From contig NZ_JAAAKV010000003.1 of the NCBI RefSeq assembly GCF_009905725.1, positions 1 to 64,000 on the forward strand: 64,000 nt of DNA. The letters are read 5' to 3'. Under the pieces are notes generated by a model. The model was not told the DNA's origin. It did no database searches and saw only the letters and a program-made list of their open reading frames with translations. A program made the position numbers and the translations under genes. Positions 1 to 64,000 of this stretch are shown here, piece after piece (positions within the stretch are counted from its first letter, which is position 1; every line of letters starts with the position of its first letter). Origin of the DNA: Emticicia sp. CRIBPO (lineage in GTDB: Bacteria; Bacteroidota; Bacteroidia; Cytophagales; Spirosomataceae).

Positions 1-900
1 AGTTGCTGTCAAGGTAACTGTTCCGCCGACACAAACTGTGGTTGAAGGAATGTTCACTGATACTGTTGGCTTGGCCACCACAGTTACCGTCGAACTTGAC
101 GAGTTAGCAGATCCGCAGCCAGAACCTGATGCTGTAACTACGACTCTGTAATATTTAACCCCGGCAGTAGCCGTTGAAACGTTCAGAGAAGTTCCTGTTT
201 GTCCGGTGATATCTGTCCAGCTTGTATTATTGCTTGATTCCTGCCATTGATAAGTAACAGTTCCTGTTCCATTGGAAGCAGTTGCTGTCAATGTCATTGT
301 TCCGCCCACGCAAACTGTGGTAGAAGGAATATCCACTGTCACCGTCGGTTTGGCCACCACAGTTACCGTCGAACTTGACGAGTTAGCTGAACCGCAGCCT
401 GATCCTGAAGCTGTGATTACGACTCTGTAATATTTAACCCCGGCAGTAGCGGTTGAGACATTTAAAGTTGTCGTCGTTTGCCCGGCGATGTTAGTCCAGC
501 TTGTGTTATTTGTTGATTCCTGCCACTGGTAAGTAAGGGTTCCGGTTCCGTTGGACGCAGTTGCTGTTAAAGTTACTGTTCCTCCCACGCAGACAGTGGA
601 AGAAGGAATGTCTACGGTCACCGTCGGCTTGGCTACTACGGTCACTGTCGAACTGGCCGAATTAATTGTTCCACAACCCGACCCGTCGGCGGTTACCACT
701 ATTCTGTAATACTTTATGCCTGCTGCGGTGGTGGGTACGCTGAGAGAAAGCGAAGTTTGTCCCGCGATGTCTGTCCAGGTAGAATTGTTGGTCGATTCCT
801 GCCATTTCTGAGTGATGTTCCCGGTACCATTGGATAGGGTCGCCGTCAGGGTTACTGTGCCACCTACACAAACGGTCTCACTGGCAGAATTTACACTTAC
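1..900. repeat. 279-bp (93-aa) in-frame tandem repeats
   Basis: Equivalent points recur at 1, 280, 559 and 838, an exact 279-bp period. The first two units agree at roughly nine bases in ten by eye; the third and especially the fourth are more diverged. Each unit encodes one Ig-like domain containing VCVGGT, TYQWQESSN and KYYRVVVTASGSGCG motifs. The array probably continues past the window start. The 279-bp length keeps the reading frame, so copy number can change by recombination without breaking the gene. Confidence 0.9.
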
Positions 901-3900
901 AGTGGCTTTGGGAGCTACCGTAATGGTAAATGTTTGAGGGGTACCCGGACAGCCGTTGGCTGTCGGTGTTACGGTTATGGTGGCAGTTACAGGAATAGCC
1001 CCGCTATTTACAGCTGTAAAGGAAGCAATATTTCCTGTGCCGCTCGCCGCTAATCCTATAGATGGTTGGTTATTAGTCCATGAATAAGTAGTGCCTGACA
1101 CACTTCCTGAAAAATTAACAGCATTGGTCGTTCCTGTTGAACACAAGGATTGGTTGGCAGGTTTAGCAACATCAGCAGTCGGATTAACGGTTATGGTAAA
1201 TGTTTCAGAAGAAGAGGGACATCCGTTGGGGGTAACCGTAATCGTTGCAACAACCGGATCACTGCCGGTATTGACGCCTGTAAATGAAGCAATGTTTCCT
1301 GTTCCGCTGACTGCCAGACCAATGGAAGGCTGACTATTTGTCCAGCTGAATACCGTTCCCGCTATAGATCCGGTGAAATTGACGGCTGAGACCGTGCCTC
1401 CGTTGCAAATAACCTGATTTACCGGTTTGTTGACAGTCGGCAACGGTTTAACGATGACATCAAACGGGAATGTTGCCCCGTTACATCCGTTCGCTATAGG
1501 AGTAACAGTATATCTTACCACAGCGTTTGTCGTACCACTGTTAACTAAAGTCTGTGCAAACGGACCATCAACGGCTGTGGTTTGGTTACTTAACCCGGTA
1601 AGAGTACCGCCGGTAGGAGCAGTCTGTATCGCAGCTGTCCAGGTGTATTTCGTTCCGGTAATGCTTGTCGTCGGGGTGACACTGAATGTTTCACCTGAAC
1701 AAATCGTAGTACCAGTCGCAGAGGCTACAGGTAATGGCTTAATCGTAATTTGTGTAGTTGCTGTGGTAGAACAACCGTTGGCGTCTGTTACGGTCACGGT
1801 GTAGGTTTTTGTAGCTGCAGGATTGGCCGTTACTGAGGCGGTGCTGCCCAGGGCGTCGCTCCAACTGTATGTGTAAGGAGATGTGCCTCCGCCGCCTGCA
1901 GCGGTCAGGGTACTGCTGCCTGTTCCTGCACATTTTTCAATAGGGGGCGTAATAGTGGACGTGATCTGCGGCACGGTCAGGGTGGCTTCTGCACTGGCTA
2001 CTGAACAGGTAGCATCGTCGATGCTGGAAGCGGTGGTCGCTAATTTTAACCTGTATTTTTTTCCGCTCTGAGCATAAGTGAAAGGACCGGTGATAACCGT
2101 AGAAACCGTCATGTTACCAGCTGAGTAAGTTCCTGAAGTTACTGCGGAAATGTCTGTCCAGCTTGCTCCGTTGTTGCTGCTTTCCTGCCATTTGTAGTAC
2201 ACATATTCCTGGTAAGGGTCAGCTACTGTAGCGGTGATGGTTTTGCTGGCAGTGCCTACGCAAGCCACCACATTAGCATTCATGGTGATGTTCATCGGAC
2301 ATTTGCTCACTACGATATCGTCTATCACCCAGTCATTACCATCTCCACCGGGTGCGTTGTTCCGGATACTGAATACAGATGAAGTGATGTTTCCTGTAGT
2401 GAAAGAGAAACCGACCTGTTTCCAGCCATTGGTCGTAATATTTCCGGTAACATAGTAAACCACCCCGTCAATCAGAAACGAAAGATTGGGCTTGATGTCT
2501 TCATTCGGGATCAGGTTATAAATCCAGGCTGTAAAATTGTATTGTGTTTTAGGACAGAGATTTGAAATGCTTTTTTCGACCACAATATCCGGGTTGTGTG
2601 AAGCATTGACCACCATCATATAACCTCCTGTATCCCCGGTGGTATGATCCTGTGCTAATACGTCCCAGCCACCTGCTCCACCTGCTCCGCCGAAAGTTTT
2701 TCCGCCCGCTCCGTCGCAGTCAGTATTGTTGACAATCGTGTAAAAGCCGTCATTGGGGGCGTTACAGTTGTAAAGTGAATACCCGTACTGGGTTTCTGCA
2801 CCGGTCAGTACCGGACCGTGTTTGGTAGATCCGCTTCCGAAATCACCGTTAGGGAATAAGTTAACGAGGTCAGTAGTAGTACATATCTGGTTTGAAATAC
2901 ACGGTGTTCCGCTGTTTCCGACGGTTATCATTCTTTCGCTGTAACAATACTGACCGCCTCTGATCACCCTTACATAATAAGTACCCGGCAATAAGTTAGG
3001 GATAGTCTGATTGGTAAGGGTTGAAACCGCCACATAAGTGGGGGTTCTGGATGAGATCCATGAAACCTGGTCTGTCGAAAGAACACCTGTAAGCCTGATA
3101 GAACCGTTGGCAACTTTGCAACCTGTGGCGTTGGTTACAGTTTGTCCTGTAAAAAAAGCAGTGGTTTTGGCTTCCAGTGTAATATTTACCGTACGGCAAA
3201 TGATTTTCGAAGAATAATCTCTCAGGAAAACCAGGTAACTTCCAACTCCGAGAGCCGAATAAACCTTATAGCCCCTGAACCAGTTGATACCATCCATACT
3301 GGTTTCATAATTGGTGCCTCCGAACTCATCTACAGTAATATTTCCTGTTGCACTGGCACAATCTGTAGGGTTTAAAGGCCTTACGTCGATAATGCTGGTA
3401 CAACGGTTGTCGCAATTGGAATTGATGATCACATTGGTGGTGGCGGTGTTGGTACAGCCATTGGCTCCGGTGGCAGTTACGGTGTAAGTTCCTCCTGAAG
3501 CGGTACTCGTAGCCAAACCTAAAGGATTCTGGTCATTGCTTGAAAACCCGCCGGCACTTGACCAGGAATAACCTGTCACTGCTGTGGGTGAATTGGTGGA
3601 GGTCGCAAAAAGTTTAAATAATGTACCTACACATTGGTTGATCGATGAGCTTGAATTACTGGTGTTGGTGGCGGATACCGTCGGTAAAGGCATGACAATC
3701 ACCGTAGAGAATGCCGAAGTCACTGCATTACACCCAGCTCCTGACGGGGTAACAATCACTTTATAATATCTCGTATTGGCAGATCCTGTAGGAATAAGCA
3801 GGCTGCTTCCCGTAGCCCCGGAGATATTGGAATAACCTGACCCTGAAGTCGAGGATACCTGCCACTGGTAAGTAAACGGCCCTACGCCGTTATCAGTTAG

Positions 3901-6900
3901 TGCGTTCAGGTAATTTACGGAATTAAGGCAAATGCTGCTGCTTACGGGTGAAACCGTTACAGTTAACTGGGCAACTACGTTCAGCATAATAACTTCTGAA
4001 TCCACAGCACCGCAATTGCTCGCCGGACCGGTTACCCTGAGTTTGTAATAATATCTCCCCGCGGTAGTAGTTGCCGGAGTATAGGTATCTGTTGTTCCGC
4101 CCGTGCCATTGCTTACATTAACCCACGGACCGGTTTCATTGGACGAAATCATCCATTGATAAGTTCCGGTGCCGGTCAGATTTAATGCTGTACCTGACAA
4201 GGTCGTGGAGCCGTTTACACAAACTGTTGCGTTTGTGATTGACACGTCGACAGAATGGGGCTGAACCACATTGATGTCGGCTGTTCCCGAATAAAAAACG
4301 CCGCAAACCGAAGCGTTGGCTTTAACTCTGTATTTATATGTTCCTAATGAATCATTGGTTGGGGAGTAAGTTGATCCTGTAGCAGAGCTCATATCTCTCC
4401 AGCTTACTCCTCCGTTGGAAGATTTTTGCCATTGATAAGTATAAGAGCCATTTGAACCACTCACTGAGGACGTAAGCAACTGTGTGCCGTTCAAACACAA
4501 GGTTGTGGCAGCAGGGGTAATGTTCATCGTTCCGGGATTGACCACCGTAAACAGATAAGCATTGGAAATGGCCTGTGTACAACCGGTGCCGCTCATGTTG
4601 GCGATCACCCTGTAATAAGTGGCCCCTGCAACGTTGGTAACCGGAGAATAGTTGACGGAGGTCTGTCCTGCAATATTGCTCCATATGAGGTTATCCGTTG
4701 AATTTTGCCATTGATAGGTGATGGCCCCCGCTCCGTTGGAAACACTGGCAGAAAATGTAGTGCTTTGATTTAAACAGATCTTATTGCTGGCCGATACTAC
4801 TGAAGCGACAGGCGAGGTCAATACTTTTACGGTAAAAGAATTAGAATAGCCTATGTTACAGCTGGAGCTCGAATTGGTTACTTTTAATCTGTAGGTAACA
4901 TTCCCTGCCGGAGCCAGCAATACGGTGTAAGAAGCACCGTTGGCTAAAAGAATATCGGTCCAGGTTCCGTTATTGTTGGTTTGCCACTGATAGTTAAAAC
5001 TACTGCTGAGGTTGATCGCTGAGGTAAGGGTATAACCTCCAAGGGCACAAATCGTACTGTCAGGCGTGGTGATGGTTACCACGGGATTGGTTGAAGTGGT
5101 CACCACCACCTGGTTGCTGGCACTGCACCCGTTGGCAGAAGTAACTGTAAGGGTGTAAGTAGTGGTGGCAGCAGGGCTGACCGTCACAGAGGAGGTATTG
5201 CCCACGTTAGGACTCCAGGCATAGGTAAACGGGGCTGTCCCGTTCTGAGGGGTTCCTGAAATGGTTGTACTTGTTCCTGTGCAAATAGTCACATTCGGGC
5301 TCATGGTTACCCCCTGCAACGTCGTTCCTGCCACAAGCGTAACAGAAGGTATGGTGGTGACACAGGCTGTACCTGTGGCCCATCTGAGTCTGATGTTTTT
5401 TGTCCCCGCAGAAAGCCCCGTAGCCGTATAGCTTCCGGCTGCTGCTGTGGCGGTGTAAGGCCAGGTTGATCCGCCATCCAGACTGATCTGCATGTCATTG
5501 TCCGAACCGACAGGGTAGTTAAATGTTATTTTGCCATCACTGGCACCACACGAGGGATTAACGAATGTGGTAGTGGCTGCAGGAGAGTTGTCGATCTCGA
5601 CATCAATGGTGAAAGTTGAGAAGCATGAGCCCCTGGTTACTTTTAATGTATATGTTCCGTCACTGGAAGAAGTAACATTGGTTATGGATGGATTCTGAGC
5701 TGTGGAGCTGAAGCCGTTTGGCCCTGTCCACAAATAGGAAATAGTACCAGATCCCCCTGAAACCGTTCCCGAGTTCAGCGTTAACGTCTGGCCTGTACAT
5801 ACCGGGCTGTTGCTTGAGGGTGTGGTAGTGATGGTTGAAGGAGCCGTGACGGTGATTGAACTTGTTACGGAACATCCGTATGAATCCTGGACGGTTACCG
5901 AATAACTGCCTGCTGCCAGGTTGGGAAACACGTTGGAGGTTTGAAATGCTCCTGTTCCGATTTTATACTGATAAACTGGGTCTGTCGCAGAAGTTCCTGA
6001 ATAAGGCCTCAGTGCGGTGGCAGGGATCACTTCAGAGGGAGCAGTGGTGGCTTCACCAGGCTTGGACCAGCCTATGGCCAGGTTGTCGCCCCCGCCGCCT
6101 TCTTTATAAATAGCTTCAAAATAATAAACCTGTCCCGCTGTCAGTGTAATGGCTGCCGATTTCTGAGAAGTAAATTTATTCCATTCCCTGACTCCCGTAT
6201 AGCCGTTTACTGAAGCCCTGAGTGTTTTATTGGCCGGACTGTTGGTGGTGCTGAGCCAGAATTCGCCGCTGTCGTCAGACGCAATCCAGAAATAATAAGT
6301 ACCTGTGGTTTTTGGAACAATGTACCCGACAAGCCTCCCTCCGAAGTTATCTGCAACGTTTGAAGGGGTTTCTGCCAGGGTCAGGGCACTGGTATAAGAG
6401 GGCGAATTGGGATAGCTGGTGTTGGAAGTAAGGTCACTGACCGACGTTCCTGAAATATTGAACCATCCCTGCACGGTCACCGTTCCCGAACCTCCGAATC
6501 CGTTGGCTGCTGTGGCGGTAATACTTCCGTTAGAACCCCCCCCGCAAGTGGCATTGGTGGCTGCCAGAGAAAGGGTATTGGTGCAGGTAACGGCTGCATT
6601 GACCACCTGGATGACCTTGCTGGTCTGAACCGACAAATCGCCTTTAGAAATGGTTAAAGTGTATGTGCCTGAATTTACACCGGTAGCTCCGCTGATGGTC
6701 GGATTAACCGCCGTGCTATTGAACCCGTTCGGCCCGGACCAGGCATAACTGATCGCAGAACTTTCAAGGATTGATACATCATCCAGAGCGAACATGTTCC
6801 CGGCATCAATTCCCCGGGCATTATAAATACTGAAATCTACATTTCCTGTGGAAGTGGCAGTATAGGTGTGTGTCACCTGTGTCCAACTTCCGTATGCGAC

Positions 6901-7746
6901 CGTGACGGTTGTCCCGAAATTAGCGTCATTGACAGACCATTTAAGTTGCGGTCTGTTGACATCCCGGATGGCCCTTGACCAAACAGACATGGTATATACA
7001 TTGCCGGCTACAACAGGCAGGGTTGATTTCCAGACGATATGATTGGCTGTCGTTTTACCATCTCCCAACATCATTTTACCGACCCCGGAGGTCCGGTCTG
7101 TAAAGTGTGTTACGTCCGTACCGGTATAAAGGCTCTGGGAGTTTTCCGCAACTTTGTAGGTATATGCTGCCGGTGTCGTACTTGTAGTATAGGTCAGTGA
7201 CGAGGTAAATCCGGTATTGCCATTGCTGAAATCACCGTTGACCACCATCTGGTTATAGACTTCAGGGAAATCTCCCGTTTCATCCAGTGTAATAGTGGAG
7301 CCTGTCGGGATGTTTGAGGAGGTAGTAATGCTGAAATTTGTGACTGCTTTAGTAACAATGTTGGAGTAACCCTCCCAGACGCCGCTCGTGCCGATCCTGG
7401 ACTTTCTCCGGTAGTAGGTGGTTTGTGTAATGGCTGATGGTGAGTAAGATGCGGAGGTGGCCCCGCTGATATCTGTCCATGTACTTCCGTCTGTACTCTT
7501 TTCCCAGAGATAATAAACAGTGCCTCCCGTTCCGGTGGCAGATGAAACCGAGGTAATGGTACTTGGTGTATATCCTGCATTGGCTGCCTGGTTTCCGCTT
7601 ATCTGCCCGGTGTAGTTGATCGGTAAAAGTTTCGGAGCGGCGGTGGTATACAAAGACAATATCATTAACAGAATGATGCTCAGATCACTTCTTCTGCTAA
7701 TGGTTTTCTTAAAGGGATTGATTAATATTTTTAGTAAAAATGACAC
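1..7746 (-). CDS. Giant secreted multidomain adhesin-like protein (C-terminus beyond window)
   Basis: One minus-strand frame stays open from an in-frame stop at 7747-7749 to the window edge, giving 2,582 codons without a stop. No ATG lies early enough to include the signal peptide, so a GTG at 7746 is the best start: a Lys/Arg-rich n-region, a hydrophobic core (LSIILLMILSLY) and a cleavage-like TTAA follow. The next ATG, at 7665, would cut the signal peptide off. In order one sees an Ig-like domain (YxWEKSTDGSTW), a jelly-roll-like module (about 6770-7290, starting VVNGDFSNG), Ig/PKD modules, a PA14-like domain (about 6030-6470, with YYFWIASDDSGEFWLS), many Ig/PKD repeats with paired Cys and QWQ.S.N...W.DI motifs, a second jelly-roll-like domain (about 2290-2880, ending WVIDDIVVSKC), and near-identical 93-aa repeats at the edge. 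Such proteins in Bacteroidota are usually T9SS-exported surface adhesins, and PorQ is encoded just upstream. The sorting domain, if there is one, lies outside the window. Confidence 0.85.
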   Translation of the reverse strand, partial: MSFLLKILINPFKKTISRRSDLSIILLMILSLYTTAAPKLLPINYTGQISGNQAANAGYTPSTITSVSSATGTGGTVYYLWEKSTDGSTWTDISGATSASYSPSAITQTTYYRRKSRIGTSGVWEGYSNIVTKAVTNFSITTSSNIPTGSTITLDETGDFPEVYNQMVVNGDFSNGNTGFTSSLTYTTSTTPAAYTYKVAENSQSLYTGTDVTHFTDRTSGVGKMMLGDGKTTANHIVWKSTLPVVAGNVYTMSVWSRAIRDVNRPQLKWSVNDANFGTTVTVAYGSWTQVTHTYTATSTGNVDFSIYNARGIDAGNMFALDDVSILESSAISYAWSGPNGFNSTAVNPTISGATGVNSGTYTLTISKGDLSVQTSKVIQVVNAAVTCTNTLSLAATNATCGGGSNGSITATAANGFGGSGTVTVQGWFNISGTSVSDLTSNTSYPNSPSYTSALTLAETPSNVADNFGGRLVGYIVPKTTGTYYFWIASDDSGEFWLSTTNSPANKTLRASVNGYTGVREWNKFTSQKSAAITLTAGQVYYFEAIYKEGGGGDNLAIGWSKPGEATTAPSEVIPATALRPYSGTSATDPVYQYKIGTGAFQTSNVFPNLAAGSYSVTVQDSYGCSVTSSITVTAPSTITTTPSSNSPVCTGQTLTLNSGTVSGGSGTISYLWTGPNGFSSTAQNPSITNVTSSSDGTYTLKVTRGSCFSTFTIDVEIDNSPAATTTFVNPSCGASDGKITFNYPVGSDNDMQISLDGGSTWPYTATAAAGSYTATGLSAGTKNIRLRWATGTACVTTIPSVTLVAGTTLQGVTMSPNVTICTGTSTTISGTPQNGTAPFTYAWSPNVGNTSSVTVSPAATTTYTLTVTSANGCSASNQVVVTTSTNPVVTITTPDSTICALGGYTLTSAINLSSSFNYQWQTNNNGTWTDILLANGASYTVLLAPAGNVTYRLKVTNSSSSCNIGYSNSFTVKVLTSPVASVVSASNKICLNQSTTFSASVSNGAGAITYQWQNSTDNLIWSNIAGQTSVNYSPVTNVAGATYYRVIANMSGTGCTQAISNAYLFTVVNPGTMNITPAATTLCLNGTQLLTSSVSGSNGSYTYQWQKSSNGGVSWRDMSSATGSTYSPTNDSLGTYKYRVKANASVCGVFYSGTADINVVQPHSVDVSITNATVCVNGSTTLSGTALNLTGTGTYQWMISSNETGPWVNVSNGTGGTTDTYTPATTTAGRYYYKLRVTGPASNCGAVDSEVIMLNVVAQLTVTVSPVSSSICLNSVNYLNALTDNGVGPFTYQWQVSSTSGSGYSNISGATGSSLLIPTGSANTRYYKVIVTPSGAGCNAVTSAFSTVIVMPLPTVSATNTSNSSSSINQCVGTLFKLFATSTNSPTAVTGYSWSSAGGFSSNDQNPLGLATSTASGGTYTVTATGANGCTNTATTNVIINSNCDNRCTSIIDVRPLNPTDCASATGNITVDEFGGTNYETSMDGINWFRGYKVYSALGVGSYLVFLRDYSSKIICRTVNITLEAKTTAFFTGQTVTNATGCKVANGSIRLTGVLSTDQVSWISSRTPTYVAVSTLTNQTIPNLLPGTYYVRVIRGGQYCYSERMITVGNSGTPCISNQICTTTDLVNLFPNGDFGSGSTKHGPVLTGAETQYGYSLYNCNAPNDGFYTIVNNTDCDGAGGKTFGGAGGAGGWDVLAQDHTTGDTGGYMMVVNASHNPDIVVEKSISNLCPKTQYNFTAWIYNLIPNEDIKPNLSFLIDGVVYYVTGNITTNGWKQVGFSFTTGNITSSVFSIRNNAPGGDGNDWVIDDIVVSKCPMNITMNANVVACVGTASKTITATVADPYQEYVYYKWQESSNNGASWTDISAVTSGTYSAGNMTVSTVITGPFTYAQSGKKYRLKLATTASSIDDATCSVASAEATLTVPQITSTITPPIEKCAGTGSSTLTAAGGGGTSPYTYSWSDALGSTASVTANPAATKTYTVTVTDANGCSTTATTQITIKPLPVASATGTTICSGETFSVTPTTSITGTKYTWTAAIQTAPTGGTLTGLSNQTTAVDGPFAQTLVNSGTTNAVVRYTVTPIANGCNGATFPFDVIVKPLPTVNKPVNQVICNGGTVSAVNFTGSIAGTVFSWTNSQPSIGLAVSGTGNIASFTGVNTGSDPVVATITVTPNGCPSSSETFTITVNPTADVAKPANQSLCSTGTTNAVNFSGSVSGTTYSWTNNQPSIGLAASGTGNIASFTAVNSGAIPVTATITVTPTANGCPGTPQTFTITVAPKATVSVNSASETVCVGGTVTLTATLSNGTGNITQKWQESTNNSTWTDIAGQTSLSLSVPTTAAGIKYYRIVVTADGSGCGTINSASSTVTVVAKPTVTVDIPSSTVCVGGTVTLTATASNGTGTLTYQWQESTNNTSWTNIAGQTTTTLNVSTATAGVKYYRVVITASGSGCGSANSSSSTVTVVAKPTVTVDIPSTTVCVGGTMTLTATASNGTGTVTYQWQESSNNTSWTDITGQTGTSLNVSTATAGVKYYRVVVTASGSGCGSANSSSSTVTVVAKPTVSVNIPSTTVCVGGTVTLTAT

Positions 7747-8049
7747 CTATCTTTGTACATTCTTTTGGATTGCTCTCGTAATTACCTGTGGCTTAGTGAG
7801 AACCGGACCGGGTATTAGTGACGTACCCGGGCTTCTACAAATAATCAAAGGTGCAGTCGCAAATGTTATGCCAAAGGGCAGGGTATATTAATTTATATCT
7901 TCGTCAATATTGGACTTTTCAGAAATATGGCTTGCTTTAATCACTTTTTCTGTCTCTTTTTATAAGATTTGACGAAACAGAAGAAGTTATGGATAATAAA
8001 CGAAATACCTTAATAAATAAACGCAATTAATTTACTGATAATCAGAGGG
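7747..8049. promoter_or_regulatory. Intergenic leader of the giant adhesin gene
   Basis: This 303-bp gap lies between the end of porQ and the start of the giant gene, both on the minus strand. No coding sequence is convincing here. On the minus strand a weak promoter candidate has TTTG (7872-7875), an 18-bp spacer and CACCTTTG (7846-7853, one mismatch to TAnnTTTG). Downstream of it, 7-bp inverted arms CCGGGTA (7808-7814) and TACCCGG (7824-7830) would form a hairpin in the leader. The promoter assignment is tentative. Confidence 0.3.
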
Positions 8050-9003
8050 TTATAATTTGTAAGCCAGAGAAAATACGGTTTGATTTTTGAGTAGAGGGTT
8101 GGCGGCGTTTGAAATACCCAGAGAAGCTCTTTTAAAGTCGATGGTCAGTCCTACACCGTACCCCGAAAAAATATGGCTTTCATTACTGTTTAAGGACCTG
8201 CCGAAGTTGTTACTCACGGTCAGGTAAATGTTCTCTCTGAACAATATATCGGCTCCCAAAGCCAGGTGACTGAATGCCTTTCGGCCACTTGTTAATTTTT
8301 CCTTATTTTCTGATGACCAGTCACTTAACTGATCCAGGACAATGTGGAACCTCGCCGGCATAAACTGGGGCTTGATGCTCATGCCTACCAGAAGGTTGAA
8401 GGGCAGTTGGTTTTCAATAAAAGGGCTCCTGCTCAGACTGAAGCCGATATTTCTGGCTACCAGGCTTAAGTGTATTCCTTTCTCCGGAATCATATACGTA
8501 CCGCCGCAGTCCAGGGCTACAGCTGAGGACCAGTATCCGGCAAAAAGCGAATTGACCAGCCTCAGATTAGCTCCGAAACTGATTCTTTCGATGCTTTTAG
8601 CCACCCCGATACCCAGATCATAGTTGCCTACGCTGAATTGCCCGGTTACATTACCGATATCGTCGGTCTGAACGAATTTTCCGAAATTCAGGGCCCTGGC
8701 AAAAACGCCTGCAGTATAGCTTTTCTTTCCGGGCAATACGTAGGAAAGCGAATTGTAATGGCCTGAGAAATAAGGTGAATACGATACTGAAAGCTGATTT
8801 TCCAGTGTGCTGTCAAGCAGGGCCGGGTTCTGAAGAAAACTGAGGCCGTCACGTTTCGAATAAGAAATCAGGTTTCCGCCCGCTGCATTGGCGTGGGCTG
8901 AGGGAGCCACTTCCGTAAAGGCAAACGGACTCTGGGCCATGCCACAGGAAATAGCAAGACTAAAGCAGATAACCCAGTTTAAAGCCAATCGTGGCACTGA
9001 CAT
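8050..9003 (-). CDS. porQ: Type IX secretion system protein PorQ
   Basis: The 317-aa product has a signal peptide starting MSVPRLALNWVICFSLA and ending in an AQ-type cleavage site. PorQ-like features follow: an SPFAFTEV segment, FLQNPALLDS (about residue 60), LSVSYSPYFSGHYNSLSY, and a GNVTGQFSVGNYDLGIG stretch, then alternating amphipathic strands ending in the aromatic C-terminus SLAYKL expected of an outer-membrane barrel. PorQ belongs to the T9SS attachment group that helps anchor secreted cargo at the cell surface. A longer reading from 9138 exists, but it has no signal peptide at its own N-terminus, so the ATG at 9003 is preferred. It overlaps the end of the upstream gene by 44 bp, so the two are probably co-transcribed. 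The family assignment rests on remembered motifs, not an alignment. Confidence 0.75.
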   Translation of the reverse strand: MSVPRLALNWVICFSLAISCGMAQSPFAFTEVAPSAHANAAGGNLISYSKRDGLSFLQNPALLDSTLENQLSVSYSPYFSGHYNSLSYVLPGKKSYTAGVFARALNFGKFVQTDDIGNVTGQFSVGNYDLGIGVAKSIERISFGANLRLVNSLFAGYWSSAVALDCGGTYMIPEKGIHLSLVARNIGFSLSRSPFIENQLPFNLLVGMSIKPQFMPARFHIVLDQLSDWSSENKEKLTSGRKAFSHLALGADILFRENIYLTVSNNFGRSLNSNESHIFSGYGVGLTIDFKRASLGISNAANPLLKNQTVFSLAYKL

Positions 9004-9661
9004 ACGGTGTCGTTTGATTTGCGGGAGCGAAAGTTGCAAAAGTACGCATTGGGCTCCGGCCAAGAAAATCATCAGACCTTTTATTCTGATAATTGTACCG
9101 GTTATCAACGACCCTGAACCCCAAACCAATATGCACATCCATTAAAAGCCTGCGTTTTTTTTCTACAAAGCTGTCCAGGACATAAAATTGCCTTCCGAAT
9201 TTGAAGTGACTTCCTCCGACGGTTTTACGGACTATCCCGTCGACATATTCCCAGTATTGCGGTGCACCGTTGATGGGTTCACGGCCAATGTTGATTTCTT
9301 CTTTCTTAAAAACGGTTTTGTAGAACAATTCCACGCCTATATAAGAGCCTTCAGGAAGGGTAGAAAGGCTGCGGCTGCTGTATTTCCTGTATTCTGTCCT
9401 GGCTTTGATGACATGAAAACCTCTTAACTCATTGTTGGTCTGCCCCATCAGCAGGTTAAAGTCCGTGTTGCCATACCCGGCTTCCAGCTGAAAAGATTTG
9501 TCTTTCCTGAAAAACTGCTCGTAAGCCACATTAAAGCTGTTGTCAAAATCAAACAGGGAAAGCGGATTGGTTTTAAGGACACGGATCCGGGTGCTGTCTC
9601 CATGAGCGACGGCGTTTGTAAAGCACAAAATGGAAATGAAAACGATGGATATATATTTCAT
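8960..9661 (-). CDS. Secreted outer-membrane beta-barrel-like protein (DUF3575-like)
   Basis: The 233-aa product begins with a clear signal peptide (MKYISIVFISILCFTNAVA). The mature part opens with LKTNPLSLFDFDNSFNVAYEQFF, a pattern typical of small Bacteroidota barrel proteins that describe themselves around NPL....N..YE. Alternating strands follow, and it ends with TIGFKLGYLL, an aromatic/hydrophobic C-terminal strand. The function is unknown. The 3' end overlaps the porQ start, and the upstream neighbours are two LVIVD lipoproteins 23 bp away, so this looks like one envelope operon. The DUF3575 assignment is tentative. Confidence 0.65.
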   Translation of the reverse strand: MKYISIVFISILCFTNAVAHGDSTRIRVLKTNPLSLFDFDNSFNVAYEQFFRKDKSFQLEAGYGNTDFNLLMGQTNNELRGFHVIKARTEYRKYSSRSLSTLPEGSYIGVELFYKTVFKKEEINIGREPINGAPQYWEYVDGIVRKTVGGSHFKFGRQFYVLDSFVEKKRRLLMDVHIGLGFRVVDNRYNYQNKRSDDFLGRSPMRTFATFAPANQTTPYVSATIGFKLGYLL

Positions 9662-9684
9662 GTATGTGATATTAGAAACAGGGA

Positions 9685-10431
9685 TTATTTTGAAACCGGA
9701 ATTTTGCTGTACAATTCAAAATTCCCTTTCTGATCAAAACCGTACTGGTAAATGCCGTCTTCTCCGGTGATGATCAGGGATTCTTCCAGCGGGATGACGT
9801 CAAATGACTTGATATCATACTTGAAATCAATCATTTTCAGGTCGGCCGGATTGGTTCTGTCAAAGATCTTGAACCCGCTTGCTCCTTCGCACAGGAAGAG
9901 GTATTTAGCGGTTACCCCCAATCCATGAGGATTGAGCATAGGGTAGGAGACAAGGAACTGCGGAGAGGCCAGCTGGGCAATGTTAAGCACATCCAGCTGA
10001 TTTTGTCCGCGGGTGCAGGGGGTGCCTTTGCGGAGGGTAACATAGGCATAGTCACCGGCAGCCACCACAGGGTCACAGCTCGCAAAGTGCTGATAAACAG
10101 ACACCTGGTTCGGTTTAGAAGGCGTAGAAAGTCCAAAGATGTACATGCCTGTCCTCGTACCCACCAGCAGGTGGTTTTTGAACGGGAAGATGGTTTCGGC
10201 AAAAGCATTGATCTTCACTTCTCCGCTTGGAATCGGGTCAGTAGGATTGGAGATGTTAAAACTCTTCAGATTATTGCTGTTGACGATGTACAGGTAGTCA
10301 TTGGTGATGGTAAACCTGGCCAGCGAGCCTCCGGTACCGGCTGTCGGCGTGTTTGACTCTCCTTTAAAAGAAAAATCACCTTTGCAGGCCACCGCCGAGC
10401 AGGCTATCCATAGTAATATTAGTTTTTTCAT
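9685..10431 (-). CDS. LVIVD-repeat lipoprotein (second of a pair)
   Basis: The 248-aa product has a lipoprotein signal: MKKLILLWIACSAVAC with the lipobox Cys at residue 16. The body is built of beta-propeller-like LVIVD repeats, visible as recurring phrases such as DYLYIVNSNNLKSFNISNP, LLVGTRTGMYIFGLSTP, YAYVTLRKG and YLFLCEGASGFKIFDRTNP. These repeats are typical of surface lipoproteins of unknown function. The ATG at 10431 is preferred over an ATG 18 bp upstream because it puts the Lys-rich n-region first. It begins 5 bp after the stop of the paralogous gene upstream. Confidence 0.8.
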   Translation of the reverse strand: MKKLILLWIACSAVACKGDFSFKGESNTPTAGTGGSLARFTITNDYLYIVNSNNLKSFNISNPTDPIPSGEVKINAFAETIFPFKNHLLVGTRTGMYIFGLSTPSKPNQVSVYQHFASCDPVVAAGDYAYVTLRKGTPCTRGQNQLDVLNIAQLASPQFLVSYPMLNPHGLGVTAKYLFLCEGASGFKIFDRTNPADLKMIDFKYDIKSFDVIPLEESLIITGEDGIYQYGFDQKGNFELYSKIPVSK

Positions 10432-10436
10432 TGGTT

Positions 10437-10967
10437 TCAGCGGTAACATTTAGGGTTTTCAAGTTCAACAAACTCCCAGCTTACCACATAGCCTTTGGTG
10501 GAATCCGGACATTCAAATTTTACGTTCTCGTACGGCGGATACTTGGGATATGGCAAAACGCCTTCAATCCTCTTGAGTATCTTGATGCTTTTGGGATCAG
10601 AGATGTCGATGGCCACGAGGTCTAGGCCGTTGTCAGCGTAAATGATATGGCCTTTGATGGCCATGTCTATGTTGCCGGGAATGTTGATAAATCGTTCTGC
10701 TTTGGGGTTTTTCTGATCAAAATTATTGATCACGTGGATACCTGCATTTGGCTCTATGACATACAGATAACCATCTTTTACGTATATTTTACCTGATTGC
10801 CTGATCGGCCTTGCGTCTGTCAGCGATACCTTGCGGATGGTCTCATAAGAGCTGTATATGGGCTTATAACCCATTACTTTACCTTCATAATCCTTGCCTT
10901 CTTCAGTATAGCAGGCATTGAGGAGGATAACGGAAAGTAATATGAAAAGTATGGAAATTTTTTTCAT
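10437..10967 (-). CDS. LVIVD-repeat lipoprotein (first of a pair)
   Basis: The 176-aa product starts MKKISILFILLSVILLNAC, a lipoprotein signal with Cys at residue 19. It carries LVIVD-type repeat segments (GKIYVKDGYLYVIEPNAGIHVI, GHIIYADNGLDLVAIDISDP), so it is a shorter paralogue of the downstream lipoprotein. The C-terminus ENPKCYR is Cys-containing and unusual. An in-frame ATG at 10991 would add eight residues before the signal; the ATG at 10967 is preferred. It is the first gene of the 10967-8050 operon. Function unknown. Confidence 0.75.
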   Translation of the reverse strand: MKKISILFILLSVILLNACYTEEGKDYEGKVMGYKPIYSSYETIRKVSLTDARPIRQSGKIYVKDGYLYVIEPNAGIHVINNFDQKNPKAERFINIPGNIDMAIKGHIIYADNGLDLVAIDISDPKSIKILKRIEGVLPYPKYPPYENVKFECPDSTKGYVVSWEFVELENPKCYR

Positions 10968-11320
10968 CTGGTTTACTTTGGTTTCAAACATGTCCGGGAC
11001 TAATCGTAAGACTCAACTGATGGTTCAAAGGTTGGAATGCTTTATGCAATTTAATAACTTTTGGCGATGTAACGCGGTGTTGTTTACAGCGGGCCGGGGG
11101 ATTTTTGTTATTTGGGAATCAAATACGGATTCCAACGGGGTCAAATGTTGGTTTTGTAGCCGGGAAACCGGCTATCCGGTCAATTCCGCCGTGATGAGTC
11201 GAACACAGCTCCATTCCTTCAGGTTCATTCTGATATTTCCATAAAGCAAAAAGGTAATATTGAACAACCATATTATTCCTGGTCATTCAATATTACCTCT
11301 TCATTTTCTTTGATTTTTTA
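10968..11320. other. Intergenic region between bshB1 and the lipoprotein operon
   Basis: This 353-bp stretch holds the bshB1 terminator (11252-11298) and presumably the promoter of the lipoprotein operon; an AACCTTTG element on the minus strand near 11025 differs by one base from TAnnTTTG. It also holds a 7-bp stem closed by a GAAA tetraloop (TAGCCGG 11157-11163, CCGGCTA 11168-11174) and short CCAAC/GTTGG arms next to it. No protein or known RNA family could be supported. Confidence 0.4.
11252..11298 (-). terminator. Rho-independent terminator of bshB1
   Basis: Perfect 13-bp arms AGGTAATATTGAA (11252-11264) and TTCAATATTACCT (11286-11298) flank a 21-nt loop. Read on the minus strand, the second arm runs into TTTTTGCTTT. 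It lies just past the bshB1 stop. Confidence 0.75.
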
Positions 11321-12046
11321 TCAGATCACGTCAAAAAGATCCGAGACCGGAAGCATTTTTGATTTGGTAAAGCCTTCTCCGTATTTAACACCGATTTTGT
11401 GGCCCATTTCCTGGGAACGGGATTCTATAAAGCCCAGAAAATCAGGGGTTGTCAGGTAACTTTCAGGCTCGTTACTGTCCGGGTCATAAAACTGGCTCCT
11501 GAACGCCCTGATAGCGGCCTCTTTAACCGGCCAGTAAGGGGTAATGTCGATAACAAAATCAGGTTCAATGTACCTGTCCTGGATATAATGAAAAACAGAT
11601 TTTGGTCTCCAGGCAGCCTGACTTTCTCCTGACTCATCAAAAGTATGGATCATCCTCAGGCCTGAAAGAAAACAAGCCTGATCGGTCAGATCAGAAGCCT
11701 TGCCATGATCCGGATGACGGTCTTCGATGGCGTTGGCTATCACGATATCCGGCTGGTATTTACGGATGATTTCCACGAGTTTAAGCTGATGGTCTTCATC
11801 GTTTTTGAAAAAACCATCCCTGAATTTCATGTTGTCACGACTCGACAATTGCAGGATTTCTGCCGCTGCGGCCGATTCCCGAAGTCTTATTTCTGCGGTT
11901 CCGCGGGTTCCCAGTTCACCCTGGGTAAAATCCACGATCCCGACTTTTTTTCCCATGGCAATATGCCTGGCGATGGTTCCGGCGACACTCAGCTCTGCAT
12001 CATCAGGGTGAGCGGCCATGACCAGAATGTCTAATTTTAGGGACAT
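11321..12046 (-). CDS. bshB1: Bacillithiol biosynthesis deacetylase BshB1
   Basis: The 241-aa product is a LmbE/PIG-L-family zinc deacetylase. BshB1 removes the acetyl group from GlcNAc-malate, the second step in making the thiol cofactor bacillithiol. The metal-binding AHPDDAE motif is at residues 12-18, followed by the family's GELGTRGTAEIRLRE segment and DRHPDHG (about 113), which supplies a further His ligand and catalytic residues. Length and motifs match BshB1. The stop of the M23 peptidase gene lies one base upstream, with trxB before it, so a redox-thiol gene shares a probable transcript with thioredoxin reductase. Confidence 0.9.
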   Translation of the reverse strand: MSLKLDILVMAAHPDDAELSVAGTIARHIAMGKKVGIVDFTQGELGTRGTAEIRLRESAAAAEILQLSSRDNMKFRDGFFKNDEDHQLKLVEIIRKYQPDIVIANAIEDRHPDHGKASDLTDQACFLSGLRMIHTFDESGESQAAWRPKSVFHYIQDRYIEPDFVIDITPYWPVKEAAIRAFRSQFYDPDSNEPESYLTTPDFLGFIESRSQEMGHKIGVKYGEGFTKSKMLPVSDLFDVI

Positions 12047-12047
12047 A

Positions 12048-13247
12048 TTATTTGACTCTGAGCCTGAGCCCGACGTATAATTTTTTGTAAGAACTGATTT
12101 TATTCAGACGGCAGATTTCAGAAATGGAAGTACCGTATTTTCTGGCAATTTCTGTAAGATTCTGACCGGATTTGACACGGTGCCATACTTTTTTCTCCAC
12201 ATATTTGGGAGCTTCCTCTTCTTCTTCACCTTCGTCAAATTCGGCCTGATTAGGGTCTGTAGTAGCGACCGGTCTTGAAGCACCGCCTCTCAGGTAGTCA
12301 TAAACCTTGGAAGTCAGTATAAATTCCTGGAACTTGATCTGGGCCTTATCGTTGTTTTTGAAGTCGTAGATATTTTCCGCATCAAAAGGGTTGCCTTCAT
12401 AACGGGTCTCAAAATGCAGGTGTGATCCTGAGCTCCTTCCGGTGTTTCCGCCTTTCCCGATCTCATCACCGGCTTTTACGATGGTATTGGGTTCAAAATT
12501 GATTTTGGACAGGTGACCATAAAGGGTCTCCAGACCATTATAATGCCTGATCATGACGGTTCTCCCGAAACCTGAATGAGATCCTGAGATCCTCACGATC
12601 CCGTCAAAAGCGGCATAGACAGGGTCACCTGTTTCCAGGTCAATGTCCGTTCCCTTGTGCCATCTTCTCCATCTCCATCCGAAATGTGAGGTCAGTCTGG
12701 TTTTATCCAACGGAGAAGCCCAGTTACGGCCTTCCGAAATATCATACAATTTAAGATTCACGACATCTTCAAATTCCTTTGGATTGATACCGTAGGGATT
12801 GATCGACCGGGTATCCCAGACAGAAAAGTAACTGGCAATTTTCACCATCTCGTCACTTCCCTGGAACTGAGCCTCTTCCTCAATTTCGACAATGGTCAGT
12901 TCACCTTCGTCAATAGAAGAAGTATCTTCATGAATCGTCTTGTTCAGTTGCTTGATCGGCTCTATTTTGATGACGTCGCCACCTTTGGCATTCGGATCGG
13001 TTTTACCATTGCCCTGAACCTTTTGATTTTGATTTTCAAAACTGTTGGCAAATCTCAGTTTAGGTTCTTCTTCAAAAGTAAAATCGAATTCACTTTTGGC
13101 TTCACCGGTACTTTTCTGATCTTTACTGTTGGTTTTTCCTGCCGGAATTTTCGGGGTTTTCACAATCTTCCCTTTTTCTTTCTGAGCCCATGCTCCTGTT
13201 CCTACACACCCTACGAGGCAGAAAATCAAGATTAAGTTTTTCATCAA
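12048..13247 (-). CDS. Secreted M23 metallopeptidase with C-terminal LysM
   Basis: The 399-aa product starts with a signal peptide (MKNLILIFCLVGCVGTGAWAQ). A Lys-rich then acidic linker (about 25-130) is followed by a peptidase M23 (LytM) domain: HKGTD with zinc ligands H197 and D201, and SHLHFE with H276 and H278. After an acidic stretch (EFDEGEEEEEAP) comes a LysM domain (about 353-399, VKSGQNLTEIARKYGTSISEICRLN) for peptidoglycan binding. All zinc ligands are present, so it should be an active endopeptidase trimming cross-links during growth or division. It lies between trxB (64 bp upstream) and bshB1 (1 bp downstream). MM at the start leaves 13247 or 13244 as alternatives. Confidence 0.88.
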   Translation of the reverse strand: MMKNLILIFCLVGCVGTGAWAQKEKGKIVKTPKIPAGKTNSKDQKSTGEAKSEFDFTFEEEPKLRFANSFENQNQKVQGNGKTDPNAKGGDVIKIEPIKQLNKTIHEDTSSIDEGELTIVEIEEEAQFQGSDEMVKIASYFSVWDTRSINPYGINPKEFEDVVNLKLYDISEGRNWASPLDKTRLTSHFGWRWRRWHKGTDIDLETGDPVYAAFDGIVRISGSHSGFGRTVMIRHYNGLETLYGHLSKINFEPNTIVKAGDEIGKGGNTGRSSGSHLHFETRYEGNPFDAENIYDFKNNDKAQIKFQEFILTSKVYDYLRGGASRPVATTDPNQAEFDEGEEEEEAPKYVEKKVWHRVKSGQNLTEIARKYGTSISEICRLNKISSYKKLYVGLRLRVK

Positions 13248-13292
13248 TAGTAAGTGATTAAATGTTTGATGACTTCATAAATGTATAAAATT

Positions 13293-13311
13293 ATCCGGAA
13301 AATTTCCGGAT
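13293..13311 (-). terminator. Possible attenuating hairpin after trxB
   Basis: ATCCGGAAA and TTTCCGGAT form a compact palindrome directly after the trxB stop. On the minus strand it is followed by AATTTTAT, a weak U-rich tail, so it may only partly terminate before the M23 gene. Confidence 0.4.
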
Positions 13312-14247
13312 TTATTCCTGTTCAGCCAGATATCTTTCCGCATCCAGGGCGGCCATACAGCCTGTTCCTGCAGCGGTAATCGCCTGACGGTAGATTTTGT
13401 CCTGGGCATCGCCGCTGGCAAAAACACCTTCAATGTTGGTTTTGGTACTTCCTTTCTCTACAATAATATAACCCGCCTCATCCAGCTCAAGGAAATCTTT
13501 GAAAATACCGGTGTTAGGTTCGTGACCGATCGCCACAAAAAATCCGGTTACCGGAATGATCGTTTCTTCACCACTTACCGTATTTTTAACCTTCACACTG
13601 TCTACCCCGTGTTCACCCAGAACCTCTACGGTTTCTGTATTGAACATGATTTCAATGTTTGGTGTATGCATTACTCTCTTCTGCATGATCACAGAAGCCC
13701 TGAATTCATCTCTTCTGACCAGCATCGTCACTTTTCTGCAAAGTTTCGACAAGTAGTGAGCTTCCTCACAGGCAGTATCTCCGGCACCTACGATGGCCAC
13801 GTCCTGACCTCTGTAGAAGAAACCGTCACACACAGCACAGGCTGAAACCCCCATACCGTTAAGTCTCTGCTCTGAAGGCAATCCCAGCCATTTGGCTGAG
13901 GCACCTGTCGAAATGATCACCACTTTAGCCGTAATTTCATGCTTTTCGTCGATGATCACCTTGTGGCTCAATGGTGTTGAAAAATCAACACCCGTAGCCA
14001 TGCCATATCTGTTATCCAAACCGAATCTTTCGGCCTGTTTTCTTAAGTCTTCCATCATTTCAGGGCCCTGAATACCATCAGGATAACCCGGAAAGTTCTC
14101 TACATCGTTGGTGATTGTTAATTGTCCGCCCGGTTGTCCTCCCTGGTACATAACCGGGGTTAAACCTGCTCTTGCTGCGTAAATTGCAGCTGTGTAACCT
14201 GCTGGTCCTGAACCTAATATCAATACCTCTACTTGTTCCTGTGTCAT
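13312..14247 (-). CDS. trxB: Thioredoxin-disulfide reductase
   Basis: The 311-aa cytoplasmic flavoprotein transfers electrons from NADPH to thioredoxin. It shows the FAD-binding GSGPAG motif (about 12-17), the redox-active CAVC (C137/C140), the NADPH-binding GAGDTACEEA motif, and the C-terminal FAD motif GVFASGDAQDK. The length is standard for the low-molecular-weight TrxB family. It is the first gene of a probable trxB-M23-bshB1 transcription unit. Confidence 0.96.
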   Translation of the reverse strand: MTQEQVEVLILGSGPAGYTAAIYAARAGLTPVMYQGGQPGGQLTITNDVENFPGYPDGIQGPEMMEDLRKQAERFGLDNRYGMATGVDFSTPLSHKVIIDEKHEITAKVVIISTGASAKWLGLPSEQRLNGMGVSACAVCDGFFYRGQDVAIVGAGDTACEEAHYLSKLCRKVTMLVRRDEFRASVIMQKRVMHTPNIEIMFNTETVEVLGEHGVDSVKVKNTVSGEETIIPVTGFFVAIGHEPNTGIFKDFLELDEAGYIIVEKGSTKTNIEGVFASGDAQDKIYRQAITAAGTGCMAALDAERYLAEQE

Positions 14248-14487
14248 TTTATAAATTCTCTGTTTCTTTATATAATCAAATTTCGAGGCACAAAGTTCGT
14301 CAAAAACAAGCTCTAAACCAAAGATATGACAAAGTCCTGCCCTACAATTCGATATTTGAAGCTGGCGGGCTTTTCAGAGATATAGTTTTAACGGAAAAAG
14401 TAAAAGAAAATTTTAGAGACTCCTTGAATTAGTGCAATTTGCCGGAGAACGGAAAAAGGAAAAGGAAGAAATCCAGGGGAAATAAAA

Positions 14488-16371
14488 TCACAGGAATTTC
14501 AGCTCTATGCGGCGGTTGAGCTGACGGTTTTCTTCCGAATCGTTTTTAACCAGGGGTTTGGTTTCTCCAAAACCTGTGGCAATGAGGCGTTCTGCCCCTA
14601 CGCCCTTGGTTTGCAGGTATTTAATCACCGACTGGGCCCTCATCCTCGATAGGTTCAGGTTGTCGGTCTCATTCCCGATGTCGTCGGTATGTCCTGAGAT
14701 TTCGATTTTGACTGAAGCATTCTTTTTGAGCAGCTCGGTCAGTTTTTCCAGTTCAGGAATCGATTCATCTCTCAATACAGAAGAGCCACTGTCAAAAAAG
14801 ATATTGTTGAGGACTTCCGTCAGTTCTTTTTCAATCTTGTCAAGTTCCACATTCAGCAGCTTACCTTCCCAGTCTTCGTCTTTGGAAAACTTAAATCTCA
14901 GGCTTTTGAACAGATAATCAGGAGTGGACACATATATGCCGTATTCACCCTCACTTGGCAAAACAGCCATGTAATCACCGGTTACCGGATCAGACAAAAA
15001 CGTAGAGACTTTTTCGTTGGTTTTCAGGTTAACCAGCTCTATATTGGAATAAAGCGGCTTCTGGGTCTTTCTATCTGTGATATAACCTTTGAGATAATGA
15101 ATTTTATTGATCTGGACAGACAGTTGCTCCGGGATCGAAAATTCAAATAATTTCACGCTACCTGTTTTGTCTACCGAATAATAAGCCTTTTTACCGTCGG
15201 CTGTGACAAAAAGGGCCAGTTCATCATCCGCAGTATTGATCGGGTAGCCCAGGTTAACAGGCTCTCCGATGACGTCTTTCTGGGTGGTAGCCAGGTAGAT
15301 GTCAAATTTTCCCATGCCTTCCCGGCCGTTGGAAGAGAAAAAGAAGGAGTAGCCGTTGGCATGAATGAACGGGGAAACCTCATCCTGGCTGGTATTGATT
15401 TTCGGGCCGAGGTTCACAGAGGTTTTCCAGGTGCCGTCGGGTTTTAACTCACTCATCCAGATGTCTTTACGGCCAAATCCTCCGGGTCTTTCTGAGGCAA
15501 AATACAGTTTATTGCCGTCCGACGAAAGGCTGGGCTGGGAATCCCAGCTTCTGGAATTGACCGCCGGACCCAGGTTAGTCGGGGTAGACCAGCTGTCACC
15601 GGTTCTCCGGGTGATAAAAAGATCGCAACTTCCGAGCGACTCCCTGCCTTCGCAGGACGTGAACACCATGATTTTCCCGTCTGCCGAAATGGTACACGTC
15701 CCTTCATTATAAGGCGTATTGATCTGTTCTGAGATGCTTTTGGGCGATACCCAGCCTTCTTTTTTGAGTTCTGAGTAATAAATATTCTCATCGGTCTGCT
15801 CGTCGCGGGCTGTAAAAAAAATGGTACTGTTATCAGCCGTGAACACCGGGAAATACTGCTTTGATTTGAAATTAAGCACTTCAGGCAGCACCTGCGGCTT
15901 GATATTCAGCGGATTGGCAATAGCCTGAATCCCGAATTCACAGGTTCTTAGCTGCCTCGTAAGTTGCTGATAAACAATGGAATTCTTATTCGTATTCTGC
16001 AGTGAAACGTTGAGATATTTTTTTGCCTTTTCAAACTCATGGTTTTCAAGGGCCCTGGAACCCAGATAGGTGAATGCCAGGGTGTAAGCTTTATTGGCAG
16101 AGTCTTTTTCGATGACTCTCCTGTAATAATGGCTGGCATTGGCCACATCTCTTTTAGATTCATAAATCTGACCCATCCTGAAATACACTTCGGTGATGGA
16201 AGAATCCTTTCCCAGGTATTTTTTGAAATTATCCAGGGCTGAATCATAGTCGCGGTTCATGAAATCAGCCTTCCCTTTTTCAAATAAAGCAAGGGCTTTT
16301 TTATCCTGGGCCATCAGCGAACCGGACAGAAACAGGACAGCAAAAAAGAAAATGACGCTTTTGTTTATCAT
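14488..16371 (-). CDS. PorE-like OmpA-family envelope protein (TPR, PD40 propeller, CRD, OmpA)
   Basis: The 627-aa product has a signal peptide (MINKSVIFFFAVLFLSGSLMAQ), TPR repeats (about 23-150), a WD40-like PD40 propeller (about 165-400, with repeated DGNKLYFASERPGGFG-type blades), a carboxypeptidase-regulatory-like domain (about 425-490) and a C-terminal OmpA peptidoglycan-binding domain (about 510-627, GHTDD near 560 and NRRIEL at the end). This domain order is that described for PorE, which tethers the T9SS to peptidoglycan. Bacteroidota carry several such paralogues, and being near porQ (5.5 kb) supports but does not prove the role. There is no close operon partner; 240 bp separate it from trxB. 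Confidence 0.7.
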   Translation of the reverse strand: MINKSVIFFFAVLFLSGSLMAQDKKALALFEKGKADFMNRDYDSALDNFKKYLGKDSSITEVYFRMGQIYESKRDVANASHYYRRVIEKDSANKAYTLAFTYLGSRALENHEFEKAKKYLNVSLQNTNKNSIVYQQLTRQLRTCEFGIQAIANPLNIKPQVLPEVLNFKSKQYFPVFTADNSTIFFTARDEQTDENIYYSELKKEGWVSPKSISEQINTPYNEGTCTISADGKIMVFTSCEGRESLGSCDLFITRRTGDSWSTPTNLGPAVNSRSWDSQPSLSSDGNKLYFASERPGGFGRKDIWMSELKPDGTWKTSVNLGPKINTSQDEVSPFIHANGYSFFFSSNGREGMGKFDIYLATTQKDVIGEPVNLGYPINTADDELALFVTADGKKAYYSVDKTGSVKLFEFSIPEQLSVQINKIHYLKGYITDRKTQKPLYSNIELVNLKTNEKVSTFLSDPVTGDYMAVLPSEGEYGIYVSTPDYLFKSLRFKFSKDEDWEGKLLNVELDKIEKELTEVLNNIFFDSGSSVLRDESIPELEKLTELLKKNASVKIEISGHTDDIGNETDNLNLSRMRAQSVIKYLQTKGVGAERLIATGFGETKPLVKNDSEENRQLNRRIELKFL

Positions 16372-16748
16372 GTGTAAAAGGACCGTAATCCATCAACGTT
16401 CAAAATTTGCATTTATTTTTGGTAAAAGCTATTAGCTGTTTACAGATTTTGATTTGAGATGATATTGCCACGTCGTGCGTATCCTCTCAAATAAAGAAGC
16501 CCGGGCCGCGTTCCCGGTAAGCTCTGAAGACAACGGGCAAGGAGCGGAGATGATGGCAGATTTGATTTTTAAAGACATAAACCATAAAGCTAATGGCTGA
16601 CAGCTATTAAGGTAAAAAACGAAGATTTAAGCATAAAGGCTCTTCCATGTTGGCATGGTGGAATTTAAATAGTACAAGAAAATAAAGTTAAAAGCCAAAA
16701 AAATAGGCCGCTTTTAAGCTATCTTTATTTACCTTCGCAAAAAAGATC
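16372..16748. promoter_or_regulatory. Divergent promoter region, OmpA-family gene / CotH gene
   Basis: This 377-bp gap between divergent genes has no supported coding sequence. On the plus strand near-consensus -7 elements lie just before the CotH start (TATCTTTA 16719-16726 and TACCTTCG 16730-16737, each one base off TAnnTTTG). On the minus strand an AAATTTTG element lies about 40 bp before the OmpA-family start. Neither is firm. Confidence 0.3.
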
Positions 16749-18383
16749 ATGATGTCGAATAAAACGCTTGCCCTGATGGTATTTCTGCTGAGTACGGTGT
16801 CGTCCTATGCTCAGTTAGACAGTACAAATCTGCCGATCTTCATCCTGGATACCCAGGGGCAAGCCATCATTGATGATCCCAAAACCATGACCAGGCTGAA
16901 GGTAATCCACAACAAAAACGGTAAATACAATAAGCCTGGAGATGCCCCGAATGAGTATGACGGCTTTGCCGGATTTGAATACAGAGGTTCCAGTTCCCAG
17001 GATTTTCCGAAAAAACCTTTCGGATTTGAACTTTGGGATGAACGGGAGAATGACATAAAAGCGGGGTTTTTCGGCATGCCCAAAGAAAGCGACTGGATCT
17101 TATACCCTTCCTACAATGAGAAAAGCCTGATGCACAATACCCTGACCATGCGGATTGCCCGTAAAATGGGCATGTATGCCAGCAGGACGCAGTATGTGGA
17201 GGTGATCGTAAACGGCTCTTATGAAGGGGTTTATGTCCTGATGGAAAAAATAAAGAGAGACAAAGACCGCGTCAATATCGCCAAACTGGAGCCAACTTCG
17301 ACTTCAGGGGATGATCTTACCGGCGGCTATATCATCAAAATCGATAAAAACACGGGCACAAACCTCGGGACCTGGGAGTCTAAATATCCCAATCCGGGTA
17401 ATGTCAGGAATTTCTCGGCCTTCTTTTATGAAGCCCCGAAAGAAATCACCGAATTGCAAAAGACTTACATCCGCGATTATGTCGGCAAGTTTGAGGACGT
17501 CATGTTTTCCAAAGATTTTGCAGACCCCACAGCCGGTTATGCCAAGTACATTGATGTGAAATCTTTTTATATGATGTTTATTCTCAATGAGTTTTCAAAA
17601 AATGTGGATGGTTACAGGATCAGCACTTTCCTGTATAAAGATAAAGACAGCAAAGGCGGGAAACTGACCATGGGCCCGCCATGGGACTATGACATTGCCT
17701 ATGGAAATGCGGAATATTGTGAGGGCTGGAGAAGCGAGCTTTTTGCTTTCCGTTACAATGATATTTGCCCCAAAGACACCTGGCTGGTGCCTTTCTGGTG
17801 GGAAAGACTGATCTCCGATCCGGTATTTGTGGGACAGATGAGGGCTGAATACTTCAAACTTCGCGAATCCGGCGGTATCCTGGATTATGCTTCGATAGTA
17901 AAGGAAATTGATCAGATGGCGGCCGAAATCAATGAGGCACAGAAGAGAAATTTTAAAAAATGGCCAGTTCTCGGTAAATACACCTGGCCGAGTCCGCAAC
18001 CGGTTCCGGCCACCTGGGAGCTGGAAGTAAAGGAACTAAAAGACTGGATTCAGGCAAGACTGACCTGGCTGGACAAAAACCTCCCGGCACAATACACCGC
18101 TTTGGAAAACTCTTCACCAAAAGTGGATCTTAAGGCTTATCCCAACCCGTTCCTGGATACCATCAGCCTGAGATTTACTTCAGAAAAAGAAGGGAACGCC
18201 CCGTTGGAGTTTTTCGATCTGCAGGGTAAAATGATCTTTAAAAAAGACCTGGACGTAAAACCGGGGGATAACCTCTTCAACATTGAAGTGCCTGAAAGCT
18301 TTGAACTCAATGGCCCTCATATACTCAAATTGACTACACCTGAAGGAGAAACTGTGACCAAAAAGCTGGTCAAAGGGTCATGA
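16749..18383 (+). CDS. Secreted CotH-family protein with T9SS sorting domain
   Basis: The 544-aa product has a signal peptide ending near SSYAQ (about residue 21). Its main body is a CotH domain (about 25-450) with the family segments FEYRGSSSQDFPKKPF, DWILYPSYNEKSLMHN, GSYEGVYVLMEKIKRDKDRVNI and GPPWDYDIAYGN. CotH proteins have an atypical kinase fold; some phosphorylate spore-coat proteins, but the substrate here is unknown. Residues about 465-544 form a type A T9SS C-terminal domain, starting DLKAYPNPF and ending in GETVTKKLVKG, so the protein should be exported and surface-anchored by the T9SS. It ends 14 bp inside the convergent GNAT gene. The start is ATG 16749 or 16752. Confidence 0.9.
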   Translation: MMSNKTLALMVFLLSTVSSYAQLDSTNLPIFILDTQGQAIIDDPKTMTRLKVIHNKNGKYNKPGDAPNEYDGFAGFEYRGSSSQDFPKKPFGFELWDERENDIKAGFFGMPKESDWILYPSYNEKSLMHNTLTMRIARKMGMYASRTQYVEVIVNGSYEGVYVLMEKIKRDKDRVNIAKLEPTSTSGDDLTGGYIIKIDKNTGTNLGTWESKYPNPGNVRNFSAFFYEAPKEITELQKTYIRDYVGKFEDVMFSKDFADPTAGYAKYIDVKSFYMMFILNEFSKNVDGYRISTFLYKDKDSKGGKLTMGPPWDYDIAYGNAEYCEGWRSELFAFRYNDICPKDTWLVPFWWERLISDPVFVGQMRAEYFKLRESGGILDYASIVKEIDQMAAEINEAQKRNFKKWPVLGKYTWPSPQPVPATWELEVKELKDWIQARLTWLDKNLPAQYTALENSSPKVDLKAYPNPFLDTISLRFTSEKEGNAPLEFFDLQGKMIFKKDLDVKPGDNLFNIEVPESFELNGPHILKLTTPEGETVTKKLVKGS

Positions 18384-18822
18384 TCTTGTGGTCAATCCCG
18401 TCTTCAACGTAATCATAGCCCGTGCTTTTGAAGCCGAAACCGTTGTAGAATTTTTCGAGATAGGCTTGTGCCCCGATCTTGATGGTTTTCGGACCGAACA
18501 ATTCGAGCGTCTTCTGAATCGAATATTCCATCAGTTGTTTGCCGTAACCAAGCCCCCGGGCGTCTGGGTCAGATACCACCCTGCCGATAGACAGGAAGCC
18601 TTCATAAGAGATATTTTCATCAAAAATACGCGTGTATGCGGTTATTTTACCTTCTTCATCATAGCCCAGGCAGTGCATTGCATACTGATCTTTACCGTCA
18701 GCATCTAGGAAAGGGCAGTTTTGTTCCACAATAAAAACCCGCTGCCGGAGGGCCAGTACCTCGTATAATTCCTGCAGGGAAAGCTCCTGGAATGACTTGC
18801 AGACAAAATGAAGATCGGACAT
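18370..18822 (-). CDS. GNAT-family N-acetyltransferase (ElaA-like)
   Basis: The 150-aa product has the GNAT fold. The N-terminal segment LQELYEVLALRQRVFIVEQNCPFLDADGKD is typical of the ElaA subgroup. The acetyl-CoA-binding motif A follows as IGRVVSDPDARGLGYGKQLM (about 80-99), and the C-terminal QAYLEKFYNGFGF is the usual motif B region. The acceptor is unknown. It is transcribed alone, and its 3' end overlaps the convergent CotH gene. Confidence 0.88.
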   Translation of the reverse strand: MSDLHFVCKSFQELSLQELYEVLALRQRVFIVEQNCPFLDADGKDQYAMHCLGYDEEGKITAYTRIFDENISYEGFLSIGRVVSDPDARGLGYGKQLMEYSIQKTLELFGPKTIKIGAQAYLEKFYNGFGFKSTGYDYVEDGIDHKIMTL

Positions 18823-18922
18823 GATGATGTTGTTTAAAGAAAACAGGACTGTAATCTGAGCCTGATTTGAATTGTAAGCCTTTAAAGTATACAGAAATCT
18901 TAATCTGACTCATTAAAAATAT

Positions 18923-18930
18923 TAATTTTG
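18923..18930 (+). promoter_or_regulatory. -7 promoter box (TAATTTTG) before the TatD gene
   Basis: An exact match to the Bacteroidota -7 consensus TAnnTTTG lies 24 bp before the ATG at 18954, which favours that ATG over an earlier GTG at 18930 lying inside the box. No clear -33 element. Confidence 0.5.
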
Positions 18931-18953
18931 TGTCAAATTCAGAATCTGAAAAC

Positions 18954-19619
18954 ATGATTATTGATATACATTCCCATCAGAGGGATCATGCTGCGAATAT
19001 AAAAAAACATTTCAACATTATAATTCCGCAGGAAGAAACTGAAGACATTGAGCTTGATGCAGCCACTGTTTATTCGGCGGGGATACATCCCTGGTACATT
19101 GCAGAAACCGGTTTTAAGGACCAGTTGGGCTGGCTGAGGCAGCTGGCTAAAGATGACCGGGTCAGGATGATCGGGGAGTGCGGCATAGACAAGCTCAAAG
19201 GGCCGTCACTTGGTATCCAGGAAGAGGTTTTCATCAGGCAGATCAGGATAGCGGAGGAATTTCGCAAGCCGGTCATTGTCCATTGCGTGAGGGCTTTTAA
19301 TGAGATGATATCCATCAAAAAGGTGGTCAGACCCAAGGTGCCGGTGATCATTCACGGCTATCAGAAAAAGCCGGAATTGGGTTTACAGCTGATCGAAAAA
19401 GGCTTTTATCTATCGTTGGGAGCAGATTTACTCCGGGATGAAAGCCAGGCCGGACAGCTTCTAAAACAAATGGACCTGTCGAAGCTATTTCTTGAAACAG
19501 ATGACAGCGAAGCAGATATTGTTTCCATTTACCGGAAAGCATCAGAGATTTTAGCGATGCCACTGCACGAACTGGAGGAATTGATTTATGAAAATTATTT
19601 GGGATTATATATTGAATAG
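18954..19619 (+). CDS. TatD-family metal-dependent hydrolase
   Basis: The 221-aa product begins IIDIHSHQ, the metal-binding HxH of TatD-type amidohydrolases. It continues with GIHPWY, IGECGIDK (metal Glu), KPVIVHCVRAFNEM and VIIHGYQKKP (metal His residues) and a final FLETDDSE Asp. TatD enzymes are nucleases or deacylases; the exact substrate here is open. At 221 aa it is shorter than E. coli TatD (about 260), as usual for the Bacteroidota subgroup. It starts a two-gene operon with tcdA, which begins 3 bp after its stop. Confidence 0.85.
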   Translation: MIIDIHSHQRDHAANIKKHFNIIIPQEETEDIELDAATVYSAGIHPWYIAETGFKDQLGWLRQLAKDDRVRMIGECGIDKLKGPSLGIQEEVFIRQIRIAEEFRKPVIVHCVRAFNEMISIKKVVRPKVPVIIHGYQKKPELGLQLIEKGFYLSLGADLLRDESQAGQLLKQMDLSKLFLETDDSEADIVSIYRKASEILAMPLHELEELIYENYLGLYIE

Positions 19620-19622
19620 AAA

Positions 19623-20399
19623 ATGAGCGATTTGAAGTGGCTCTCCAGAACGGAGCTGTTGATCGGAAACGAAAAAATAAACAAATTACAGCAATCCCAC
19701 GTCCTGATTGTAGGTTTGGGAGGCGTGGGTTCATTTGCTGCAGAATACATCTGCAGGTCAGGGGTAGGGCAAATGACGATCGTAGACGGCGACGTGGTGG
19801 ATCCTACCAACCGTAACCGCCAGCTACCTGCCCTGGCTACTACCCACGGCGTTTCAAAAGCGGGTTGGATGGCTGAGCGTTTGCTGTCTATTAACCCTGA
19901 CTTGAAGCTGAAGGTTGTCAACGAATTCCTCAGCCCGGAAAAGTGCGAGGAAATTTTACAGGAGGAATACGATTATGTGATGGATTGTATTGACAGCATC
20001 ACACCCAAACTGACCCTGATATCGACCGCTTACCGTTTGAATAAAAAAATAGTGAGTTCAATGGGAGCGGGCGGAAAAATGGACCCTACCAAGGTTAAAG
20101 TAGCTGATCTGTATGATACTTATGAATGTAAACTGGCCCAGTACATAAGGAAAAGAGCTAAAAAAGAAGGCATTTCTGCCGGAGTATATGCTGTTTTCTC
20201 CACTGAAGAAATGGACAAAAATTCTTTGATCATGACCGACGGGAGCAATTTCAAACAATCAGCCTACGGAACAATCTCTTATTTGCCTGCCACATTCGGC
20301 GGGGTGGCGGCTTCGGTGGTCATCAGGGACCTGACGGGCTACCCGATTGATCTTGAAAAAAGGCCGAAAGTGATCCGTAAGAAAATGAAAAAGAAATAA
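19623..20399 (+). CDS. tcdA: tRNA threonylcarbamoyladenosine dehydratase
   Basis: The 258-aa ThiF/E1-like enzyme uses ATP to convert t6A at position 37 of ANN-decoding tRNAs to its cyclic form. It shows the nucleotide-binding GLGGVGS loop (31-37), the DGDVVDPTNRNRQ segment with the catalytic Arg region (about 55-67), DCIDSITPK, and the TcdA-specific SSMGAGGKMDPTKVKVADL and FGGVAASVVIRDL stretches. The C-terminus is very basic. It is translated right after the TatD gene (3-bp gap). Confidence 0.92.
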   Translation: MSDLKWLSRTELLIGNEKINKLQQSHVLIVGLGGVGSFAAEYICRSGVGQMTIVDGDVVDPTNRNRQLPALATTHGVSKAGWMAERLLSINPDLKLKVVNEFLSPEKCEEILQEEYDYVMDCIDSITPKLTLISTAYRLNKKIVSSMGAGGKMDPTKVKVADLYDTYECKLAQYIRKRAKKEGISAGVYAVFSTEEMDKNSLIMTDGSNFKQSAYGTISYLPATFGGVAASVVIRDLTGYPIDLEKRPKVIRKKMKKK

Positions 20400-20520
20400 G
20401 TTGATCCGGTTTAAATTACCGGTACCGGATTCTGCATAAAAAAAGTCCGGTATTGGTGATTATATGATTCAAATTAGGTTTTTTTGTAATCCTTTAAATT
20501 AAGAACATCCAGTTAACATA

Positions 20521-21921
20521 ATGAAAACCAAAATAGAAAATCTAACGCCGGGAGAAATCGTCACAGAACTTGATAAATACATAATCGGACAGGCCGATGC
20601 CAAAAAGAATGTGGCCATCGCTCTTCGTAACAGGTGGAGGCGGATGAACGCCAGACCTGAAATGCAGCAGGAAATTATACCTAATAATATATTGATGATC
20701 GGTTCTACAGGTGTGGGTAAGACAGAGATTGCCCGCAGGCTGGCCAAAATCGCGGATGCCCCCTTTACCAAAGTAGAAGCTTCGAAATTTACAGAGGTAG
20801 GCTATGTAGGAAGAGATGTGGAGAGTATGGTGAGAGACCTGGTAGAGCAATCCGTTAACATGGTAAAAACCTCTAAAAAAGAGGAAGTGAGAATAAAAGC
20901 GGCAGAAGCAGTAGAAGAGAAAATCCTTTCTATCCTGATTCCTCCTGTAACAGGAAGCAAAAGCCACTCCAGAAAACTGAGTGATGATGATAATGAAGAG
21001 TCTGCCGATATACCGGCTTCAGACGAGGCCCTGAATGAAAAAACACGGGAGGCTTTCAGGGAAAAACTCAAAAAAGGAGAACTGGATCAGCGTAAAATAG
21101 AAATCGACATCCAGTCATCGGGCGTATCGCCCATCGGTGTGATGGGAGGGCCTATTGACGATCTTTCGATGATGAACATCCAGGAGATGATCGGGGGGAT
21201 GATGCCGAGGAACAATAAGAAAAGAAAAGTAACCATAGCTGAGGCCAGGAAGATATTGATGGAAGAAGAGTCTGCCAAGCTCATTGACATGGATGAGGTG
21301 AAAGAAGAAGCCATCTGGAAAGCTGAAAACCTGGGGATGATCTTTATTGATGAAATCGACAAGATTGCTTCTTCAGGCGGAAAATCCGGTCCGGATGTGA
21401 GCAGGGAAGGGGTTCAGCGTGATTTGCTCCCGATTGTGGAAGGATCAACCGTCAACACCAAACATGGTTCCATCAAAACCGACCACATCCTTTTCATAGC
21501 TGCCGGAGCTTTTCATGTATCTAAACCATCGGACCTGATTCCTGAACTCCAGGGACGTTTCCCGATCCGTGTGGAACTGGAATCCCTGACGGAAGAAAAC
21601 TTCTACCAGATATTAAAAACACCGAAAAACGCCCTTACCAAGCAATATATTGCTATGCTGGAGTCTGAAGGGGTAGAGCTTGAATTTAAGGAGGAAGCCC
21701 TTAAAGAACTGGCTTCGCTGGCTTTTGAGGCTAACCTGGAAGTGGAAAACATCGGTGCCAGAAGGCTGCAAACCGTCATGAGCCATTTATTGAATGATAT
21801 TCTTTTTGATGTACCTGACCGTATCCAGACCGGGACGAAGATTGTGGTAGACAGGGAGATGGTGCTTGAAAGACTGTCCGGCCTTATCAAAAACAAAGAT
21901 CTGAGCCAGTACATTTTATAA
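20521..21921 (+). CDS. hslU: ATP-dependent protease ATPase subunit HslU
   Basis: The 466-aa AAA+ unfoldase feeds substrates to the HslV peptidase. It begins with the typical LTPGEIVTELDKYIIGQ and NRWRRM segments, then Walker A GSTGVGKT (61-68), the pore-loop KFTEVGYVGRDVESMVRD, an intermediate domain (about 110-240), Walker B (FIDEIDKIA), sensor regions and the C-terminal LSQYIL tail that docks into HslV. No hslV lies next to it in this window. The gene has its own 121-bp leader, where only imperfect CCGGT/ACCGG and TACCGGA/TCCGGTA inverted repeats are seen. Confidence 0.97.
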   Translation: MKTKIENLTPGEIVTELDKYIIGQADAKKNVAIALRNRWRRMNARPEMQQEIIPNNILMIGSTGVGKTEIARRLAKIADAPFTKVEASKFTEVGYVGRDVESMVRDLVEQSVNMVKTSKKEEVRIKAAEAVEEKILSILIPPVTGSKSHSRKLSDDDNEESADIPASDEALNEKTREAFREKLKKGELDQRKIEIDIQSSGVSPIGVMGGPIDDLSMMNIQEMIGGMMPRNNKKRKVTIAEARKILMEEESAKLIDMDEVKEEAIWKAENLGMIFIDEIDKIASSGGKSGPDVSREGVQRDLLPIVEGSTVNTKHGSIKTDHILFIAAGAFHVSKPSDLIPELQGRFPIRVELESLTEENFYQILKTPKNALTKQYIAMLESEGVELEFKEEALKELASLAFEANLEVENIGARRLQTVMSHLLNDILFDVPDRIQTGTKIVVDREMVLERLSGLIKNKDLSQYIL

Positions 21922-21930
21922 TATTACAGG

Positions 21931-21951
21931 GTTCCGGATCTTTTCCGGAAC
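21931..21951 (+). terminator. Probable hslU terminator hairpin
   Basis: GTTCCGGA (21931-21938) and TCCGGAAC (21944-21951) form an 8-bp stem with a 5-nt loop, followed by TCTTCTTCATT, only mildly T-rich. It sits 10 bp after the hslU stop. Confidence 0.55.
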
Positions 21952-22036
21952 TCTTCTTCATTAAGCTGCCCGTTTTCAGAACAATTTAGCCAAAGCGATT
22001 GTTGGTTAATTAAAGAAAATTCTGAAAACAAGGCTC

Positions 22037-23020
22037 ATGACTTCCGATCAATATTCTTCTCAAAAACTGGATGGCTTGCGGCTTGTGGGTGACCCGTCCG
22101 CTGATCTGGTCGTGGAGCAACTACTGGCTAAAAACGGACAGGCCTATGCCAGGGAAATGATGAAAAAGCTGGTCGATTTCAGAGACGATCATTTCTTCAG
22201 CGAAGATCCGGTCCTGAAAGACTTTTATACTCAGAATGCCCGCATTCCCGGATTTCTGAACAGGAAGGACATCATCAGGGCGACTGATTTTTATACCAGG
22301 TATCAGAGAGAAATCGGGGTTATTCTCGGATGTTATTCCCTGCCGTACTGCTACCTCGCCGAAGACGGAGCCAGGGTGCTGCAAATATCCGGAAGGATCA
22401 AAAACGATACTTACAACCGACTGAAAGAAACCGGGCATTTTCTCAGGAATGTCATGAAGGTGGACGCCTGGGAAAACGGCAGCATTTTTCAGATTCTGCT
22501 CAAAATACGCCTTTTACATGCCGTCAGCCGATATTTTACCCTTCTCTCCGGTCGCTGGAACATGGACTGGGGTTATCCGGTCAACCAGGAAGACATGGCA
22601 GGAACTAATCTCTCTTTCTCATTTATTGTCGTTAAGGGCCTGATAAAACTCGGTATTCAACCCGATTCTGTACAGGAGAATGCCTATTTACTGACCTGGA
22701 GCGGCATAGGTCAGATCATGGGTATAGAGCCGGGTTTACTGGTGAATACTTACAAGGAAGCGTATCACCTGGATAAGGCGATTGCCTTGCGGCATTTCAG
22801 AAAGTCAGAAGTGGGGGTGGAGTTGACGGATGCCCTGATGAACTGTTATGCAACCATCGCCGACAGTGAACTGGTGGCCGGACTATTCCGGAGTCAGTCC
22901 AGGCTGCTCCTCGGAGAAAAATATGCAGACCTGCTCGGAATTCCCAAAGCACGCATCTCTGTTCCTGTATTAAACCTTTTCAATAAGACTTCATCTTTTT
23001 TTACCAATATTTACGCTTAA
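22037..23020 (+). CDS. MpaB/Lcp-family oxygenase-like protein (DUF2236)
   Basis: The 327-aa product resembles the DUF2236 family, which includes the latex-clearing oxygenase Lcp and fungal MpaB; both act on isoprenoid chains, and Lcp binds b-type heme. The family core IRLLHAVSRYF carries conserved R158 and H161; then GYPVNQEDMAGTNLSFSFIVVKGL matches the usual downstream segment, and the C-terminus has the typical helical LLGEKYADLLGIP. No signal peptide is visible. It heads a tight three-gene unit with a TetR-like protein (13-bp gap) and an ABC1 kinase (12-bp gap), hinting at an isoprenoid or quinone substrate, which is inference only. Confidence 0.75.
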   Translation: MTSDQYSSQKLDGLRLVGDPSADLVVEQLLAKNGQAYAREMMKKLVDFRDDHFFSEDPVLKDFYTQNARIPGFLNRKDIIRATDFYTRYQREIGVILGCYSLPYCYLAEDGARVLQISGRIKNDTYNRLKETGHFLRNVMKVDAWENGSIFQILLKIRLLHAVSRYFTLLSGRWNMDWGYPVNQEDMAGTNLSFSFIVVKGLIKLGIQPDSVQENAYLLTWSGIGQIMGIEPGLLVNTYKEAYHLDKAIALRHFRKSEVGVELTDALMNCYATIADSELVAGLFRSQSRLLLGEKYADLLGIPKARISVPVLNLFNKTSSFFTNIYA

Positions 23021-23033
23021 AATTGTTAATCCG

Positions 23034-23672
23034 ATGGCTCACAAAATCAAAGAAAAATACATTGCTTATATCCTCGAAAACGGCACCGAGCCTGAATCCA
23101 TCTATAAGTTTGCGAAATCCCTTAAAATAAAGGAGGAAGAATTTTACGAAAATTATAATTCGTTTAAACAGATTCAGAACGACATCTGGAAGGATTATTT
23201 TACCGAAACCATCAGCCTGATTCAGAAAGAGGAAGTTTACGCAGGGTATTCTGTGAGGGAAAAGCTCCTGGCTTTCTTTTATACGCTGATAGAAACCCTC
23301 AAATCATCCCGGAGTTTTGTGCTGAAAAGTTATGAAACACTGGATCAGCCCCTGAACCTGAAGTCCAACCCTGTTCTGGCCGATGCCAAACAGGTATTTA
23401 TAGAATTTGCAGGCGACCTGATGATGGAAGGACGCGAAACGAGGGAAGTGGAATCCAGACCGATTCCCCAGATTGCCCAGAAATACCCTGACCTGATGTG
23501 GACGCTGTGTCTCAGTATCATTGACTTCTGGATCAAGGACTACAGCAAACTGTTTGAGAAAACAGATACCCTGATTGAAAAATCAGTGAACACCGCCATG
23601 GACTGGATCGGCCGTAACCCGCTGGATTCTCTTCTGGACTTAGGTAAGTTTTTATTTCAAAACAGAAAATAA
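23034..23672 (+). CDS. TetR-like regulator with C-terminal ligand domain
   Basis: The 212-aa all-helical product has an N-terminal stretch (about 1-50: KEKYIAYILENGTEPESIYKFAKSLKIKEEEFYENYNSF) laid out like a divergent TetR helix-turn-helix, ending where the recognition helix and FYENY (TetR FYxHF-like) should be. The rest (about 55-212) resembles a TetR C-terminal sensing domain. It lies between the oxygenase and the ABC1 kinase genes with short gaps, so it probably controls this cassette. The HTH is weak and might not bind DNA. Confidence 0.65.
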   Translation: MAHKIKEKYIAYILENGTEPESIYKFAKSLKIKEEEFYENYNSFKQIQNDIWKDYFTETISLIQKEEVYAGYSVREKLLAFFYTLIETLKSSRSFVLKSYETLDQPLNLKSNPVLADAKQVFIEFAGDLMMEGRETREVESRPIPQIAQKYPDLMWTLCLSIIDFWIKDYSKLFEKTDTLIEKSVNTAMDWIGRNPLDSLLDLGKFLFQNRK

Positions 23673-23684
23673 CCCCCACAGCTC

Positions 23685-25022
23685 ATGAAATCACAGGAAA
23701 GTATCCCGGTATCCAAGGTGGCCCGTGCCACCCAGTTTGTCAAGGCCACCGCCCAGGTAGGAGGAAACTACATCAAACATTATAGCAAGAAGCTGATCGA
23801 TCCTTCTCTGACCAAAGATCAGCTGCACCAGGAAAATGCGACCGATGTTTACAACGCCCTGTCGAAGCTGAAAGGCAGTGCCCTCAAAATGGCCCAGATG
23901 ATGAGTATGGACAAAAACCTGTTGCCAAGGGCTTATACAGAAAAATTTGCCATGTCTCAGTATTCCGCTCCGCCTTTGTCGGCTCCTTTGGTGCTGAAAA
24001 CCTTCAAGGCCGCTTTCGGAAAGTCTCCGGCAGATATCTTTGATTCCTTTTCTTTTGAAGCCAGCAATGCCGCTTCTATCGGACAGGTGCACCAGGCCTA
24101 TAAAGACGGTAAGAAGCTGGCTGTCAAAATCCAGTATCCCGGTGTGGCTTCCAGCATCAGTTCCGACCTTAAAATGGCCCGTCCGCTGGCTGTCCAGTTG
24201 CTGAATCTTAATGACGCTGAAATTGACCGCTACTTTGAAGAAGTGGAGACCAAGCTGCTCGAGGAAGCCGATTATGTGCTGGAACTGAACCGCTCTATAG
24301 AACTTACCAAAGCTTCGTCGGTCATTAAAGATTTGTTTTTCCCGACTTATTACCCTGAATATTCTGCCGATAAGATCATCACGATGGACTGGATCGACGG
24401 CATGCATTTGAAAGAGTTCCTGCAGACCAACCCCTCACAGGAAGTCAGAGACCGGATCGGACAGGCTTTGTGGGACTTTTATAACCATCAGATCCATGTT
24501 TTGCAGCAGGTACACGCAGACCCGCACCCGGGCAATTTTCTTTTCACGCCGGAAGGTAATCTGGGCATTATAGATTTCGGATGTATCAAGGTCATTCCGG
24601 ATCATTTTTACAGAAATTACTTCTCACTCATCAACCACGATACACTCAAAGACCGCGAGGCCATGAATAAGGTCTTTACGGAACTTGAATTTATCCTGAA
24701 AGAAGATTCGCCCGAATTACAGGTATTTTTCTTTGACCTGTTTTACAAGATGATCGAGATACTGGGCCGTCCGTTTGCCTCGGAAACCTTCGATTTCGGG
24801 CAGGATGCCTATGTGGATGAGGTATATGGCTATTTTGAATATGTTTCCAACGTCAAAGAGCTGAAACAGGCCAATGCCGCCAGGGGCTCACAGCACGGAT
24901 TGTATGTCAACAGGACTTATTTCGGACTTTATACCTTGCTGAATGACCTGAAAGCCAATATCCGAACCACCAAACCGGACTGGCTGAGGTCGGAAGAGGA
25001 GCTGGAAAGGCTGAAATCATAA
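23685..25022 (+). CDS. ABC1/AarF/UbiB-family kinase-like protein
   Basis: The 445-aa product belongs to the atypical protein-kinase-like ABC1 family, whose members UbiB and COQ8 support quinone biosynthesis or isoprenoid-lipid handling. Visible are the KxGQ-like element LKGSALKMAQMMSMD (about 62-76), the Ala-rich loop NAASIGQVHQA (about 128-138), the kinase Lys K148 in LAVKIQYPG, the HADPHPGNFLF catalytic loop and IIDFGC metal-binding Asp. No C-terminal membrane pair is obvious, unlike E. coli UbiB. It is the last gene of the oxygenase-TetR-ABC1 unit. Confidence 0.9.
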   Translation: MKSQESIPVSKVARATQFVKATAQVGGNYIKHYSKKLIDPSLTKDQLHQENATDVYNALSKLKGSALKMAQMMSMDKNLLPRAYTEKFAMSQYSAPPLSAPLVLKTFKAAFGKSPADIFDSFSFEASNAASIGQVHQAYKDGKKLAVKIQYPGVASSISSDLKMARPLAVQLLNLNDAEIDRYFEEVETKLLEEADYVLELNRSIELTKASSVIKDLFFPTYYPEYSADKIITMDWIDGMHLKEFLQTNPSQEVRDRIGQALWDFYNHQIHVLQQVHADPHPGNFLFTPEGNLGIIDFGCIKVIPDHFYRNYFSLINHDTLKDREAMNKVFTELEFILKEDSPELQVFFFDLFYKMIEILGRPFASETFDFGQDAYVDEVYGYFEYVSNVKELKQANAARGSQHGLYVNRTYFGLYTLLNDLKANIRTTKPDWLRSEEELERLKS

Positions 25023-25059
25023 AGTAGGGGCGGGGCTGCAATCCCTCGCATAGTTTTAT

Positions 25060-25067
25060 TAGTTTTG
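25060..25067 (+). promoter_or_regulatory. -7 promoter box (TAGTTTTG) before the class V aminotransferase gene
   Basis: An exact TAnnTTTG match lies 42 bp before the TTG start. No clear -33 element. Confidence 0.45.
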
Positions 25068-25109
25068 CGGAGGTTCCCGGTCTGACGGGACCATTAAACA
25101 GACCAGCAT

Positions 25110-26192
25110 TTGAAATCGTTAAGTTTTTATCCGGGGCCGTCGAAAGTTTATCCAGAGATTGAAGCATTCATGAATGAAGCCTTTGAAGACGGCATTCTGG
25201 AGCAGAATCACCGGAGTGAAGCTTTCATGGCTTTGCTGAAAGATACCCTGGATACCCTCAAAAAAAGACTTGACATTCCTGAAGATTACCATGTGTTTTT
25301 TACCTCTTCTGCCACCGAATGCTGGGAGATATCTACCCAGTCGCTGATCAGGGGTAAGGCTCAGTTTCTTTACAGCGGGGCTTTCGGTAAAAAATGGTTC
25401 AAATATGCCGTAACCAATCCCCAAATCAATCCTACCGAGAAATATCCGAAGCCGGTACTGAGGGGTTCCCGTTTTTTTGAAGACCAGGAAGCGGCCACTG
25501 TCGAAATTGATCCTGAAAATGATCTGTTGTGCCTCGTCGACAATGAAACCTCCAACGGCACCCAGATCAATACAGAAAACCTGGAAAAATTAAGAAGGCT
25601 CAATCCCAGTGCTGTACTGATGGTGGATGCCACCTCGTCTTTTGGTGGTGTAGCCCACGATTTTGCCCTGGCCGACGTCTGGTTTGCTTCTGTGCAGAAA
25701 TGCCTGGGAATGCCCTCCGGCATGAGCATTATGCTGGTTTCACCTAAGGCCATTGCCCTGGCCAGGGAGGTCAATGAGCGGAATCACTACAACAGCCTGC
25801 TCAATATCCTGGAGAATTTTGATCAGTATCAGACCCATTATACCCCCAACATACTCAGTATTTTCTTACTGAAAAGACTGAATCATATTTTGCCCTCTAT
25901 CGGGGAGATAGACAAGAAAACCAAAGCCCGTGCTGCGGATTTTTATGCATTTATAAAAAACGAAACGACCTTTGACCTGGTAGTCAGTAACGAAAATACC
26001 CGTTCTGATACGGTTTTTGCCATAAAGTCAGATCCTGAGCAACTGAAGGTGCTGAAAGGCAAAGCTAAGGAGCAGGGCATTATCCTGGGCAACGGGTATG
26101 GGGAATGGAAAGAAAATTCATTCCGGATTGCTAATTTTCCGGCCATTACCGATGAGGATTTTGACAGGCTCAAAAACGTGCTTCGTTCATAA
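25110..26192 (+). CDS. Class V aminotransferase (phosphoserine aminotransferase-like)
   Basis: The 360-aa PLP enzyme opens SLSFYPGPSKVYP, like SerC. It has D173 (VDATSS) contacting the PLP ring nitrogen and K197 (ASVQKCLG) as the Schiff-base Lys, both in expected positions. Overall it looks like the SerC/alanine-glyoxylate group, but the HHTSSATECWE substrate region differs from classical SerC, so serine biosynthesis is probable, not certain. The start is TTG: the in-frame upstream stop is at 25095-25097 and no ATG or GTG lies between. A -7 box lies 42 bp upstream. Confidence 0.82.
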   Translation: MKSLSFYPGPSKVYPEIEAFMNEAFEDGILEQNHRSEAFMALLKDTLDTLKKRLDIPEDYHVFFTSSATECWEISTQSLIRGKAQFLYSGAFGKKWFKYAVTNPQINPTEKYPKPVLRGSRFFEDQEAATVEIDPENDLLCLVDNETSNGTQINTENLEKLRRLNPSAVLMVDATSSFGGVAHDFALADVWFASVQKCLGMPSGMSIMLVSPKAIALAREVNERNHYNSLLNILENFDQYQTHYTPNILSIFLLKRLNHILPSIGEIDKKTKARAADFYAFIKNETTFDLVVSNENTRSDTVFAIKSDPEQLKVLKGKAKEQGIILGNGYGEWKENSFRIANFPAITDEDFDRLKNVLRS

Positions 26193-26200
26193 AATTTGTT

Positions 26201-26208
26201 TAAATTTG
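26201..26208 (+). promoter_or_regulatory. -7 promoter box (TAAATTTG) before marC
   Basis: An exact TAnnTTTG match lies 31 bp before the marC ATG, beginning 8 bp after the preceding stop codon. Confidence 0.55.
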
Positions 26209-26239
26209 TCTTATCACTATCTCTAAAACCCCCGGAATC

Positions 26240-26812
26240 ATGCATTTTGATATCAAAGAAATATTTTCAGTTACGCTGATCCTCTTTTCCATTATCGATA
26301 TTCTGGGATCCATTCCCATTATCCTGAACCTGAGGAAAAAACTGGGACACATCCATGCCGAACGCACCACGATTGTTTCGGGAGGACTGATGTTCGGATA
26401 CCTGTTTTTGGGAACCGGAATCCTTAAGCTCTTTGGGGTGGATATCAAGTCATTTGCGGTAGCCGGGGCCATCATTTTGTTGCTGATCGGCTTTGAAATG
26501 ATCCTGGGGCGTGAGATTTTCAAACACAATGAATCTACCAAAGGCAAAGCCAGTTCTATCGTTCCACTGGCCTTCCCGATCATTGCCGGGGCCGGCACAA
26601 TGACTTCCCTGCTTTCTCTAAAAGCCGCCTACTACCAGGAAAACATCATCATCGGCATCATCATTAACCTCGTTCTGATTTACACGGTACTGAAATCATC
26701 CGCCTGGCTCGAAAGAAAAATCAGTCCGGGTACCATTGAAGTGCTGCAGAAAGTTTTCGGCTTGATTCTCCTTGCCATTGCCATTAAACTGATCAAGACT
26801 AACCTGGTCTGA
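26240..26812 (+). CDS. MarC-family integral membrane protein
   Basis: The 190-aa product has six apparent membrane segments and the family features FSVTLILFSIIDILGSIPIIL (TM1), GTGILKLFGVDIKSFAVAGAIILL and IVPLAFPIIAGAGTMTSLL. MarC proteins are cytoplasmic-membrane proteins of unknown transport role; the name does not imply drug resistance. It has its own -7 box. Function unknown beyond the family. Confidence 0.9.
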   Translation: MHFDIKEIFSVTLILFSIIDILGSIPIILNLRKKLGHIHAERTTIVSGGLMFGYLFLGTGILKLFGVDIKSFAVAGAIILLLIGFEMILGREIFKHNESTKGKASSIVPLAFPIIAGAGTMTSLLSLKAAYYQENIIIGIIINLVLIYTVLKSSAWLERKISPGTIEVLQKVFGLILLAIAIKLIKTNLV

Positions 26813-26914
26813 AGGGAGTGTTGAATGATAGAATGGAGAATGACAGAATGCCTGCCCGACCTGGGCTTTGCTTGTGCAGTAGTGAATGGTCGCAATGACG
26901 AAGCGTATTTGTAG

Positions 26915-26934
26915 AGACCTTGCATGCAACGTCT
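26915..26934. repeat. Degenerate dispersed-type palindrome
   Basis: The core AGACcTTGCATGCAACGTCT is a near-perfect 20-bp palindrome, and with the GTAG before it resembles the GTAGAGACGTTGCATGCAACGTCTC-type elements widely scattered between genes in Bacteroidota and other bacteria. It lies in the 273-bp gap between convergent marC and the PBP gene. Only one copy was found in the window. Confidence 0.5.
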
Positions 26935-26999
26935 GATGACAAACAAGATGGGAATTCATTTCTCATGAAAACTGAACCGGAAGAAATCCCAGCCATAAA

Positions 27000-27032
27000 A
27001 AAAGGGAGAATGCATATGCCATTCTCCCTTTT
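27000..27032. terminator. Bidirectional terminator between marC and the PBP gene
   Basis: AAAAGGGAGAATG (27000-27012) and CATTCTCCCTTTT (27020-27032) form a perfect 13-bp stem with a 7-nt loop. There are A/T tails on both sides, fitting the convergent genes. Confidence 0.8.
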
Positions 27033-27085
27033 ACTTTTATCCCCCTCCGACCTGACGGTCAAGCCGGGCGGGCTTTCTCCATTGA

Positions 27086-29698
27086 CTATTCTATCTTCAG
27101 TTCCTTTTTCCGGGTATTAAACAAACCCGCGGTATCGAGCCGTCGTTTGTTGGTCAGTTTATTGACGCCTTCCTGGGTGGTATCCCTGATCGTACCGTTT
27201 ATTTTCTGGAGTGAGTCGTTCATCATGATATTCATGAGGCTGTCGTTCAGTACATTGGCAGACTCACCGTCGCTGCTGAAACACCCGAGATAATCTTTTT
27301 CGATCTTCATCGTCGGTTTGGCAAATGGCCCCGGACTGTATTCCAGCTTTTTGTCTTTGTAGACCTGTTCCATAAACAAACCGAATATCGGCAAGGCGGA
27401 CTTACTGCCTTCTCCCATACTGCTCTTGAAGTGGATACTCCGGTCGTCGCCACCTACCCAAACCCCGCAAACGAGGTCTTTTGTGAAACCGATGTACCAG
27501 GCATCCGAGTTATTGGAGGTTGTTCCTGTTTTACCGGCTACCTGGCCGCCGTTTCTGAATAACTCTCCGTAATTAAACATTCTTCGGCCCGTTCCGCCTG
27601 ATTCTTCTATGTTGCCTCTCAGCATATATTGCATCAGGTAAGCAGACTCAGGGCTGATGGCATCCCTGGTTTTGGCGTTGAATTCAAACAGTATTTTTCC
27701 TGATTTATCTTCGATCTTAAATACGAAAATGGGTTCGGTATACTTACCTTCATTTAAAAAGACCCCGTAAGCGGCCACCATTTCGTAAAGCGATACATCG
27801 GAAGTGCCCAAACCAATGGAAGCTACTTCGTCGAGTTTGGAGGTAATGCCCAGTTTCTGAGCATATTCGACTACTTTTTTCGGAGTAGACTCAAGGGTCA
27901 GTTGGACGGCCACCGAGTTGATAGACCTGGCCATGGCACTTCTGAGGGTCATGTTGCTGTAACTGAATGTCCCGTTGGCATTTTTAGGTTGCCATATTTT
28001 TATTTCACCGTCTTCTTCGTATTCGGTGCTGATAGGCTTATCCTCCCTGCGGTCGCATGGGGAAAGGTTCAGCGGACCATCGATAGCCGAAGTATAAACC
28101 ACGGGCTTGAATGTTGAACCCGGTTGTCTTTTTCCCTGCTTAACGTGGTCATATTTGAAATAATTATAGTCAATGCCACCTACCCACGACTTCACAAAAC
28201 CGCTCAGAGGGTCAAATGCCATCATCCCGGCCTGTAAAAAGCGTTTGTAATAACGGATCGAGTCCATGTGCGACATCATCACGTCCTGGTCTCCGTCCCA
28301 CGAAAATACCTTCATTTTCATAGGTACATTCATGTATTTGGAGATAGAGTCTTTGTTGTTTTCAAATTTCGTGGCCAGTTTCCGGTAGTAGGTGGTTCTT
28401 TTAGCCACCGTATCGATGAAGCCCGGAATCTCCTCTCCACTTTCATAGGTCCATGGATTTTTGTCTTTCCACTGGTTATTGAAATCTTTCTGCAGGCTTC
28501 GCATGTGCTGCTCCAGGGCCGATTCGGCGTAAGTCTGCATCCTCGAATCGATCGTCGTGTAGATCTTCAGACCGTCGCGGTACAGGTCAATGTCCATTTC
28601 ATTGTCCTTGGCCCATTTTTCTATGAATTTCGAAAGGGCTACTTTGAAATAATTCCCCTGTCCGTCGTAAGGGTTTTCAATATTGATGTCCAGTTTTAAT
28701 TCTTCGGCAATAACTTTGTCTGCTGTTTCCTTATCAAGGTCACCGTTCAATACCATCCTCTGAATAACCGTATTCCTTCTTTTGACAGAGTTTTTCGGAT
28801 TCCTGATCGGGTTATATAAAGTGGTACCTTTCTGCAGACCTACCAGGACGGCAGATTCACCGATGCTCAGTTTGTCGGGAGCCTTGTTGAAATAGGTTTT
28901 AGCCGCGGTTTTGATCCCGTAGGCATTGTTTCCGTAATCAACTGTATTCAGATATAAAGTAGCGATTTCGCCTTTGGTAAATCTCTTTTCAAGCTCGATG
29001 GCCGTGATCCACTCCTTTGATTTGTAAATCAGGGTTTCCACCACAGGAATGTAATACAAAAGCCCTTTCATTTCTTTCCGGCGGGTATTGTACAGGTTTT
29101 TGGCCAATTGTTGTGAAATGGTGCTTCCACCCCCGCGATCGCCGCCTGAAAATATACCTACGGCCACGCTGGCCATCCTTTTAAGGTCAATGCCTGAGTG
29201 TTCGTTAAATCGCTTGTCTTCTGTCGCAATCAGGGCTTTATAAACCCACGGGGAAATTTCAGAGCTGTCAACAGGCGTCCTGTTTTCAGTAAAATATTTC
29301 CCGATCTCAACGCCGTCCGCGGTAAGGATACTCGAAGCTTCCGACAACTTCGGGTTTTGCAGCTGGTCTACACTGGGCATACCGCCGGTCAGCCACAGGA
29401 AATTGGTTTTAATCAGGAAAAGATAGATGATCACCGCAAGAATTCCTCTGAAGAAAAAGGCATAAAGGTTACGGATCACATTCCAGAACCGGCCTTCCTG
29501 GTCAAATTTGTCGTTGAATTTATACTTGGTGTTGTGATACCGGTCAGACAAAAACCTGCCGAAGGCATCGACTCTTTCTTCTCCGAAGATTTTTTTGAGA
29601 AGCCTGACAAAGAATGCCCATAACAGAGATATTTTATCAGAAATAAAGTCGGTTACCGGTTTGAATTTAGAAAACAATTCTCTAATAAAATTTATCAT
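27086..29698 (-). CDS. Class A penicillin-binding protein (PBP1A-type)
   Basis: The 870-aa bifunctional peptidoglycan synthase has an about 80-residue cytoplasmic head and one membrane anchor (about 80-97). A GT51 glycosyltransferase domain follows with catalytic Glu E160 in ATEDKRFNEHSGID, GGSTISQQLAKNLY and ITAIELEKRFTKGEI. The transpeptidase domain has GSTFKP (catalytic Ser and Lys), SIN and KTGTT motifs. The C-terminus is short and Lys/Arg-rich without a SH3 or PASTA domain. All catalytic motifs are intact. A TAATTTTG -7 box (29727-29734, minus strand) lies upstream. Confidence 0.93.
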   Translation of the reverse strand: MINFIRELFSKFKPVTDFISDKISLLWAFFVRLLKKIFGEERVDAFGRFLSDRYHNTKYKFNDKFDQEGRFWNVIRNLYAFFFRGILAVIIYLFLIKTNFLWLTGGMPSVDQLQNPKLSEASSILTADGVEIGKYFTENRTPVDSSEISPWVYKALIATEDKRFNEHSGIDLKRMASVAVGIFSGGDRGGGSTISQQLAKNLYNTRRKEMKGLLYYIPVVETLIYKSKEWITAIELEKRFTKGEIATLYLNTVDYGNNAYGIKTAAKTYFNKAPDKLSIGESAVLVGLQKGTTLYNPIRNPKNSVKRRNTVIQRMVLNGDLDKETADKVIAEELKLDINIENPYDGQGNYFKVALSKFIEKWAKDNEMDIDLYRDGLKIYTTIDSRMQTYAESALEQHMRSLQKDFNNQWKDKNPWTYESGEEIPGFIDTVAKRTTYYRKLATKFENNKDSISKYMNVPMKMKVFSWDGDQDVMMSHMDSIRYYKRFLQAGMMAFDPLSGFVKSWVGGIDYNYFKYDHVKQGKRQPGSTFKPVVYTSAIDGPLNLSPCDRREDKPISTEYEEDGEIKIWQPKNANGTFSYSNMTLRSAMARSINSVAVQLTLESTPKKVVEYAQKLGITSKLDEVASIGLGTSDVSLYEMVAAYGVFLNEGKYTEPIFVFKIEDKSGKILFEFNAKTRDAISPESAYLMQYMLRGNIEESGGTGRRMFNYGELFRNGGQVAGKTGTTSNNSDAWYIGFTKDLVCGVWVGGDDRSIHFKSSMGEGSKSALPIFGLFMEQVYKDKKLEYSPGPFAKPTMKIEKDYLGCFSSDGESANVLNDSLMNIMMNDSLQKINGTIRDTTQEGVNKLTNKRRLDTAGLFNTRKKELKIE

Positions 29699-29726
29699 AT
29701 GGGTGATAATAATGAATACTTCCTCG

Positions 29727-29734
29727 CAAAATTA
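29727..29734 (-). promoter_or_regulatory. -7 promoter box (TAATTTTG) before the PBP gene
   Basis: An exact TAnnTTTG match on the minus strand lies 28 bp before the PBP start, with no good -33 partner. Confidence 0.45.
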
Positions 29735-29868
29735 GAATTCAAATCTAAATTAAAACTATTTTTTTTGATAATTATTGATAATGGTGCGAATGTGAAAATC
29801 TTTTTTGCCTTTAGCGTTTTTTTTTTGCCTTTTATCCTAAATATAGTATTTTTAAAAAATAGAGGTAG

Positions 29869-29876
29869 TAAGTTTG
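29869..29876 (+). promoter_or_regulatory. -7 promoter box (TAAGTTTG) before the ABC transporter genes
   Basis: An exact TAnnTTTG match lies 24 bp before the GTG start at 29901. Confidence 0.5.
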
Positions 29877-29900
29877 AAGATAATTAAAACATGATAGAAA

Positions 29901-30812
29901 GTGAGTAATATTTTAGAAGTTCAGAACATCGTGAAGAACTATTCCAACCACAGAGCTTTGGATGATGTCAGTCTCGTTGTTCCCAAAGGAATTATTTTTG
30001 GATTACTTGGCCCTAACGGAGCGGGCAAAACCTCCCTCATCAGAATTGTTAACCAGATCACAGGACCCGATGAAGGCCACGTTATTTTTAACGGAGAGCC
30101 GCTTCAGGAAAAACACATCTACCAGATCGGGTATCTGCCCGAAGAAAGGGGTTTATACAAAAAAATGAAAGTAGGGGAGCAGCTGTTGTACCTCGCCAGG
30201 CTGAAAGGTCTGAGCAAGTCGGAGGCTATGGACAAGCTGAGATACTGGTTTGAGAAATTCGACATCAAAACCTGGTGGGAGAAAAACGTGGAAGATCTTT
30301 CGAAAGGGATGCAGCAGAAAATACAGTTTGTCGCCACTGTGCTTCATGAACCTAAGCTGATCATCCTGGATGAGCCGTTCTCAGGATTTGACCCTATCAA
30401 TGCCAACCTGATCAAAGACGAGATATTTGAACTGAAAGAAAAAGGCTCCACCATCATATTTTCAACCCACCGCATGGAATCTGTGGAGGAACTTTGTGAC
30501 CACGTGGCCCTTATTGATAAATCCAAGAAGGTACTGGACGGTCCGAAATCCAAGATCAAAGAACAGTTTAAAAGTGACACCTACTCCATCACTTACCAGG
30601 GAGAACTGGATCTGAACAATGAGTATTTTGACATATCGGGCATCACCGAAATAGAATCGGAACTGAATGCCGCGACTTTGAAGCTGAAAACGCAGATAAG
30701 CTCCAATGAACTGATCAAGAGACTCATCAGTGAAGTAGAATTGAAATCATTCAAAGAAAACATCCCATCGATGAACGACATCTTTATCAGGGTCGTAAGC
30801 GGTTCATTTTAA
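29901..30812 (+). CDS. ABC transporter ATP-binding protein (NatA-like)
   Basis: The 303-aa ATPase has Walker A GPNGAGKT (37-44), a Q-loop in IGYLPEERGLY, the signature LSKGMQQK, Walker B IILDEPFSGFDP and the switch His in IIFSTHRM. The C-terminal 90 residues are a DUF4162-type tail common in NatA-like exporters. The start is GTG at 29901; the ATG at 29891 is in another frame and stops after five codons. It pairs with the permease 21 bp downstream. The substrate is unknown. Confidence 0.93.
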   Translation: MSNILEVQNIVKNYSNHRALDDVSLVVPKGIIFGLLGPNGAGKTSLIRIVNQITGPDEGHVIFNGEPLQEKHIYQIGYLPEERGLYKKMKVGEQLLYLARLKGLSKSEAMDKLRYWFEKFDIKTWWEKNVEDLSKGMQQKIQFVATVLHEPKLIILDEPFSGFDPINANLIKDEIFELKEKGSTIIFSTHRMESVEELCDHVALIDKSKKVLDGPKSKIKEQFKSDTYSITYQGELDLNNEYFDISGITEIESELNAATLKLKTQISSNELIKRLISEVELKSFKENIPSMNDIFIRVVSGSF

Positions 30813-30833
30813 ACACATTGAAACTAAATAAAT

Positions 30834-32177
30834 ATGAAAAATATACTACTGATCATCCAGCGTGAATACCTGACCCGGGTCCGGAAAAAATCATTCATTA
30901 TCATGACGGTTGTCGGCCCCCTGTTAATCGGTGTCATGTACGGACTTATCTTCTGGGCGGCTTTATCGTCGATTGATCAGAAAAAGATACTGATCGTTGA
31001 TAAAAGCGGGTTGTTCAGCAATAAATTCAAAGACAGCAAGGAATTTAAATACCAGTTTATCACTGACGACATTGATAAAGCCAAGAAAGGATTCAAAGGA
31101 AGCGGCTTTGACGCATTGGTTTCGATCCCGGAAAATATCCTGGAAAACCCTGCCGGTGTTCAGATATTTGCAGAAAAAGGAGTGCCGCTTGAGCTTCAGA
31201 ACCGTGTAGAGCAATCGATCGAGTCGGAAGTGGAGACGATCCGCCTTACCGAGGCCGGGATCACCAAAAGTGTGCTTGAAAATGCCAAGATCAACATCAA
31301 GTCTGAAACGATCAGCATGGAAGACGGCGGTGAAAAGAAAAGCAGTTCAGGTGCTGCCACGGGCATCGGGTATTTCTGTGCCTTCCTGATCTATATTTCC
31401 GTGTTTATTTACGGAGCCCAGGTCATGAGGGGTATCATGGAAGAAAAGACCAGCAGGATTGTAGAAGTGATCATTTCTTCTGTTAAGCCGTTTCAGCTCA
31501 TGATCGGGAAAATCATCGGGGTGGCCCTGGTGGGTTTGACCCAGTTTACCTTATGGATCGTACTGAGTCTTGGTGTGATGACCATCGGGGGGAAGGTAAT
31601 GGGAGACAAAATGATGGAAAGCCAGTCTGCTATTTCCCAGTCCCAGATATCTAATTTACCTCCTGATGCTCAGAAAATGGCCCGGGAGCAGATGAAATCA
31701 AGCGGAGCCCCTAACATTGTTCCACAGGAGATCATTGGTGCCTTGGGTACCTTGCCTGTGGCTACGATCATTATCGGCTTCCTGTTTTATTTCCTGGGCG
31801 GGTATCTGCTTTACAGTGCCATGTTCGGGGCGGTAGGTTCTGCGGTAGACAGCGACACGGATACGCAGCAATTTATGCTGCCCATTACGATTCCGATCAT
31901 CGCCGCCTTTGTCATTGCACAATTTGTCATACGGGATCCTAACGGCAGTCTGGCCTTCTGGACTTCGATGATACCGTTTACCTCACCGATCATTATGATG
32001 GTAAGGATACCTTTCGGGGTGCCGGCCTGGCAGATCATCCTTTCCATTACATTGCTGATAGGAGGCTTTATTTTCACCACCTGGGTTGCAGCCAGAATCT
32101 ACCGCGTAGGTATCCTGATGTACGGTAAAAAAGTAACCTGGAAAGAAATGATGAAATGGTTGTTCTATAAAGGATAA
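30834..32177 (+). CDS. ABC-2 type transporter permease (NatB-like)
   Basis: The 447-aa product has one N-terminal membrane segment (SFIIMTVVGPLLIGVMYGLIF), a large extracytoplasmic loop (about 45-170) and a C-terminal block of five or so membrane segments with GIMEEKTSRIVEVIISSVKPFQLMIGKIIG, the usual ABC-2 coupling region. It fits the ATPase gene just upstream as an exporter half. NatAB-like pairs export sodium or other substrates; the substrate cannot be read here. A strong bidirectional terminator follows. Confidence 0.9.
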   Translation: MKNILLIIQREYLTRVRKKSFIIMTVVGPLLIGVMYGLIFWAALSSIDQKKILIVDKSGLFSNKFKDSKEFKYQFITDDIDKAKKGFKGSGFDALVSIPENILENPAGVQIFAEKGVPLELQNRVEQSIESEVETIRLTEAGITKSVLENAKINIKSETISMEDGGEKKSSSGAATGIGYFCAFLIYISVFIYGAQVMRGIMEEKTSRIVEVIISSVKPFQLMIGKIIGVALVGLTQFTLWIVLSLGVMTIGGKVMGDKMMESQSAISQSQISNLPPDAQKMAREQMKSSGAPNIVPQEIIGALGTLPVATIIIGFLFYFLGGYLLYSAMFGAVGSAVDSDTDTQQFMLPITIPIIAAFVIAQFVIRDPNGSLAFWTSMIPFTSPIIMMVRIPFGVPAWQIILSITLLIGGFIFTTWVAARIYRVGILMYGKKVTWKEMMKWLFYKG

Positions 32178-32197
32178 AACCTGGATTCAGATAAATT

Positions 32198-32229
32198 AAA
32201 AGCCGCCGGAGGAATCCGGCGGCTTTTTT
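32198..32229. terminator. Bidirectional terminator after the ABC exporter genes
   Basis: AAAAGCCGCCGGA (32198-32210) pairs with TCCGGCGGCTTTTTT across a GGAA loop. It is a strong GC-rich stem with a T run, shared by the convergent ABC and M56 genes. Confidence 0.88.
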
Positions 32230-32246
32230 ATGGGTTGCGGTTTTTT

Positions 32247-33215
32247 TTACTCGGATGCAGGAGTGAAAACAGAATGAGCCGTCCAGGTGGTTTTCAGTTC
32301 AACCTCAACAGATTTTTCCCCGGCCGGTTGGCGGGTTGCCGTAAGGTTTTTCAGCGGAAGGGCTGCCTTCTGCATTTCCTCAGGCAGCTGGTTAATGGCA
32401 GCAGCGAAAATCATCAGCATGACCACAAACGCCGGAACAGCGAACACGTACTTTGCCAGGGCGGATTTGCCGGAACGTTCCCTTTTCAACATCTGGATTC
32501 TTAACTTCAGGTTTTTGTAGTTGAAGAAAGTGTTGGCCAGGGTGTGCGGCGAAACCTGGAATTGCTGAGACAGCAAAAGCATGGCATAGTCGGCTTTTGA
32601 GGCCATGTACTTGCTTGAAACTTCGTCGGCTATAAACTCATGAACATTTTTAATCGCTATTTTATAGAGGTAAATGACCGGGTTGAACCAGCAAAAAACA
32701 GCCAGGATTTCGAAAAATATGACATCAAAAGAATGGACCTGCCTGACATGCACCAGCTCATGTTCATAAATAACGTCATTTTCGGACAGGTTTTTATCTA
32801 CGGTAATTTTCCAGAAAAAGGAAAATGCAGTACCCGGCAACTGGCCCGAACGAAGAGAGGCATCAAGTCTGAAAATATTGACCAGCAGCCTGATGGCGAA
32901 TAAGATCGCTCCACCGACATACAGAAACACCACTACAGATAAACACCAGGAGATAGTATCTTTTTCTGAGCTGACGCTGTCGAGCACCTTTCTGGTGTCC
33001 TCCGTATGAATCAAACCGCTCAGCTGCCGGGTGAATGCCCAGGACTGAACCAGTTCGGTGTTCCATACCGGGATAAGCAATGAAAGGATCGCGGAAAAAA
33101 CCAGGAATATCCTGTTATTGGTATTGTAGGTTTCGTTTCTGAGGAATAACCAGTAGAAACCAAAAAATACAACCAGGAATAGGTTGACTTGCAGAAAGTA
33201 GATGGTCTCGTTCAT
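32247..33215 (-). CDS. BlaR1-like M56 metallopeptidase (simplest of three)
   Basis: The 322-aa product shares the N-terminal layout of its two paralogues: membrane helices near 5-25, 37-52 and about 93-112, and a cytoplasmic zinc-protease with H152-ELV-H156 (EHELVH), then a VHEFIADE segment giving a further Glu ligand. A last hydrophobic helix (about 265-285) leads to a short periplasmic tail of about 45 residues with no recognised domain. BlaR1/MecR1 proteins sense antibiotics or wall damage and cleave the BlaI repressor. It lies 175 bp past the second M56 gene, in the same orientation as BlaI. Confidence 0.85.
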   Translation of the reverse strand: MNETIYFLQVNLFLVVFFGFYWLFLRNETYNTNNRIFLVFSAILSLLIPVWNTELVQSWAFTRQLSGLIHTEDTRKVLDSVSSEKDTISWCLSVVVFLYVGGAILFAIRLLVNIFRLDASLRSGQLPGTAFSFFWKITVDKNLSENDVIYEHELVHVRQVHSFDVIFFEILAVFCWFNPVIYLYKIAIKNVHEFIADEVSSKYMASKADYAMLLLSQQFQVSPHTLANTFFNYKNLKLRIQMLKRERSGKSALAKYVFAVPAFVVMLMIFAAAINQLPEEMQKAALPLKNLTATRQPAGEKSVEVELKTTWTAHSVFTPASE

Positions 33216-33390
33216 TTTCTGTTTTGTTTAAATGTTTAACGCTGTTTATTCAAAAACATTTTTAAGCAATGAAAACCCAATCCAGGGGACAGGGTTTTAA
33301 CACAATTATGAATTGTCAATTTTTATTTCATTAGGGTAAGTGCTCTTACCCCTGAAATAGCTTTTTCATTTTATCTTTTTAAGCCTCACC

Positions 33391-34770
33391 TTACTCAAGC
33401 TGAAAGAATACCGGCATGTTATAATATACCCGGACCGGAAGACCGTTCTGTTTTCCCGGTTTCCATTTCGGCATGGATGAAACTATTTTGACGGCTTCTT
33501 CGTCACATCCGAACCCTATGCCTTTTAATACATGTACATTGCCTATAGAGCCGTCTTTTTCTACTACGAACTTCAGAAAAACCCTGCCTGACACATTCGC
33601 CCGTTGAGCTGAAGCCGGATACTTGATGTTCTGATTAATAAACTTATACATTTCAGATACACCACCTGTAAACTCAGGGTTTTCTTCCACGGCTGTAAAA
33701 ATGACCTGCTTTTCAGGTACTATTTCTATCAGCTCAGGATTAGCCGGTGCAGGGGCGGCCGGTGTTTGATTATAGTGATCCGGAAAAGAAAGAGACAAGT
33801 CGAAACTGTCGCTGGGTATTTCCTCCGGCTTGGTCTTTTCCGGGGTTTCCGTCAAAACCGGGTTGTTTAAGGCCTCGCTTACTTCCCTGAGTTTGATTTC
33901 AGGGGTTTGGATCATTTCCGAAAAACGCTCAGGAGTGGTATTCCTCGCAATGGTAGCAGATGTCAGGATCAGCATACCCAGAAAAACAGGGAGAATCAGA
34001 CCGTATTTAAGCAAAGCTATTTTAGCCGAACGCTTCTTTTTGAGCATCTCTATCCTCAGTTTGAGGGTAGAGCGGTTAAAGAAATTATTAATCAATAACG
34101 TAGGTTGTGTACGGAATTGCTGAGAAAATAGCAACATAGCATAGTCGGCCTTGGAAGGAAGGTAGCTACTTGCTATTTCGTCAGCGATGAACTCGTGTAT
34201 ATGTTTAATAGAGGTTTTATAGTAATAGACAACAGGGTTAAACCAGCACACTATCCCCAGGATTTCAAAAACAAGGATGTCAAAAGAGTGGCCTTGCTCC
34301 ACATGCACCATTTCGTGTTCCATGATGGTGTCGTTTCCACGCAGGTCCTGGTCTACAAATACTTTATTGAAAAACGAAAATGCCCTGACCGAAGGATTTT
34401 CTGACCTCAGTAAACGGTCAAGTTTTAAAACATTGATCAGGAAACGCAGGGAAAAATACAAAGCCCCGGCGATGTAAATGAGTCTGGTCATTTTAAGAAA
34501 AACCCAGTCCGATGCCTGCTCAGGCCGGCTTTTGATGATGATGTCGCTCAGGTCATAGGAATAAATGATCTGGTTGGCTTCGCGGGTGATGATCCACGAC
34601 TGCACCAGTTCAGAGTTCCACAGTGGTATGGCGAACGAAAAGAACGCGGAACCTACCAGGTAGATCCTGTTATTCGTATTGAAGGTTTCTTTTCTCAGAA
34701 ATGACCAGTAAAATCCATAAAAAACGGCCAAAAACAGATTGACTTGAATTAAATAGTTGATCCAGTTCAT
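33391..34770 (-). CDS. BlaR1-like M56 metallopeptidase with TonB C-terminal domain
   Basis: The 459-aa product has the same membrane/protease block as its neighbours (zinc site EHEMVH, H152; then HEFIADE), a helix near 260-275, a Pro-rich linker, and a C-terminal TonB-like domain (about 365-459) marked by YPASAQRANVSGRVFLKFVV and MPKWKPGKQNG. TonB-C domains on M56 proteins are common in Bacteroidota but their sensing role is not settled. It lies 36 bp downstream of the third M56 gene and 175 bp upstream of the first. Confidence 0.88.
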   Translation of the reverse strand: MNWINYLIQVNLFLAVFYGFYWSFLRKETFNTNNRIYLVGSAFFSFAIPLWNSELVQSWIITREANQIIYSYDLSDIIIKSRPEQASDWVFLKMTRLIYIAGALYFSLRFLINVLKLDRLLRSENPSVRAFSFFNKVFVDQDLRGNDTIMEHEMVHVEQGHSFDILVFEILGIVCWFNPVVYYYKTSIKHIHEFIADEIASSYLPSKADYAMLLFSQQFRTQPTLLINNFFNRSTLKLRIEMLKKKRSAKIALLKYGLILPVFLGMLILTSATIARNTTPERFSEMIQTPEIKLREVSEALNNPVLTETPEKTKPEEIPSDSFDLSLSFPDHYNQTPAAPAPANPELIEIVPEKQVIFTAVEENPEFTGGVSEMYKFINQNIKYPASAQRANVSGRVFLKFVVEKDGSIGNVHVLKGIGFGCDEEAVKIVSSMPKWKPGKQNGLPVRVYYNMPVFFQLE

Positions 34771-34806
34771 ACTTCACGTCGTTATAGGTTGAGAATCGGT
34801 CAGTTA

Positions 34807-36798
34807 TTATTTAGGTTGAATAGTGCGGTTTTTTTTAGTTGTGATGACGATGACCCCGTTTTTACCTTTTTCTCCATAGATGACTGCCGATTGAGAGTCT
34901 TTGATGACTGATATCGACTGAATATCATCAGGATTCATATCTCTTATTTTAAAAGCTTCTTTTTCTACACCATCCACGATGAAAAGAGGGGGATTTTTGG
35001 CGAAATCATCATCAGGTGAGGTGATATTCATGGAATATCCGTTGCCCTGGGCAGGTCTGGCCTGGTTGGCATATCCGGTGACCCTCACCCTGACAGGTTC
35101 GTTTTTGTCGTGACTACTGACGCCCACGCCTGAGGTTGAACGCAAGGACAGAACTTTCCCTTCCTGGGGTCGTGCTGTGGTGTAAAGCCTGGAACCACCC
35201 GGTTCCACGCCGTCTACTTTCCCTCTCAGCCTGATACCTGTAATGGTGTTCGATTGAGAGTTGACGGTATTCAGGGGCTTGTTTTTATCCAGCTGGAAAC
35301 TGATCGGCATGTTGAAATAGACATCCACCGGTTTGCCGTTTTGCACACCCGGATTCCACTTAGGCATGGTAGCGACCACACGTACGGCTTCTTCATCACA
35401 TCCGTATCCGACACCCTGTAGAATCTGTATGTTTGACACAGTGCCTGTGCTGCTGACGATGAATTTGAGGAATACCCGGCCTTCTTTGTGATTTTCCCTG
35501 GCTTCTGAAGGATAAGAGATGTTCTCGGCGATGTATCTGTACATGGCGTCCTGCCCTCCCGGAAACTCAGGTTGCTGTTCCACCACCGTAAAAACGGGCT
35601 TGCTCATTATTTCAACGGAATTTTCGGCAGGACTCAGTGTTCCGGTCACCTCAGATCCCGTTTCCGGTTTGGTTAATTTTATGGTTAACTCTTTGAAGTC
35701 ACTTGTATTGACTTCTACTGTCCTGTAACCTGGGAAAGAAACTACAATGATGGCATTCACTGCTACGTCATTCATGATAAAATGACCGTTGACGTCGGTA
35801 TAGGCTCCTTTGGTTTTGTCTTTAAAAGTCACTGCAGCACCTGGCAGGGGTTCACCGGTTTCGTCTGTTACCCGGCCTTTAAGTACCCTCGTTTTATCGT
35901 TGTCGATAATGGCTTCAAACGTCGTGGCCGGCATCTCTATCAGCTCAGATATGCTTTCAGTTGAAGAAGATCTCGCAATGGTGGCAGAAGTAAGGACCAG
36001 CATGGCGATAAATACCGGAACGATCATGCCGTACTTCAGCAGGGCCGTTTTGGCAGAGCGTTCTTTGCCGAGCATCTTGATCCTCAGTTTTAAGGTGGAA
36101 TGGCTGTAAAAATGATTAGCCAGGTGTTGGGTTGGTGCGTGGAATTGTTGCGAGAAAAGTAAAAGAGCATAGTCTGCTTTTGACGTAAGATGCCTGCTGG
36201 CTATCTCGTCGGCTATGAATTCATGTATGTTTTTAATGGAAATCTTATACAGATAAACGACGGGGTTTAACCAGCAAATGATACCGATGATCTCAAAAAA
36301 GATCACATCAAAAGAGTGCACCTGCTTTCTGTGTACCTGCTCGTGTTCGTAAATGGTATCGCTGCCTTTCAATTGCTGATCTACAAATACCTTATTGAAG
36401 AATGAAAATGCTTTTACAGACGGTTCTTCAGATCGCATCAACTGGTTTAACCTGAAAATGTTGGTCATAAACCTGATCAGAAACACAAAAACACCTGCTC
36501 CGTAAATGATCATCAGTATTTGGGCCACATCCATTGAACTGGGTTCATCGGGATGGCTGCTGACGATCAGTTCGCTGAGTTCGTAGCTGTAAATAATCTG
36601 GCTGGCTTCCTGGGTGATGATCCATGACTGCACGAGCTCTGAGTTCCAGAAAGGGATCGCAAACGAAAGGAAAGCAGAAAATACAAGGTATATCCTGTTA
36701 TTGGTATTAAAAGTTTCATTTCTCAACAAAAGCCAGTAGAAACCATAAAACACAACTAAGAAGAGGTTGGCTTGCAGAAAATAGGCGATCCAGTTCAT
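34807..36798 (-). CDS. BlaR1-like M56 metallopeptidase with CRD, TonB and plug-like domains
   Basis: The 663-aa product is the longest of the three M56 paralogues. The zinc site is EHEQVH (H152), then IHEFIADE, with the same helices as the others. After the last helix it carries a carboxypeptidase-regulatory-like repeat (about 310-385, GRVTDETGEPLPGAAV), a TonB-C-like domain (about 410-500, YPSEARENHKEGRVFLKF and MPKWNPGVQNG), and a C-terminal plug-like segment (about 570-660) with PLFIVDGVEK, DIQSISVIKDSQSAVIYG and NGVIVITTKK, which matches the SusC-type receptor plug signature. It directly follows BlaI (33 bp), so it is first of the array to be translated. Confidence 0.88.
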   Translation of the reverse strand: MNWIAYFLQANLFLVVFYGFYWLLLRNETFNTNNRIYLVFSAFLSFAIPFWNSELVQSWIITQEASQIIYSYELSELIVSSHPDEPSSMDVAQILMIIYGAGVFVFLIRFMTNIFRLNQLMRSEEPSVKAFSFFNKVFVDQQLKGSDTIYEHEQVHRKQVHSFDVIFFEIIGIICWLNPVVYLYKISIKNIHEFIADEIASRHLTSKADYALLLFSQQFHAPTQHLANHFYSHSTLKLRIKMLGKERSAKTALLKYGMIVPVFIAMLVLTSATIARSSSTESISELIEMPATTFEAIIDNDKTRVLKGRVTDETGEPLPGAAVTFKDKTKGAYTDVNGHFIMNDVAVNAIIVVSFPGYRTVEVNTSDFKELTIKLTKPETGSEVTGTLSPAENSVEIMSKPVFTVVEQQPEFPGGQDAMYRYIAENISYPSEARENHKEGRVFLKFIVSSTGTVSNIQILQGVGYGCDEEAVRVVATMPKWNPGVQNGKPVDVYFNMPISFQLDKNKPLNTVNSQSNTITGIRLRGKVDGVEPGGSRLYTTARPQEGKVLSLRSTSGVGVSSHDKNEPVRVRVTGYANQARPAQGNGYSMNITSPDDDFAKNPPLFIVDGVEKEAFKIRDMNPDDIQSISVIKDSQSAVIYGEKGKNGVIVITTKKNRTIQPK

Positions 36799-36831
36799 AA
36801 AGTTAACGGGTTGAATATTTTTTTACGGGTT

Positions 36832-37200
36832 CTATTTGGCTTTCTTCATCTCCTCAATCATCTTGAGGATTTCATCTGCTTCTTTCAGGTCGATCTGCTG
36901 CTGTTTTACAAAAAATGAAACCAGGTCACCCACTGAATTCTCAAAGTATCCGTTCATTAGTTTTTCGGTGACAAATTTCCTGTATTCCTCTTTTGTTACT
37001 TTCGGGAAATACTGGTGGGTTTTCCCGTAAGGCATATGGTCAATAAATCCTTTTTGTTCCAGAATCCTGATGATGGTCGAAACCGTATTGTAGGCCGGTT
37101 TGGGATCAGGAAGTTTCTCAATCACATCTTTGACAAATCCTGTGTTTAAGTCCCACATGACCTGCATAATCTCTTCTTCGGCTTTCGTTAATTCTCTCAT
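36832..37200 (-). CDS. BlaI/MecI/CopY-family transcriptional repressor
   Basis: The 122-aa winged-helix protein starts LTKAEEEIMQVMWDLNTGFVKDVIEKL and has the recognition helix region AYNTVSTIIRILEQKGFI (about 36-53), matching BlaI. The C-terminal half is the dimerisation and cleavage domain. It is the promoter-proximal gene before three M56 peptidases, the normal layout of a bla/mec-type sensing operon, but no beta-lactamase gene is nearby, so the real target remains unknown. A palindrome between the promoter boxes upstream fits its operator. Confidence 0.92.
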   Translation of the reverse strand: MRELTKAEEEIMQVMWDLNTGFVKDVIEKLPDPKPAYNTVSTIIRILEQKGFIDHMPYGKTHQYFPKVTKEEYRKFVTEKLMNGYFENSVGDLVSFFVKQQQIDLKEADEILKMIEEMKKAK

Positions 37201-37607
37201 GGTGATTAGATTTTTGATTTACGTTAAGTAATCATTGAACAAACATAAAACTAATTATTTAGTTTTCCAACTATAATTTTAGGTAATATTCGTTCTTTAA
37301 GGGTTTATTTTATTCAACTAATTTATTTACAGACTTGTCAGGTTGCGTGAAGTGTCATTTATCAGTAAATAACACAGATAGAGAAGCGGATGATTTTCAT
37401 AGGTATAAGTACATGCTTAAAGATATAAAATTCAATACTTTTTTACACAATGCAAGAGAGGTTTATTTTTTAGCTGCTATGTAATTTAAATCTGATTTCC
37501 CGATAAGATTCAGTTATCAATACGCCTGCCCGCCTTTTTTTTCTTTCCTCCTTTGTCCATTTTCCTTTCATCCTTTTTCCTTTTCCTCCTTTGTCCATTC
37601 TCCTTCC
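37201..37607. other. Intergenic region upstream of blaI
   Basis: This 407-bp stretch is AT-rich near blaI and holds its promoter and palindrome (37240-37270). The distal end (about 37535-37605) is a pyrimidine-rich tract containing two exact copies of TTTCCTCCTTTGTCCATT, at 37544-37561 and 37582-37599 (38 bp apart). No ORF is convincing. Confidence 0.45.
37240..37270 (-). promoter_or_regulatory. Promoter of the blaI-M56 operon with embedded palindromic operator
   Basis: On the minus strand, TTG (37268-37270) is followed by a 20-bp spacer and TATGTTTG (37240-37247), an exact TAnnTTTG. A 20-bp inverted repeat, AAAACTAA (37247-37254) and TTAGTTTT (37259-37266), fills the spacer. A dimer bound there would block RNA polymerase. 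The dyad differs from the TACAnnTGTA core of Firmicutes BlaI, so this is a candidate to test. Confidence 0.6.
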
Positions 37608-38480
37608 TTAAACAAAATCTCCCAACTCCTTCTCCGTCAATGCCCGGTCAAAAACACATAAACCGCCGATCTGTCCTTTGAAGAAGTTGCCCATACCCCG
37701 GCTCAGTAAAACTGCCCCGACGGTAAAGTCCGAACCATTGTTACCCATTCCCTCAGCAAAAGCATAGGGATTTTTACGCTGGGTGATACCATCCGGGTAG
37801 CCTTCAAAGCCCCTGGTGTGTTGTATGAGTTCAGGAGCCCTTTCCTCGAAAACGCCATTGAAAAATGAGCGAATGTTTTGTCCGTCATAAGTAAAAGCCA
37901 CACAAGCCCATTCGTTTTTAGGGACGACCTGTGCGGAGGCGGAGTAATCTATTGAATAAGGAAACGGGGGAGTGGGTTTGCCTGAATAAGAAATATGTCC
38001 GCAGACCTGGCTGTCGCCGTTATAATAAGGAAGGCTTACAAAAAGGCCATACTGGCGTTTGCCACCCGAAGCAGATTCATTCCACATGCCTCCGATAAAT
38101 CCTGTGCCTCCCTGCCACTTGACCCAGGCCACCACCGTTACACCCTGTCCGGCTCCGTGTAAATTAAGTTTTCCTGTTTCAGCATGCGGGAGACTCAGGT
38201 AAGCCCCGTTTTCAAAAAGTGCGGAGTATCCTGAAATCGGTCCTTCATCTATCCGCTTCATCGCACCGCTCATTTCTTTTAGCGGGAAAGTTCCCTCACC
38301 GATTGCTTCGCGGTCTTGCCCGGCGTCTTCTTTAAAATCCCACAGGGCAATAAATCCCGGTGTGTTTTTGATACGCCTGATGAGTTTTCTGTTTCGTTTA
38401 AAAAAAATAGCTGTAGGCCACGCCACGGGAAATGCGGCCCGGGCAAGGAAAGAGGTTTTGAGAAAAGACCGGCGGTTCAT
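37608..38480 (-). CDS. Exported LamG-like (concanavalin A-type) protein
   Basis: The 290-aa product opens MNRRSFLKTSFLARAAFPVAW, a twin-arginine-type start with a short hydrophobic run, so it is probably exported. From about 40 onward it reads as a LamG/concanavalin A-like jelly roll: ALWDFKEDAG, then GVTVVAWVKWQGG, EWACVAFTYDGQNIRSFFNGV and a closing IGGLCVFDRALTEKEL, the usual end of LamG_3 domains. It probably binds carbohydrate or is a wall-associated accessory protein. It is a single gene with no close partner; no enzyme motif is visible. Confidence 0.8.
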   Translation of the reverse strand: MNRRSFLKTSFLARAAFPVAWPTAIFFKRNRKLIRRIKNTPGFIALWDFKEDAGQDREAIGEGTFPLKEMSGAMKRIDEGPISGYSALFENGAYLSLPHAETGKLNLHGAGQGVTVVAWVKWQGGTGFIGGMWNESASGGKRQYGLFVSLPYYNGDSQVCGHISYSGKPTPPFPYSIDYSASAQVVPKNEWACVAFTYDGQNIRSFFNGVFEERAPELIQHTRGFEGYPDGITQRKNPYAFAEGMGNNGSDFTVGAVLLSRGMGNFFKGQIGGLCVFDRALTEKELGDFV

Positions 38481-38962
38481 AAATCAATTTTTGATGGAAC
38501 AAATTCTAAAATAAGCAGAATTGGTGGAATTACAATGTGGCTGGAGGGACGGTGAATGGAAAAAGCAAAAAAGGAGTAAGGGAAAAAGAAGACCGCATAT
38601 ATATTTCCTGCAATAAAGTCTGATGCTTAAAATGAGTTGCGGTCTTCAGGCCTGAATCCTTTTGTTTCATTTTCAGATTATTCATTACCCAGTACCTTCA
38701 GAGCCCGTCCCGGAACCCCGGGGGCCTCGGCACCCGGCTCAAAAAGAAATCAACTCAGAAAAAAACAGAAATATGACAGGCAGGTGACTTTGACAGTTTT
38801 TGTTCTCTAATTGTCTGTTTATGAGGCTTTTATGGTTAGTTTTTCTTCTGGCTCTGATCAGTCAATGGAGTGCCAGAATAACTATTTTTTCAATTGCTAA
38901 ATATTATGGCAATAATATGTTAATTTTTTTAGCATCTTTGTTTCATCAAAATAAAAGTGCTT
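38481..38962. other. Intergenic region with a long-range inverted repeat
   Basis: This 482-bp gap separates divergent genes. It holds perfect 10-bp arms GAAGACCGCA (38588-38597) and TGCGGTCTTC (38638-38647) separated by 40 bp, a short GC-rich palindromic patch near 38705-38740, and a CATCTTTG element (38933-38940, one base off TAnnTTTG) before the next gene. A weak ORF from about 38800 runs into the next gene in another frame and is not believed. Confidence 0.4.
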
Positions 38963-39328
38963 ATGAACCTCAAAGAAAAAAACTTATTACTACTTCAGAA
39001 AATTAAAAGGGAACTCGAGCCTATCGGTTATAAGGTGGTGATGAATCCCAAGACCCAGTCGGCGAAAGCAACTGATTCTGTCATCCTGCACATCAAATGG
39101 AGCAAGGAAGTATCTCATGAAGATTTTGTATGTAATTGTTACGCCATGATTGAGTTCAACCAGGACACCCTCGTGACGGCTAAAGTTTTGGGAGACTATC
39201 CTATTACTCATTGGATTTTGTCAAGACATTTTAAGATCACAGCTCAGACCAGGTTTATTTCGAGGGTCAGCCCTTTTAAGATAAGAAAGAAATCCGGTTC
39301 ACTCAGACATTACGCTATCGCTAATTAA
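38963..39328 (+). CDS. Hypothetical protein, 121 aa
   Basis: The product is small and basic, with an N-terminal helix (MNLKEKNLLLLQKIKRELE) and then alternating strands (DSVILHIKWSKEV, CYAMIEFNQDTLVTAKVL). The C-terminus is Lys/Arg/Ser-rich (PFKIRKKSGSLRHYA). No family was recognised. The ATG at 38963 is chosen over the GTG 6 bp upstream. It precedes a 2'-5' RNA ligase-like gene by 72 bp in the same direction. Confidence 0.65.
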   Translation: MNLKEKNLLLLQKIKRELEPIGYKVVMNPKTQSAKATDSVILHIKWSKEVSHEDFVCNCYAMIEFNQDTLVTAKVLGDYPITHWILSRHFKITAQTRFISRVSPFKIRKKSGSLRHYAIAN

Positions 39329-39400
39329 TCAATATATCAGGTGTACAGAGCTTATTATGATGCACGTGAAGCTTTTATAAATACATTAAAAATTAAAGAC

Positions 39401-40009
39401 ATGAAAAAAGATACGAATTCAAAAACTGAAAAAACAATATTCGAATATTTACTGGTGATCAATCCGGACCTGGCCAGACAAATCCTGGTGCAGCAATGTA
39501 AGCAGGAGTTTAAGAAGAACGGCTTTGTTAACGCGACCATCACTCCGCCTCACATTACCATCATGAACTTCCTTAAGCATGAAAGCAGGGAACATCTGAT
39601 TGTTAAAAAGCTGAGACAACTAGCCAATGGAACAACTCCGTTTGAAATCGTTCTCGAAGACTTTGGGAAGTTTGAAAGCAGCACTTCGACGGTTTACGTT
39701 AAGGTTAAAACGCCTGAGCCCATCCTGAAAATCGCTGAACGCAGAAAAAAAGAGATCAGACCCCTGTTGAAAGGCATGCCGAAGACCTATTCAAAACTTC
39801 CGCATGTGACCATCGCCCGTGGACTTACTACTGAGCAACTCCAGAAAGTGTGGCCGAAATGGAGTAAGGAGACTTTCGAGGCAAGGTTTGAGGCAAAAGA
39901 AATGGTATTACTGAAAAGGCCTTTGGGCGGACAGTATAAAACATTGGAAAAACTCCCTTTTAAAGGAGAAAATATGAACCTTTACGGTCAGAAAAATATT
40001 TTCGGTTGA
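39401..40009 (+). CDS. 2'-5' RNA ligase-like (2H phosphoesterase) protein
   Basis: The 202-aa product carries the two HxT/S motifs of the 2H superfamily: PPHITIM (H51, T53) and LPHVTIA (H135, T137), separated by the expected about 80 residues. The family includes RNA ligase LigT and cyclic phosphodiesterases acting on RNA ends; which substrate is used cannot be told. The N-terminus is Lys-rich. The ATG at 39401 is preferred; a GTG at 39341 would add 20 residues. It follows the unknown 121-aa gene. Confidence 0.82.
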   Translation: MKKDTNSKTEKTIFEYLLVINPDLARQILVQQCKQEFKKNGFVNATITPPHITIMNFLKHESREHLIVKKLRQLANGTTPFEIVLEDFGKFESSTSTVYVKVKTPEPILKIAERRKKEIRPLLKGMPKTYSKLPHVTIARGLTTEQLQKVWPKWSKETFEARFEAKEMVLLKRPLGGQYKTLEKLPFKGENMNLYGQKNIFG

Positions 40010-40315
40010 ACAATAAGCCAGAAATCTGATCAATCTGTCCCGGTTTGATTTCCGGCGGGTACCGGTTTTCTGATTGCTGGCTGGCAGGTAAGATAAAGAT
40101 AGTTATTGTTGTACAAGGTTTCAGGTAAAGTCGCCATCTGCTGATAAACTTCGGTGCTGCTAAGTTCCGGTTCGGTAAGGCATATGGCGTGATGAGAAAG
40201 AATATATCCGGATAAGAAAAACTAATTCCTATTTTTGCTTTCAGGATTACACTTTATCAGGACCGGATGGTTTCATCAATGAAGCCTCCGGTATTTTCTA
40301 AAAGCAGACCTTTAC
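40010..40315. promoter_or_regulatory. Promoter region of the lytS-lytR genes
   Basis: This 306-bp gap has TATTTTTG (40230-40237, exact TAnnTTTG) 78 bp before the histidine kinase ATG. No other conserved element was seen and no ORF is convincing. Confidence 0.4.
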
Positions 40316-41410
40316 ATGAAAGTACAATCGGGAGTATTTTACAAGCATTACAGGCTCTTTGTAGTACCTGTGGTTTTTTGTTTGTATTACCTGCTGACCT
40401 ATCTGATTAACCCCTTCAGCAAATCTTGGGAAGGATATTTTCAAATGGGCACCCAAAACCTGCTGACAGAGTGGGGTATTACGATGGTATTCTGTTCTCT
40501 TATTACAGAATCCAGTATTGTCATTGCCCGGGTTCTGGACAAGAGCATTTCCTGGCGTGAGCATGCCATGATGCGTTTCATTACCCAGATTTTCCTGCAG
40601 ATCATTTCGGTAGGTATTCTGTTGTACTTCTTTGACATGCTGTGGGATGTTACCTGTCCGATAAAAGAGCCCATGACCTCATCTGACCGGCTTGGACTCT
40701 GGCAGTATTTCTTTATCATCACGATTCTGTCAATCATCATCAGTGCCGTTCATACTGGCAATTTTTTCCTGCAGCGATGGAAAGTATCCACGCTTGAAGC
40801 CAGCGAGTTAAAACTGAGATCTGTTGAGCTGAAGGAAATTGCCATGCAGGCCGAGCTTCAGTCTCTCAAGCTGCAGCTGGATCCGCATTTTATGTTCAAT
40901 AATTTCAGCACCTTGTCAGAGCTGATTTCTGAAGATAAAGAAACCGCCCAGAAATTCCTGGATAATCTTTCGCGGGTGTACCGTTATATGATCCTGAATC
41001 TTAATAACGATATCATTACGCTCAAAGAAGAAATCAGGTTTTTAGAGGCTTATAATTACCTGATCGGCATAAGGTACGGAGACAAAGTGCTTGTCAATAT
41101 TGATATTCCTGAAGCCATAAAACAAAAAGGCATTCCACCCATTACCCTGCAGTTGCTGATAGAAAATGCCATCAAACATAACGTGGCCTGTGAAGGCAGA
41201 CCCCTGGTGATCAATATTGCATTACATAACTCACAATACCTTAAAATTACCAATAACCTTCAGCCGATTCAGAATAATATACCGTCTACCAAAATAGGAC
41301 TGGAGAATATTAAAAACCGATACCGGATATTGTGCGAGCTTTCGGTGGAAGTGCTGGAAGAGGAAGAAGATTTTACAGTGATCTTGCCCTTGCTGGATTT
41401 TAAAAACTGA
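40316..41410 (+). CDS. LytS/YehU-type sensor histidine kinase
   Basis: The 364-aa product has four membrane helices (about 13-32, 55-72, 88-108, 130-150), then a coiled linker and a His_kinase domain whose phosphorylated His is H191 in LQLDPHFMFNNFSTL. A C-terminal ATPase with N-box LLIENAIKHNV and a final GLENIKNRY follows. There is no separate periplasmic sensor domain, so the membrane part may sense the signal. The response regulator starts 3 bp after the stop, so the pair is co-translated. Confidence 0.92.
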   Translation: MKVQSGVFYKHYRLFVVPVVFCLYYLLTYLINPFSKSWEGYFQMGTQNLLTEWGITMVFCSLITESSIVIARVLDKSISWREHAMMRFITQIFLQIISVGILLYFFDMLWDVTCPIKEPMTSSDRLGLWQYFFIITILSIIISAVHTGNFFLQRWKVSTLEASELKLRSVELKEIAMQAELQSLKLQLDPHFMFNNFSTLSELISEDKETAQKFLDNLSRVYRYMILNLNNDIITLKEEIRFLEAYNYLIGIRYGDKVLVNIDIPEAIKQKGIPPITLQLLIENAIKHNVACEGRPLVINIALHNSQYLKITNNLQPIQNNIPSTKIGLENIKNRYRILCELSVEVLEEEEDFTVILPLLDFKN

Positions 41411-41413
41411 TGT

Positions 41414-42163
41414 ATGCGGATAGTAATCATTGAAGATGAAAAATTAAATGCAAGCAGGTTAAAGAAAATACTGCTCGAAATTGACCCTGATACGGAGGTG
41501 CTGGAAGTGCTGGATACCATTCATAAGTCTGTTGAATGGCTTAAGGAAAACAAGCACCCGGATACCATTCTGATGGATATCAGGCTGGCAGACGGCTTAA
41601 GTTTCGAGATTTTTGCCAAAGTGAAAGTGAATTGCCCGGTTATTTTTACCACCGCTTACGATGAATATGCCGTGAGGGCTTTTAAGGTCAATGGCATAGA
41701 TTACCTTTTGAAGCCGGTTGAAAAAGAAGAACTGGAGGCGGCTCTGCAAAAAGTAAAAACATTGATCAGTCCCGATCCTGCTATCGAAGAACTCATGCAG
41801 TTTTTCAGGCAGAAGAACCTCAGTTACCGTACCCGGTTCCTTATTCCGTTCAAAGACGGATACAAGACCATTTTAGTGGCTGATGTTGATTTTATCTACT
41901 CAGAGTTTAAGACTACTCACCTGGTTCTGAATGACGGTGGCATCGAAACCGTGGCCCACACCATGGAAGAACTGGAAGAGCAACTCGATCCCGATGTATT
42001 CTTCAGAGCCAACCGCCAGCACCTGGTGGCTGTTCACAGCATCAGCAGTATTCATAATTTTTTTAACGGTAAACTCAAGTTGCAGTTAAAGAGATACCCG
42101 GAAAGAGAAGTATTGATCAGTAAAGAAAAAGCTACCTCGTTTAAACAATGGCTTGACCGTTGA
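41414..42163 (+). CDS. LytTR-type DNA-binding response regulator
   Basis: The 249-aa product has a receiver domain (about 1-120) with acidic pocket E7/D8, phospho-acceptor D55 (ILMDIR) and the conserved Lys in YLLKPVEKEEL, followed by a LytTR domain (about 140-249) including FFRANRQHLVAVHSI. LytTR regulators bind direct repeats upstream of their targets. It starts 3 bp after the kinase gene; the RND efflux genes 129 bp downstream are its most obvious candidate targets. Confidence 0.94.
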   Translation: MRIVIIEDEKLNASRLKKILLEIDPDTEVLEVLDTIHKSVEWLKENKHPDTILMDIRLADGLSFEIFAKVKVNCPVIFTTAYDEYAVRAFKVNGIDYLLKPVEKEELEAALQKVKTLISPDPAIEELMQFFRQKNLSYRTRFLIPFKDGYKTILVADVDFIYSEFKTTHLVLNDGGIETVAHTMEELEEQLDPDVFFRANRQHLVAVHSISSIHNFFNGKLKLQLKRYPEREVLISKEKATSFKQWLDR

Positions 42164-42245
42164 CCTCCCTTTTATTTCAGTTTGTGCCTTTTCTGTTTCG
42201 GGCTGCATTATTTCCAGTTCGGTAAATATTCATAATAAATCAAAT

Positions 42246-42266
42246 CTGCAAACACCGAATTTGCAG
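42246..42266. promoter_or_regulatory. Inverted repeat upstream of the RND genes
   Basis: CTGCAAA (42246-42252) and TTTGCAG (42260-42266) lie 27 bp before the adaptor ATG. They could be a regulator site; it is not the direct-repeat form usual for LytTR. Confidence 0.3.
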
Positions 42267-42292
42267 TTAAATCAAATAATTATTGATAACAT

Positions 42293-43444
42293 ATGTACGC
42301 TTCAAATTTTTACAAGACTGTTTTTAAATCAGTTTCCATACTTTCTCTCCTCTTTTTATTTTCAGGATGCGGCACCAAAAAAACAGAAGAACAGACCGCA
42401 GTTCCATCACTTTCTGTGCCGGTTGAACTGATCGAAAAAAAAGATGTGGCAGTGTACAATGAATATCCGGCATCCATCGAAGGAAAAGTGAATATTGATC
42501 TCAGACCACAGGTGGAAGGCTACCTGGAGAAAATATTTGTGGATGAAGGGGCTTATGTAAAGGCCGGACAACCTCTTTTTAAGATCAGCGACAAAGTCTA
42601 CCGCGAGCAACTTAATACTGCCACAGCCAATCTGCACATAGCAGAAGCCAGTGTGAAAAATGCCCAGATTGAAGTGGATAAAATTACGACCCTTTATGCT
42701 AATAAAGTTGTCTCTGATTTTCAGCTGAGAACGGTAAAAGTGGCTTATGAATCTACTGAAGCCATGGTAGAACAAGCTAAAACGATGGTAGCCGCCGCAA
42801 GGATTAACCTGGATTTCACCCTGATCAAAGCCCCTGTGAGCGGATATATCGGCAGAATACCGAAACGTATCGGAAGCCTGGTAAGCAGTACGGATCCTGT
42901 TGCCTTAACCACCTTGTCTGATATCCACGAGGTGTATATTTATTTCACCATGAGTGAGTCGGCTTTTCTGAAGTTTAATGGCCAGGGAAATGGCAAGACA
43001 CTGCAGCAAAGGATTAACTCTTTTCATCCGGTTTCTCTGAAACTGGCCAATGGGGAAGTGTATGCTCATAAAGGGAAAATAGAAGTAGTGGCCGGTCAGG
43101 CAGATAAAGGCACGGGCGGGATCAGCCTTCGTGCCACTTTCCCGAATGCAGAAGGGCTTTTACGTAGCGGAAACACGGGGAAAATCATCATTCAGGAGCA
43201 ATTCGACAACGTCAGTACAGTGCCTATTGCCGCTACCCTGGACATACAGAATAAAACTTTTGTCTATGTGCTGAAAGACAGCAATAAAGTAGCCATGCAG
43301 CCTATTGTGATCAAAGGCAAAAATGAATCCTACTATTTTGTTTCTGAGGGGCTGGAACCCAATACCAGCATAGTGGTGAGTGGTATTGAGACCATCCAGG
43401 ACGGCTCCGTGATTGTCCCGAAAAGAAATTCACAACTAAAATAA
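42293..43444 (+). CDS. RND efflux periplasmic adaptor lipoprotein (MFP)
   Basis: The 383-aa product has a lipoprotein signal ending LFLFSGC (C26). The body has the adaptor architecture: biotinyl-lipoyl halves (VNIDLRPQVEGYLEKIFVDEGAYVKAGQPLF near 68-98, and FTLIKAPVSGYIGR), an alpha-hairpin, then beta-barrel and membrane-proximal domains. It is the AcrA-like link between pump and outer-membrane factor. The pump begins 15 bp downstream. The drug or metabolite exported cannot be read from the sequence. Confidence 0.93.
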   Translation: MYASNFYKTVFKSVSILSLLFLFSGCGTKKTEEQTAVPSLSVPVELIEKKDVAVYNEYPASIEGKVNIDLRPQVEGYLEKIFVDEGAYVKAGQPLFKISDKVYREQLNTATANLHIAEASVKNAQIEVDKITTLYANKVVSDFQLRTVKVAYESTEAMVEQAKTMVAAARINLDFTLIKAPVSGYIGRIPKRIGSLVSSTDPVALTTLSDIHEVYIYFTMSESAFLKFNGQGNGKTLQQRINSFHPVSLKLANGEVYAHKGKIEVVAGQADKGTGGISLRATFPNAEGLLRSGNTGKIIIQEQFDNVSTVPIAATLDIQNKTFVYVLKDSNKVAMQPIVIKGKNESYYFVSEGLEPNTSIVVSGIETIQDGSVIVPKRNSQLK

Positions 43445-43459
43445 ATCAGCGTTAAGAAT

Positions 43460-46400
43460 ATGATAAAGAGAATCATTGAACGGCCGGTATTAGCCACCGT
43501 TATTTCTATAATTATTGTGATACTGGGGATTGTCGGTTTGTTAAAATTACCCCTGACCCAGTTTCCGGATATCGCTCCTCCGAGTGTTTCAGTGTCTGCC
43601 GTGTTTCCGGGTGGGAATGCCGACGCAGTGATGCGTTCGGTCATCACGCCGATAGAAGAAGCCATCAACGGGGTTGAAAACATGACCTACATCCAGTCTG
43701 CCGCCAGCAACGACGGCAGCGGGGTCATCAATGTGTTTTTTAAGCTGGGCACCAACCCTGACCAGGCGGCCGTCAACGTTCAGAACAGGGTTGCCCAGGT
43801 GACAGGCCAGCTGCCTCCTGAAGTGATTCAGGCCGGGATCACTACCGTCAAGCAGCAAAACGGGATGATCATGATCGTCGACATTTACAGTGAAGACAGT
43901 AAAAAGTTTGACGAGACTTTCCTTCAGAACTATGCCAGGATCAATGTCACTCCGGCCTTAAAAAGGGTGACTGGAGTTGGAAACGTGCAGATTTTCGGTA
44001 CGAAAGATTATGCCATCAGGATATGGCTTAACCCTCAGCAACTGGCTACGTATCATCTTTCTCCGCAGGAAGTATTGGATGCCATCCGGGACCAGAGTCT
44101 GGAAGCTGCTCCCGGTAGTTTGGGAGAGAGCACCAATGAAGCCATGCAGTATGTCATTAAATATGCGGGGAAATTCAACACCCCGGAACAGTATGAGAAT
44201 ATTGTGATCAGGGCTGAAAACAGCGGGAACAACTTACTGCTGAAGGACCTGGCAAGGGTGGAGTTCGGCTCCGCCAATTACAGCGTGAATAACCGTACAA
44301 ACGGGAAGCACTGTGTAACCATGGCTGTTTTTCAGACCACAGGATCAAATGCGAATGAAATTCAGACCAAAATCAACGGACTGTTAGAGCAGATGGAGCC
44401 TACTTTTCCGAAAGGGGTGAAATCGCATGTAAGTTATAGTACTAAAAGACAACTGGACGCCTCTATTTCCCAGGTTCAGAATACCCTCATAGAGGCGTTT
44501 GTACTTGTGTTTATCATTGTTTTCCTGTTTTTGCAGGATTTCAGGTCTACGCTGATACCGGCCATTGCAGTACCGGTGTCGCTGATCGGTACTTTCTTTT
44601 TTCTTCAGATGCTGGGATTTTCGATCAACATGCTGACGCTTTTCGCCCTGGTGCTCGCTATCGGTATTGTGGTGGATGACGCCATTGTAGTAGTAGAGGC
44701 TGTCCACAGTAACATGGAGAAAACCCATCAGAGTGCAAAGGCCGCGACGACGCAAGCCATGAGTGAAATCACCGGTGCGATCGTATCCATTACTCTGGTC
44801 ATGACGGCCGTTTTTGTTCCGGTCGGGTTTATGGAAGGGTCAACCGGGGTATTTTATCGCCAGTTTGCCTTTACTTTAGCGATTGCGATCCTGATTTCAG
44901 CTTTGAATGCCCTGACACTGAGCCCTGTTTTGTGTGCATTGTTGTTGAAAAACAACCATGCTGAAAACGCCAGCGGTAAACCTGCAGGTTTTCGGAAAAG
45001 ATTCTTTTCGGCCTTTAACTCTGGTTTTGATGCGGTGACCGGCAAATATGTCAGAAGTGTAGGTTTTTTGGTTAAAAACAAATGGTTGAGTCTCGGAGCC
45101 CTGGCTGTGGTGAGTGTAGTGGCTTTCTGGCTGATGAACAGCACGCCCAAAGGTTTTATTCCGAGTGAAGATGATAATTTTGCAGCATTTGCTGTTGCCC
45201 TTCCTCCGGGAGCTTCATTGGCCAGAACTTCCGAAGTGATCCGGAAAGCAGACAGCATATTACAAAAAGAGCCTGCTATTTTTTCGACGACCATCATTTC
45301 AGGCTTTAACATGCTGGGTAACAATGCCGGATCTGCCTACGCCACAGGCTTTATTAACTTGAGGTCTCTTGAAGAAAGGGGTGAAGTAAAAGATATCGAT
45401 AAGATCGTCATCATGCTGGGTGAAAAGCTCAGCACCATACAGGATGCCAACTTCAGTGTGTTTACGATGCCGACGGTACCGGGTTTTGGTACTTTCGACG
45501 GTCTTGAGTTTGTTTTGCAGGATAGGGAAAGTATTCCGATCGAAAAATTCAACCAGGTAGCCCACAAGTTCATCGGTGAGATTTCAAAGAGAAAAGAAGT
45601 TGCCCAGGCATTTACGATGTTCAACGCCAGTTTCCCGCAATACGAACTGGTAGTAGACCAGATCAAAGCCAAACAATTGGGTGTCAGGGTGAGCGACCTC
45701 ATGATGGCTATGCAGATATATTACGGAAGTGTGCAGGCCAATGATTTTAACCGTTTCGGGAAATATTACCGTGTTTATATGCAGGCGGATGCTCCTTTCA
45801 GGGCCAATGAATCATCGCTTGACGGTATTTTTGTTAAGAATGCTACGGGACAAATGGTACCTGTGAGTACACTGGCGTCTTTCAAAAAAATATACGGTCC
45901 GGAGTCTATTAACCGCTACAATCTCTTCAATTCCATTGCCATTAATGCTTCTCCGGCACCGGGTTTCAGTACCGGTGACGCCATGCTGGCCATTGAAGAA
46001 GTAGCTTCAAAAACATTGGGAACAGGATTTACATATGAATGGACGGGCTTGAGTAAAGAACAGAAAGAATCGGGCAACCAGATGGTATTCATCTTTGCCC
46101 TGGTCTTACTGTTTGTTTATTTCCTTCTTTCGGCTCAGTATGAAAGTTACCTGTTGCCGCTGGCCGTGTTGTTCTCCCTGCCTGTCGGGGTGATCGGGGT
46201 GTTTACTGCCGTGAAACTGGCCGGTCTTGACAACAACATCTATGTACAGGTGGGTCTGATCATGCTGATCGGGCTCCTCGCTAAAAACGCGATCCTGATC
46301 ATCGAGTTCGGCGTTCAACGAAGAAGAGCCGGAAAAACACTGGTGGAGGCCGCTCTCGAGGCTGCAAAACTGAGACTCCGGCCTATCCTGATGACCTCGC

Positions 46401-46588
46401 TGGCGTTTATAGCAGGGCTTATTCCTTTGATGAATGCCTCAGGGCCTTCTGCTGTGGGAAACATTTCCATCAGTATCGGTACCGCCAGCGGTATGCTGAC
46501 GGGCGTAGTACTCGGGGTATTCATCATCCCGGTGTTGTTTATTGTATTTCAGTATTTGCAGGAAAAAGTGAGCATTAAAAAAATATAA
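43460..46588 (+). CDS. RND efflux pump permease (HAE1 family)
   Basis: The 1042-aa pump has the AcrB plan: TM1 (ATVISIIIVILGIVGLLKL), porter domain, TM2-7, a second porter domain (around 550-860) and TM8-12 to the end. Transmembrane charge-relay residues appear in LVLAIGIVVDDAIVVVEAV, matching the HAE1 (multidrug) group rather than the metal-exporting HME group, and GSVQANDFNRFGKYYRVYMQ is a typical porter segment. It is full length. It follows the adaptor gene by 15 bp and precedes the outer-membrane factor, so it forms a complete tripartite unit. Confidence 0.95.
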   Translation: MIKRIIERPVLATVISIIIVILGIVGLLKLPLTQFPDIAPPSVSVSAVFPGGNADAVMRSVITPIEEAINGVENMTYIQSAASNDGSGVINVFFKLGTNPDQAAVNVQNRVAQVTGQLPPEVIQAGITTVKQQNGMIMIVDIYSEDSKKFDETFLQNYARINVTPALKRVTGVGNVQIFGTKDYAIRIWLNPQQLATYHLSPQEVLDAIRDQSLEAAPGSLGESTNEAMQYVIKYAGKFNTPEQYENIVIRAENSGNNLLLKDLARVEFGSANYSVNNRTNGKHCVTMAVFQTTGSNANEIQTKINGLLEQMEPTFPKGVKSHVSYSTKRQLDASISQVQNTLIEAFVLVFIIVFLFLQDFRSTLIPAIAVPVSLIGTFFFLQMLGFSINMLTLFALVLAIGIVVDDAIVVVEAVHSNMEKTHQSAKAATTQAMSEITGAIVSITLVMTAVFVPVGFMEGSTGVFYRQFAFTLAIAILISALNALTLSPVLCALLLKNNHAENASGKPAGFRKRFFSAFNSGFDAVTGKYVRSVGFLVKNKWLSLGALAVVSVVAFWLMNSTPKGFIPSEDDNFAAFAVALPPGASLARTSEVIRKADSILQKEPAIFSTTIISGFNMLGNNAGSAYATGFINLRSLEERGEVKDIDKIVIMLGEKLSTIQDANFSVFTMPTVPGFGTFDGLEFVLQDRESIPIEKFNQVAHKFIGEISKRKEVAQAFTMFNASFPQYELVVDQIKAKQLGVRVSDLMMAMQIYYGSVQANDFNRFGKYYRVYMQADAPFRANESSLDGIFVKNATGQMVPVSTLASFKKIYGPESINRYNLFNSIAINASPAPGFSTGDAMLAIEEVASKTLGTGFTYEWTGLSKEQKESGNQMVFIFALVLLFVYFLLSAQYESYLLPLAVLFSLPVGVIGVFTAVKLAGLDNNIYVQVGLIMLIGLLAKNAILIIEFGVQRRRAGKTLVEAALEAAKLRLRPILMTSLAFIAGLIPLMNASGPSAVGNISISIGTASGMLTGVVLGVFIIPVLFIVFQYLQEKVSIKKI

Positions 46589-46617
46589 TGTTCCTGGGCA
46601 ATTTAAACTTAAAGTAT

Positions 46618-48024
46618 ATGAATAATTATATTTTCCGGATTCTGGTTCTGGCCTCCCTTTCCCTGCTGGGTTCATGCAGGATAGGAAAACAGCAGGCTAC
46701 CCCGGAATTAGACCTTCCGGCAGCGTACAGAGCTACTCCGGTTGTTTCTTCTGCCGAAACGGTCCTGCCTGTCAGAGAGTTTTTCAAAGATCCTGTGCTG
46801 CTCGAACTCATCGATTCGGCCATGGCGAAAAACTATGACCTCAATATGGCTGTCAAAAGCATTGAGTCTTCGGAACAGGTATTTAAAAAAGTCAAACTGA
46901 ATTATCTGCCGGATCTCACCGCCAGGATGGACGCCAATACCACCAGACCTTCAAAAAACAGTCTGGGGGGAATCGGTAACGAGTTGTTTATCGGTTCTTA
47001 CAGCGTGGCGGATTTCAATACCAACCTCGGTCTTACCTGGGAAATCGATATCTGGGGTAAAGTCAAGACACAAAAAGAAGAAGCTTTAAGCAATTACCTT
47101 CAGTCTGTTGAAGCTACCAAAGCGGTTCAGACCAGGCTGGTGGCGGATATCGCCAATGGTTATTACAACCTGATCATGCTGGATAACCAGCTCAGGGTGG
47201 CAGAAAACATGGAGGCCATCAGTGACAGCACGCTGAGAATCATCACAGTGCAGCAGAGTGTGGGTCAGGTGACCATTCTGGGTGTTAATCAGGCCCGGGC
47301 CCAGCTGGAGTTTGCCCGTCAGCTGATTCCACAGATAGAGCAGAGCATCGCTTTGCAGGAAAATGCCCTGAGTATTCTTTGCGGTTCTTACCCGGCTGCT
47401 GTGGTCAGAAAAGACTTTAATGAAGAAGAGATAATAGCTTTAACAAAACCCGCTTATCCGGCTTCACTTCTCGGAGCAAGGCCGGATGTGAGGGCGGCGG
47501 AACACACCCTGACGGCAGCCAATGCCAGGGTAGGGCTGACCCAGATAGCCATGTATCCTTCTCTGACCATTTCGGCTACCGGAGGTTTGAACACTTTCAA
47601 AGCCAGTAACTGGTTCAGCGTTCCTGCTTCATTGTTCGGAATGGTGGCCGGAGGCATCAGTCAACCGGTTTTTCTGAGAGGACAGCTTAAAATGCAGCAC
47701 GAACTGGCTAAAATTGAAAGAGAAAAGGCTGTACTGGGTTTCAGGCAATCGGTTTTACTGGCTATCGGTGAAGTGGAGAATGCTTTGGTCAGACAGGAAA
47801 AAAATGATCTGCAGATACAATCTTCACTTTCAAGGGTAAAGTCACTTACCGAAGCCAGAAAGAACGCGGATCTGCTTTTTAAAACCGGGATGGCCACTTA
47901 CTTGGAAATCCTGAATACACAAAGTGCTTACCTGCAAAGTGAACTGGACCTCGCTGAACTCAAACGTCAAAAGAAATTAGCCGCCATAGAGCTTTACAGG
48001 GCTTTGGGCGGGGGATGGAAATAA
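46618..48024 (+). CDS. TolC-like outer-membrane efflux lipoprotein (NodT type)
   Basis: The 468-aa product starts with a lipoprotein signal ending LLGSC (C20), then two internally similar outer-membrane-efflux (OEP) repeats with the helical-barrel phrases YDLNMAVKSIESSEQ, LGLTWEIDIWGKV and LLGARPDVRAAEHTL. It is the channel of the RND complex. An ATG at 46588 overlaps the pump stop (TAATG) and would add ten residues before the signal; the ATG at 46618 gives the better lipoprotein signal. A strong terminator follows. Confidence 0.93.
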   Translation: MNNYIFRILVLASLSLLGSCRIGKQQATPELDLPAAYRATPVVSSAETVLPVREFFKDPVLLELIDSAMAKNYDLNMAVKSIESSEQVFKKVKLNYLPDLTARMDANTTRPSKNSLGGIGNELFIGSYSVADFNTNLGLTWEIDIWGKVKTQKEEALSNYLQSVEATKAVQTRLVADIANGYYNLIMLDNQLRVAENMEAISDSTLRIITVQQSVGQVTILGVNQARAQLEFARQLIPQIEQSIALQENALSILCGSYPAAVVRKDFNEEEIIALTKPAYPASLLGARPDVRAAEHTLTAANARVGLTQIAMYPSLTISATGGLNTFKASNWFSVPASLFGMVAGGISQPVFLRGQLKMQHELAKIEREKAVLGFRQSVLLAIGEVENALVRQEKNDLQIQSSLSRVKSLTEARKNADLLFKTGMATYLEILNTQSAYLQSELDLAELKRQKKLAAIELYRALGGGWK

Positions 48025-48058
48025 ATCCTGTGATCGTTTCACCTGAGCTGTATCATAT

Positions 48059-48097
48059 AAAAATCTGCTTTCCGGGCGTGCGGGGAGCAGATTTTTT
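48059..48097 (+). terminator. Terminator of the RND operon
   Basis: AAAAATCTGCT (48059-48069) and AGCAGATTTTT (48086-48096) form a stem with GC-rich inner pairs and a T run. It lies 34 bp after the outer-membrane factor stop. Confidence 0.82.
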
Positions 48098-48141
48098 ATA
48101 AGCTAAGGGTTAGTTATTTAGAATAAGTCCAAATAAAATCA

Positions 48142-48149
48142 TATATTTG
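48142..48149 (+). promoter_or_regulatory. -7 promoter box (TATATTTG) before the TonB-receptor-like gene
   Basis: An exact TAnnTTTG match 128 bp before the TTG start implies a long 5' leader. No good -33 element. Confidence 0.4.
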
Positions 48150-48277
48150 CCATCAGTTCACAAATAAGCCCGGTTTTCAACCACCGCGGCGTTTCTTAAA
48201 GAGCTGATAACAAAAAGGTTGCAAGCCTTCTCAACAAACCGTAATTAATTTTTAACGTTCAACATACTTTATTCCCA

Positions 48278-50719
48278 TTGAAAACTATTTACAAACACCT
48301 CTTCTCATGTTTATTTGTCGCTCTTTTTACACAACAATTATCAGCACAGAATACCAGTCCTTTTCAACTGAAAGGAATTGTTGTTGACTCACTTACCAGA
48401 AAACCGATTGAATTTGCGACCATCAGCATACTTGACAAAGACCGGAAAGTAATTGCTCTGACTTATTCTGATGAAAACGGAGTATTTAAATCTTCGGATG
48501 TCCGTGCGGGTTATTTCAGCCTCAGTATGACTTTTGTGGGATATCGTCCCAAAACATTGGCATTCAGCCTCACCGCCGAAAAGCCGGTTTATGAATTCGG
48601 AAACGTCATCATGACGGCAGATGTGACTTTTCTGAAAGGCATCACCGTCACAGCCACCAAACAGTTGGTAGAACAGCAGCCCGGCATGCTTATTTATAAT
48701 GCTGAAAAAGACATCAGTAACCAGGGAGGCACCGCCGCTGACGTACTCCGTAAGGCCCCGATCCTGAATGTAGACGCCGCCGGGAATGTCACCATGCGTG
48801 GTAATTCCAATTTAAGGATTCTGATTAATGGAAAATATTCAGGCCAGATGGCCAGGAATGCAGCCGATGCTCTCAACATGATGCCCGCAGGTTCCATCAA
48901 GTCTGTGGAGGTCATTACCAGTCCGTCGGCCCGCTATGATGCGGAAGGGGCGGCCGGTGTGATCAACATCATCACCAAAAAAGGCAATAAAAACATGAGC
49001 GGTACGCTTGAAGGCGTGGCCGGAAACCTCGAACAGGCCATCAATCCACGCATAGCCCTGAACCGTGAAAAATGGAACATGACGACCACACTCCACATGC
49101 ACAGGTTCAGAAACAAGGAAATAGGAAGCACGAACAGGGTGCTGAAACAAGACGGAGAACCAGCCGGAACGGTGATCCAGGATATTGTGAAAGACAATGC
49201 CAAACCACACGGCTCCGGTGATTTTCAGCTGGAATATGCTCCGGATTCACTGAATATGTTTAATTTTTCGGCAAATGGAAATATAGGCAACTGGCCGGAC
49301 AACAGCGAACAGCACAACCGGAGGTTTTTGCCGGACGGCTACATGATAGAGGATTATCGCCAGTCTGTAACTACCAAAGCCCCGAGCAGAGGGCTGGACC
49401 TGAACCTGGGATATACCCGTAAACTACGGAAGCCTGGTGAAGAACTTTACCTGATGGCCCAGTTTAATCGCTCTCTGAACGATTATAATTACAACGCGAT
49501 TCAGAAATGGGGGGAGAATTATGTTACTTACAGGGAATTGAACGACAACCATACGTCCGGAAAAGAATGGACGTTCCAGGGAGATTACATCATGCCGTTC
49601 TCTGAAGGAGGAAAACACGCTCTTGAAAGTGGTCTGAAAGCCATTCTCAGGGATAACTCCAGCATCTATGACGTTTGGGCGACCAGCCCTGACCAGCCTC
49701 AATTTCTGGCCCAGGTGCCTTCAAGATCCGACCGGTTCGACTACCAGCAAAATGTGGTGGCGGCTTACAGCCAGGTGAAGTTTAAGTGGAAAAGCGGATG
49801 GGCCTTACATGCCGGGGCGAGGATGGAGGGTGCTTTCCTGGAAGGAAACCAGGTCAATGCCGGGGTTAAATTTAAAAATGATTTCTGGAATTTTGTGCCC
49901 GGTGCAACGGTTTTCAAAAAGCTCAATACCAACAACAACCTGACACTGAGTTATACCAAACGTATCTCACGCCCTTCTATCTGGGACCTGAACCCGAACA
50001 GGGACAGCCAGGACCCTAAAAACATCGTGATCGGAAATCCGGACCTTAGACCTGAGGAGGTAGACCAGGTTGAATTTACCTATGCACTACAGACAGATGC
50101 TGATTTCTTTATTAATTTCTCCCTGTTTGCCAGAAATACAAAGAATTCGATTGAGAGTGTCGTGACCGTCAATAATGAAGGGGTGGCAACGACGACCAAA
50201 CAAAACTTTGCTTCCAACGGTCAATATGGTCTGAACGCTTCCACTTCTTATAATGTCATGAGGGGCTGGAAAATAAACGGCAACGCCAATGTCCGCTATG
50301 CAAAATATGCAAGCGGGGCTTTAAATATCCGGAATGACGGAATGGTTTGGGGACTGAACCTGAACAGCAGCTGGAAATTGCCCAATAACTACAGTGTGCA
50401 GGCATATGGAAATTATGACGCCAAAAGCGTCACTTTGCAGGGGTATGAGACTTATTGGTTGTACTACAGTTTCTCTGCCAAAAAGGAATTGCCCGGTCCC
50501 AAACTGACCATTACGCTGACTACTGTGAGTCCTTTCAGTAAATACATCGGACGATCTGATATTTTCAGATCTGCCGATTTTACCTCGACTTTCGGAAATG
50601 ATTATATGCTCCGTTCGGTCCGCTTGTCGCTGAACTGGGAATTCGGAAATATGTTCCAGAAAAACAACGCGAGGAAAATCCAGAACGATGACCAGAAAAA
50701 CGTAAAGTCAAACGGATAA
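48278..50719 (+). CDS. TonB-dependent receptor-like outer-membrane protein
   Basis: The 813-aa product has a signal peptide (FSCLFVALFTQQLSAQ), a carboxypeptidase-regulatory-like domain (about 28-110), a plug domain (about 125-235, DVLRKAPILNVDAAGNVTMRGN, RILINGKYSG and SIKSVEVITSPSARYDAEGAAGVINI), and an outer-membrane barrel of the OMP_b-brl_3 type (about 340-813). No N-terminal TonB box is obvious. The ligand is unknown. It starts at a TTG (48278), since no in-frame ATG or GTG was found nearby. It follows the RND operon terminator, so it is probably a separate unit with its own promoter. Confidence 0.88.
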   Translation: MKTIYKHLFSCLFVALFTQQLSAQNTSPFQLKGIVVDSLTRKPIEFATISILDKDRKVIALTYSDENGVFKSSDVRAGYFSLSMTFVGYRPKTLAFSLTAEKPVYEFGNVIMTADVTFLKGITVTATKQLVEQQPGMLIYNAEKDISNQGGTAADVLRKAPILNVDAAGNVTMRGNSNLRILINGKYSGQMARNAADALNMMPAGSIKSVEVITSPSARYDAEGAAGVINIITKKGNKNMSGTLEGVAGNLEQAINPRIALNREKWNMTTTLHMHRFRNKEIGSTNRVLKQDGEPAGTVIQDIVKDNAKPHGSGDFQLEYAPDSLNMFNFSANGNIGNWPDNSEQHNRRFLPDGYMIEDYRQSVTTKAPSRGLDLNLGYTRKLRKPGEELYLMAQFNRSLNDYNYNAIQKWGENYVTYRELNDNHTSGKEWTFQGDYIMPFSEGGKHALESGLKAILRDNSSIYDVWATSPDQPQFLAQVPSRSDRFDYQQNVVAAYSQVKFKWKSGWALHAGARMEGAFLEGNQVNAGVKFKNDFWNFVPGATVFKKLNTNNNLTLSYTKRISRPSIWDLNPNRDSQDPKNIVIGNPDLRPEEVDQVEFTYALQTDADFFINFSLFARNTKNSIESVVTVNNEGVATTTKQNFASNGQYGLNASTSYNVMRGWKINGNANVRYAKYASGALNIRNDGMVWGLNLNSSWKLPNNYSVQAYGNYDAKSVTLQGYETYWLYYSFSAKKELPGPKLTITLTTVSPFSKYIGRSDIFRSADFTSTFGNDYMLRSVRLSLNWEFGNMFQKNNARKIQNDDQKNVKSNG

Positions 50720-50770
50720 GACATTATCTTTAACCCGTTAAAAGCCAGGTATTAAAGTGCTTGTCATGGC

Positions 50771-50800
50771 TTGTTTATTTTAAAATATTCTGTAAATTTG
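50771..50800 (+). promoter_or_regulatory. Promoter of the 33-aa peptide gene
   Basis: TTG (50771-50773), a 19-bp spacer and TAAATTTG (50793-50800) make the best full -33/-7 match in the window. The expected start of transcription is some 10-15 bp before the ATG at 50822. Confidence 0.65.
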
Positions 50801-50821
50801 AAATATAAAACAGATACAAAA

Positions 50822-50923
50822 ATGAACAAATCAGATAAAGTCTGGGCATTTATAAAAAACAACAGATACCCGATTCAGGCGTTTTTTATTGTGTGGGAAA
50901 TCCTGACGGTGGTTTTGTCCTGA
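50822..50923 (+). CDS. Small membrane peptide, 33 aa (uncharacterised)
   Basis: The product is a tiny protein with a basic N-terminal half (MNKSDKVWAFIKNNRYP) and a single hydrophobic helix (IQAFFIVWEILTVVL), so it probably sits in the cytoplasmic membrane. Support for it being real comes from placement: a complete promoter (50771-50800) upstream, a strong terminator (50942-50973) downstream, and a Lys-rich, TM-containing composition. It is monocistronic, between the TonB-receptor-like and AraC genes. No family was recognised. It could be a regulator of a membrane complex, a toxin-like peptide, or part of a small regulatory RNA; none is shown. Confidence 0.65.
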   Translation: MNKSDKVWAFIKNNRYPIQAFFIVWEILTVVLS

Positions 50924-50941
50924 TGCAGATCATTTAGATAT

Positions 50942-50973
50942 AAAAACAGCCTTGTCGGAACAAGGCTGTTTTT
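50942..50973 (+). terminator. Terminator of the 33-aa peptide gene
   Basis: AAAAACAGCCTTG (50942-50954) and CAAGGCTGTTTTT (50961-50973) form a perfect 13-bp stem with a 6-nt loop and T tail. Confidence 0.88.
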
Positions 50974-51091
50974 ATTTTGTGGGGCCCTTACCACTTAATA
51001 AAACTTCAAGCGGATTTGCCTCACAATTAGATATACTGTGGTGTGTTTTTAGTAAATTTAGTCTTATTATCAGTGTGTTAAGAGAGCCTGT

Positions 51092-51910
51092 ATGAAAGTT
51101 AAATTTTACCCTCCTCATATCATGTTGCAGGAATTTATTAACTGCGTCATGATCGTTCATGCAGAGTCTCCTTCGTCGATGGTCAGTCCATATCCGCCCT
51201 CACCTCAGAACTCCCTCTTCTTTTATATCAATGACCGGATTAAAGTACAAAAAGACGGCGACAGTAATTTTGTTTTGCAGCCGGGAAGTGTGGTGGTGGG
51301 GCCTCAGCTTACCAGGGTGACATTGGATGTTAATAAAAATCACAAAGCAGTACGCGTAGGTTTTCATCCGGGAGGATTACACAGAATGCTCGGAATCTCC
51401 ATGGCCGAAATGATTGACGGAAGTTACGATGCTGCTGATGTTTTTGGAAATGAATTGAAAGAGATCAATGAGCGTTTGCTGGAAGCGGAAGATTTTGACG
51501 GAATACACGCTGTAATCGAAAGTTTTCTGCTTAAAAAAGCAAAATCGTTAAGAAGAGCCCTGCCTTTTGATCTGGCCATGCTGGAACTGCTAAAGATGAG
51601 CGGCAATCTGCCCGTTGAGCAAATGGCTTCCCTGGCCTGCCTCAGCCTCCGCCAGTTTGAAAGGATATGTAAAGAACGCATTGGTTTGCCACCCAAGCTC
51701 TTTGCCCGGGTGGTCAGGTTTTCAAAAGCCTACAGGCTGCGGGAAAACCATCAGGACGTAAGCTGGACACACATTGCTTATGAAAGTGGTTATTTTGACC
51801 AGATGCACCTCATTCGTGATTTTAAGCAATTTGCCGGCGTTGCTCCCGGCATCATCCAGAAGGAACTGGAGCAAACGCCCATCCGTCTTCAAGCCGGTTT
51901 GCGGCTGTAA
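51092..51910 (+). CDS. AraC-family transcriptional regulator
   Basis: The 272-aa product has an N-terminal cupin-like sensing region (about 1-150, with FFYINDRIKVQKDG, LQPGSVVVGPQL and VGFHPGGLHRML) and a C-terminal AraC HTH pair (about 170-265): MASLACLSLRQFERICKERIGLPPKLFARVVRF, then HIAYESGYFDQMHLIRDFKQFAG. A near-consensus -7 element (TAAATTTA, near 51052) precedes it. The next gene, a secreted HExxH protein, begins 63 bp downstream, so it could be the target; inference only. Confidence 0.9.
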   Translation: MKVKFYPPHIMLQEFINCVMIVHAESPSSMVSPYPPSPQNSLFFYINDRIKVQKDGDSNFVLQPGSVVVGPQLTRVTLDVNKNHKAVRVGFHPGGLHRMLGISMAEMIDGSYDAADVFGNELKEINERLLEAEDFDGIHAVIESFLLKKAKSLRRALPFDLAMLELLKMSGNLPVEQMASLACLSLRQFERICKERIGLPPKLFARVVRFSKAYRLRENHQDVSWTHIAYESGYFDQMHLIRDFKQFAGVAPGIIQKELEQTPIRLQAGLRL

Positions 51911-51973
51911 TTGTCGTGTTTGTACTATCTGCCCTCAGCTATAGCACCGAAATTTGTTGAAAAAACAACAGCT

Positions 51974-52882
51974 ATGACAAAGTACATCATTCTTCCTCTC
52001 ATCACCTGTTTCTTCCTGGTCGGGCAAGCCGAAGCCCAGGAATTGGACCAGTTGGGCAAATTGAATAATTTTGCCGCAAAAATTTATTACAGTACAGGTC
52101 ACGAAAAACGGGCTGTTTTAATAGCAGGGCGTGTTGACAGGGCCATGGTTTATTATCAGAGCTTGCTTGGTTTTAAACCTGAGGTAACCTTACTTATTTT
52201 GAGTCCGTCCGATTGGACTAAATACACAAAATCGGGAGCAGTTTACGGGATGCCGCATTATACTTCTGACAGCAAAACACTGATTGTGGCCGCTGAAGAT
52301 AATCCGTTCTGGAAAAGCTTTCTGCCTCCTTTGGATAAACTTCCGGCGGGTTTAAGTGAGCAGATCCGGACCGTTTACAAAAACGAAGACGGCAGTCTGA
52401 GCATGCAGGCATTCTTCGACTTGCTGGCCATTCATGAGCTGGGACATGCTTTTCATGGTCAGGCTGGTATTAAAATGCAGCGTAACTGGATGGGAGAACT
52501 GTATGTTAACATTTTACTGCACACTTATATTGCAGAAAATGAACCGCAATTGCTGCCGTCTCTGACCGTATTCCCGCAGATGGTCATCGCAGGTGGTATC
52601 AAAGAATTTAAATATACCAGTCTTAACGACGTCGAAACGAAATACAATGAAATCGGGAGAAATCACCCGAGGAATTACGGTTGGTACCAATGCCGCTGGC
52701 ATGCCGCCGCAGGAAAAATTTATGACACCGCAGGCAAACAGGTGAACAGGAAAGTATGGGATGCCTTGAAAAACAAACCAAGGATCGAAACAGACGAAGA
52801 ACTGTCCTCTTTCCTGGAAACCAACGCAGACAAAAGCCTGGCGGATATGATCAGGAACTGGGATAGGGAGGTGGTGAAGTGA
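51974..52882 (+). CDS. Secreted putative zinc metalloprotease-like protein (HExxH)
   Basis: The 302-aa product has a signal peptide (MTKYIILPLITCFFLVGQAEAQ) and a zinc-type motif H154-ELG-H158 in LAIHELGHAFHGQ. Following residues include a possible third ligand Glu in NILLHTYIAENEP. The overall family was not recognised. The ATG at 51974 is chosen because an upstream TTG (51911) would put 21 residues ahead of the signal. It lies 63 bp after the AraC gene on the same strand and converges on the DUF6454-like gene. Confidence 0.75.
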   Translation: MTKYIILPLITCFFLVGQAEAQELDQLGKLNNFAAKIYYSTGHEKRAVLIAGRVDRAMVYYQSLLGFKPEVTLLILSPSDWTKYTKSGAVYGMPHYTSDSKTLIVAAEDNPFWKSFLPPLDKLPAGLSEQIRTVYKNEDGSLSMQAFFDLLAIHELGHAFHGQAGIKMQRNWMGELYVNILLHTYIAENEPQLLPSLTVFPQMVIAGGIKEFKYTSLNDVETKYNEIGRNHPRNYGWYQCRWHAAAGKIYDTAGKQVNRKVWDALKNKPRIETDEELSSFLETNADKSLADMIRNWDREVVK

Positions 52883-52891
52883 TTTGTCAGA

Positions 52892-53827
52892 TTAATGACT
52901 CACCTCATACACAAACAAAACCGCCTTCTCATCATCGTCCGGCACAAAATAGGCTCTGAGGCCGTTTGCGGTAAGCTCAACGGTGCTGGGGTTGTTACAC
53001 ATCGGTGCTCCGGTGGGTGACCAGAGTTTGATCGGTACCTGTCTTACCGGACGGAAGTCGTTCAGGTTGAATATTTCCCAGCCGCCTAAACGGAAGGTGC
53101 CTGCGTCATTTTTGTAAGAGCTGAGTCCCGAACCCAGCATCAGGCCGTTGCCCAGGTATTTGCAGTCCTGGAAATCAACATAAAAAGACGGATTTTCTCT
53201 GGCCAGCTTTTCCGGCGGAAGGTTTCCATTGATAACCTTCCCGCTTTTGTCAAGTTGCCAGGTGTAGAATTTCCGGGCACCCCAGTTGGCACCTGTCAGG
53301 GTGTTGTTCTGAAGGTTATGGACAATCGCCCCGATAGACTCTTTGATACGGACTACTTCTGTCAGCTCCATCGTTTTGGGATTGAGTTTGTAAATGACCG
53401 AAAAACTTTTGGGCCGGTATTCCGTCACCGGAATCCAGATGTAGGTGCCGTCGAAATCAATGCCGCCGGGATGGTAGATGTCGCCTGAACCAATCGGAAG
53501 GTCGGCGAGCAAATTACCTTGTGCATCAAACTTGAACACATGGCCTTTGCCAATGCCTGTGTCGCGGTCAAGGCCGTCCTGCGGTTTCTCATATTTTTTT
53601 GGCCAGCGGCTCACTTCAACGGAGGTCATGAAAAAGTATTCCCCGATTTTGACCATGCCCTGGGTATGATGGGCATCAAATTTCAAGGGAATAGCCGCGG
53701 TTTGCGTCCATTTGCTGTCCGGAGTCAGCTTCAGCAACCGTTCAATCAGGGCTTCGGGTTTTTGCTGGGCATCAGCAAAACTGATGGTTACCAGTAAAAT
53801 GATAATTAACTTGATGACTTTCAGCAT
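52892..53827 (-). CDS. Secreted DUF6454-like protein
   Basis: The 311-aa product has a signal peptide (MLKVIKLIIILLVTISFADAQ) and a beta-propeller-like mature part with phrases KFDAHHTQGMVKIGEYFFMTSVE, YHPGGIDFDGTYIWIPVTEYRP and GANWGARKFYTW, matching what is remembered of DUF6454. Biochemical role unknown. It starts 13 bp after the metallophosphoesterase stop, suggesting a two-gene operon of exported proteins. A start at 53854 would overlap that stop and lacks a proper signal. Confidence 0.72.
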   Translation of the reverse strand: MLKVIKLIIILLVTISFADAQQKPEALIERLLKLTPDSKWTQTAAIPLKFDAHHTQGMVKIGEYFFMTSVEVSRWPKKYEKPQDGLDRDTGIGKGHVFKFDAQGNLLADLPIGSGDIYHPGGIDFDGTYIWIPVTEYRPKSFSVIYKLNPKTMELTEVVRIKESIGAIVHNLQNNTLTGANWGARKFYTWQLDKSGKVINGNLPPEKLARENPSFYVDFQDCKYLGNGLMLGSGLSSYKNDAGTFRLGGWEIFNLNDFRPVRQVPIKLWSPTGAPMCNNPSTVELTANGLRAYFVPDDDEKAVLFVYEVSH

Positions 53828-53840
53828 GTTAAACCGGTTG

Positions 53841-54650
53841 TCAGGCTTTACCATTAAATGCGTTGATCACAGGCTCACCTGAGGCGTTATATTGGTAGGA
53901 CCTCCATGAGCCGTCTTCATTGATTTCCACCACGCGGTAGCCACGGTAAGTCGTACCCCAGCTGCCCCCGAAATGCCCGTCAAAGAAATAAGGCCTTCCG
54001 CGTTCGGTCCTGGCTTCATCTTCGTTATGGTCATGCCCGTGGAAAATGGCCTTTACATTCGGTGTGGTCGCAAAAAGTTCGCGGGTTTCAGGGCAGTCCA
54101 CGCCGTTGTCGGTCCATTTGGCGGGAGTAATGTGCATAAACACAAATATTCCTTTTTTATCGGCATACTTTTGAAGCTCCTGTTTCAGGAATACATTGTC
54201 AGGGCAAAGGTATTTTCCTTCTTCGTTGGAAGTGTCGAGTACGATAAAAGCATAATCAGAGACCGTAAAACTATGGTTAGTGTCATATCCCCAGGTGCTT
54301 TTCCATAGTTCATGGGTAACGCGGTCATGATTTCCCCGGCTCACATAATAAGGCATCTGAAGCCCTTTGATGGCATTTTTAAACTCGGGTAACAAAGCCG
54401 GTTTATCGTGGATCAGATCACCATTAATCACCATAAAATCAACTCCCTTGCTTGCCTTTTCCTGATTTACCCAATCCACCAGGTTCTGGTGAAACTTTTC
54501 GTAAGGAGTGTTGGGTTGCCCGTAATGCCCGTCAGAAGCCACAATAAATCTCAGTTTGTGTTTTGATTCAGAAGGGATTTGGGTAGCTGCACCCAGAAAA
54601 GGCAGCACGGGTACAAATTTCAGAAGGTTCCTGCGGGAGATTTGTTTCAT
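53841..54650 (-). CDS. Exported calcineurin-like metallophosphoesterase
   Basis: The 269-aa product starts MKQISRRNLLKFVPVLPFLG, a twin-arginine-type signal. The metallophosphoesterase ligands appear in order: ASDGHYG (about 38-44), INGDLIHDK, RGNHDR, FMHITP and FHGHDHNE. These give the usual two-metal site. The substrate is unknown; related exported enzymes hydrolyse phosphodiesters or nucleotides. It precedes the DUF6454-like gene by 13 bp. Confidence 0.88.
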   Translation of the reverse strand: MKQISRRNLLKFVPVLPFLGAATQIPSESKHKLRFIVASDGHYGQPNTPYEKFHQNLVDWVNQEKASKGVDFMVINGDLIHDKPALLPEFKNAIKGLQMPYYVSRGNHDRVTHELWKSTWGYDTNHSFTVSDYAFIVLDTSNEEGKYLCPDNVFLKQELQKYADKKGIFVFMHITPAKWTDNGVDCPETRELFATTPNVKAIFHGHDHNEDEARTERGRPYFFDGHFGGSWGTTYRGYRVVEINEDGSWRSYQYNASGEPVINAFNGKA

Positions 54651-54966
54651 GATTTAATAGAGAATGGTTGATTTGATGATGGTTATGGTACAAATATATC
54701 AGGTAAATTGCTTTGCTTGTTTACGCCCGGTATTATCCTTTTATTAATCTCAGGGTCCTGGTCCGGGTTTATTTTTCATCCGGACTGAAATTTTTGCAGA
54801 CAACCGGATTGTCCTGTTTTTTCGGAGTAAATTAATAAAATCCGGGCAATATGTCGATACATCTTTAAAAATAATCCTGATAATGAAGACTTAGTTTTTA
54901 ATAGGTTTATTTTTTCCGTAATTTTGGGCTTTCATTTCTGAAGCCAAACTTGCTCACATATTCATT
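54651..54966. promoter_or_regulatory. Divergent region upstream of purL
   Basis: This 316-bp gap holds TAATTTTG (54919-54926, exact TAnnTTTG) 41 bp before the purL ATG, and a GTCCGG (54761-54766) / CCGGAC (54780-54785) hairpin. The conserved core of a purine riboswitch was not found. No ORF is convincing. Confidence 0.45.
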
Positions 54967-57900
54967 ATGATTTATTTTTTTAGTAATAACCATTCGGTTT
55001 TTGCCCTTCAATCGGAAAAAGAAATTACAGATCAGGACATCTCAAAATTAAACTGGCTATTTGATAACGCCACGTTTATTCCTGAAAACAGTATAAGAAA
55101 GAGCTTTGTCGGCCCGCGTGCGGCGATGGTCACACCATGGAGCACCAATGCTGTGGAAATTACCCAGAACATGGGAATCACAGGCATTGTCAGGATTGAA
55201 GAATTTCAGCCGGCTGAAACTAAAATCGCCTTTGACCCGATGCTTTCCCAGCGTTTTGAAGAGCTGAATCAGGATGTTTTTACCATCAACATCAAGCCTG
55301 AGCCTATTCTTTACATTGAAGATGTAGAAAAATATAACAAGCAGGAGGGCCTTTCCCTGAGCCAGGAAGAAGTGGATTACCTGAATAAATTGTCTGAAAA
55401 ACTGGGCCGCAAACTAAGCGATTCTGAAGTATTCGGTTTCTCACAGGTCAATTCAGAACACTGCAGACATAAAATCTTCAACGGCACTTTCGTCATCGAC
55501 GGCGTTGAACAACCGACTTCCCTTTTTAAATTAATCAGGAAAACATCAGCCGAAAATCCTAATGACATCGTTTCGGCTTATAAAGATAATGTGGCCTTTG
55601 TCAAAGGCCCTAGAGTAAAACAATTTGCCCCTCAGAGAGCAGATGTGGCCTCTTATTATGAAGTGCAGGAATTTGATTCTGTTCTTTCATTAAAAGCAGA
55701 AACCCATAATTTCCCGACTACTGTGGAGCCGTTCAACGGAGCCGCCACAGGATCGGGTGGAGAAATCAGGGACCGTCTGGCTGGTGGACAAGGTTCATTG
55801 CCATTGGCAGGGACAGCCGTTTATATGACGGCTTATTCCCGTCTGGAAGAAGGGCGTGAATGGGAAAACGGGGTGGAAGAACGTCCGTGGCTGTATCAGA
55901 CACCTCAGGACATCCTCATCAAAGCTTCCAACGGAGCTTCTGATTTCGGAAATAAATTCGGACAGCCTTTGATCACCGGGTCTTTGCTGACCTTTGAACA
56001 CGAAGAAGAAGGCCGTAAATTAGGCTATGATAAAGTAATCATGCAGGCCGGAGGTATCGGTTACGGAAAACTGGAGCAATCTCAGAAACATGAACCGAAA
56101 CCGGGCGATAAAATTGTAGTGATGGGTGGCGACAACTACCGCATCGGTATGGGTGGAGCAGCCGTTTCATCGGCCGACACCGGGGCTTTTGGTTCGGGTA
56201 TTGAGCTGAATGCCGTTCAGAGGTCAAATCCTGAAATGCAGAAAAGAGTCGCCAATGCCATTCGCGGAATGGTTGAAAGTGATGAAAACAGCATCATTTC
56301 TATCCATGACCACGGTGCGGGCGGACACCTTAACTGTTTGTCTGAACTCGTTGAAAGCACTGGAGGAAAGATCGATCTGGATAAATTGCCGGTAGGTGAC
56401 CCGACACTTTCTGCCAAAGAAATCATCGGAAACGAATCACAGGAACGCATGGGGCTGGTGATCAGCAATGAGCACATCGAAACGCTTTCGGCGATTGCCG
56501 AAAGGGAGCGTGCTCCTCTTTTTGTGGTCGGTGAAGTAACCGGAGATCATCGTTTTACGGTAGCCTCTGCCAAAACCGGGGCCACACCGATGGACTTTGA
56601 ACTGGACGACATGTTCGGCAGTTCACCGAAAACCATCATGGACGACCGTACGGTGAAAAGGGCTTATCAACCTTTGGAATATAACATTAATCAGTTTCAG
56701 GTGTACCTGGAGGCTGTTTTACAACTGGAGGCCGTGGCCGCCAAAGACTGGCTGACCAACAAAGTCGACCGTTGCGTAGGTGGCCGTGTGGCCAAGCAGC
56801 AATGTGCCGGCCCTTTGCAATTACCGCTCAACAACCTCGGGGCCATGGCTCTTGATTTTGACGGTAAATACGGTATTGCCACTTCGATCGGGCATTCACC
56901 ATTGACTGCCCTGATTGACGAAGCCGCCGGTAGCCGCAATGCCATCGCTGAATCCCTTTCCAACCTGGTCTGGGCTCCGCTGAAAGATGGTTTGAAGAGT
57001 GTCTCTTTGTCGGCCAACTGGATGTGGGCCTGTAAAAACGAAGGAGAAGACGCCCGTTTGTACAACGCTGTGCAGGCCTGTTCAGATTTCGCCATTCAAT
57101 TAGGTATCAATATTCCGACGGGGAAAGATTCCTTGTCGATGAAACAAAAATATAAAGGTGACGAAGTGATTGCTCCGGGAACGGTCATCATTTCTGCTGC
57201 CGGACAGTGTGACGACATCACGGCGATCGTGGAGCCTGTTTTACAAAAAGACGGCGGAGCGATTTACTACATCAATCTTTCGGCTGATGCCTATCAGCTG
57301 GGAGGATCTTCTTTTGCCCAGATACTGAATAAGGTAGGGGATAAGGCCCCGGACATCAAAGACGCCGCTCAGTTCAAAAGAGCTTTCGGACTGATCCAGG
57401 AACTGATCAGTTCAGGCAAAATCCAGGCGGGTCATGATGTAGGCAGCGGAGGATTGATCACTACTTTACTGGAAATGTGTTTTGCAGACCGCAACCTGGG
57501 TGCTGAAATTGACCTGACAGGCCTTGGTGAATCGGATCTGACCAAAGTGCTTTTCGCGGAAAATATTTCGGTGGTATTCCAGGCAGACGAAAGTGCAGAA
57601 GCATTGCTTGATGCTTCCGGCGTTTCTTACTCGAAAATAGGAAAGGTGACTTCAACTCCGGCATTGACCATCAAAAACGGTGAGGCTGATGCCTTATCTT
57701 TTGATGTGGACCACCTGCGTGATGTATGGTTCAAGACTTCTTATCTGCTTGACAAAAAGCAAAGTGCGGGAGAAAAAGCCGCTGAGCGTTACGCAAACTA
57801 TAAAAATCAGCCTTTGGCATATACTTTCCCTGTTCATTTTACAGGAAAGAAACCTGACCTGGAAGGTTTAAAAACCAGGCCTAAAGCTGCCATTATCCGT

Positions 57901-58623
57901 GAAAAAGGAAGTAATTCGGAAAGAGAACTGGCTAACGCCCTGTTCATGGCCGGATTTGACGTGAAAGACATTCACATGACAGACCTGGTTTCAGGAAGGG
58001 AAAACCTGGAAGATATCCAGTTCTTAGGAGCTGTCGGTGGATTCTCTAACTCTGATGTTCTCGGTTCAGCCAAAGGATGGGCAGGGGCTTTCAAGTACAA
58101 TGAAAAAGCCAGGGTAGCTATCGAAAACTTCTTCAAAAGAGAAGATACCCTGTCTGTTGGGATCTGTAACGGATGCCAGTTATTTGTAGAATTGGGGCTT
58201 ATCTACCCTGAGCATGATGTGCAGCCGAAAATGCTGCACAACGAAAGCCGTAAACATGAAAGTATCTTTACTTCACTGACGGTGCAGGCGAACAATTCGG
58301 TCATGCTTTCTACACTGGAGGGTGCTACACTGGGAGTATGGGTATCGCATGGTGAAGGCAAGTTTATGTTGCCGAAGTCTGAGGACCAGTACCAGATCGT
58401 TGCGAAATACGGTTACGAAAGCTACCCGGCCAATCCTAACGGCTCTGATTATAATACCGGTATTATGTGTGATGTGACAGGAAGACACCTGGTGACGATG
58501 CCGCACATTGAGCGTTCGGCCTTGCAATGGCAGTGGGCCAATTACCCGAAAGGCAGAAAAGATGAAGTATCGCCATGGCTCGAGGCATTTGTCAATGCCA
58601 GAACCTGGATCGAATCAAAATAA
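54967..58623 (+). CDS. purL: Phosphoribosylformylglycinamidine synthase (large single-chain PurL)
   Basis: The 1218-aa enzyme of de novo purine synthesis converts FGAR, ATP and glutamine to FGAM. It has the N-terminal PurS-like part, two synthetase halves (FSQVNSEHCRHKIFNG near 160, ETHNFPTTVEPFNGAATGSGGEIRD near 245 and HDHGAGGHLNCLSELVE near 440), and a C-terminal glutaminase domain starting KAAIIREKGSNSERELANAL (about 975) with the catalytic Cys in SVGICNGCQLFVELG. The length matches the single-chain form used by Bacteroidota and Proteobacteria rather than the split PurLQS. A strong terminator follows. Confidence 0.96.
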   Translation: MIYFFSNNHSVFALQSEKEITDQDISKLNWLFDNATFIPENSIRKSFVGPRAAMVTPWSTNAVEITQNMGITGIVRIEEFQPAETKIAFDPMLSQRFEELNQDVFTINIKPEPILYIEDVEKYNKQEGLSLSQEEVDYLNKLSEKLGRKLSDSEVFGFSQVNSEHCRHKIFNGTFVIDGVEQPTSLFKLIRKTSAENPNDIVSAYKDNVAFVKGPRVKQFAPQRADVASYYEVQEFDSVLSLKAETHNFPTTVEPFNGAATGSGGEIRDRLAGGQGSLPLAGTAVYMTAYSRLEEGREWENGVEERPWLYQTPQDILIKASNGASDFGNKFGQPLITGSLLTFEHEEEGRKLGYDKVIMQAGGIGYGKLEQSQKHEPKPGDKIVVMGGDNYRIGMGGAAVSSADTGAFGSGIELNAVQRSNPEMQKRVANAIRGMVESDENSIISIHDHGAGGHLNCLSELVESTGGKIDLDKLPVGDPTLSAKEIIGNESQERMGLVISNEHIETLSAIAERERAPLFVVGEVTGDHRFTVASAKTGATPMDFELDDMFGSSPKTIMDDRTVKRAYQPLEYNINQFQVYLEAVLQLEAVAAKDWLTNKVDRCVGGRVAKQQCAGPLQLPLNNLGAMALDFDGKYGIATSIGHSPLTALIDEAAGSRNAIAESLSNLVWAPLKDGLKSVSLSANWMWACKNEGEDARLYNAVQACSDFAIQLGINIPTGKDSLSMKQKYKGDEVIAPGTVIISAAGQCDDITAIVEPVLQKDGGAIYYINLSADAYQLGGSSFAQILNKVGDKAPDIKDAAQFKRAFGLIQELISSGKIQAGHDVGSGGLITTLLEMCFADRNLGAEIDLTGLGESDLTKVLFAENISVVFQADESAEALLDASGVSYSKIGKVTSTPALTIKNGEADALSFDVDHLRDVWFKTSYLLDKKQSAGEKAAERYANYKNQPLAYTFPVHFTGKKPDLEGLKTRPKAAIIREKGSNSERELANALFMAGFDVKDIHMTDLVSGRENLEDIQFLGAVGGFSNSDVLGSAKGWAGAFKYNEKARVAIENFFKREDTLSVGICNGCQLFVELGLIYPEHDVQPKMLHNESRKHESIFTSLTVQANNSVMLSTLEGATLGVWVSHGEGKFMLPKSEDQYQIVAKYGYESYPANPNGSDYNTGIMCDVTGRHLVTMPHIERSALQWQWANYPKGRKDEVSPWLEAFVNARTWIESK

Positions 58624-58672
58624 ACAATGAAGGCCCCGGCCTTCGTACCCTCGTGCCTCAAAGCATGATGTA

Positions 58673-58704
58673 CCCTCGTGCCTGGAGGCACGAGGGATTT
58701 TTTT
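58673..58704 (+). terminator. Terminator of purL
   Basis: CCCTCGTGCC (58673-58682) and GGCACGAGGG (58687-58696) form a GC-rich stem with a 4-nt loop followed by ATTTTTTTT. An extra copy of the 5' arm (TACCCTCGTGCCT, 58646-58658) lies 25 bp upstream. Confidence 0.88.
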
Positions 58705-58732
58705 TGGAAAAAGCCTTCCAAACCAGCAATAA

Positions 58733-58764
58733 TTTGTTAATTTGGCAGAAAGCTGATTAATTTG
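58733..58764 (+). promoter_or_regulatory. Possible promoter of the POT transporter gene
   Basis: TTTG (58733-58736), a 20-bp spacer and TTAATTTG (58757-58764) resemble the Bacteroidota promoter with one mismatch in the -7 box. Confidence 0.4.
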
Positions 58765-58807
58765 CCCTGCAATTAATTTCAAAACAAACAAATACCCTGA
58801 TAATCTA

Positions 58808-60256
58808 ATGAGCGAAAAAACATTTCTAGGACATCCCCGAGGACTCTTTGTGTTATTTTTTACTGAAATGTGGGAGCGTTTCAGCTATTATGGCATGAGA
58901 GCCATTTTGTTTCTATACCTTACAAAAGGGGCGAGCGAAGGTGCCTTGGGTTTGCCTGAAGACCAGGGTGGTGCCATTATGGGCCTTTATATGGCCTCGG
59001 TGTATTTACTGACGTTACCTGGCGGATGGATCGCTGATAATATACTCGGACAAAAAAAATCAATCTGGTACGGAGCCATTACCATCATGTTGGGTCACCT
59101 TGTACTGGCTATTCCCGGCTCAAAAGAAGTTTTCTTTGCAGGCTTGTGCCTGGTAGCCATCGGTACAGGATTACTGAAAGCCAACATCAGTTCTATCGTT
59201 GGTGAATTGTACCCTGAAGGCGGGGCACGACGTGATGCCGCCTTTTCAATATTCTACCTTGGAATCAACCTGGGAGCTTTCCTGGGGATGTTTGTCGTAG
59301 GTTACCTGGGAGAAAAAGTAGGCTGGCATTATGGTTTCGGTGCAGCAGCCTTTGCCATGTTATTTGGCGTGATCAACTTTAAAGTTAACAACCGTTACAT
59401 TGCCGAAGTAGGCAACCCGCCTGAAAATAAGTCGCCTCTTACTTATGTGTACGTGGTCATCGGCCTTCTGGTGGCTACCGCCTTGCTGGTCATCAGTGGT
59501 GTGGTGGATAGTATCGGCCTTGCCAATATCATGAAATACATCATTTCAGCGATAACCCTGGCTTATTTTATTTATATCGGCTTTTTGGATAAGTCGCTAA
59601 CCGTCGTTGAAAGAAAACGGGTAGGGGTTTTGTTTATTCTTTTTGTCGGTATTTCCGTTTTCTGGTCCGGATTTGAGCAGGCCAGTACTACGCTGACCAT
59701 TTTTGCTGACCGTCACACAGACCGTCACTTGTTCGGCTGGGAGCTGCCCGCTTCCTGGATGCAGAATGCCAACTCCTTTTTTATCCTGTTGTTTTCAGCC
59801 CCTGTCGGGGTATTATGGATCGTACTGAACAAGAAAAACCTCAATCCTACTTTACCCATTAAGTTCGGTTTGGGTCTGATTCAGATGGGCTTAGGTTTCT
59901 TTGTGATGTACCTGGCCGCAAAACGCGTTCTGGATGGTACACTTGCCGGAATGGGATGGCTGGTTGCCACTTATCTCTTGCACACATTAGGTGAGCTCTT
60001 CGCCAGTCCAGTGGGTCTGAGTGCCTATACCAAACTGGCCCCTAAAAAATACTACAGTCAGTTAATGGGCCTTTGGTTTGTGGGAGCATCCCTCGGCAAC
60101 CTGATCGCAGGTCTGTTTGCAGGTAATTTTAATAAAGAAAATGTAGCCCAGATGCCTGCTTTGTTCCAACAGGTCTTTCTGATCGCTGTGGGCTTTGGTT
60201 TAGTACTGCTGGTTTTCTACAAGCCTATAAAAAACTGGATGGGAGGGGTAAAATAA
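58808..60256 (+). CDS. POT-family proton-dependent oligopeptide transporter
   Basis: The 482-aa inner-membrane product has about 12 or more helices and the PTR2/POT hallmark ExxER-like element FTEMWERFSYYGMRAIL (about 18-34). It also has the intracellular GGWIADNILGQKKSI loop, FYLGINLGAFLGMFVVGYLGE (the family's FYxxINxG signature) and a late helix with LHTLGELFASPVGLS. These take up di- and tripeptides with protons. A YciH gene converges on it with a 1-bp gap. Confidence 0.94.
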   Translation: MSEKTFLGHPRGLFVLFFTEMWERFSYYGMRAILFLYLTKGASEGALGLPEDQGGAIMGLYMASVYLLTLPGGWIADNILGQKKSIWYGAITIMLGHLVLAIPGSKEVFFAGLCLVAIGTGLLKANISSIVGELYPEGGARRDAAFSIFYLGINLGAFLGMFVVGYLGEKVGWHYGFGAAAFAMLFGVINFKVNNRYIAEVGNPPENKSPLTYVYVVIGLLVATALLVISGVVDSIGLANIMKYIISAITLAYFIYIGFLDKSLTVVERKRVGVLFILFVGISVFWSGFEQASTTLTIFADRHTDRHLFGWELPASWMQNANSFFILLFSAPVGVLWIVLNKKNLNPTLPIKFGLGLIQMGLGFFVMYLAAKRVLDGTLAGMGWLVATYLLHTLGELFASPVGLSAYTKLAPKKYYSQLMGLWFVGASLGNLIAGLFAGNFNKENVAQMPALFQQVFLIAVGFGLVLLVFYKPIKNWMGGVK

Positions 60257-60257
60257 T

Positions 60258-60587
60258 TTACCCTCCCGCTTTCTTGGCTTTGTAACCTTCTTTGGTTAGA
60301 AAGCCAAGAATTTTATCCCTGTGGTCGCCCTGGATCAGCACTTCCCCGTCTTTCGTGCTGCCACCGGTTCCGCAAAGGTTCTGTAACTGCTTTTTCAGCT
60401 TCTGAAGATCATCGTCCTTGCCGATAAAGCCTTCAACCCTGCTCACTACCTTATTACCGCCTTTGCGGTCAAGCCATATTTTAAAACTCTGTTTGTCATT
60501 GCTTGGTGTTTCGTTTTCTTCGTTCTGAGATTCAAACTGAAACGATGGATTGGTGGAGTAAACGATACCTCCCTGGTTCTTCTTCAT
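60258..60587 (-). CDS. SUI1/YciH-type translation initiation factor
   Basis: The 109-aa product has a flexible acidic/polar N-terminus (about 1-35) and a SUI1 (eIF1-like) domain (about 38-105): WLDRKGGNKVVSRVEGFIGKDDDLQKLKKQLQNLCGTGGS, then GEVLIQGDHRDKILGFLTKEGY. Bacterial YciH affects start-site choice under stress. The DAG-kinase-like gene ends 45 bp upstream on the same strand. Confidence 0.92.
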   Translation of the reverse strand: MKKNQGGIVYSTNPSFQFESQNEENETPSNDKQSFKIWLDRKGGNKVVSRVEGFIGKDDDLQKLKKQLQNLCGTGGSTKDGEVLIQGDHRDKILGFLTKEGYKAKKAGG

Positions 60588-60631
60588 ACCTTATTTACTT
60601 TAAATACTGCCTTTGACGCTGCAATTTACTA

Positions 60632-61510
60632 TTAAATTCCGGATGTTATCCTGAGGGCCTTTTCAATTATTTTCACCTCCAGCTGATGGGTAACCAGTTG
60701 TTTTGACTCTCCGTCAAAATGGATCAACAGGTTTTCATCGGCCTCTACCTTAAAGGTTTTGGCCCTGTAATATTCTGTATACCTTGACTGATCGATGGTC
60801 TTATTCATCAGCCTGTACATCAGTTCAAGCCCGTGAAACTTCGGGTGTTTTTTGATCAGCGTACAATCCAGGAAATCATCATCAATGATGGCTTTAGGCG
60901 TAATGTAAGCGTTGTTGCCGAATTGGTCTGCATTGCCGAAACTCATGCTGAAATATTCCACGGGATTGCCCTCAAAGGAGCATTTTTTAGCTTTGTAGGT
61001 AAAGAAATTGGTGAGAATGATCCTGACATAGTTAGACAGACCTCTGCCGTGATGGCCGTTGTTGAAGATATCGGCACAATACGCATCGAAACCGATTCCG
61101 GCTGTACAGAAAAACGGAATGCCGTTGATTTCACCGGAGTCAATGGTTTTGATGTTTTTATCCAGGATGATCTTCACTGCTTTTTCCAGCTTGAAAGAGA
61201 TGTTCAGGTGCCTGGCCAGTCCGTTGCCCGATCCCAGCGGAATAATGGATAGCAAAGCCCCGGTATTACGCAGCCGGGCGGCAATTTCATTGACGGTACC
61301 GTCGCCACCTACGGCCACAAAATGATCAAGCCCTTTTTGCAGGTATTCAGAAACAATTTCAGCAGCATGCCCTGCTCTGGCGGTATATTCAAAAATCAGC
61401 TCAGAGGCATTTTTCGGGATGATTTTCTTTATTTTTTCTTCAATATTTTTATTTTTTGACTTTCCTCCGGAATTAGGATTAATGATAAATAAAATCTTTT
61501 GCTTACTCAC
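60632..61510 (-). CDS. Diacylglycerol/long-chain-base kinase-like lipid kinase (YegS/DgkB family)
   Basis: The 292-aa product has the catalytic core FIINPNSGG (about 8-16), VAVGGDGTVNEIAARL (about 66-81), and SIIPLGSGNGLARHL (about 91-105), then a C-terminal beta-sandwich including GIGFDAYCADIF and DDDFLDCTLI. Members phosphorylate diacylglycerol, sphingoid bases or related lipids, and the substrate cannot be told. The start is GTG at 61510. It is the upstream partner of the YciH gene. Confidence 0.9.
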   Translation of the reverse strand: MSKQKILFIINPNSGGKSKNKNIEEKIKKIIPKNASELIFEYTARAGHAAEIVSEYLQKGLDHFVAVGGDGTVNEIAARLRNTGALLSIIPLGSGNGLARHLNISFKLEKAVKIILDKNIKTIDSGEINGIPFFCTAGIGFDAYCADIFNNGHHGRGLSNYVRIILTNFFTYKAKKCSFEGNPVEYFSMSFGNADQFGNNAYITPKAIIDDDFLDCTLIKKHPKFHGLELMYRLMNKTIDQSRYTEYYRAKTFKVEADENLLIHFDGESKQLVTHQLEVKIIEKALRITSGI

Positions 61511-61537
61511 TTTCTTTAAATAACTTTACTAAAAAAA

Positions 61538-61545
61538 TATTTTTG
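61538..61545 (+). promoter_or_regulatory. -7 promoter box (TATTTTTG) before the NTF2-like gene
   Basis: An exact TAnnTTTG match ends only 5 bp before the ATG at 61551, which would give a leaderless or near-leaderless mRNA if used. Confidence 0.35.
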
Positions 61546-61550
61546 TAAAA

Positions 61551-61985
61551 ATGAAGAAACTTATTTTATTAATTTACTTAATTGGCTCAGGTTTTTTAAG
61601 TTTTTCACAAAATACCGAAAAAAAGAAGGAAATTGAGGCGGTGCTGAACCGGCAGGTAAGTAACTGGAACAAGGCCGACATCCCGGCTTTCATGGAAGAT
61701 TATTATAAATCGGACGATCTGAAATTTATTGGTAAAAACGGAGTTGTAAAAGGGTGGGAGGCCACCAAGCAAAGATACCTGAAGTCTTATCCTGACAAAG
61801 CGGCCATGGGTACGCTTAAGTTTGATATCCAGGAAATCGACCTGCTTTCAAAAGAATCGGCATGGGTATTGGGTAAATTTCACCTGACCAGGCCTGATCT
61901 GGGAGATTTGCAGGGCTATTTTACCTTAATATTTAAGAAAATAAACGGAAAGTGGCTGATTGTCAGCGATCATACTTCCGGATGA
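61551..61985 (+). CDS. Secreted NTF2-like (SnoaL/DUF4440-type) protein
   Basis: The 144-aa product has a signal peptide (MKKLILLIYLIGSGFLSFSQ) and an NTF2-like cone fold: NRQVSNWNKADIPAFMEDYY, FIGKNGVVKGWEATKQRYLKSYPD, then AWVLGKFHLTRP and GYFTLIFKKINGKWLIVSDHTS, a pattern of DUF4440 proteins. There is no catalytic role visible; such proteins may bind small molecules. A short gap (35 bp) separates it from the MaoC gene. Confidence 0.85.
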   Translation: MKKLILLIYLIGSGFLSFSQNTEKKKEIEAVLNRQVSNWNKADIPAFMEDYYKSDDLKFIGKNGVVKGWEATKQRYLKSYPDKAAMGTLKFDIQEIDLLSKESAWVLGKFHLTRPDLGDLQGYFTLIFKKINGKWLIVSDHTSG

Positions 61986-62020
61986 CATAACAAATGTATT
62001 TAACCAACCTAAAATAATAA

Positions 62021-62449
62021 ATGAGTTTTACTATGACTGAGAAGATTCCTGTTGGCACAGAATATCGCCGAACATTTAGTTTTACACAAGAGGACGTTAT
62101 TGGTTTTGCGAATCTGACCGGTGATCACAACCCTATTCACCTTGACGCGGAATATGCCGCACAGACCAAGTTTCTTAAGCCTATCATTCACGGACACCTG
62201 AGCAGCAGTGTCTTCACCAAGTTTTTGGGGATGGACAAGCCCGGTGGACCCGGTTCTGTGTATATGAAGCAGGTGACTGAATACCTGCGACCTATGTTTG
62301 TGAATACTGAATACGAAGTTTACTTCAAAGTGGTTTCAGTGAATGAAGCCAAGCACATCGCGGAGATTGCTACCGAAATCTACAACAAAGAAACGGGGAA
62401 AGTGACCATAAGGGGCATAGGAACCCTTTGGAACGACCAGAACTACTGA
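62021..62449 (+). CDS. MaoC-family (R)-specific enoyl hydratase-like protein
   Basis: The 142-aa hot-dog protein has the hydratase-2 motif VIGFANLTGDHNPIHLDAEYA (catalytic Asp and His in DHNPIH) and the following GHLSSSVFTKFLG. Members hydrate 2-enoyl-CoA or act in fatty-acid or PHA metabolism. It lies 35 bp after the NTF2-like gene and could be co-transcribed with it. A strong terminator follows. Confidence 0.92.
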   Translation: MSFTMTEKIPVGTEYRRTFSFTQEDVIGFANLTGDHNPIHLDAEYAAQTKFLKPIIHGHLSSSVFTKFLGMDKPGGPGSVYMKQVTEYLRPMFVNTEYEVYFKVVSVNEAKHIAEIATEIYNKETGKVTIRGIGTLWNDQNY

Positions 62450-62461
62450 TCAGTACCAACT

Positions 62462-62490
62462 AAAATGCCCCCGGATTCCGGGGGCATTTT
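62462..62490. terminator. Terminator after the MaoC gene
   Basis: AAAATGCCCCCGG (62462-62474) and CCGGGGGCATTTT (62478-62490) form a perfect 13-bp stem with a 3-nt loop, usable on both strands by the converging MaoC and Hc1 genes. Confidence 0.9.
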
Positions 62491-62524
62491 TCTTTTTGGT
62501 TTCTTTAGATGAGAGGAGCGATTA

Positions 62525-62704
62525 TTAAAGACCTTCGTTTTTTAATTGCTGAACTTCAGTTCTAACAGTTTTAGCCCAGGCAGCAACATCTTGTAAGCCT
62601 TTTCTTACGCGAGTACCAGCCGCTTTGTTCTTTTTGTCATAAAATTTTTCAAAATCATCTTTCAAAGACGCAACAAGGGCATGAAGTTCTGAGTACTTAT
62701 CCAT
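62525..62704 (-). CDS. Histone H1-like protein (Hc1 family), 59 aa
   Basis: The product is a short helical, Lys-rich protein: MDKYSELHALVASLKDDFEKF, then YDKKNKAAGTRVRKGLQDV and a helical tail. FEKFYDKxNKAAGTRVRK is the Hc1 signature known from chlamydial histones and many Bacteroidota. It probably binds DNA non-specifically and compacts it. It begins at an ATG (62704) and ends in TAA at 62525-62527, converging on the MaoC gene. Confidence 0.9.
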   Translation of the reverse strand: MDKYSELHALVASLKDDFEKFYDKKNKAAGTRVRKGLQDVAAWAKTVRTEVQQLKNEGL

Positions 62705-62842
62705 GGAATTATAAGGGTTTTTAAGTTTAAAATTAGATTTACTGAATGCAATTTAAATAAATAATTGAATTATTTTTAAATAATCTTTAAAAATAATAAG
62801 ATTATTGATTAACCGGCACCTTTTTGACTGCATTTATGCCAA

Positions 62843-62875
62843 AAAAGCCGCAGAACACATGTTCCTGCGGCTTTT
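62843..62875 (-). terminator. Terminator of the oxoamine synthase gene
   Basis: AAAAGCCGCAG (62843-62853) and CTGCGGCTTTT (62865-62875) with inner AACA/TGTT pairing form a long stem. Minus-strand reading ends in TTTTTT. Confidence 0.85.
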
Positions 62876-62897
62876 GAGCTCTTTTAAGAGGTATTTT

Positions 62898-64000
62898 TTA
62901 TGCCTGAGGTTTGTAAGCTCCGCTCTTTAATTTTTCGTTTACTTTTTCGAAGCAATTCATGGTATATTCCACATCTTCAAGCGTATGGGCGGCTGTAGGG
63001 ATAATTCTCAGGAGAATAACACCTTTCGGAACCACCGGATACACAATGATAGAACAGAAAACACCCATGTTCTCACGCATGTCCCTGATGAGGTTGGTGA
63101 CCGTCGGTAAATCATAGTCTCCCTGAAGGAATACCGGCGTGACCGGCGACTCTGTATTTCCGATATCAAAACCTCTTGCCCGGAAACCCGACTGTAGGGC
63201 ATGAACGATCTTCCAAAGGTTTTCTTTCAGTTCCGGCTGTCTTTTGATGATTTCCAGACGCTTCATCCCGCCTATTACAAACGGCATAGGCAAAGCTTTG
63301 GCGTAGGTCTGAGATCTCATGTTGTATTTAAGATACATGATGATGTCTTTCTTAGCTGCGATAAAGGCTCCGATCATTGCCATTGATTTGGCGAAAGTCG
63401 AGAAGTGAAGGTCAACGGCATCCTGAACACCGAAGTATTCCGGAACACCCGAACCTGTTTCTCCCATCGTACCGAAACCATGGGCGTCATCCACCAGTAA
63501 TCTGAAATTGTATTTTTTCTTGAGTTCTGCAATCTTATCCAGGCTTCCGACAGCACCCGACATTCCGAAGACCCCTTCAGTAATGACCATGATACCCCCG
63601 TTTTGTTCTTCAGCCAGTTTGGTGGCACGGATCAGGTTTTTTTCAAGGCTGTCCATGTCGTTATGTTTGAAGGTATAAGTTTTACCTCCTTTGGCCCTGT
63701 GAAGCCTCACACCGTCGATCAGACAGGCATGGCTCTCGGCGTCATAAACTATGACATCCTTAGCGTCTACCATGGCTTCGATGGCTGACATCACGCCCTG
63801 GTATCCGTAGTTTAGAAGGAAGGCATCTTCCTGCCCGACAAATTCGGCCAGTTGTCTTTCAAATTCCTCATGAAGGTCCGTATTCCCGGTCATCATCCTG
63901 GCACCCATAGGATAGGCCAGCCCGAACTCTGCGGCCGCGGCTGCGTCCGTTTCTCTTACTTCAGGGTGCGTGGCAATACCCAGGTAGTTATTAAGAGACC
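62898..64000 (-). CDS. Alpha-oxoamine synthase (KBL/SPT-type PLP enzyme), N-terminus cut by window
   Basis: The minus-strand frame is open to the window edge, and 367 codons are present. It begins inside SLNNYLGIATHPEVRE, which is the early fold-type I segment, so about 30-60 residues are probably missing. The visible core includes GARMMTGNTDLHEEFE, DDAHGFGTMGETGSG and TFAKSMAMIGAF with the Schiff-base Lys. The closest relatives in memory are the Bacteroidota serine palmitoyltransferase/8-amino-7-oxononanoate synthase group, which join an amino acid to an acyl-CoA. SPT is the favoured reading, but KBL and BioF cannot be excluded. Confidence 0.85.
   Translation of the reverse strand, partial: SLNNYLGIATHPEVRETDAAAAAEFGLAYPMGARMMTGNTDLHEEFERQLAEFVGQEDAFLLNYGYQGVMSAIEAMVDAKDVIVYDAESHACLIDGVRLHRAKGGKTYTFKHNDMDSLEKNLIRATKLAEEQNGGIMVITEGVFGMSGAVGSLDKIAELKKKYNFRLLVDDAHGFGTMGETGSGVPEYFGVQDAVDLHFSTFAKSMAMIGAFIAAKKDIIMYLKYNMRSQTYAKALPMPFVIGGMKRLEIIKRQPELKENLWKIVHALQSGFRARGFDIGNTESPVTPVFLQGDYDLPTVTNLIRDMRENMGVFCSIIVYPVVPKGVILLRIIPTAAHTLEDVEYTMNCFEKVNEKLKSGAYKPQA

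Follow-up and report, generated by a model that had tools for sequence, protein, structure and literature searches.

What does a single repressor of the BlaI family do with three BlaR1-like proteases? This question is raised by four open reading frames on the minus strand (32247-37200) of the window, i.e. the whole stretch of 64,000 nucleotides that was analysed, in which blaI is followed by three genes for M56 proteases. Our analysis suggests that the array is a new form of BlaI/BlaR1 signalling, in which the repressor and its three sensors seem to regulate additional TonB genes and not resistance. Two of the three sensors carry a copy of the C-terminal end of TonB, and the cell may in this way measure its own need for TonB. 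The array consists of the following parts:

36832..37200, minus strand: BlaI/MecI-type repressor, 122 aa (Pfam PF03965)
34807..36798, minus strand: copy 1, 663 aa, M56 protease with CarbopepD_reg_2 (CRD, 306-376), TonB_C (426-503) and a SusC-like plug fragment
33391..34770, minus strand: copy 2, 459 aa, M56 protease with TonB_C (381-458)
32247..33215, minus strand: copy 3, 322 aa, M56 protease without a sensor tail
32227-32198, minus strand: terminator-like hairpin of 13 pairs which closes the array, the strongest stem in the region (14 terminator-like sites were found there versus 5.7 expected)

The sequence-only reading had described a BlaI repressor with three tandem BlaR1-like proteases, which was confirmed at these positions by Pfam domains above their cut-offs. 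The repressor reached 103 bits with PF03965 (Penicillinase_R; cut-off 22.6) and matched four MecI/BlaI structure sequences (1.5e-9 to 2.4e-4). The proteins of 663, 459 and 322 aa scored 37.5, 38.3 and 48.1 bits, respectively, with PF05569 (Peptidase_M56; cut-off 31), and far below the cut-offs of the NCBIfam BlaR1/MecR1 models. The genes are separated by gaps of 33, 36 and 175 bp, the last of which, before copy 3, contains the inverted repeat ACAATTCATAATTGT, with no match to the BlaI box. The genome as a whole has eight M56 and five BlaI matches. Each of the other four BlaI matches has one M56 match beside it (one of them lies at a contig end, which may hide more), and the remaining M56 match stands without a BlaI neighbour.

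The layout common to the three proteases extends, as had been proposed, to residue 152, where the HExxH motif begins in all copies; H152, E153 and H156, together with HEFIAD (192-197), are invariant. The cores of copies 1 and 2 are 67% identical, and copy 3 is 53% and 55% identical to them. In the M56 core tree, from which 12 rows with a matched core below 200 aa had been removed (including L001-L003, the matches of three other M56 genes of this genome), the three cores form one clade (SH-aLRT 99), in agreement with the tandem duplication suggested earlier; copy 3 has the longest branch of the three (0.63). Because the cores are one clade and the zinc motifs are intact, neither of the outcomes named in advance as speaking against this origin (cores that are not each other's closest relatives, active sites lost in two copies) was obtained. 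Judged by the zinc motif, the idea that two of the three proteases are dead was rejected.

The AlphaFold2 model of copy 1, built on a five-row alignment, was poor (pLDDT 45.5, pTM 0.30), and no PDB chain matched the M56 profile, so the topology rests on Pfam and analogy. The M56 proteins would have four membrane helices (2-25, 32-51, 89-122 and 249-275 in the low-confidence model of copy 1), with helices 3 and 4 on either side of the zinc site and the C-terminal tail on the periplasmic side.

It is the tails that distinguish the copies, as the first reading had noted: none in the protein of 322 aa, TonB_C in that of 459 aa, and CRD, TonB_C and a plug-like end (Pfam plug 569-649, SusC/RagA match 600-660) in that of 663 aa. 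CRD and plug are modules that SusC-type receptors have at their N-terminus. The TonB_C domain scored 70.7 and 66.9 bits in copies 1 and 2 (cut-off 24.6) and is absent from copy 3. The tail of copy 2 is 79% identical to TonB1 of the same cell, and the motif GA[YF]x[LIM]R of the cell's TonBs was found in none of the three M56 copies. In the TonB_C tree (86 columns, row L044_8018 removed beforehand), two starred clades join sensor tails with TonBs of the lineage to which they belong. The suggestion that tails were swapped after duplication was borne out in part: 29 of 33 sibling pairs have a higher identity in the core than in the tail (a DNA identity of 100 for L044 was an alignment artefact and was ignored), and an AU test rejected a single clade of all sensor tails (p = 2.7e-6), but the sisterhood of the window's own two tails was not rejected (p = 0.24, on 86 columns only).

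The idea that the array is unique to this genome was rejected when such arrays were found to recur in related genomes, where one BlaI is accompanied by two to five such proteases. Among 61 examined loci (60 loci were chosen by us from the match list, best matches first, and are not a random sample), 16 have at least two full-length M56 cores beside BlaI. The number of M56 copies differs among genomes of one genus, which, together with the tail-less, long-branched copy 3, would fit a neutral expansion, in which the copies are redundant or decaying, the tails carry no signal and the link between BlaI and tonB is plain co-repression without sensing of TonB. We consider this improbable, given the intact zinc motif of all three copies, the greater likeness of cores than of tails, and the presence of a tail-less copy in another locus too (L104), beside a separate TonB_C protein.

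The sequence-only reading had favoured a different role, in which one repressor integrates several cell-wall or drug signals through its three paralogous sensors. Three proteases with intact motifs, different tails, the same direction and one operator agree with this, as does a penicillin-binding protein gene (transglycosylase and transpeptidase domains; 27086-29698, minus strand) 2.5 kb from the array, with two plus-strand ABC-transporter genes between them. However, no penicillin-binding sensor domain was found in the tails by Pfam or NCBIfam, which yielded TonB_C, CRD, plug or nothing, and the paired operators of the genome other than that of blaI lie at tonB2 and tonB3. The earlier observation that no beta-lactamase lies nearby held in a Pfam scan of 37 ORFs of the window, which covered all but a few of the ORFs beyond the first 8 kb. 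Likewise, neither a beta-lactamase nor a PBP2a gene was found under BlaI among the paired sites of this genome (up to two mismatches). Beta-lactam sensing was therefore dropped as a candidate, and the proposed link to wall-acting drugs found no support, the tails being TonB domains and the perfect operators outside blaI loci being mostly at tonB/exbD; integration of wall or drug signals is in our estimate very improbable.

The control of TonB genes is indicated by the operator, which consists of two ACTA-N6-TAGT boxes, 20 bp apart. In the window, the paired boxes are predicted to be the BlaI operator at its own promoter:

37250..37283, minus strand: paired operator CCTA-N6-TAGT-N6-ACTA-N6-TAGT, one mismatch from the consensus, 50 bp before blaI and conserved in relatives
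37240..37247, minus strand: candidate -7 element TATGTTTG, with operator box 2 just upstream

The candidate element fits TAnnTTTG, which we take to be the consensus of the Bacteroidota -7 element, and a TTG stands upstream of it at 37270-37268, within the operator region. In relatives, this motif comes after box 2 at 24 of the 46 perfect sites (a raw count, without shuffled control). The operator was present with all 35 BlaI proteins that have the recognition helix YNT[VI]ST.[IV]RIL and with 6 of the 23 that lack it. Only pairs with no or one mismatch stand out from the control: with up to two mismatches, the three paired sites of this genome do not exceed the reversed-pattern control (five). 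Single boxes (AACTA-N6-TAGTT) are rarer in it than the reversed control (16 vs 42), so claims about single boxes draw on position and conservation only.

All 46 perfect pairs found in 59 genomes precede either blaI (39) or tonB (7). Two of the seven tonB sites belong to the window's own genome, where the paired sites with up to two mismatches are those of blaI, tonB2 and tonB3 only; the two perfect ones stand ahead of tonB2 and tonB3, which belong to an exbB-exbD-exbD-tonB locus, and the TonB1 gene has no box. In 20 further genomes, chosen for having at least two sites or as congeners of earlier matches, 25 of the 28 perfect sites were read (the three outside the count are in G109, G130 and G176) and precede blaI (13), tonB (9), exbD (1), an M56 gene (1) and an FtsX-type permease gene (1); five of these genes (three tonB, one exbD and the FtsX) were confirmed with Pfam. 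In five genomes of the genus, pairs with two to three mismatches precede the second exbD of the exbD-tonB2 pair. Motif-fetched loci, ORFs divergent from blaI and duplicate proteins had been removed before the background count. The link to tonB is limited to a lineage, since the seven tonB sites mentioned above all come from members of the M56 clade to which the window belongs and none of 43 perfect sites of other family members (27 automatic picks, one per genome, and 16 picked by us in search of second sites) is at tonB (41 blaI, 2 M56). Within the window's clade, no box was found in the Ton genes fetched from G007 and G035.

Alternatively, the array might govern a general envelope-stress regulon, with TonB/ExbD, an FtsX-type permease, an outer-membrane barrel and a TPR protein as targets and with tails that sense damage and not Ton demand. 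FtsX/MacB-type permeases stand behind the operator in four cases (one-mismatch sites in G035 and G024, whose proteins are 61% identical; perfect sites in G176 and L351). One-mismatch pairs also stand at genes for OMP_b-brl_3 barrel proteins (G033 and G005), whose homologue in the window's genome (50% and 62% identical to them, respectively) has a single box 76 bp upstream. Against this, only blaI and tonB have perfect pairs in the first 59 genomes, the G033 site stands between two divergent genes, and of the 17 one-mismatch sites those at other genes number seven, as does the whole control. One-mismatch sites that recur at homologous genes serve as leads only, and one perfect site (L371) is at an unrelated gene pair. 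A general stress regulon seems to us unlikely.

The repressor also has a candidate cleavage site. Its Ser95-Phe96 aligns with Asn101-Phe102 of Staphylococcus aureus BlaI, which we take to be the scissile bond of that protein, and among 58 BlaI proteins this place has Ser in 54 and Phe in 55. An M56 protease would probably cut near it.

Domains, gene order, operator, target genes, the recognition-helix correlation and the Ser-Phe conservation, all read from sequence, point to a proteolytic circuit of Ton homeostasis, in which BlaI represses the sensors together with accessory tonB/exbD and the TonB-like tails sense Ton demand. We regard this explanation as reasonably probable, and infer the following order of DNA binding, signal, cleavage and regulation. 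BlaI would repress its operon, as well as the distant accessory tonB/exbD genes, by binding to paired boxes that lie over the core promoters, while the tails would contact TonB-dependent receptors in the way TonB does. When the receptors awaiting TonB outnumber its supply, the tails would become engaged, the cytoplasmic zinc site would be activated and BlaI would be cut, resulting in more sensor and more TonB/ExbD. The tail-less copy 3 might act as a partner subunit or as a constitutive brake. A narrower reading, which we put forward tentatively, is that of a direct sensor of Ton demand: a protease with the receptor-binding domain of TonB would compete with TonB itself for the TonB boxes on outer-membrane receptors, so that unserved receptors lead to BlaI cleavage and a rise in TonB, and the tandem copies, whose tails differ (TonB_C alone, or CRD, TonB_C and plug), would report on distinct classes of receptors to one repressor.

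Bacteroidota rely on numerous TonB-dependent receptors and frequently have several TonBs; to our knowledge, the way in which these bacteria adjust the supply of TonB to the demand is an open question. It becomes testable with a circuit predicted from sequence, whose operator and targets are defined and whose sensor is built from the receptor-binding domain of TonB. The circuit suggests, in addition, that a gene annotated in these genomes as a regulator of beta-lactam resistance can be a regulator of nutrient uptake, which matters for the annotation of resistance.

Several known systems can be compared with this array. M56-TonB_C fusions of Bacteroidota exist as an annotated architecture, and their identical domain order is seen in the relatives studied here; among the literature matches listed, many of which were word accidents, there was neither a function nor a tonB operator link for them, nor a paper that describes tonB as controlled by BlaI. 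With the TonB-ExbB-ExbD motor, the array shares the TonB C-terminal domain of its sensor tails, whereas its N-terminal half is an M56 protease without the GAYxLR motif; by this evidence, the sensors are not force transducers. Cell-surface signalling, as outlined in PMC7593790, joins a TonB-dependent receptor, an anti-sigma factor and an ECF sigma factor. It resembles our proposal in that a periplasmic receptor contact (which we infer for the array) would lead to a proteolytic transcription switch, and differs in that the array would cleave a repressor and not an anti-sigma factor, and that the sensor itself bears the TonB half. The classical counterparts, BlaI-BlaR1 and MecI-MecR1 of staphylococci and Bacillus, have the same repressor family, an adjacent M56 protease, a dyad operator at their own promoter and a Phe that is conserved where the scissile bond lies. 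The array differs from them in (i) tails with TonB_C, CRD and plug, or none, instead of a penicillin-binding sensor, (ii) the number of proteases, of which one repressor has as many as five in relatives, and (iii) an ACTA-N6-TAGT operator (the core of the staphylococcal BlaI/MecI operator is TACA/TGTA), with tonB/exbD among the targets outside the operon.

The sequence-only reading of this locus, one BlaI followed by three tandem BlaR1-like proteases, was borne out by the Pfam searches, in which the repressor and all three M56 domains score above cut-off. The zinc-motif residues do not vary across copies 1-3 (HExxH at residues 152-156, HEFIAD at 192-197), and the array recurs in relatives. Its features are:

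37250-37283, paired operator upstream of blaI, whose box 2 directly precedes TATGTTTG
36832-37200, minus strand, blaI (Penicillinase_R above cut-off)
34807-36798, minus strand, copy 1 (Peptidase_M56 above cut-off, CarbopepD_reg_2, TonB_C, plug match)
33391-34770, minus strand, copy 2 (Peptidase_M56 above cut-off, TonB_C)
32247-33215, minus strand, copy 3 (Peptidase_M56 above cut-off, no further domain)
32227-32198, hairpin of 13 pairs at the array end

The end of copy 1 matches a SusC/RagA-type NCBIfam model below that model's cut-off. The genome holds eight M56 and five BlaI matches; only here is one BlaI seen with several M56 genes, although one other pair adjoins a contig end, which limits this comparison. 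The 175-bp gap 5' of copy 3 (33216-33390) carries an inverted repeat, ACAATTCATAATTGT, which differs from the BlaI box. Elsewhere in the window, 14488-16371 encodes a TPR, PD40 and OmpA protein near the PorE domain set given in passages of PMC12204202, and 40316-50719 contains a histidine kinase and LytTR regulator pair, HlyD-AcrB-OEP efflux genes and then an OMP_b-brl_3 protein.

M56 matches were found in 42 of the 59 related genomes searched (this genome among them), and 60 fetched loci were annotated with profiles built on the window proteins. At least two cores longer than 200 aa adjoin BlaI in 16 of 61 loci, the window counted, and at least three in five loci. A tree built from 85 cores unites the window's M56 domains in one clade (support 99), in line with the duplication that had been proposed; this clade is nested in a larger one (support 100) whose 26 rows come from 19 genomes. 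Cores of some other arrays, for example L045, L056 and two of the three of L076, also cluster within their own genome, whereas array cores of L051, L054 and L055 do not; M56 duplication thus happened more than once. The clearest parallel to the tail-less copy 3 is L104 (JAIYBU010000108.1, a Cytophagaceae MAG), with BlaI, a tail-less M56 protein of 307 aa, a TonB_C protein of 134 aa with a signal-peptide-like start (judged by eye) and a 739-aa protein combining M56, CarbopepD_reg_2 and TonB_C; it adjoins two ABC-transporter genes whose Pfam domains match those of the window's pair. Short proteins with TonB_C alone, about 130-160 aa long, lie within or after the arrays of L104 (7544-7948), L052, L053, L055, L061, L071, L075 and L335. 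A tonB gene lies 3' of the array in L049, L057, L058 and L059 (genomes G010, G029, G014 and G036), with a perfect single box upstream in G014, G029 and G036.

The tail swapping that had been suggested is partly supported. The protease core is more similar than the TonB tail in 29 of 33 sibling pairs, pairs within one array not being independent (L056: core 91% versus tail 48% identity), and the genus pairs L051, L054 and L055 show the opposite trend. With the housekeeping TonB1 from its own genome the copy 2 tail shares 79% identity, and with the tail of copy 1 it shares 56%. A TonB_C tree (86 columns) rejected all sensor tails as one group (AU p = 2.7e-6), and in two starred groups tails cluster with own-lineage TonBs; sisterhood of the window's two tails was not rejected (p = 0.24).

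In relatives, too, two ACTA-N6-TAGT boxes 20 bp apart stand upstream of blaI. TATGTTTG fits the Bacteroidota -7 element, and TAnnTTTG follows box 2 at 24 of 46 perfect sites. Box presence tracks the predicted BlaI recognition helix: a box lies within 250 bp in 35 of 35 cases with YNT[VI]ST.[IV]RIL and in 6 of 23 without it. Under a slightly stricter definition, perfect pairs are present in 150 of 200 family genomes (reversed pattern, one match) and in 44 of 295 genomes sampled across the class (control, none); in this wider sample the 28 new loci comprised BlaI (26), a MacB/FtsX-type permease (L351) and an unrelated gene pair (L371).

Within the window's own genome, allowing up to two mismatches, the pair has three sites (reversed pattern, five): the blaI operon (one mismatch) and two perfect sites on one contig, upstream of tonB2 (577-1383 of L123) and tonB3 (start 288, truncated by the contig end), which adjoin exbB-exbD-exbD-tonB1. 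The 46 perfect sites in the 59 genomes precede blaI (39) or tonB (7); allowing one mismatch adds 17 (blaI 8, exbD 1, tonB 1, other 7), and the seven other-gene sites, taken together, do not exceed chance, because the reversed pattern also totals seven at up to one mismatch. A forward test on 20 other genomes, picked for several sites or kinship with earlier positives, gave 48 sites with at most one mismatch against seven for the control; 25 of its 28 perfect sites were read, with five proteins Pfam-checked, and precede blaI (13), tonB (9, one truncated by a contig end), exbD, M56 and an FtsX-type permease (one each). Among 43 different perfect sites from other family-sample genomes, 41 precede blaI, two an M56 gene (G166, G214) and none tonB. 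The tonB link is therefore limited to some genera (genus-level groups g1, g2, g6, g11, g21, g28 and g54); exbD is linked through a perfect pair in g55 and through a one-mismatch pair in g20.

In other genomes of the window's genus, a pair with two or three mismatches precedes the second exbD of exbD-tonB2: G001, G003, G004, G005 and G008 (where the contig end falls inside exbD2). In G023, G028 and G030 the first exbD has one perfect single box in front of it. Across the window's M56 clade, at least one perfect box or pair with up to three mismatches precedes tonB or exbD in 16 of 19 genomes, the G002 contig ending too early; the Ton genes fetched from G007 and G035 have neither. As background, none of 652 other ORFs not fetched by motif has a pair with zero or one mismatch, and nine, seven of them exbD, have one with two or three. 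Single perfect boxes precede 17 of 684 other ORFs, 14 in loci fetched for holding a box; genome-wide they are rarer than the control (16 versus 42).

The simplest reading of these sequences would be autoregulation plus Ton-supply control: BlaI would repress its sensors and accessory tonB/exbD, and sensors with a TonB-like periplasmic end would cleave BlaI, releasing both. The predicted scissile Ser-Phe is well kept (Ser in 54 of 58, Phe in 55 of 58). That the operator links BlaI to tonB genes is likely; the whole statement, in which we infer the exact signal, is somewhat favoured, and Ton-demand sensing by the tails is plausible but less likely than not.

MacB/FtsX-type permeases recur behind the paired operator (zero or one mismatch) in several genomes, and OMP_b-brl_3 genes form a further set:

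L163 6006-8414, L175 3515-5938, L321 2122-3999, L351 1549-3033, MacB/FtsX-type permeases
L127 3749-6586 (box 3657-3672), L171 3036-5945, L168 85-2901, OMP_b-brl_3 outer-membrane protein genes

The permeases of G035 and G024 are 61% identical. A single box lies 76 bp before the own-genome OMP_b-brl_3 gene, whose homologues in G005 and G033 (62% and 50% protein identity) have a one-mismatch pair near the start. With these recurrent targets, the regulon may extend more widely to envelope genes. TPR-like proteins also stand behind a one-mismatch pair (L165 6020-7276, Pfam-checked; L173 4642-5901 and L307, by eye; genomes G010, G014 and G067).

In the full-text literature, no paper among the matches listed connects tonB control with BlaI or with M56-TonB_C proteins, and the passages seen of PMC5294843, PMC5613140, PMC12578637 and PMC7160235 do not bear on the question. 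TonB evolution is the subject of PMC12204202, in whose available text M56 and BlaR are absent. In P. gingivalis, according to parts of PMC10470040, a hemin-associated methylation change affects an M56 gene and expression changes for the BlaI-family gene that carries the adjacent locus tag; this would fit a nutrient link without proving one. Passages of PMC7593790 treat BlaR1/BlaI and cell-surface signalling separately. The surprising element here, beyond the array first noticed, is a predicted operator that connects the BlaI repressor with Ton genes in several genera.
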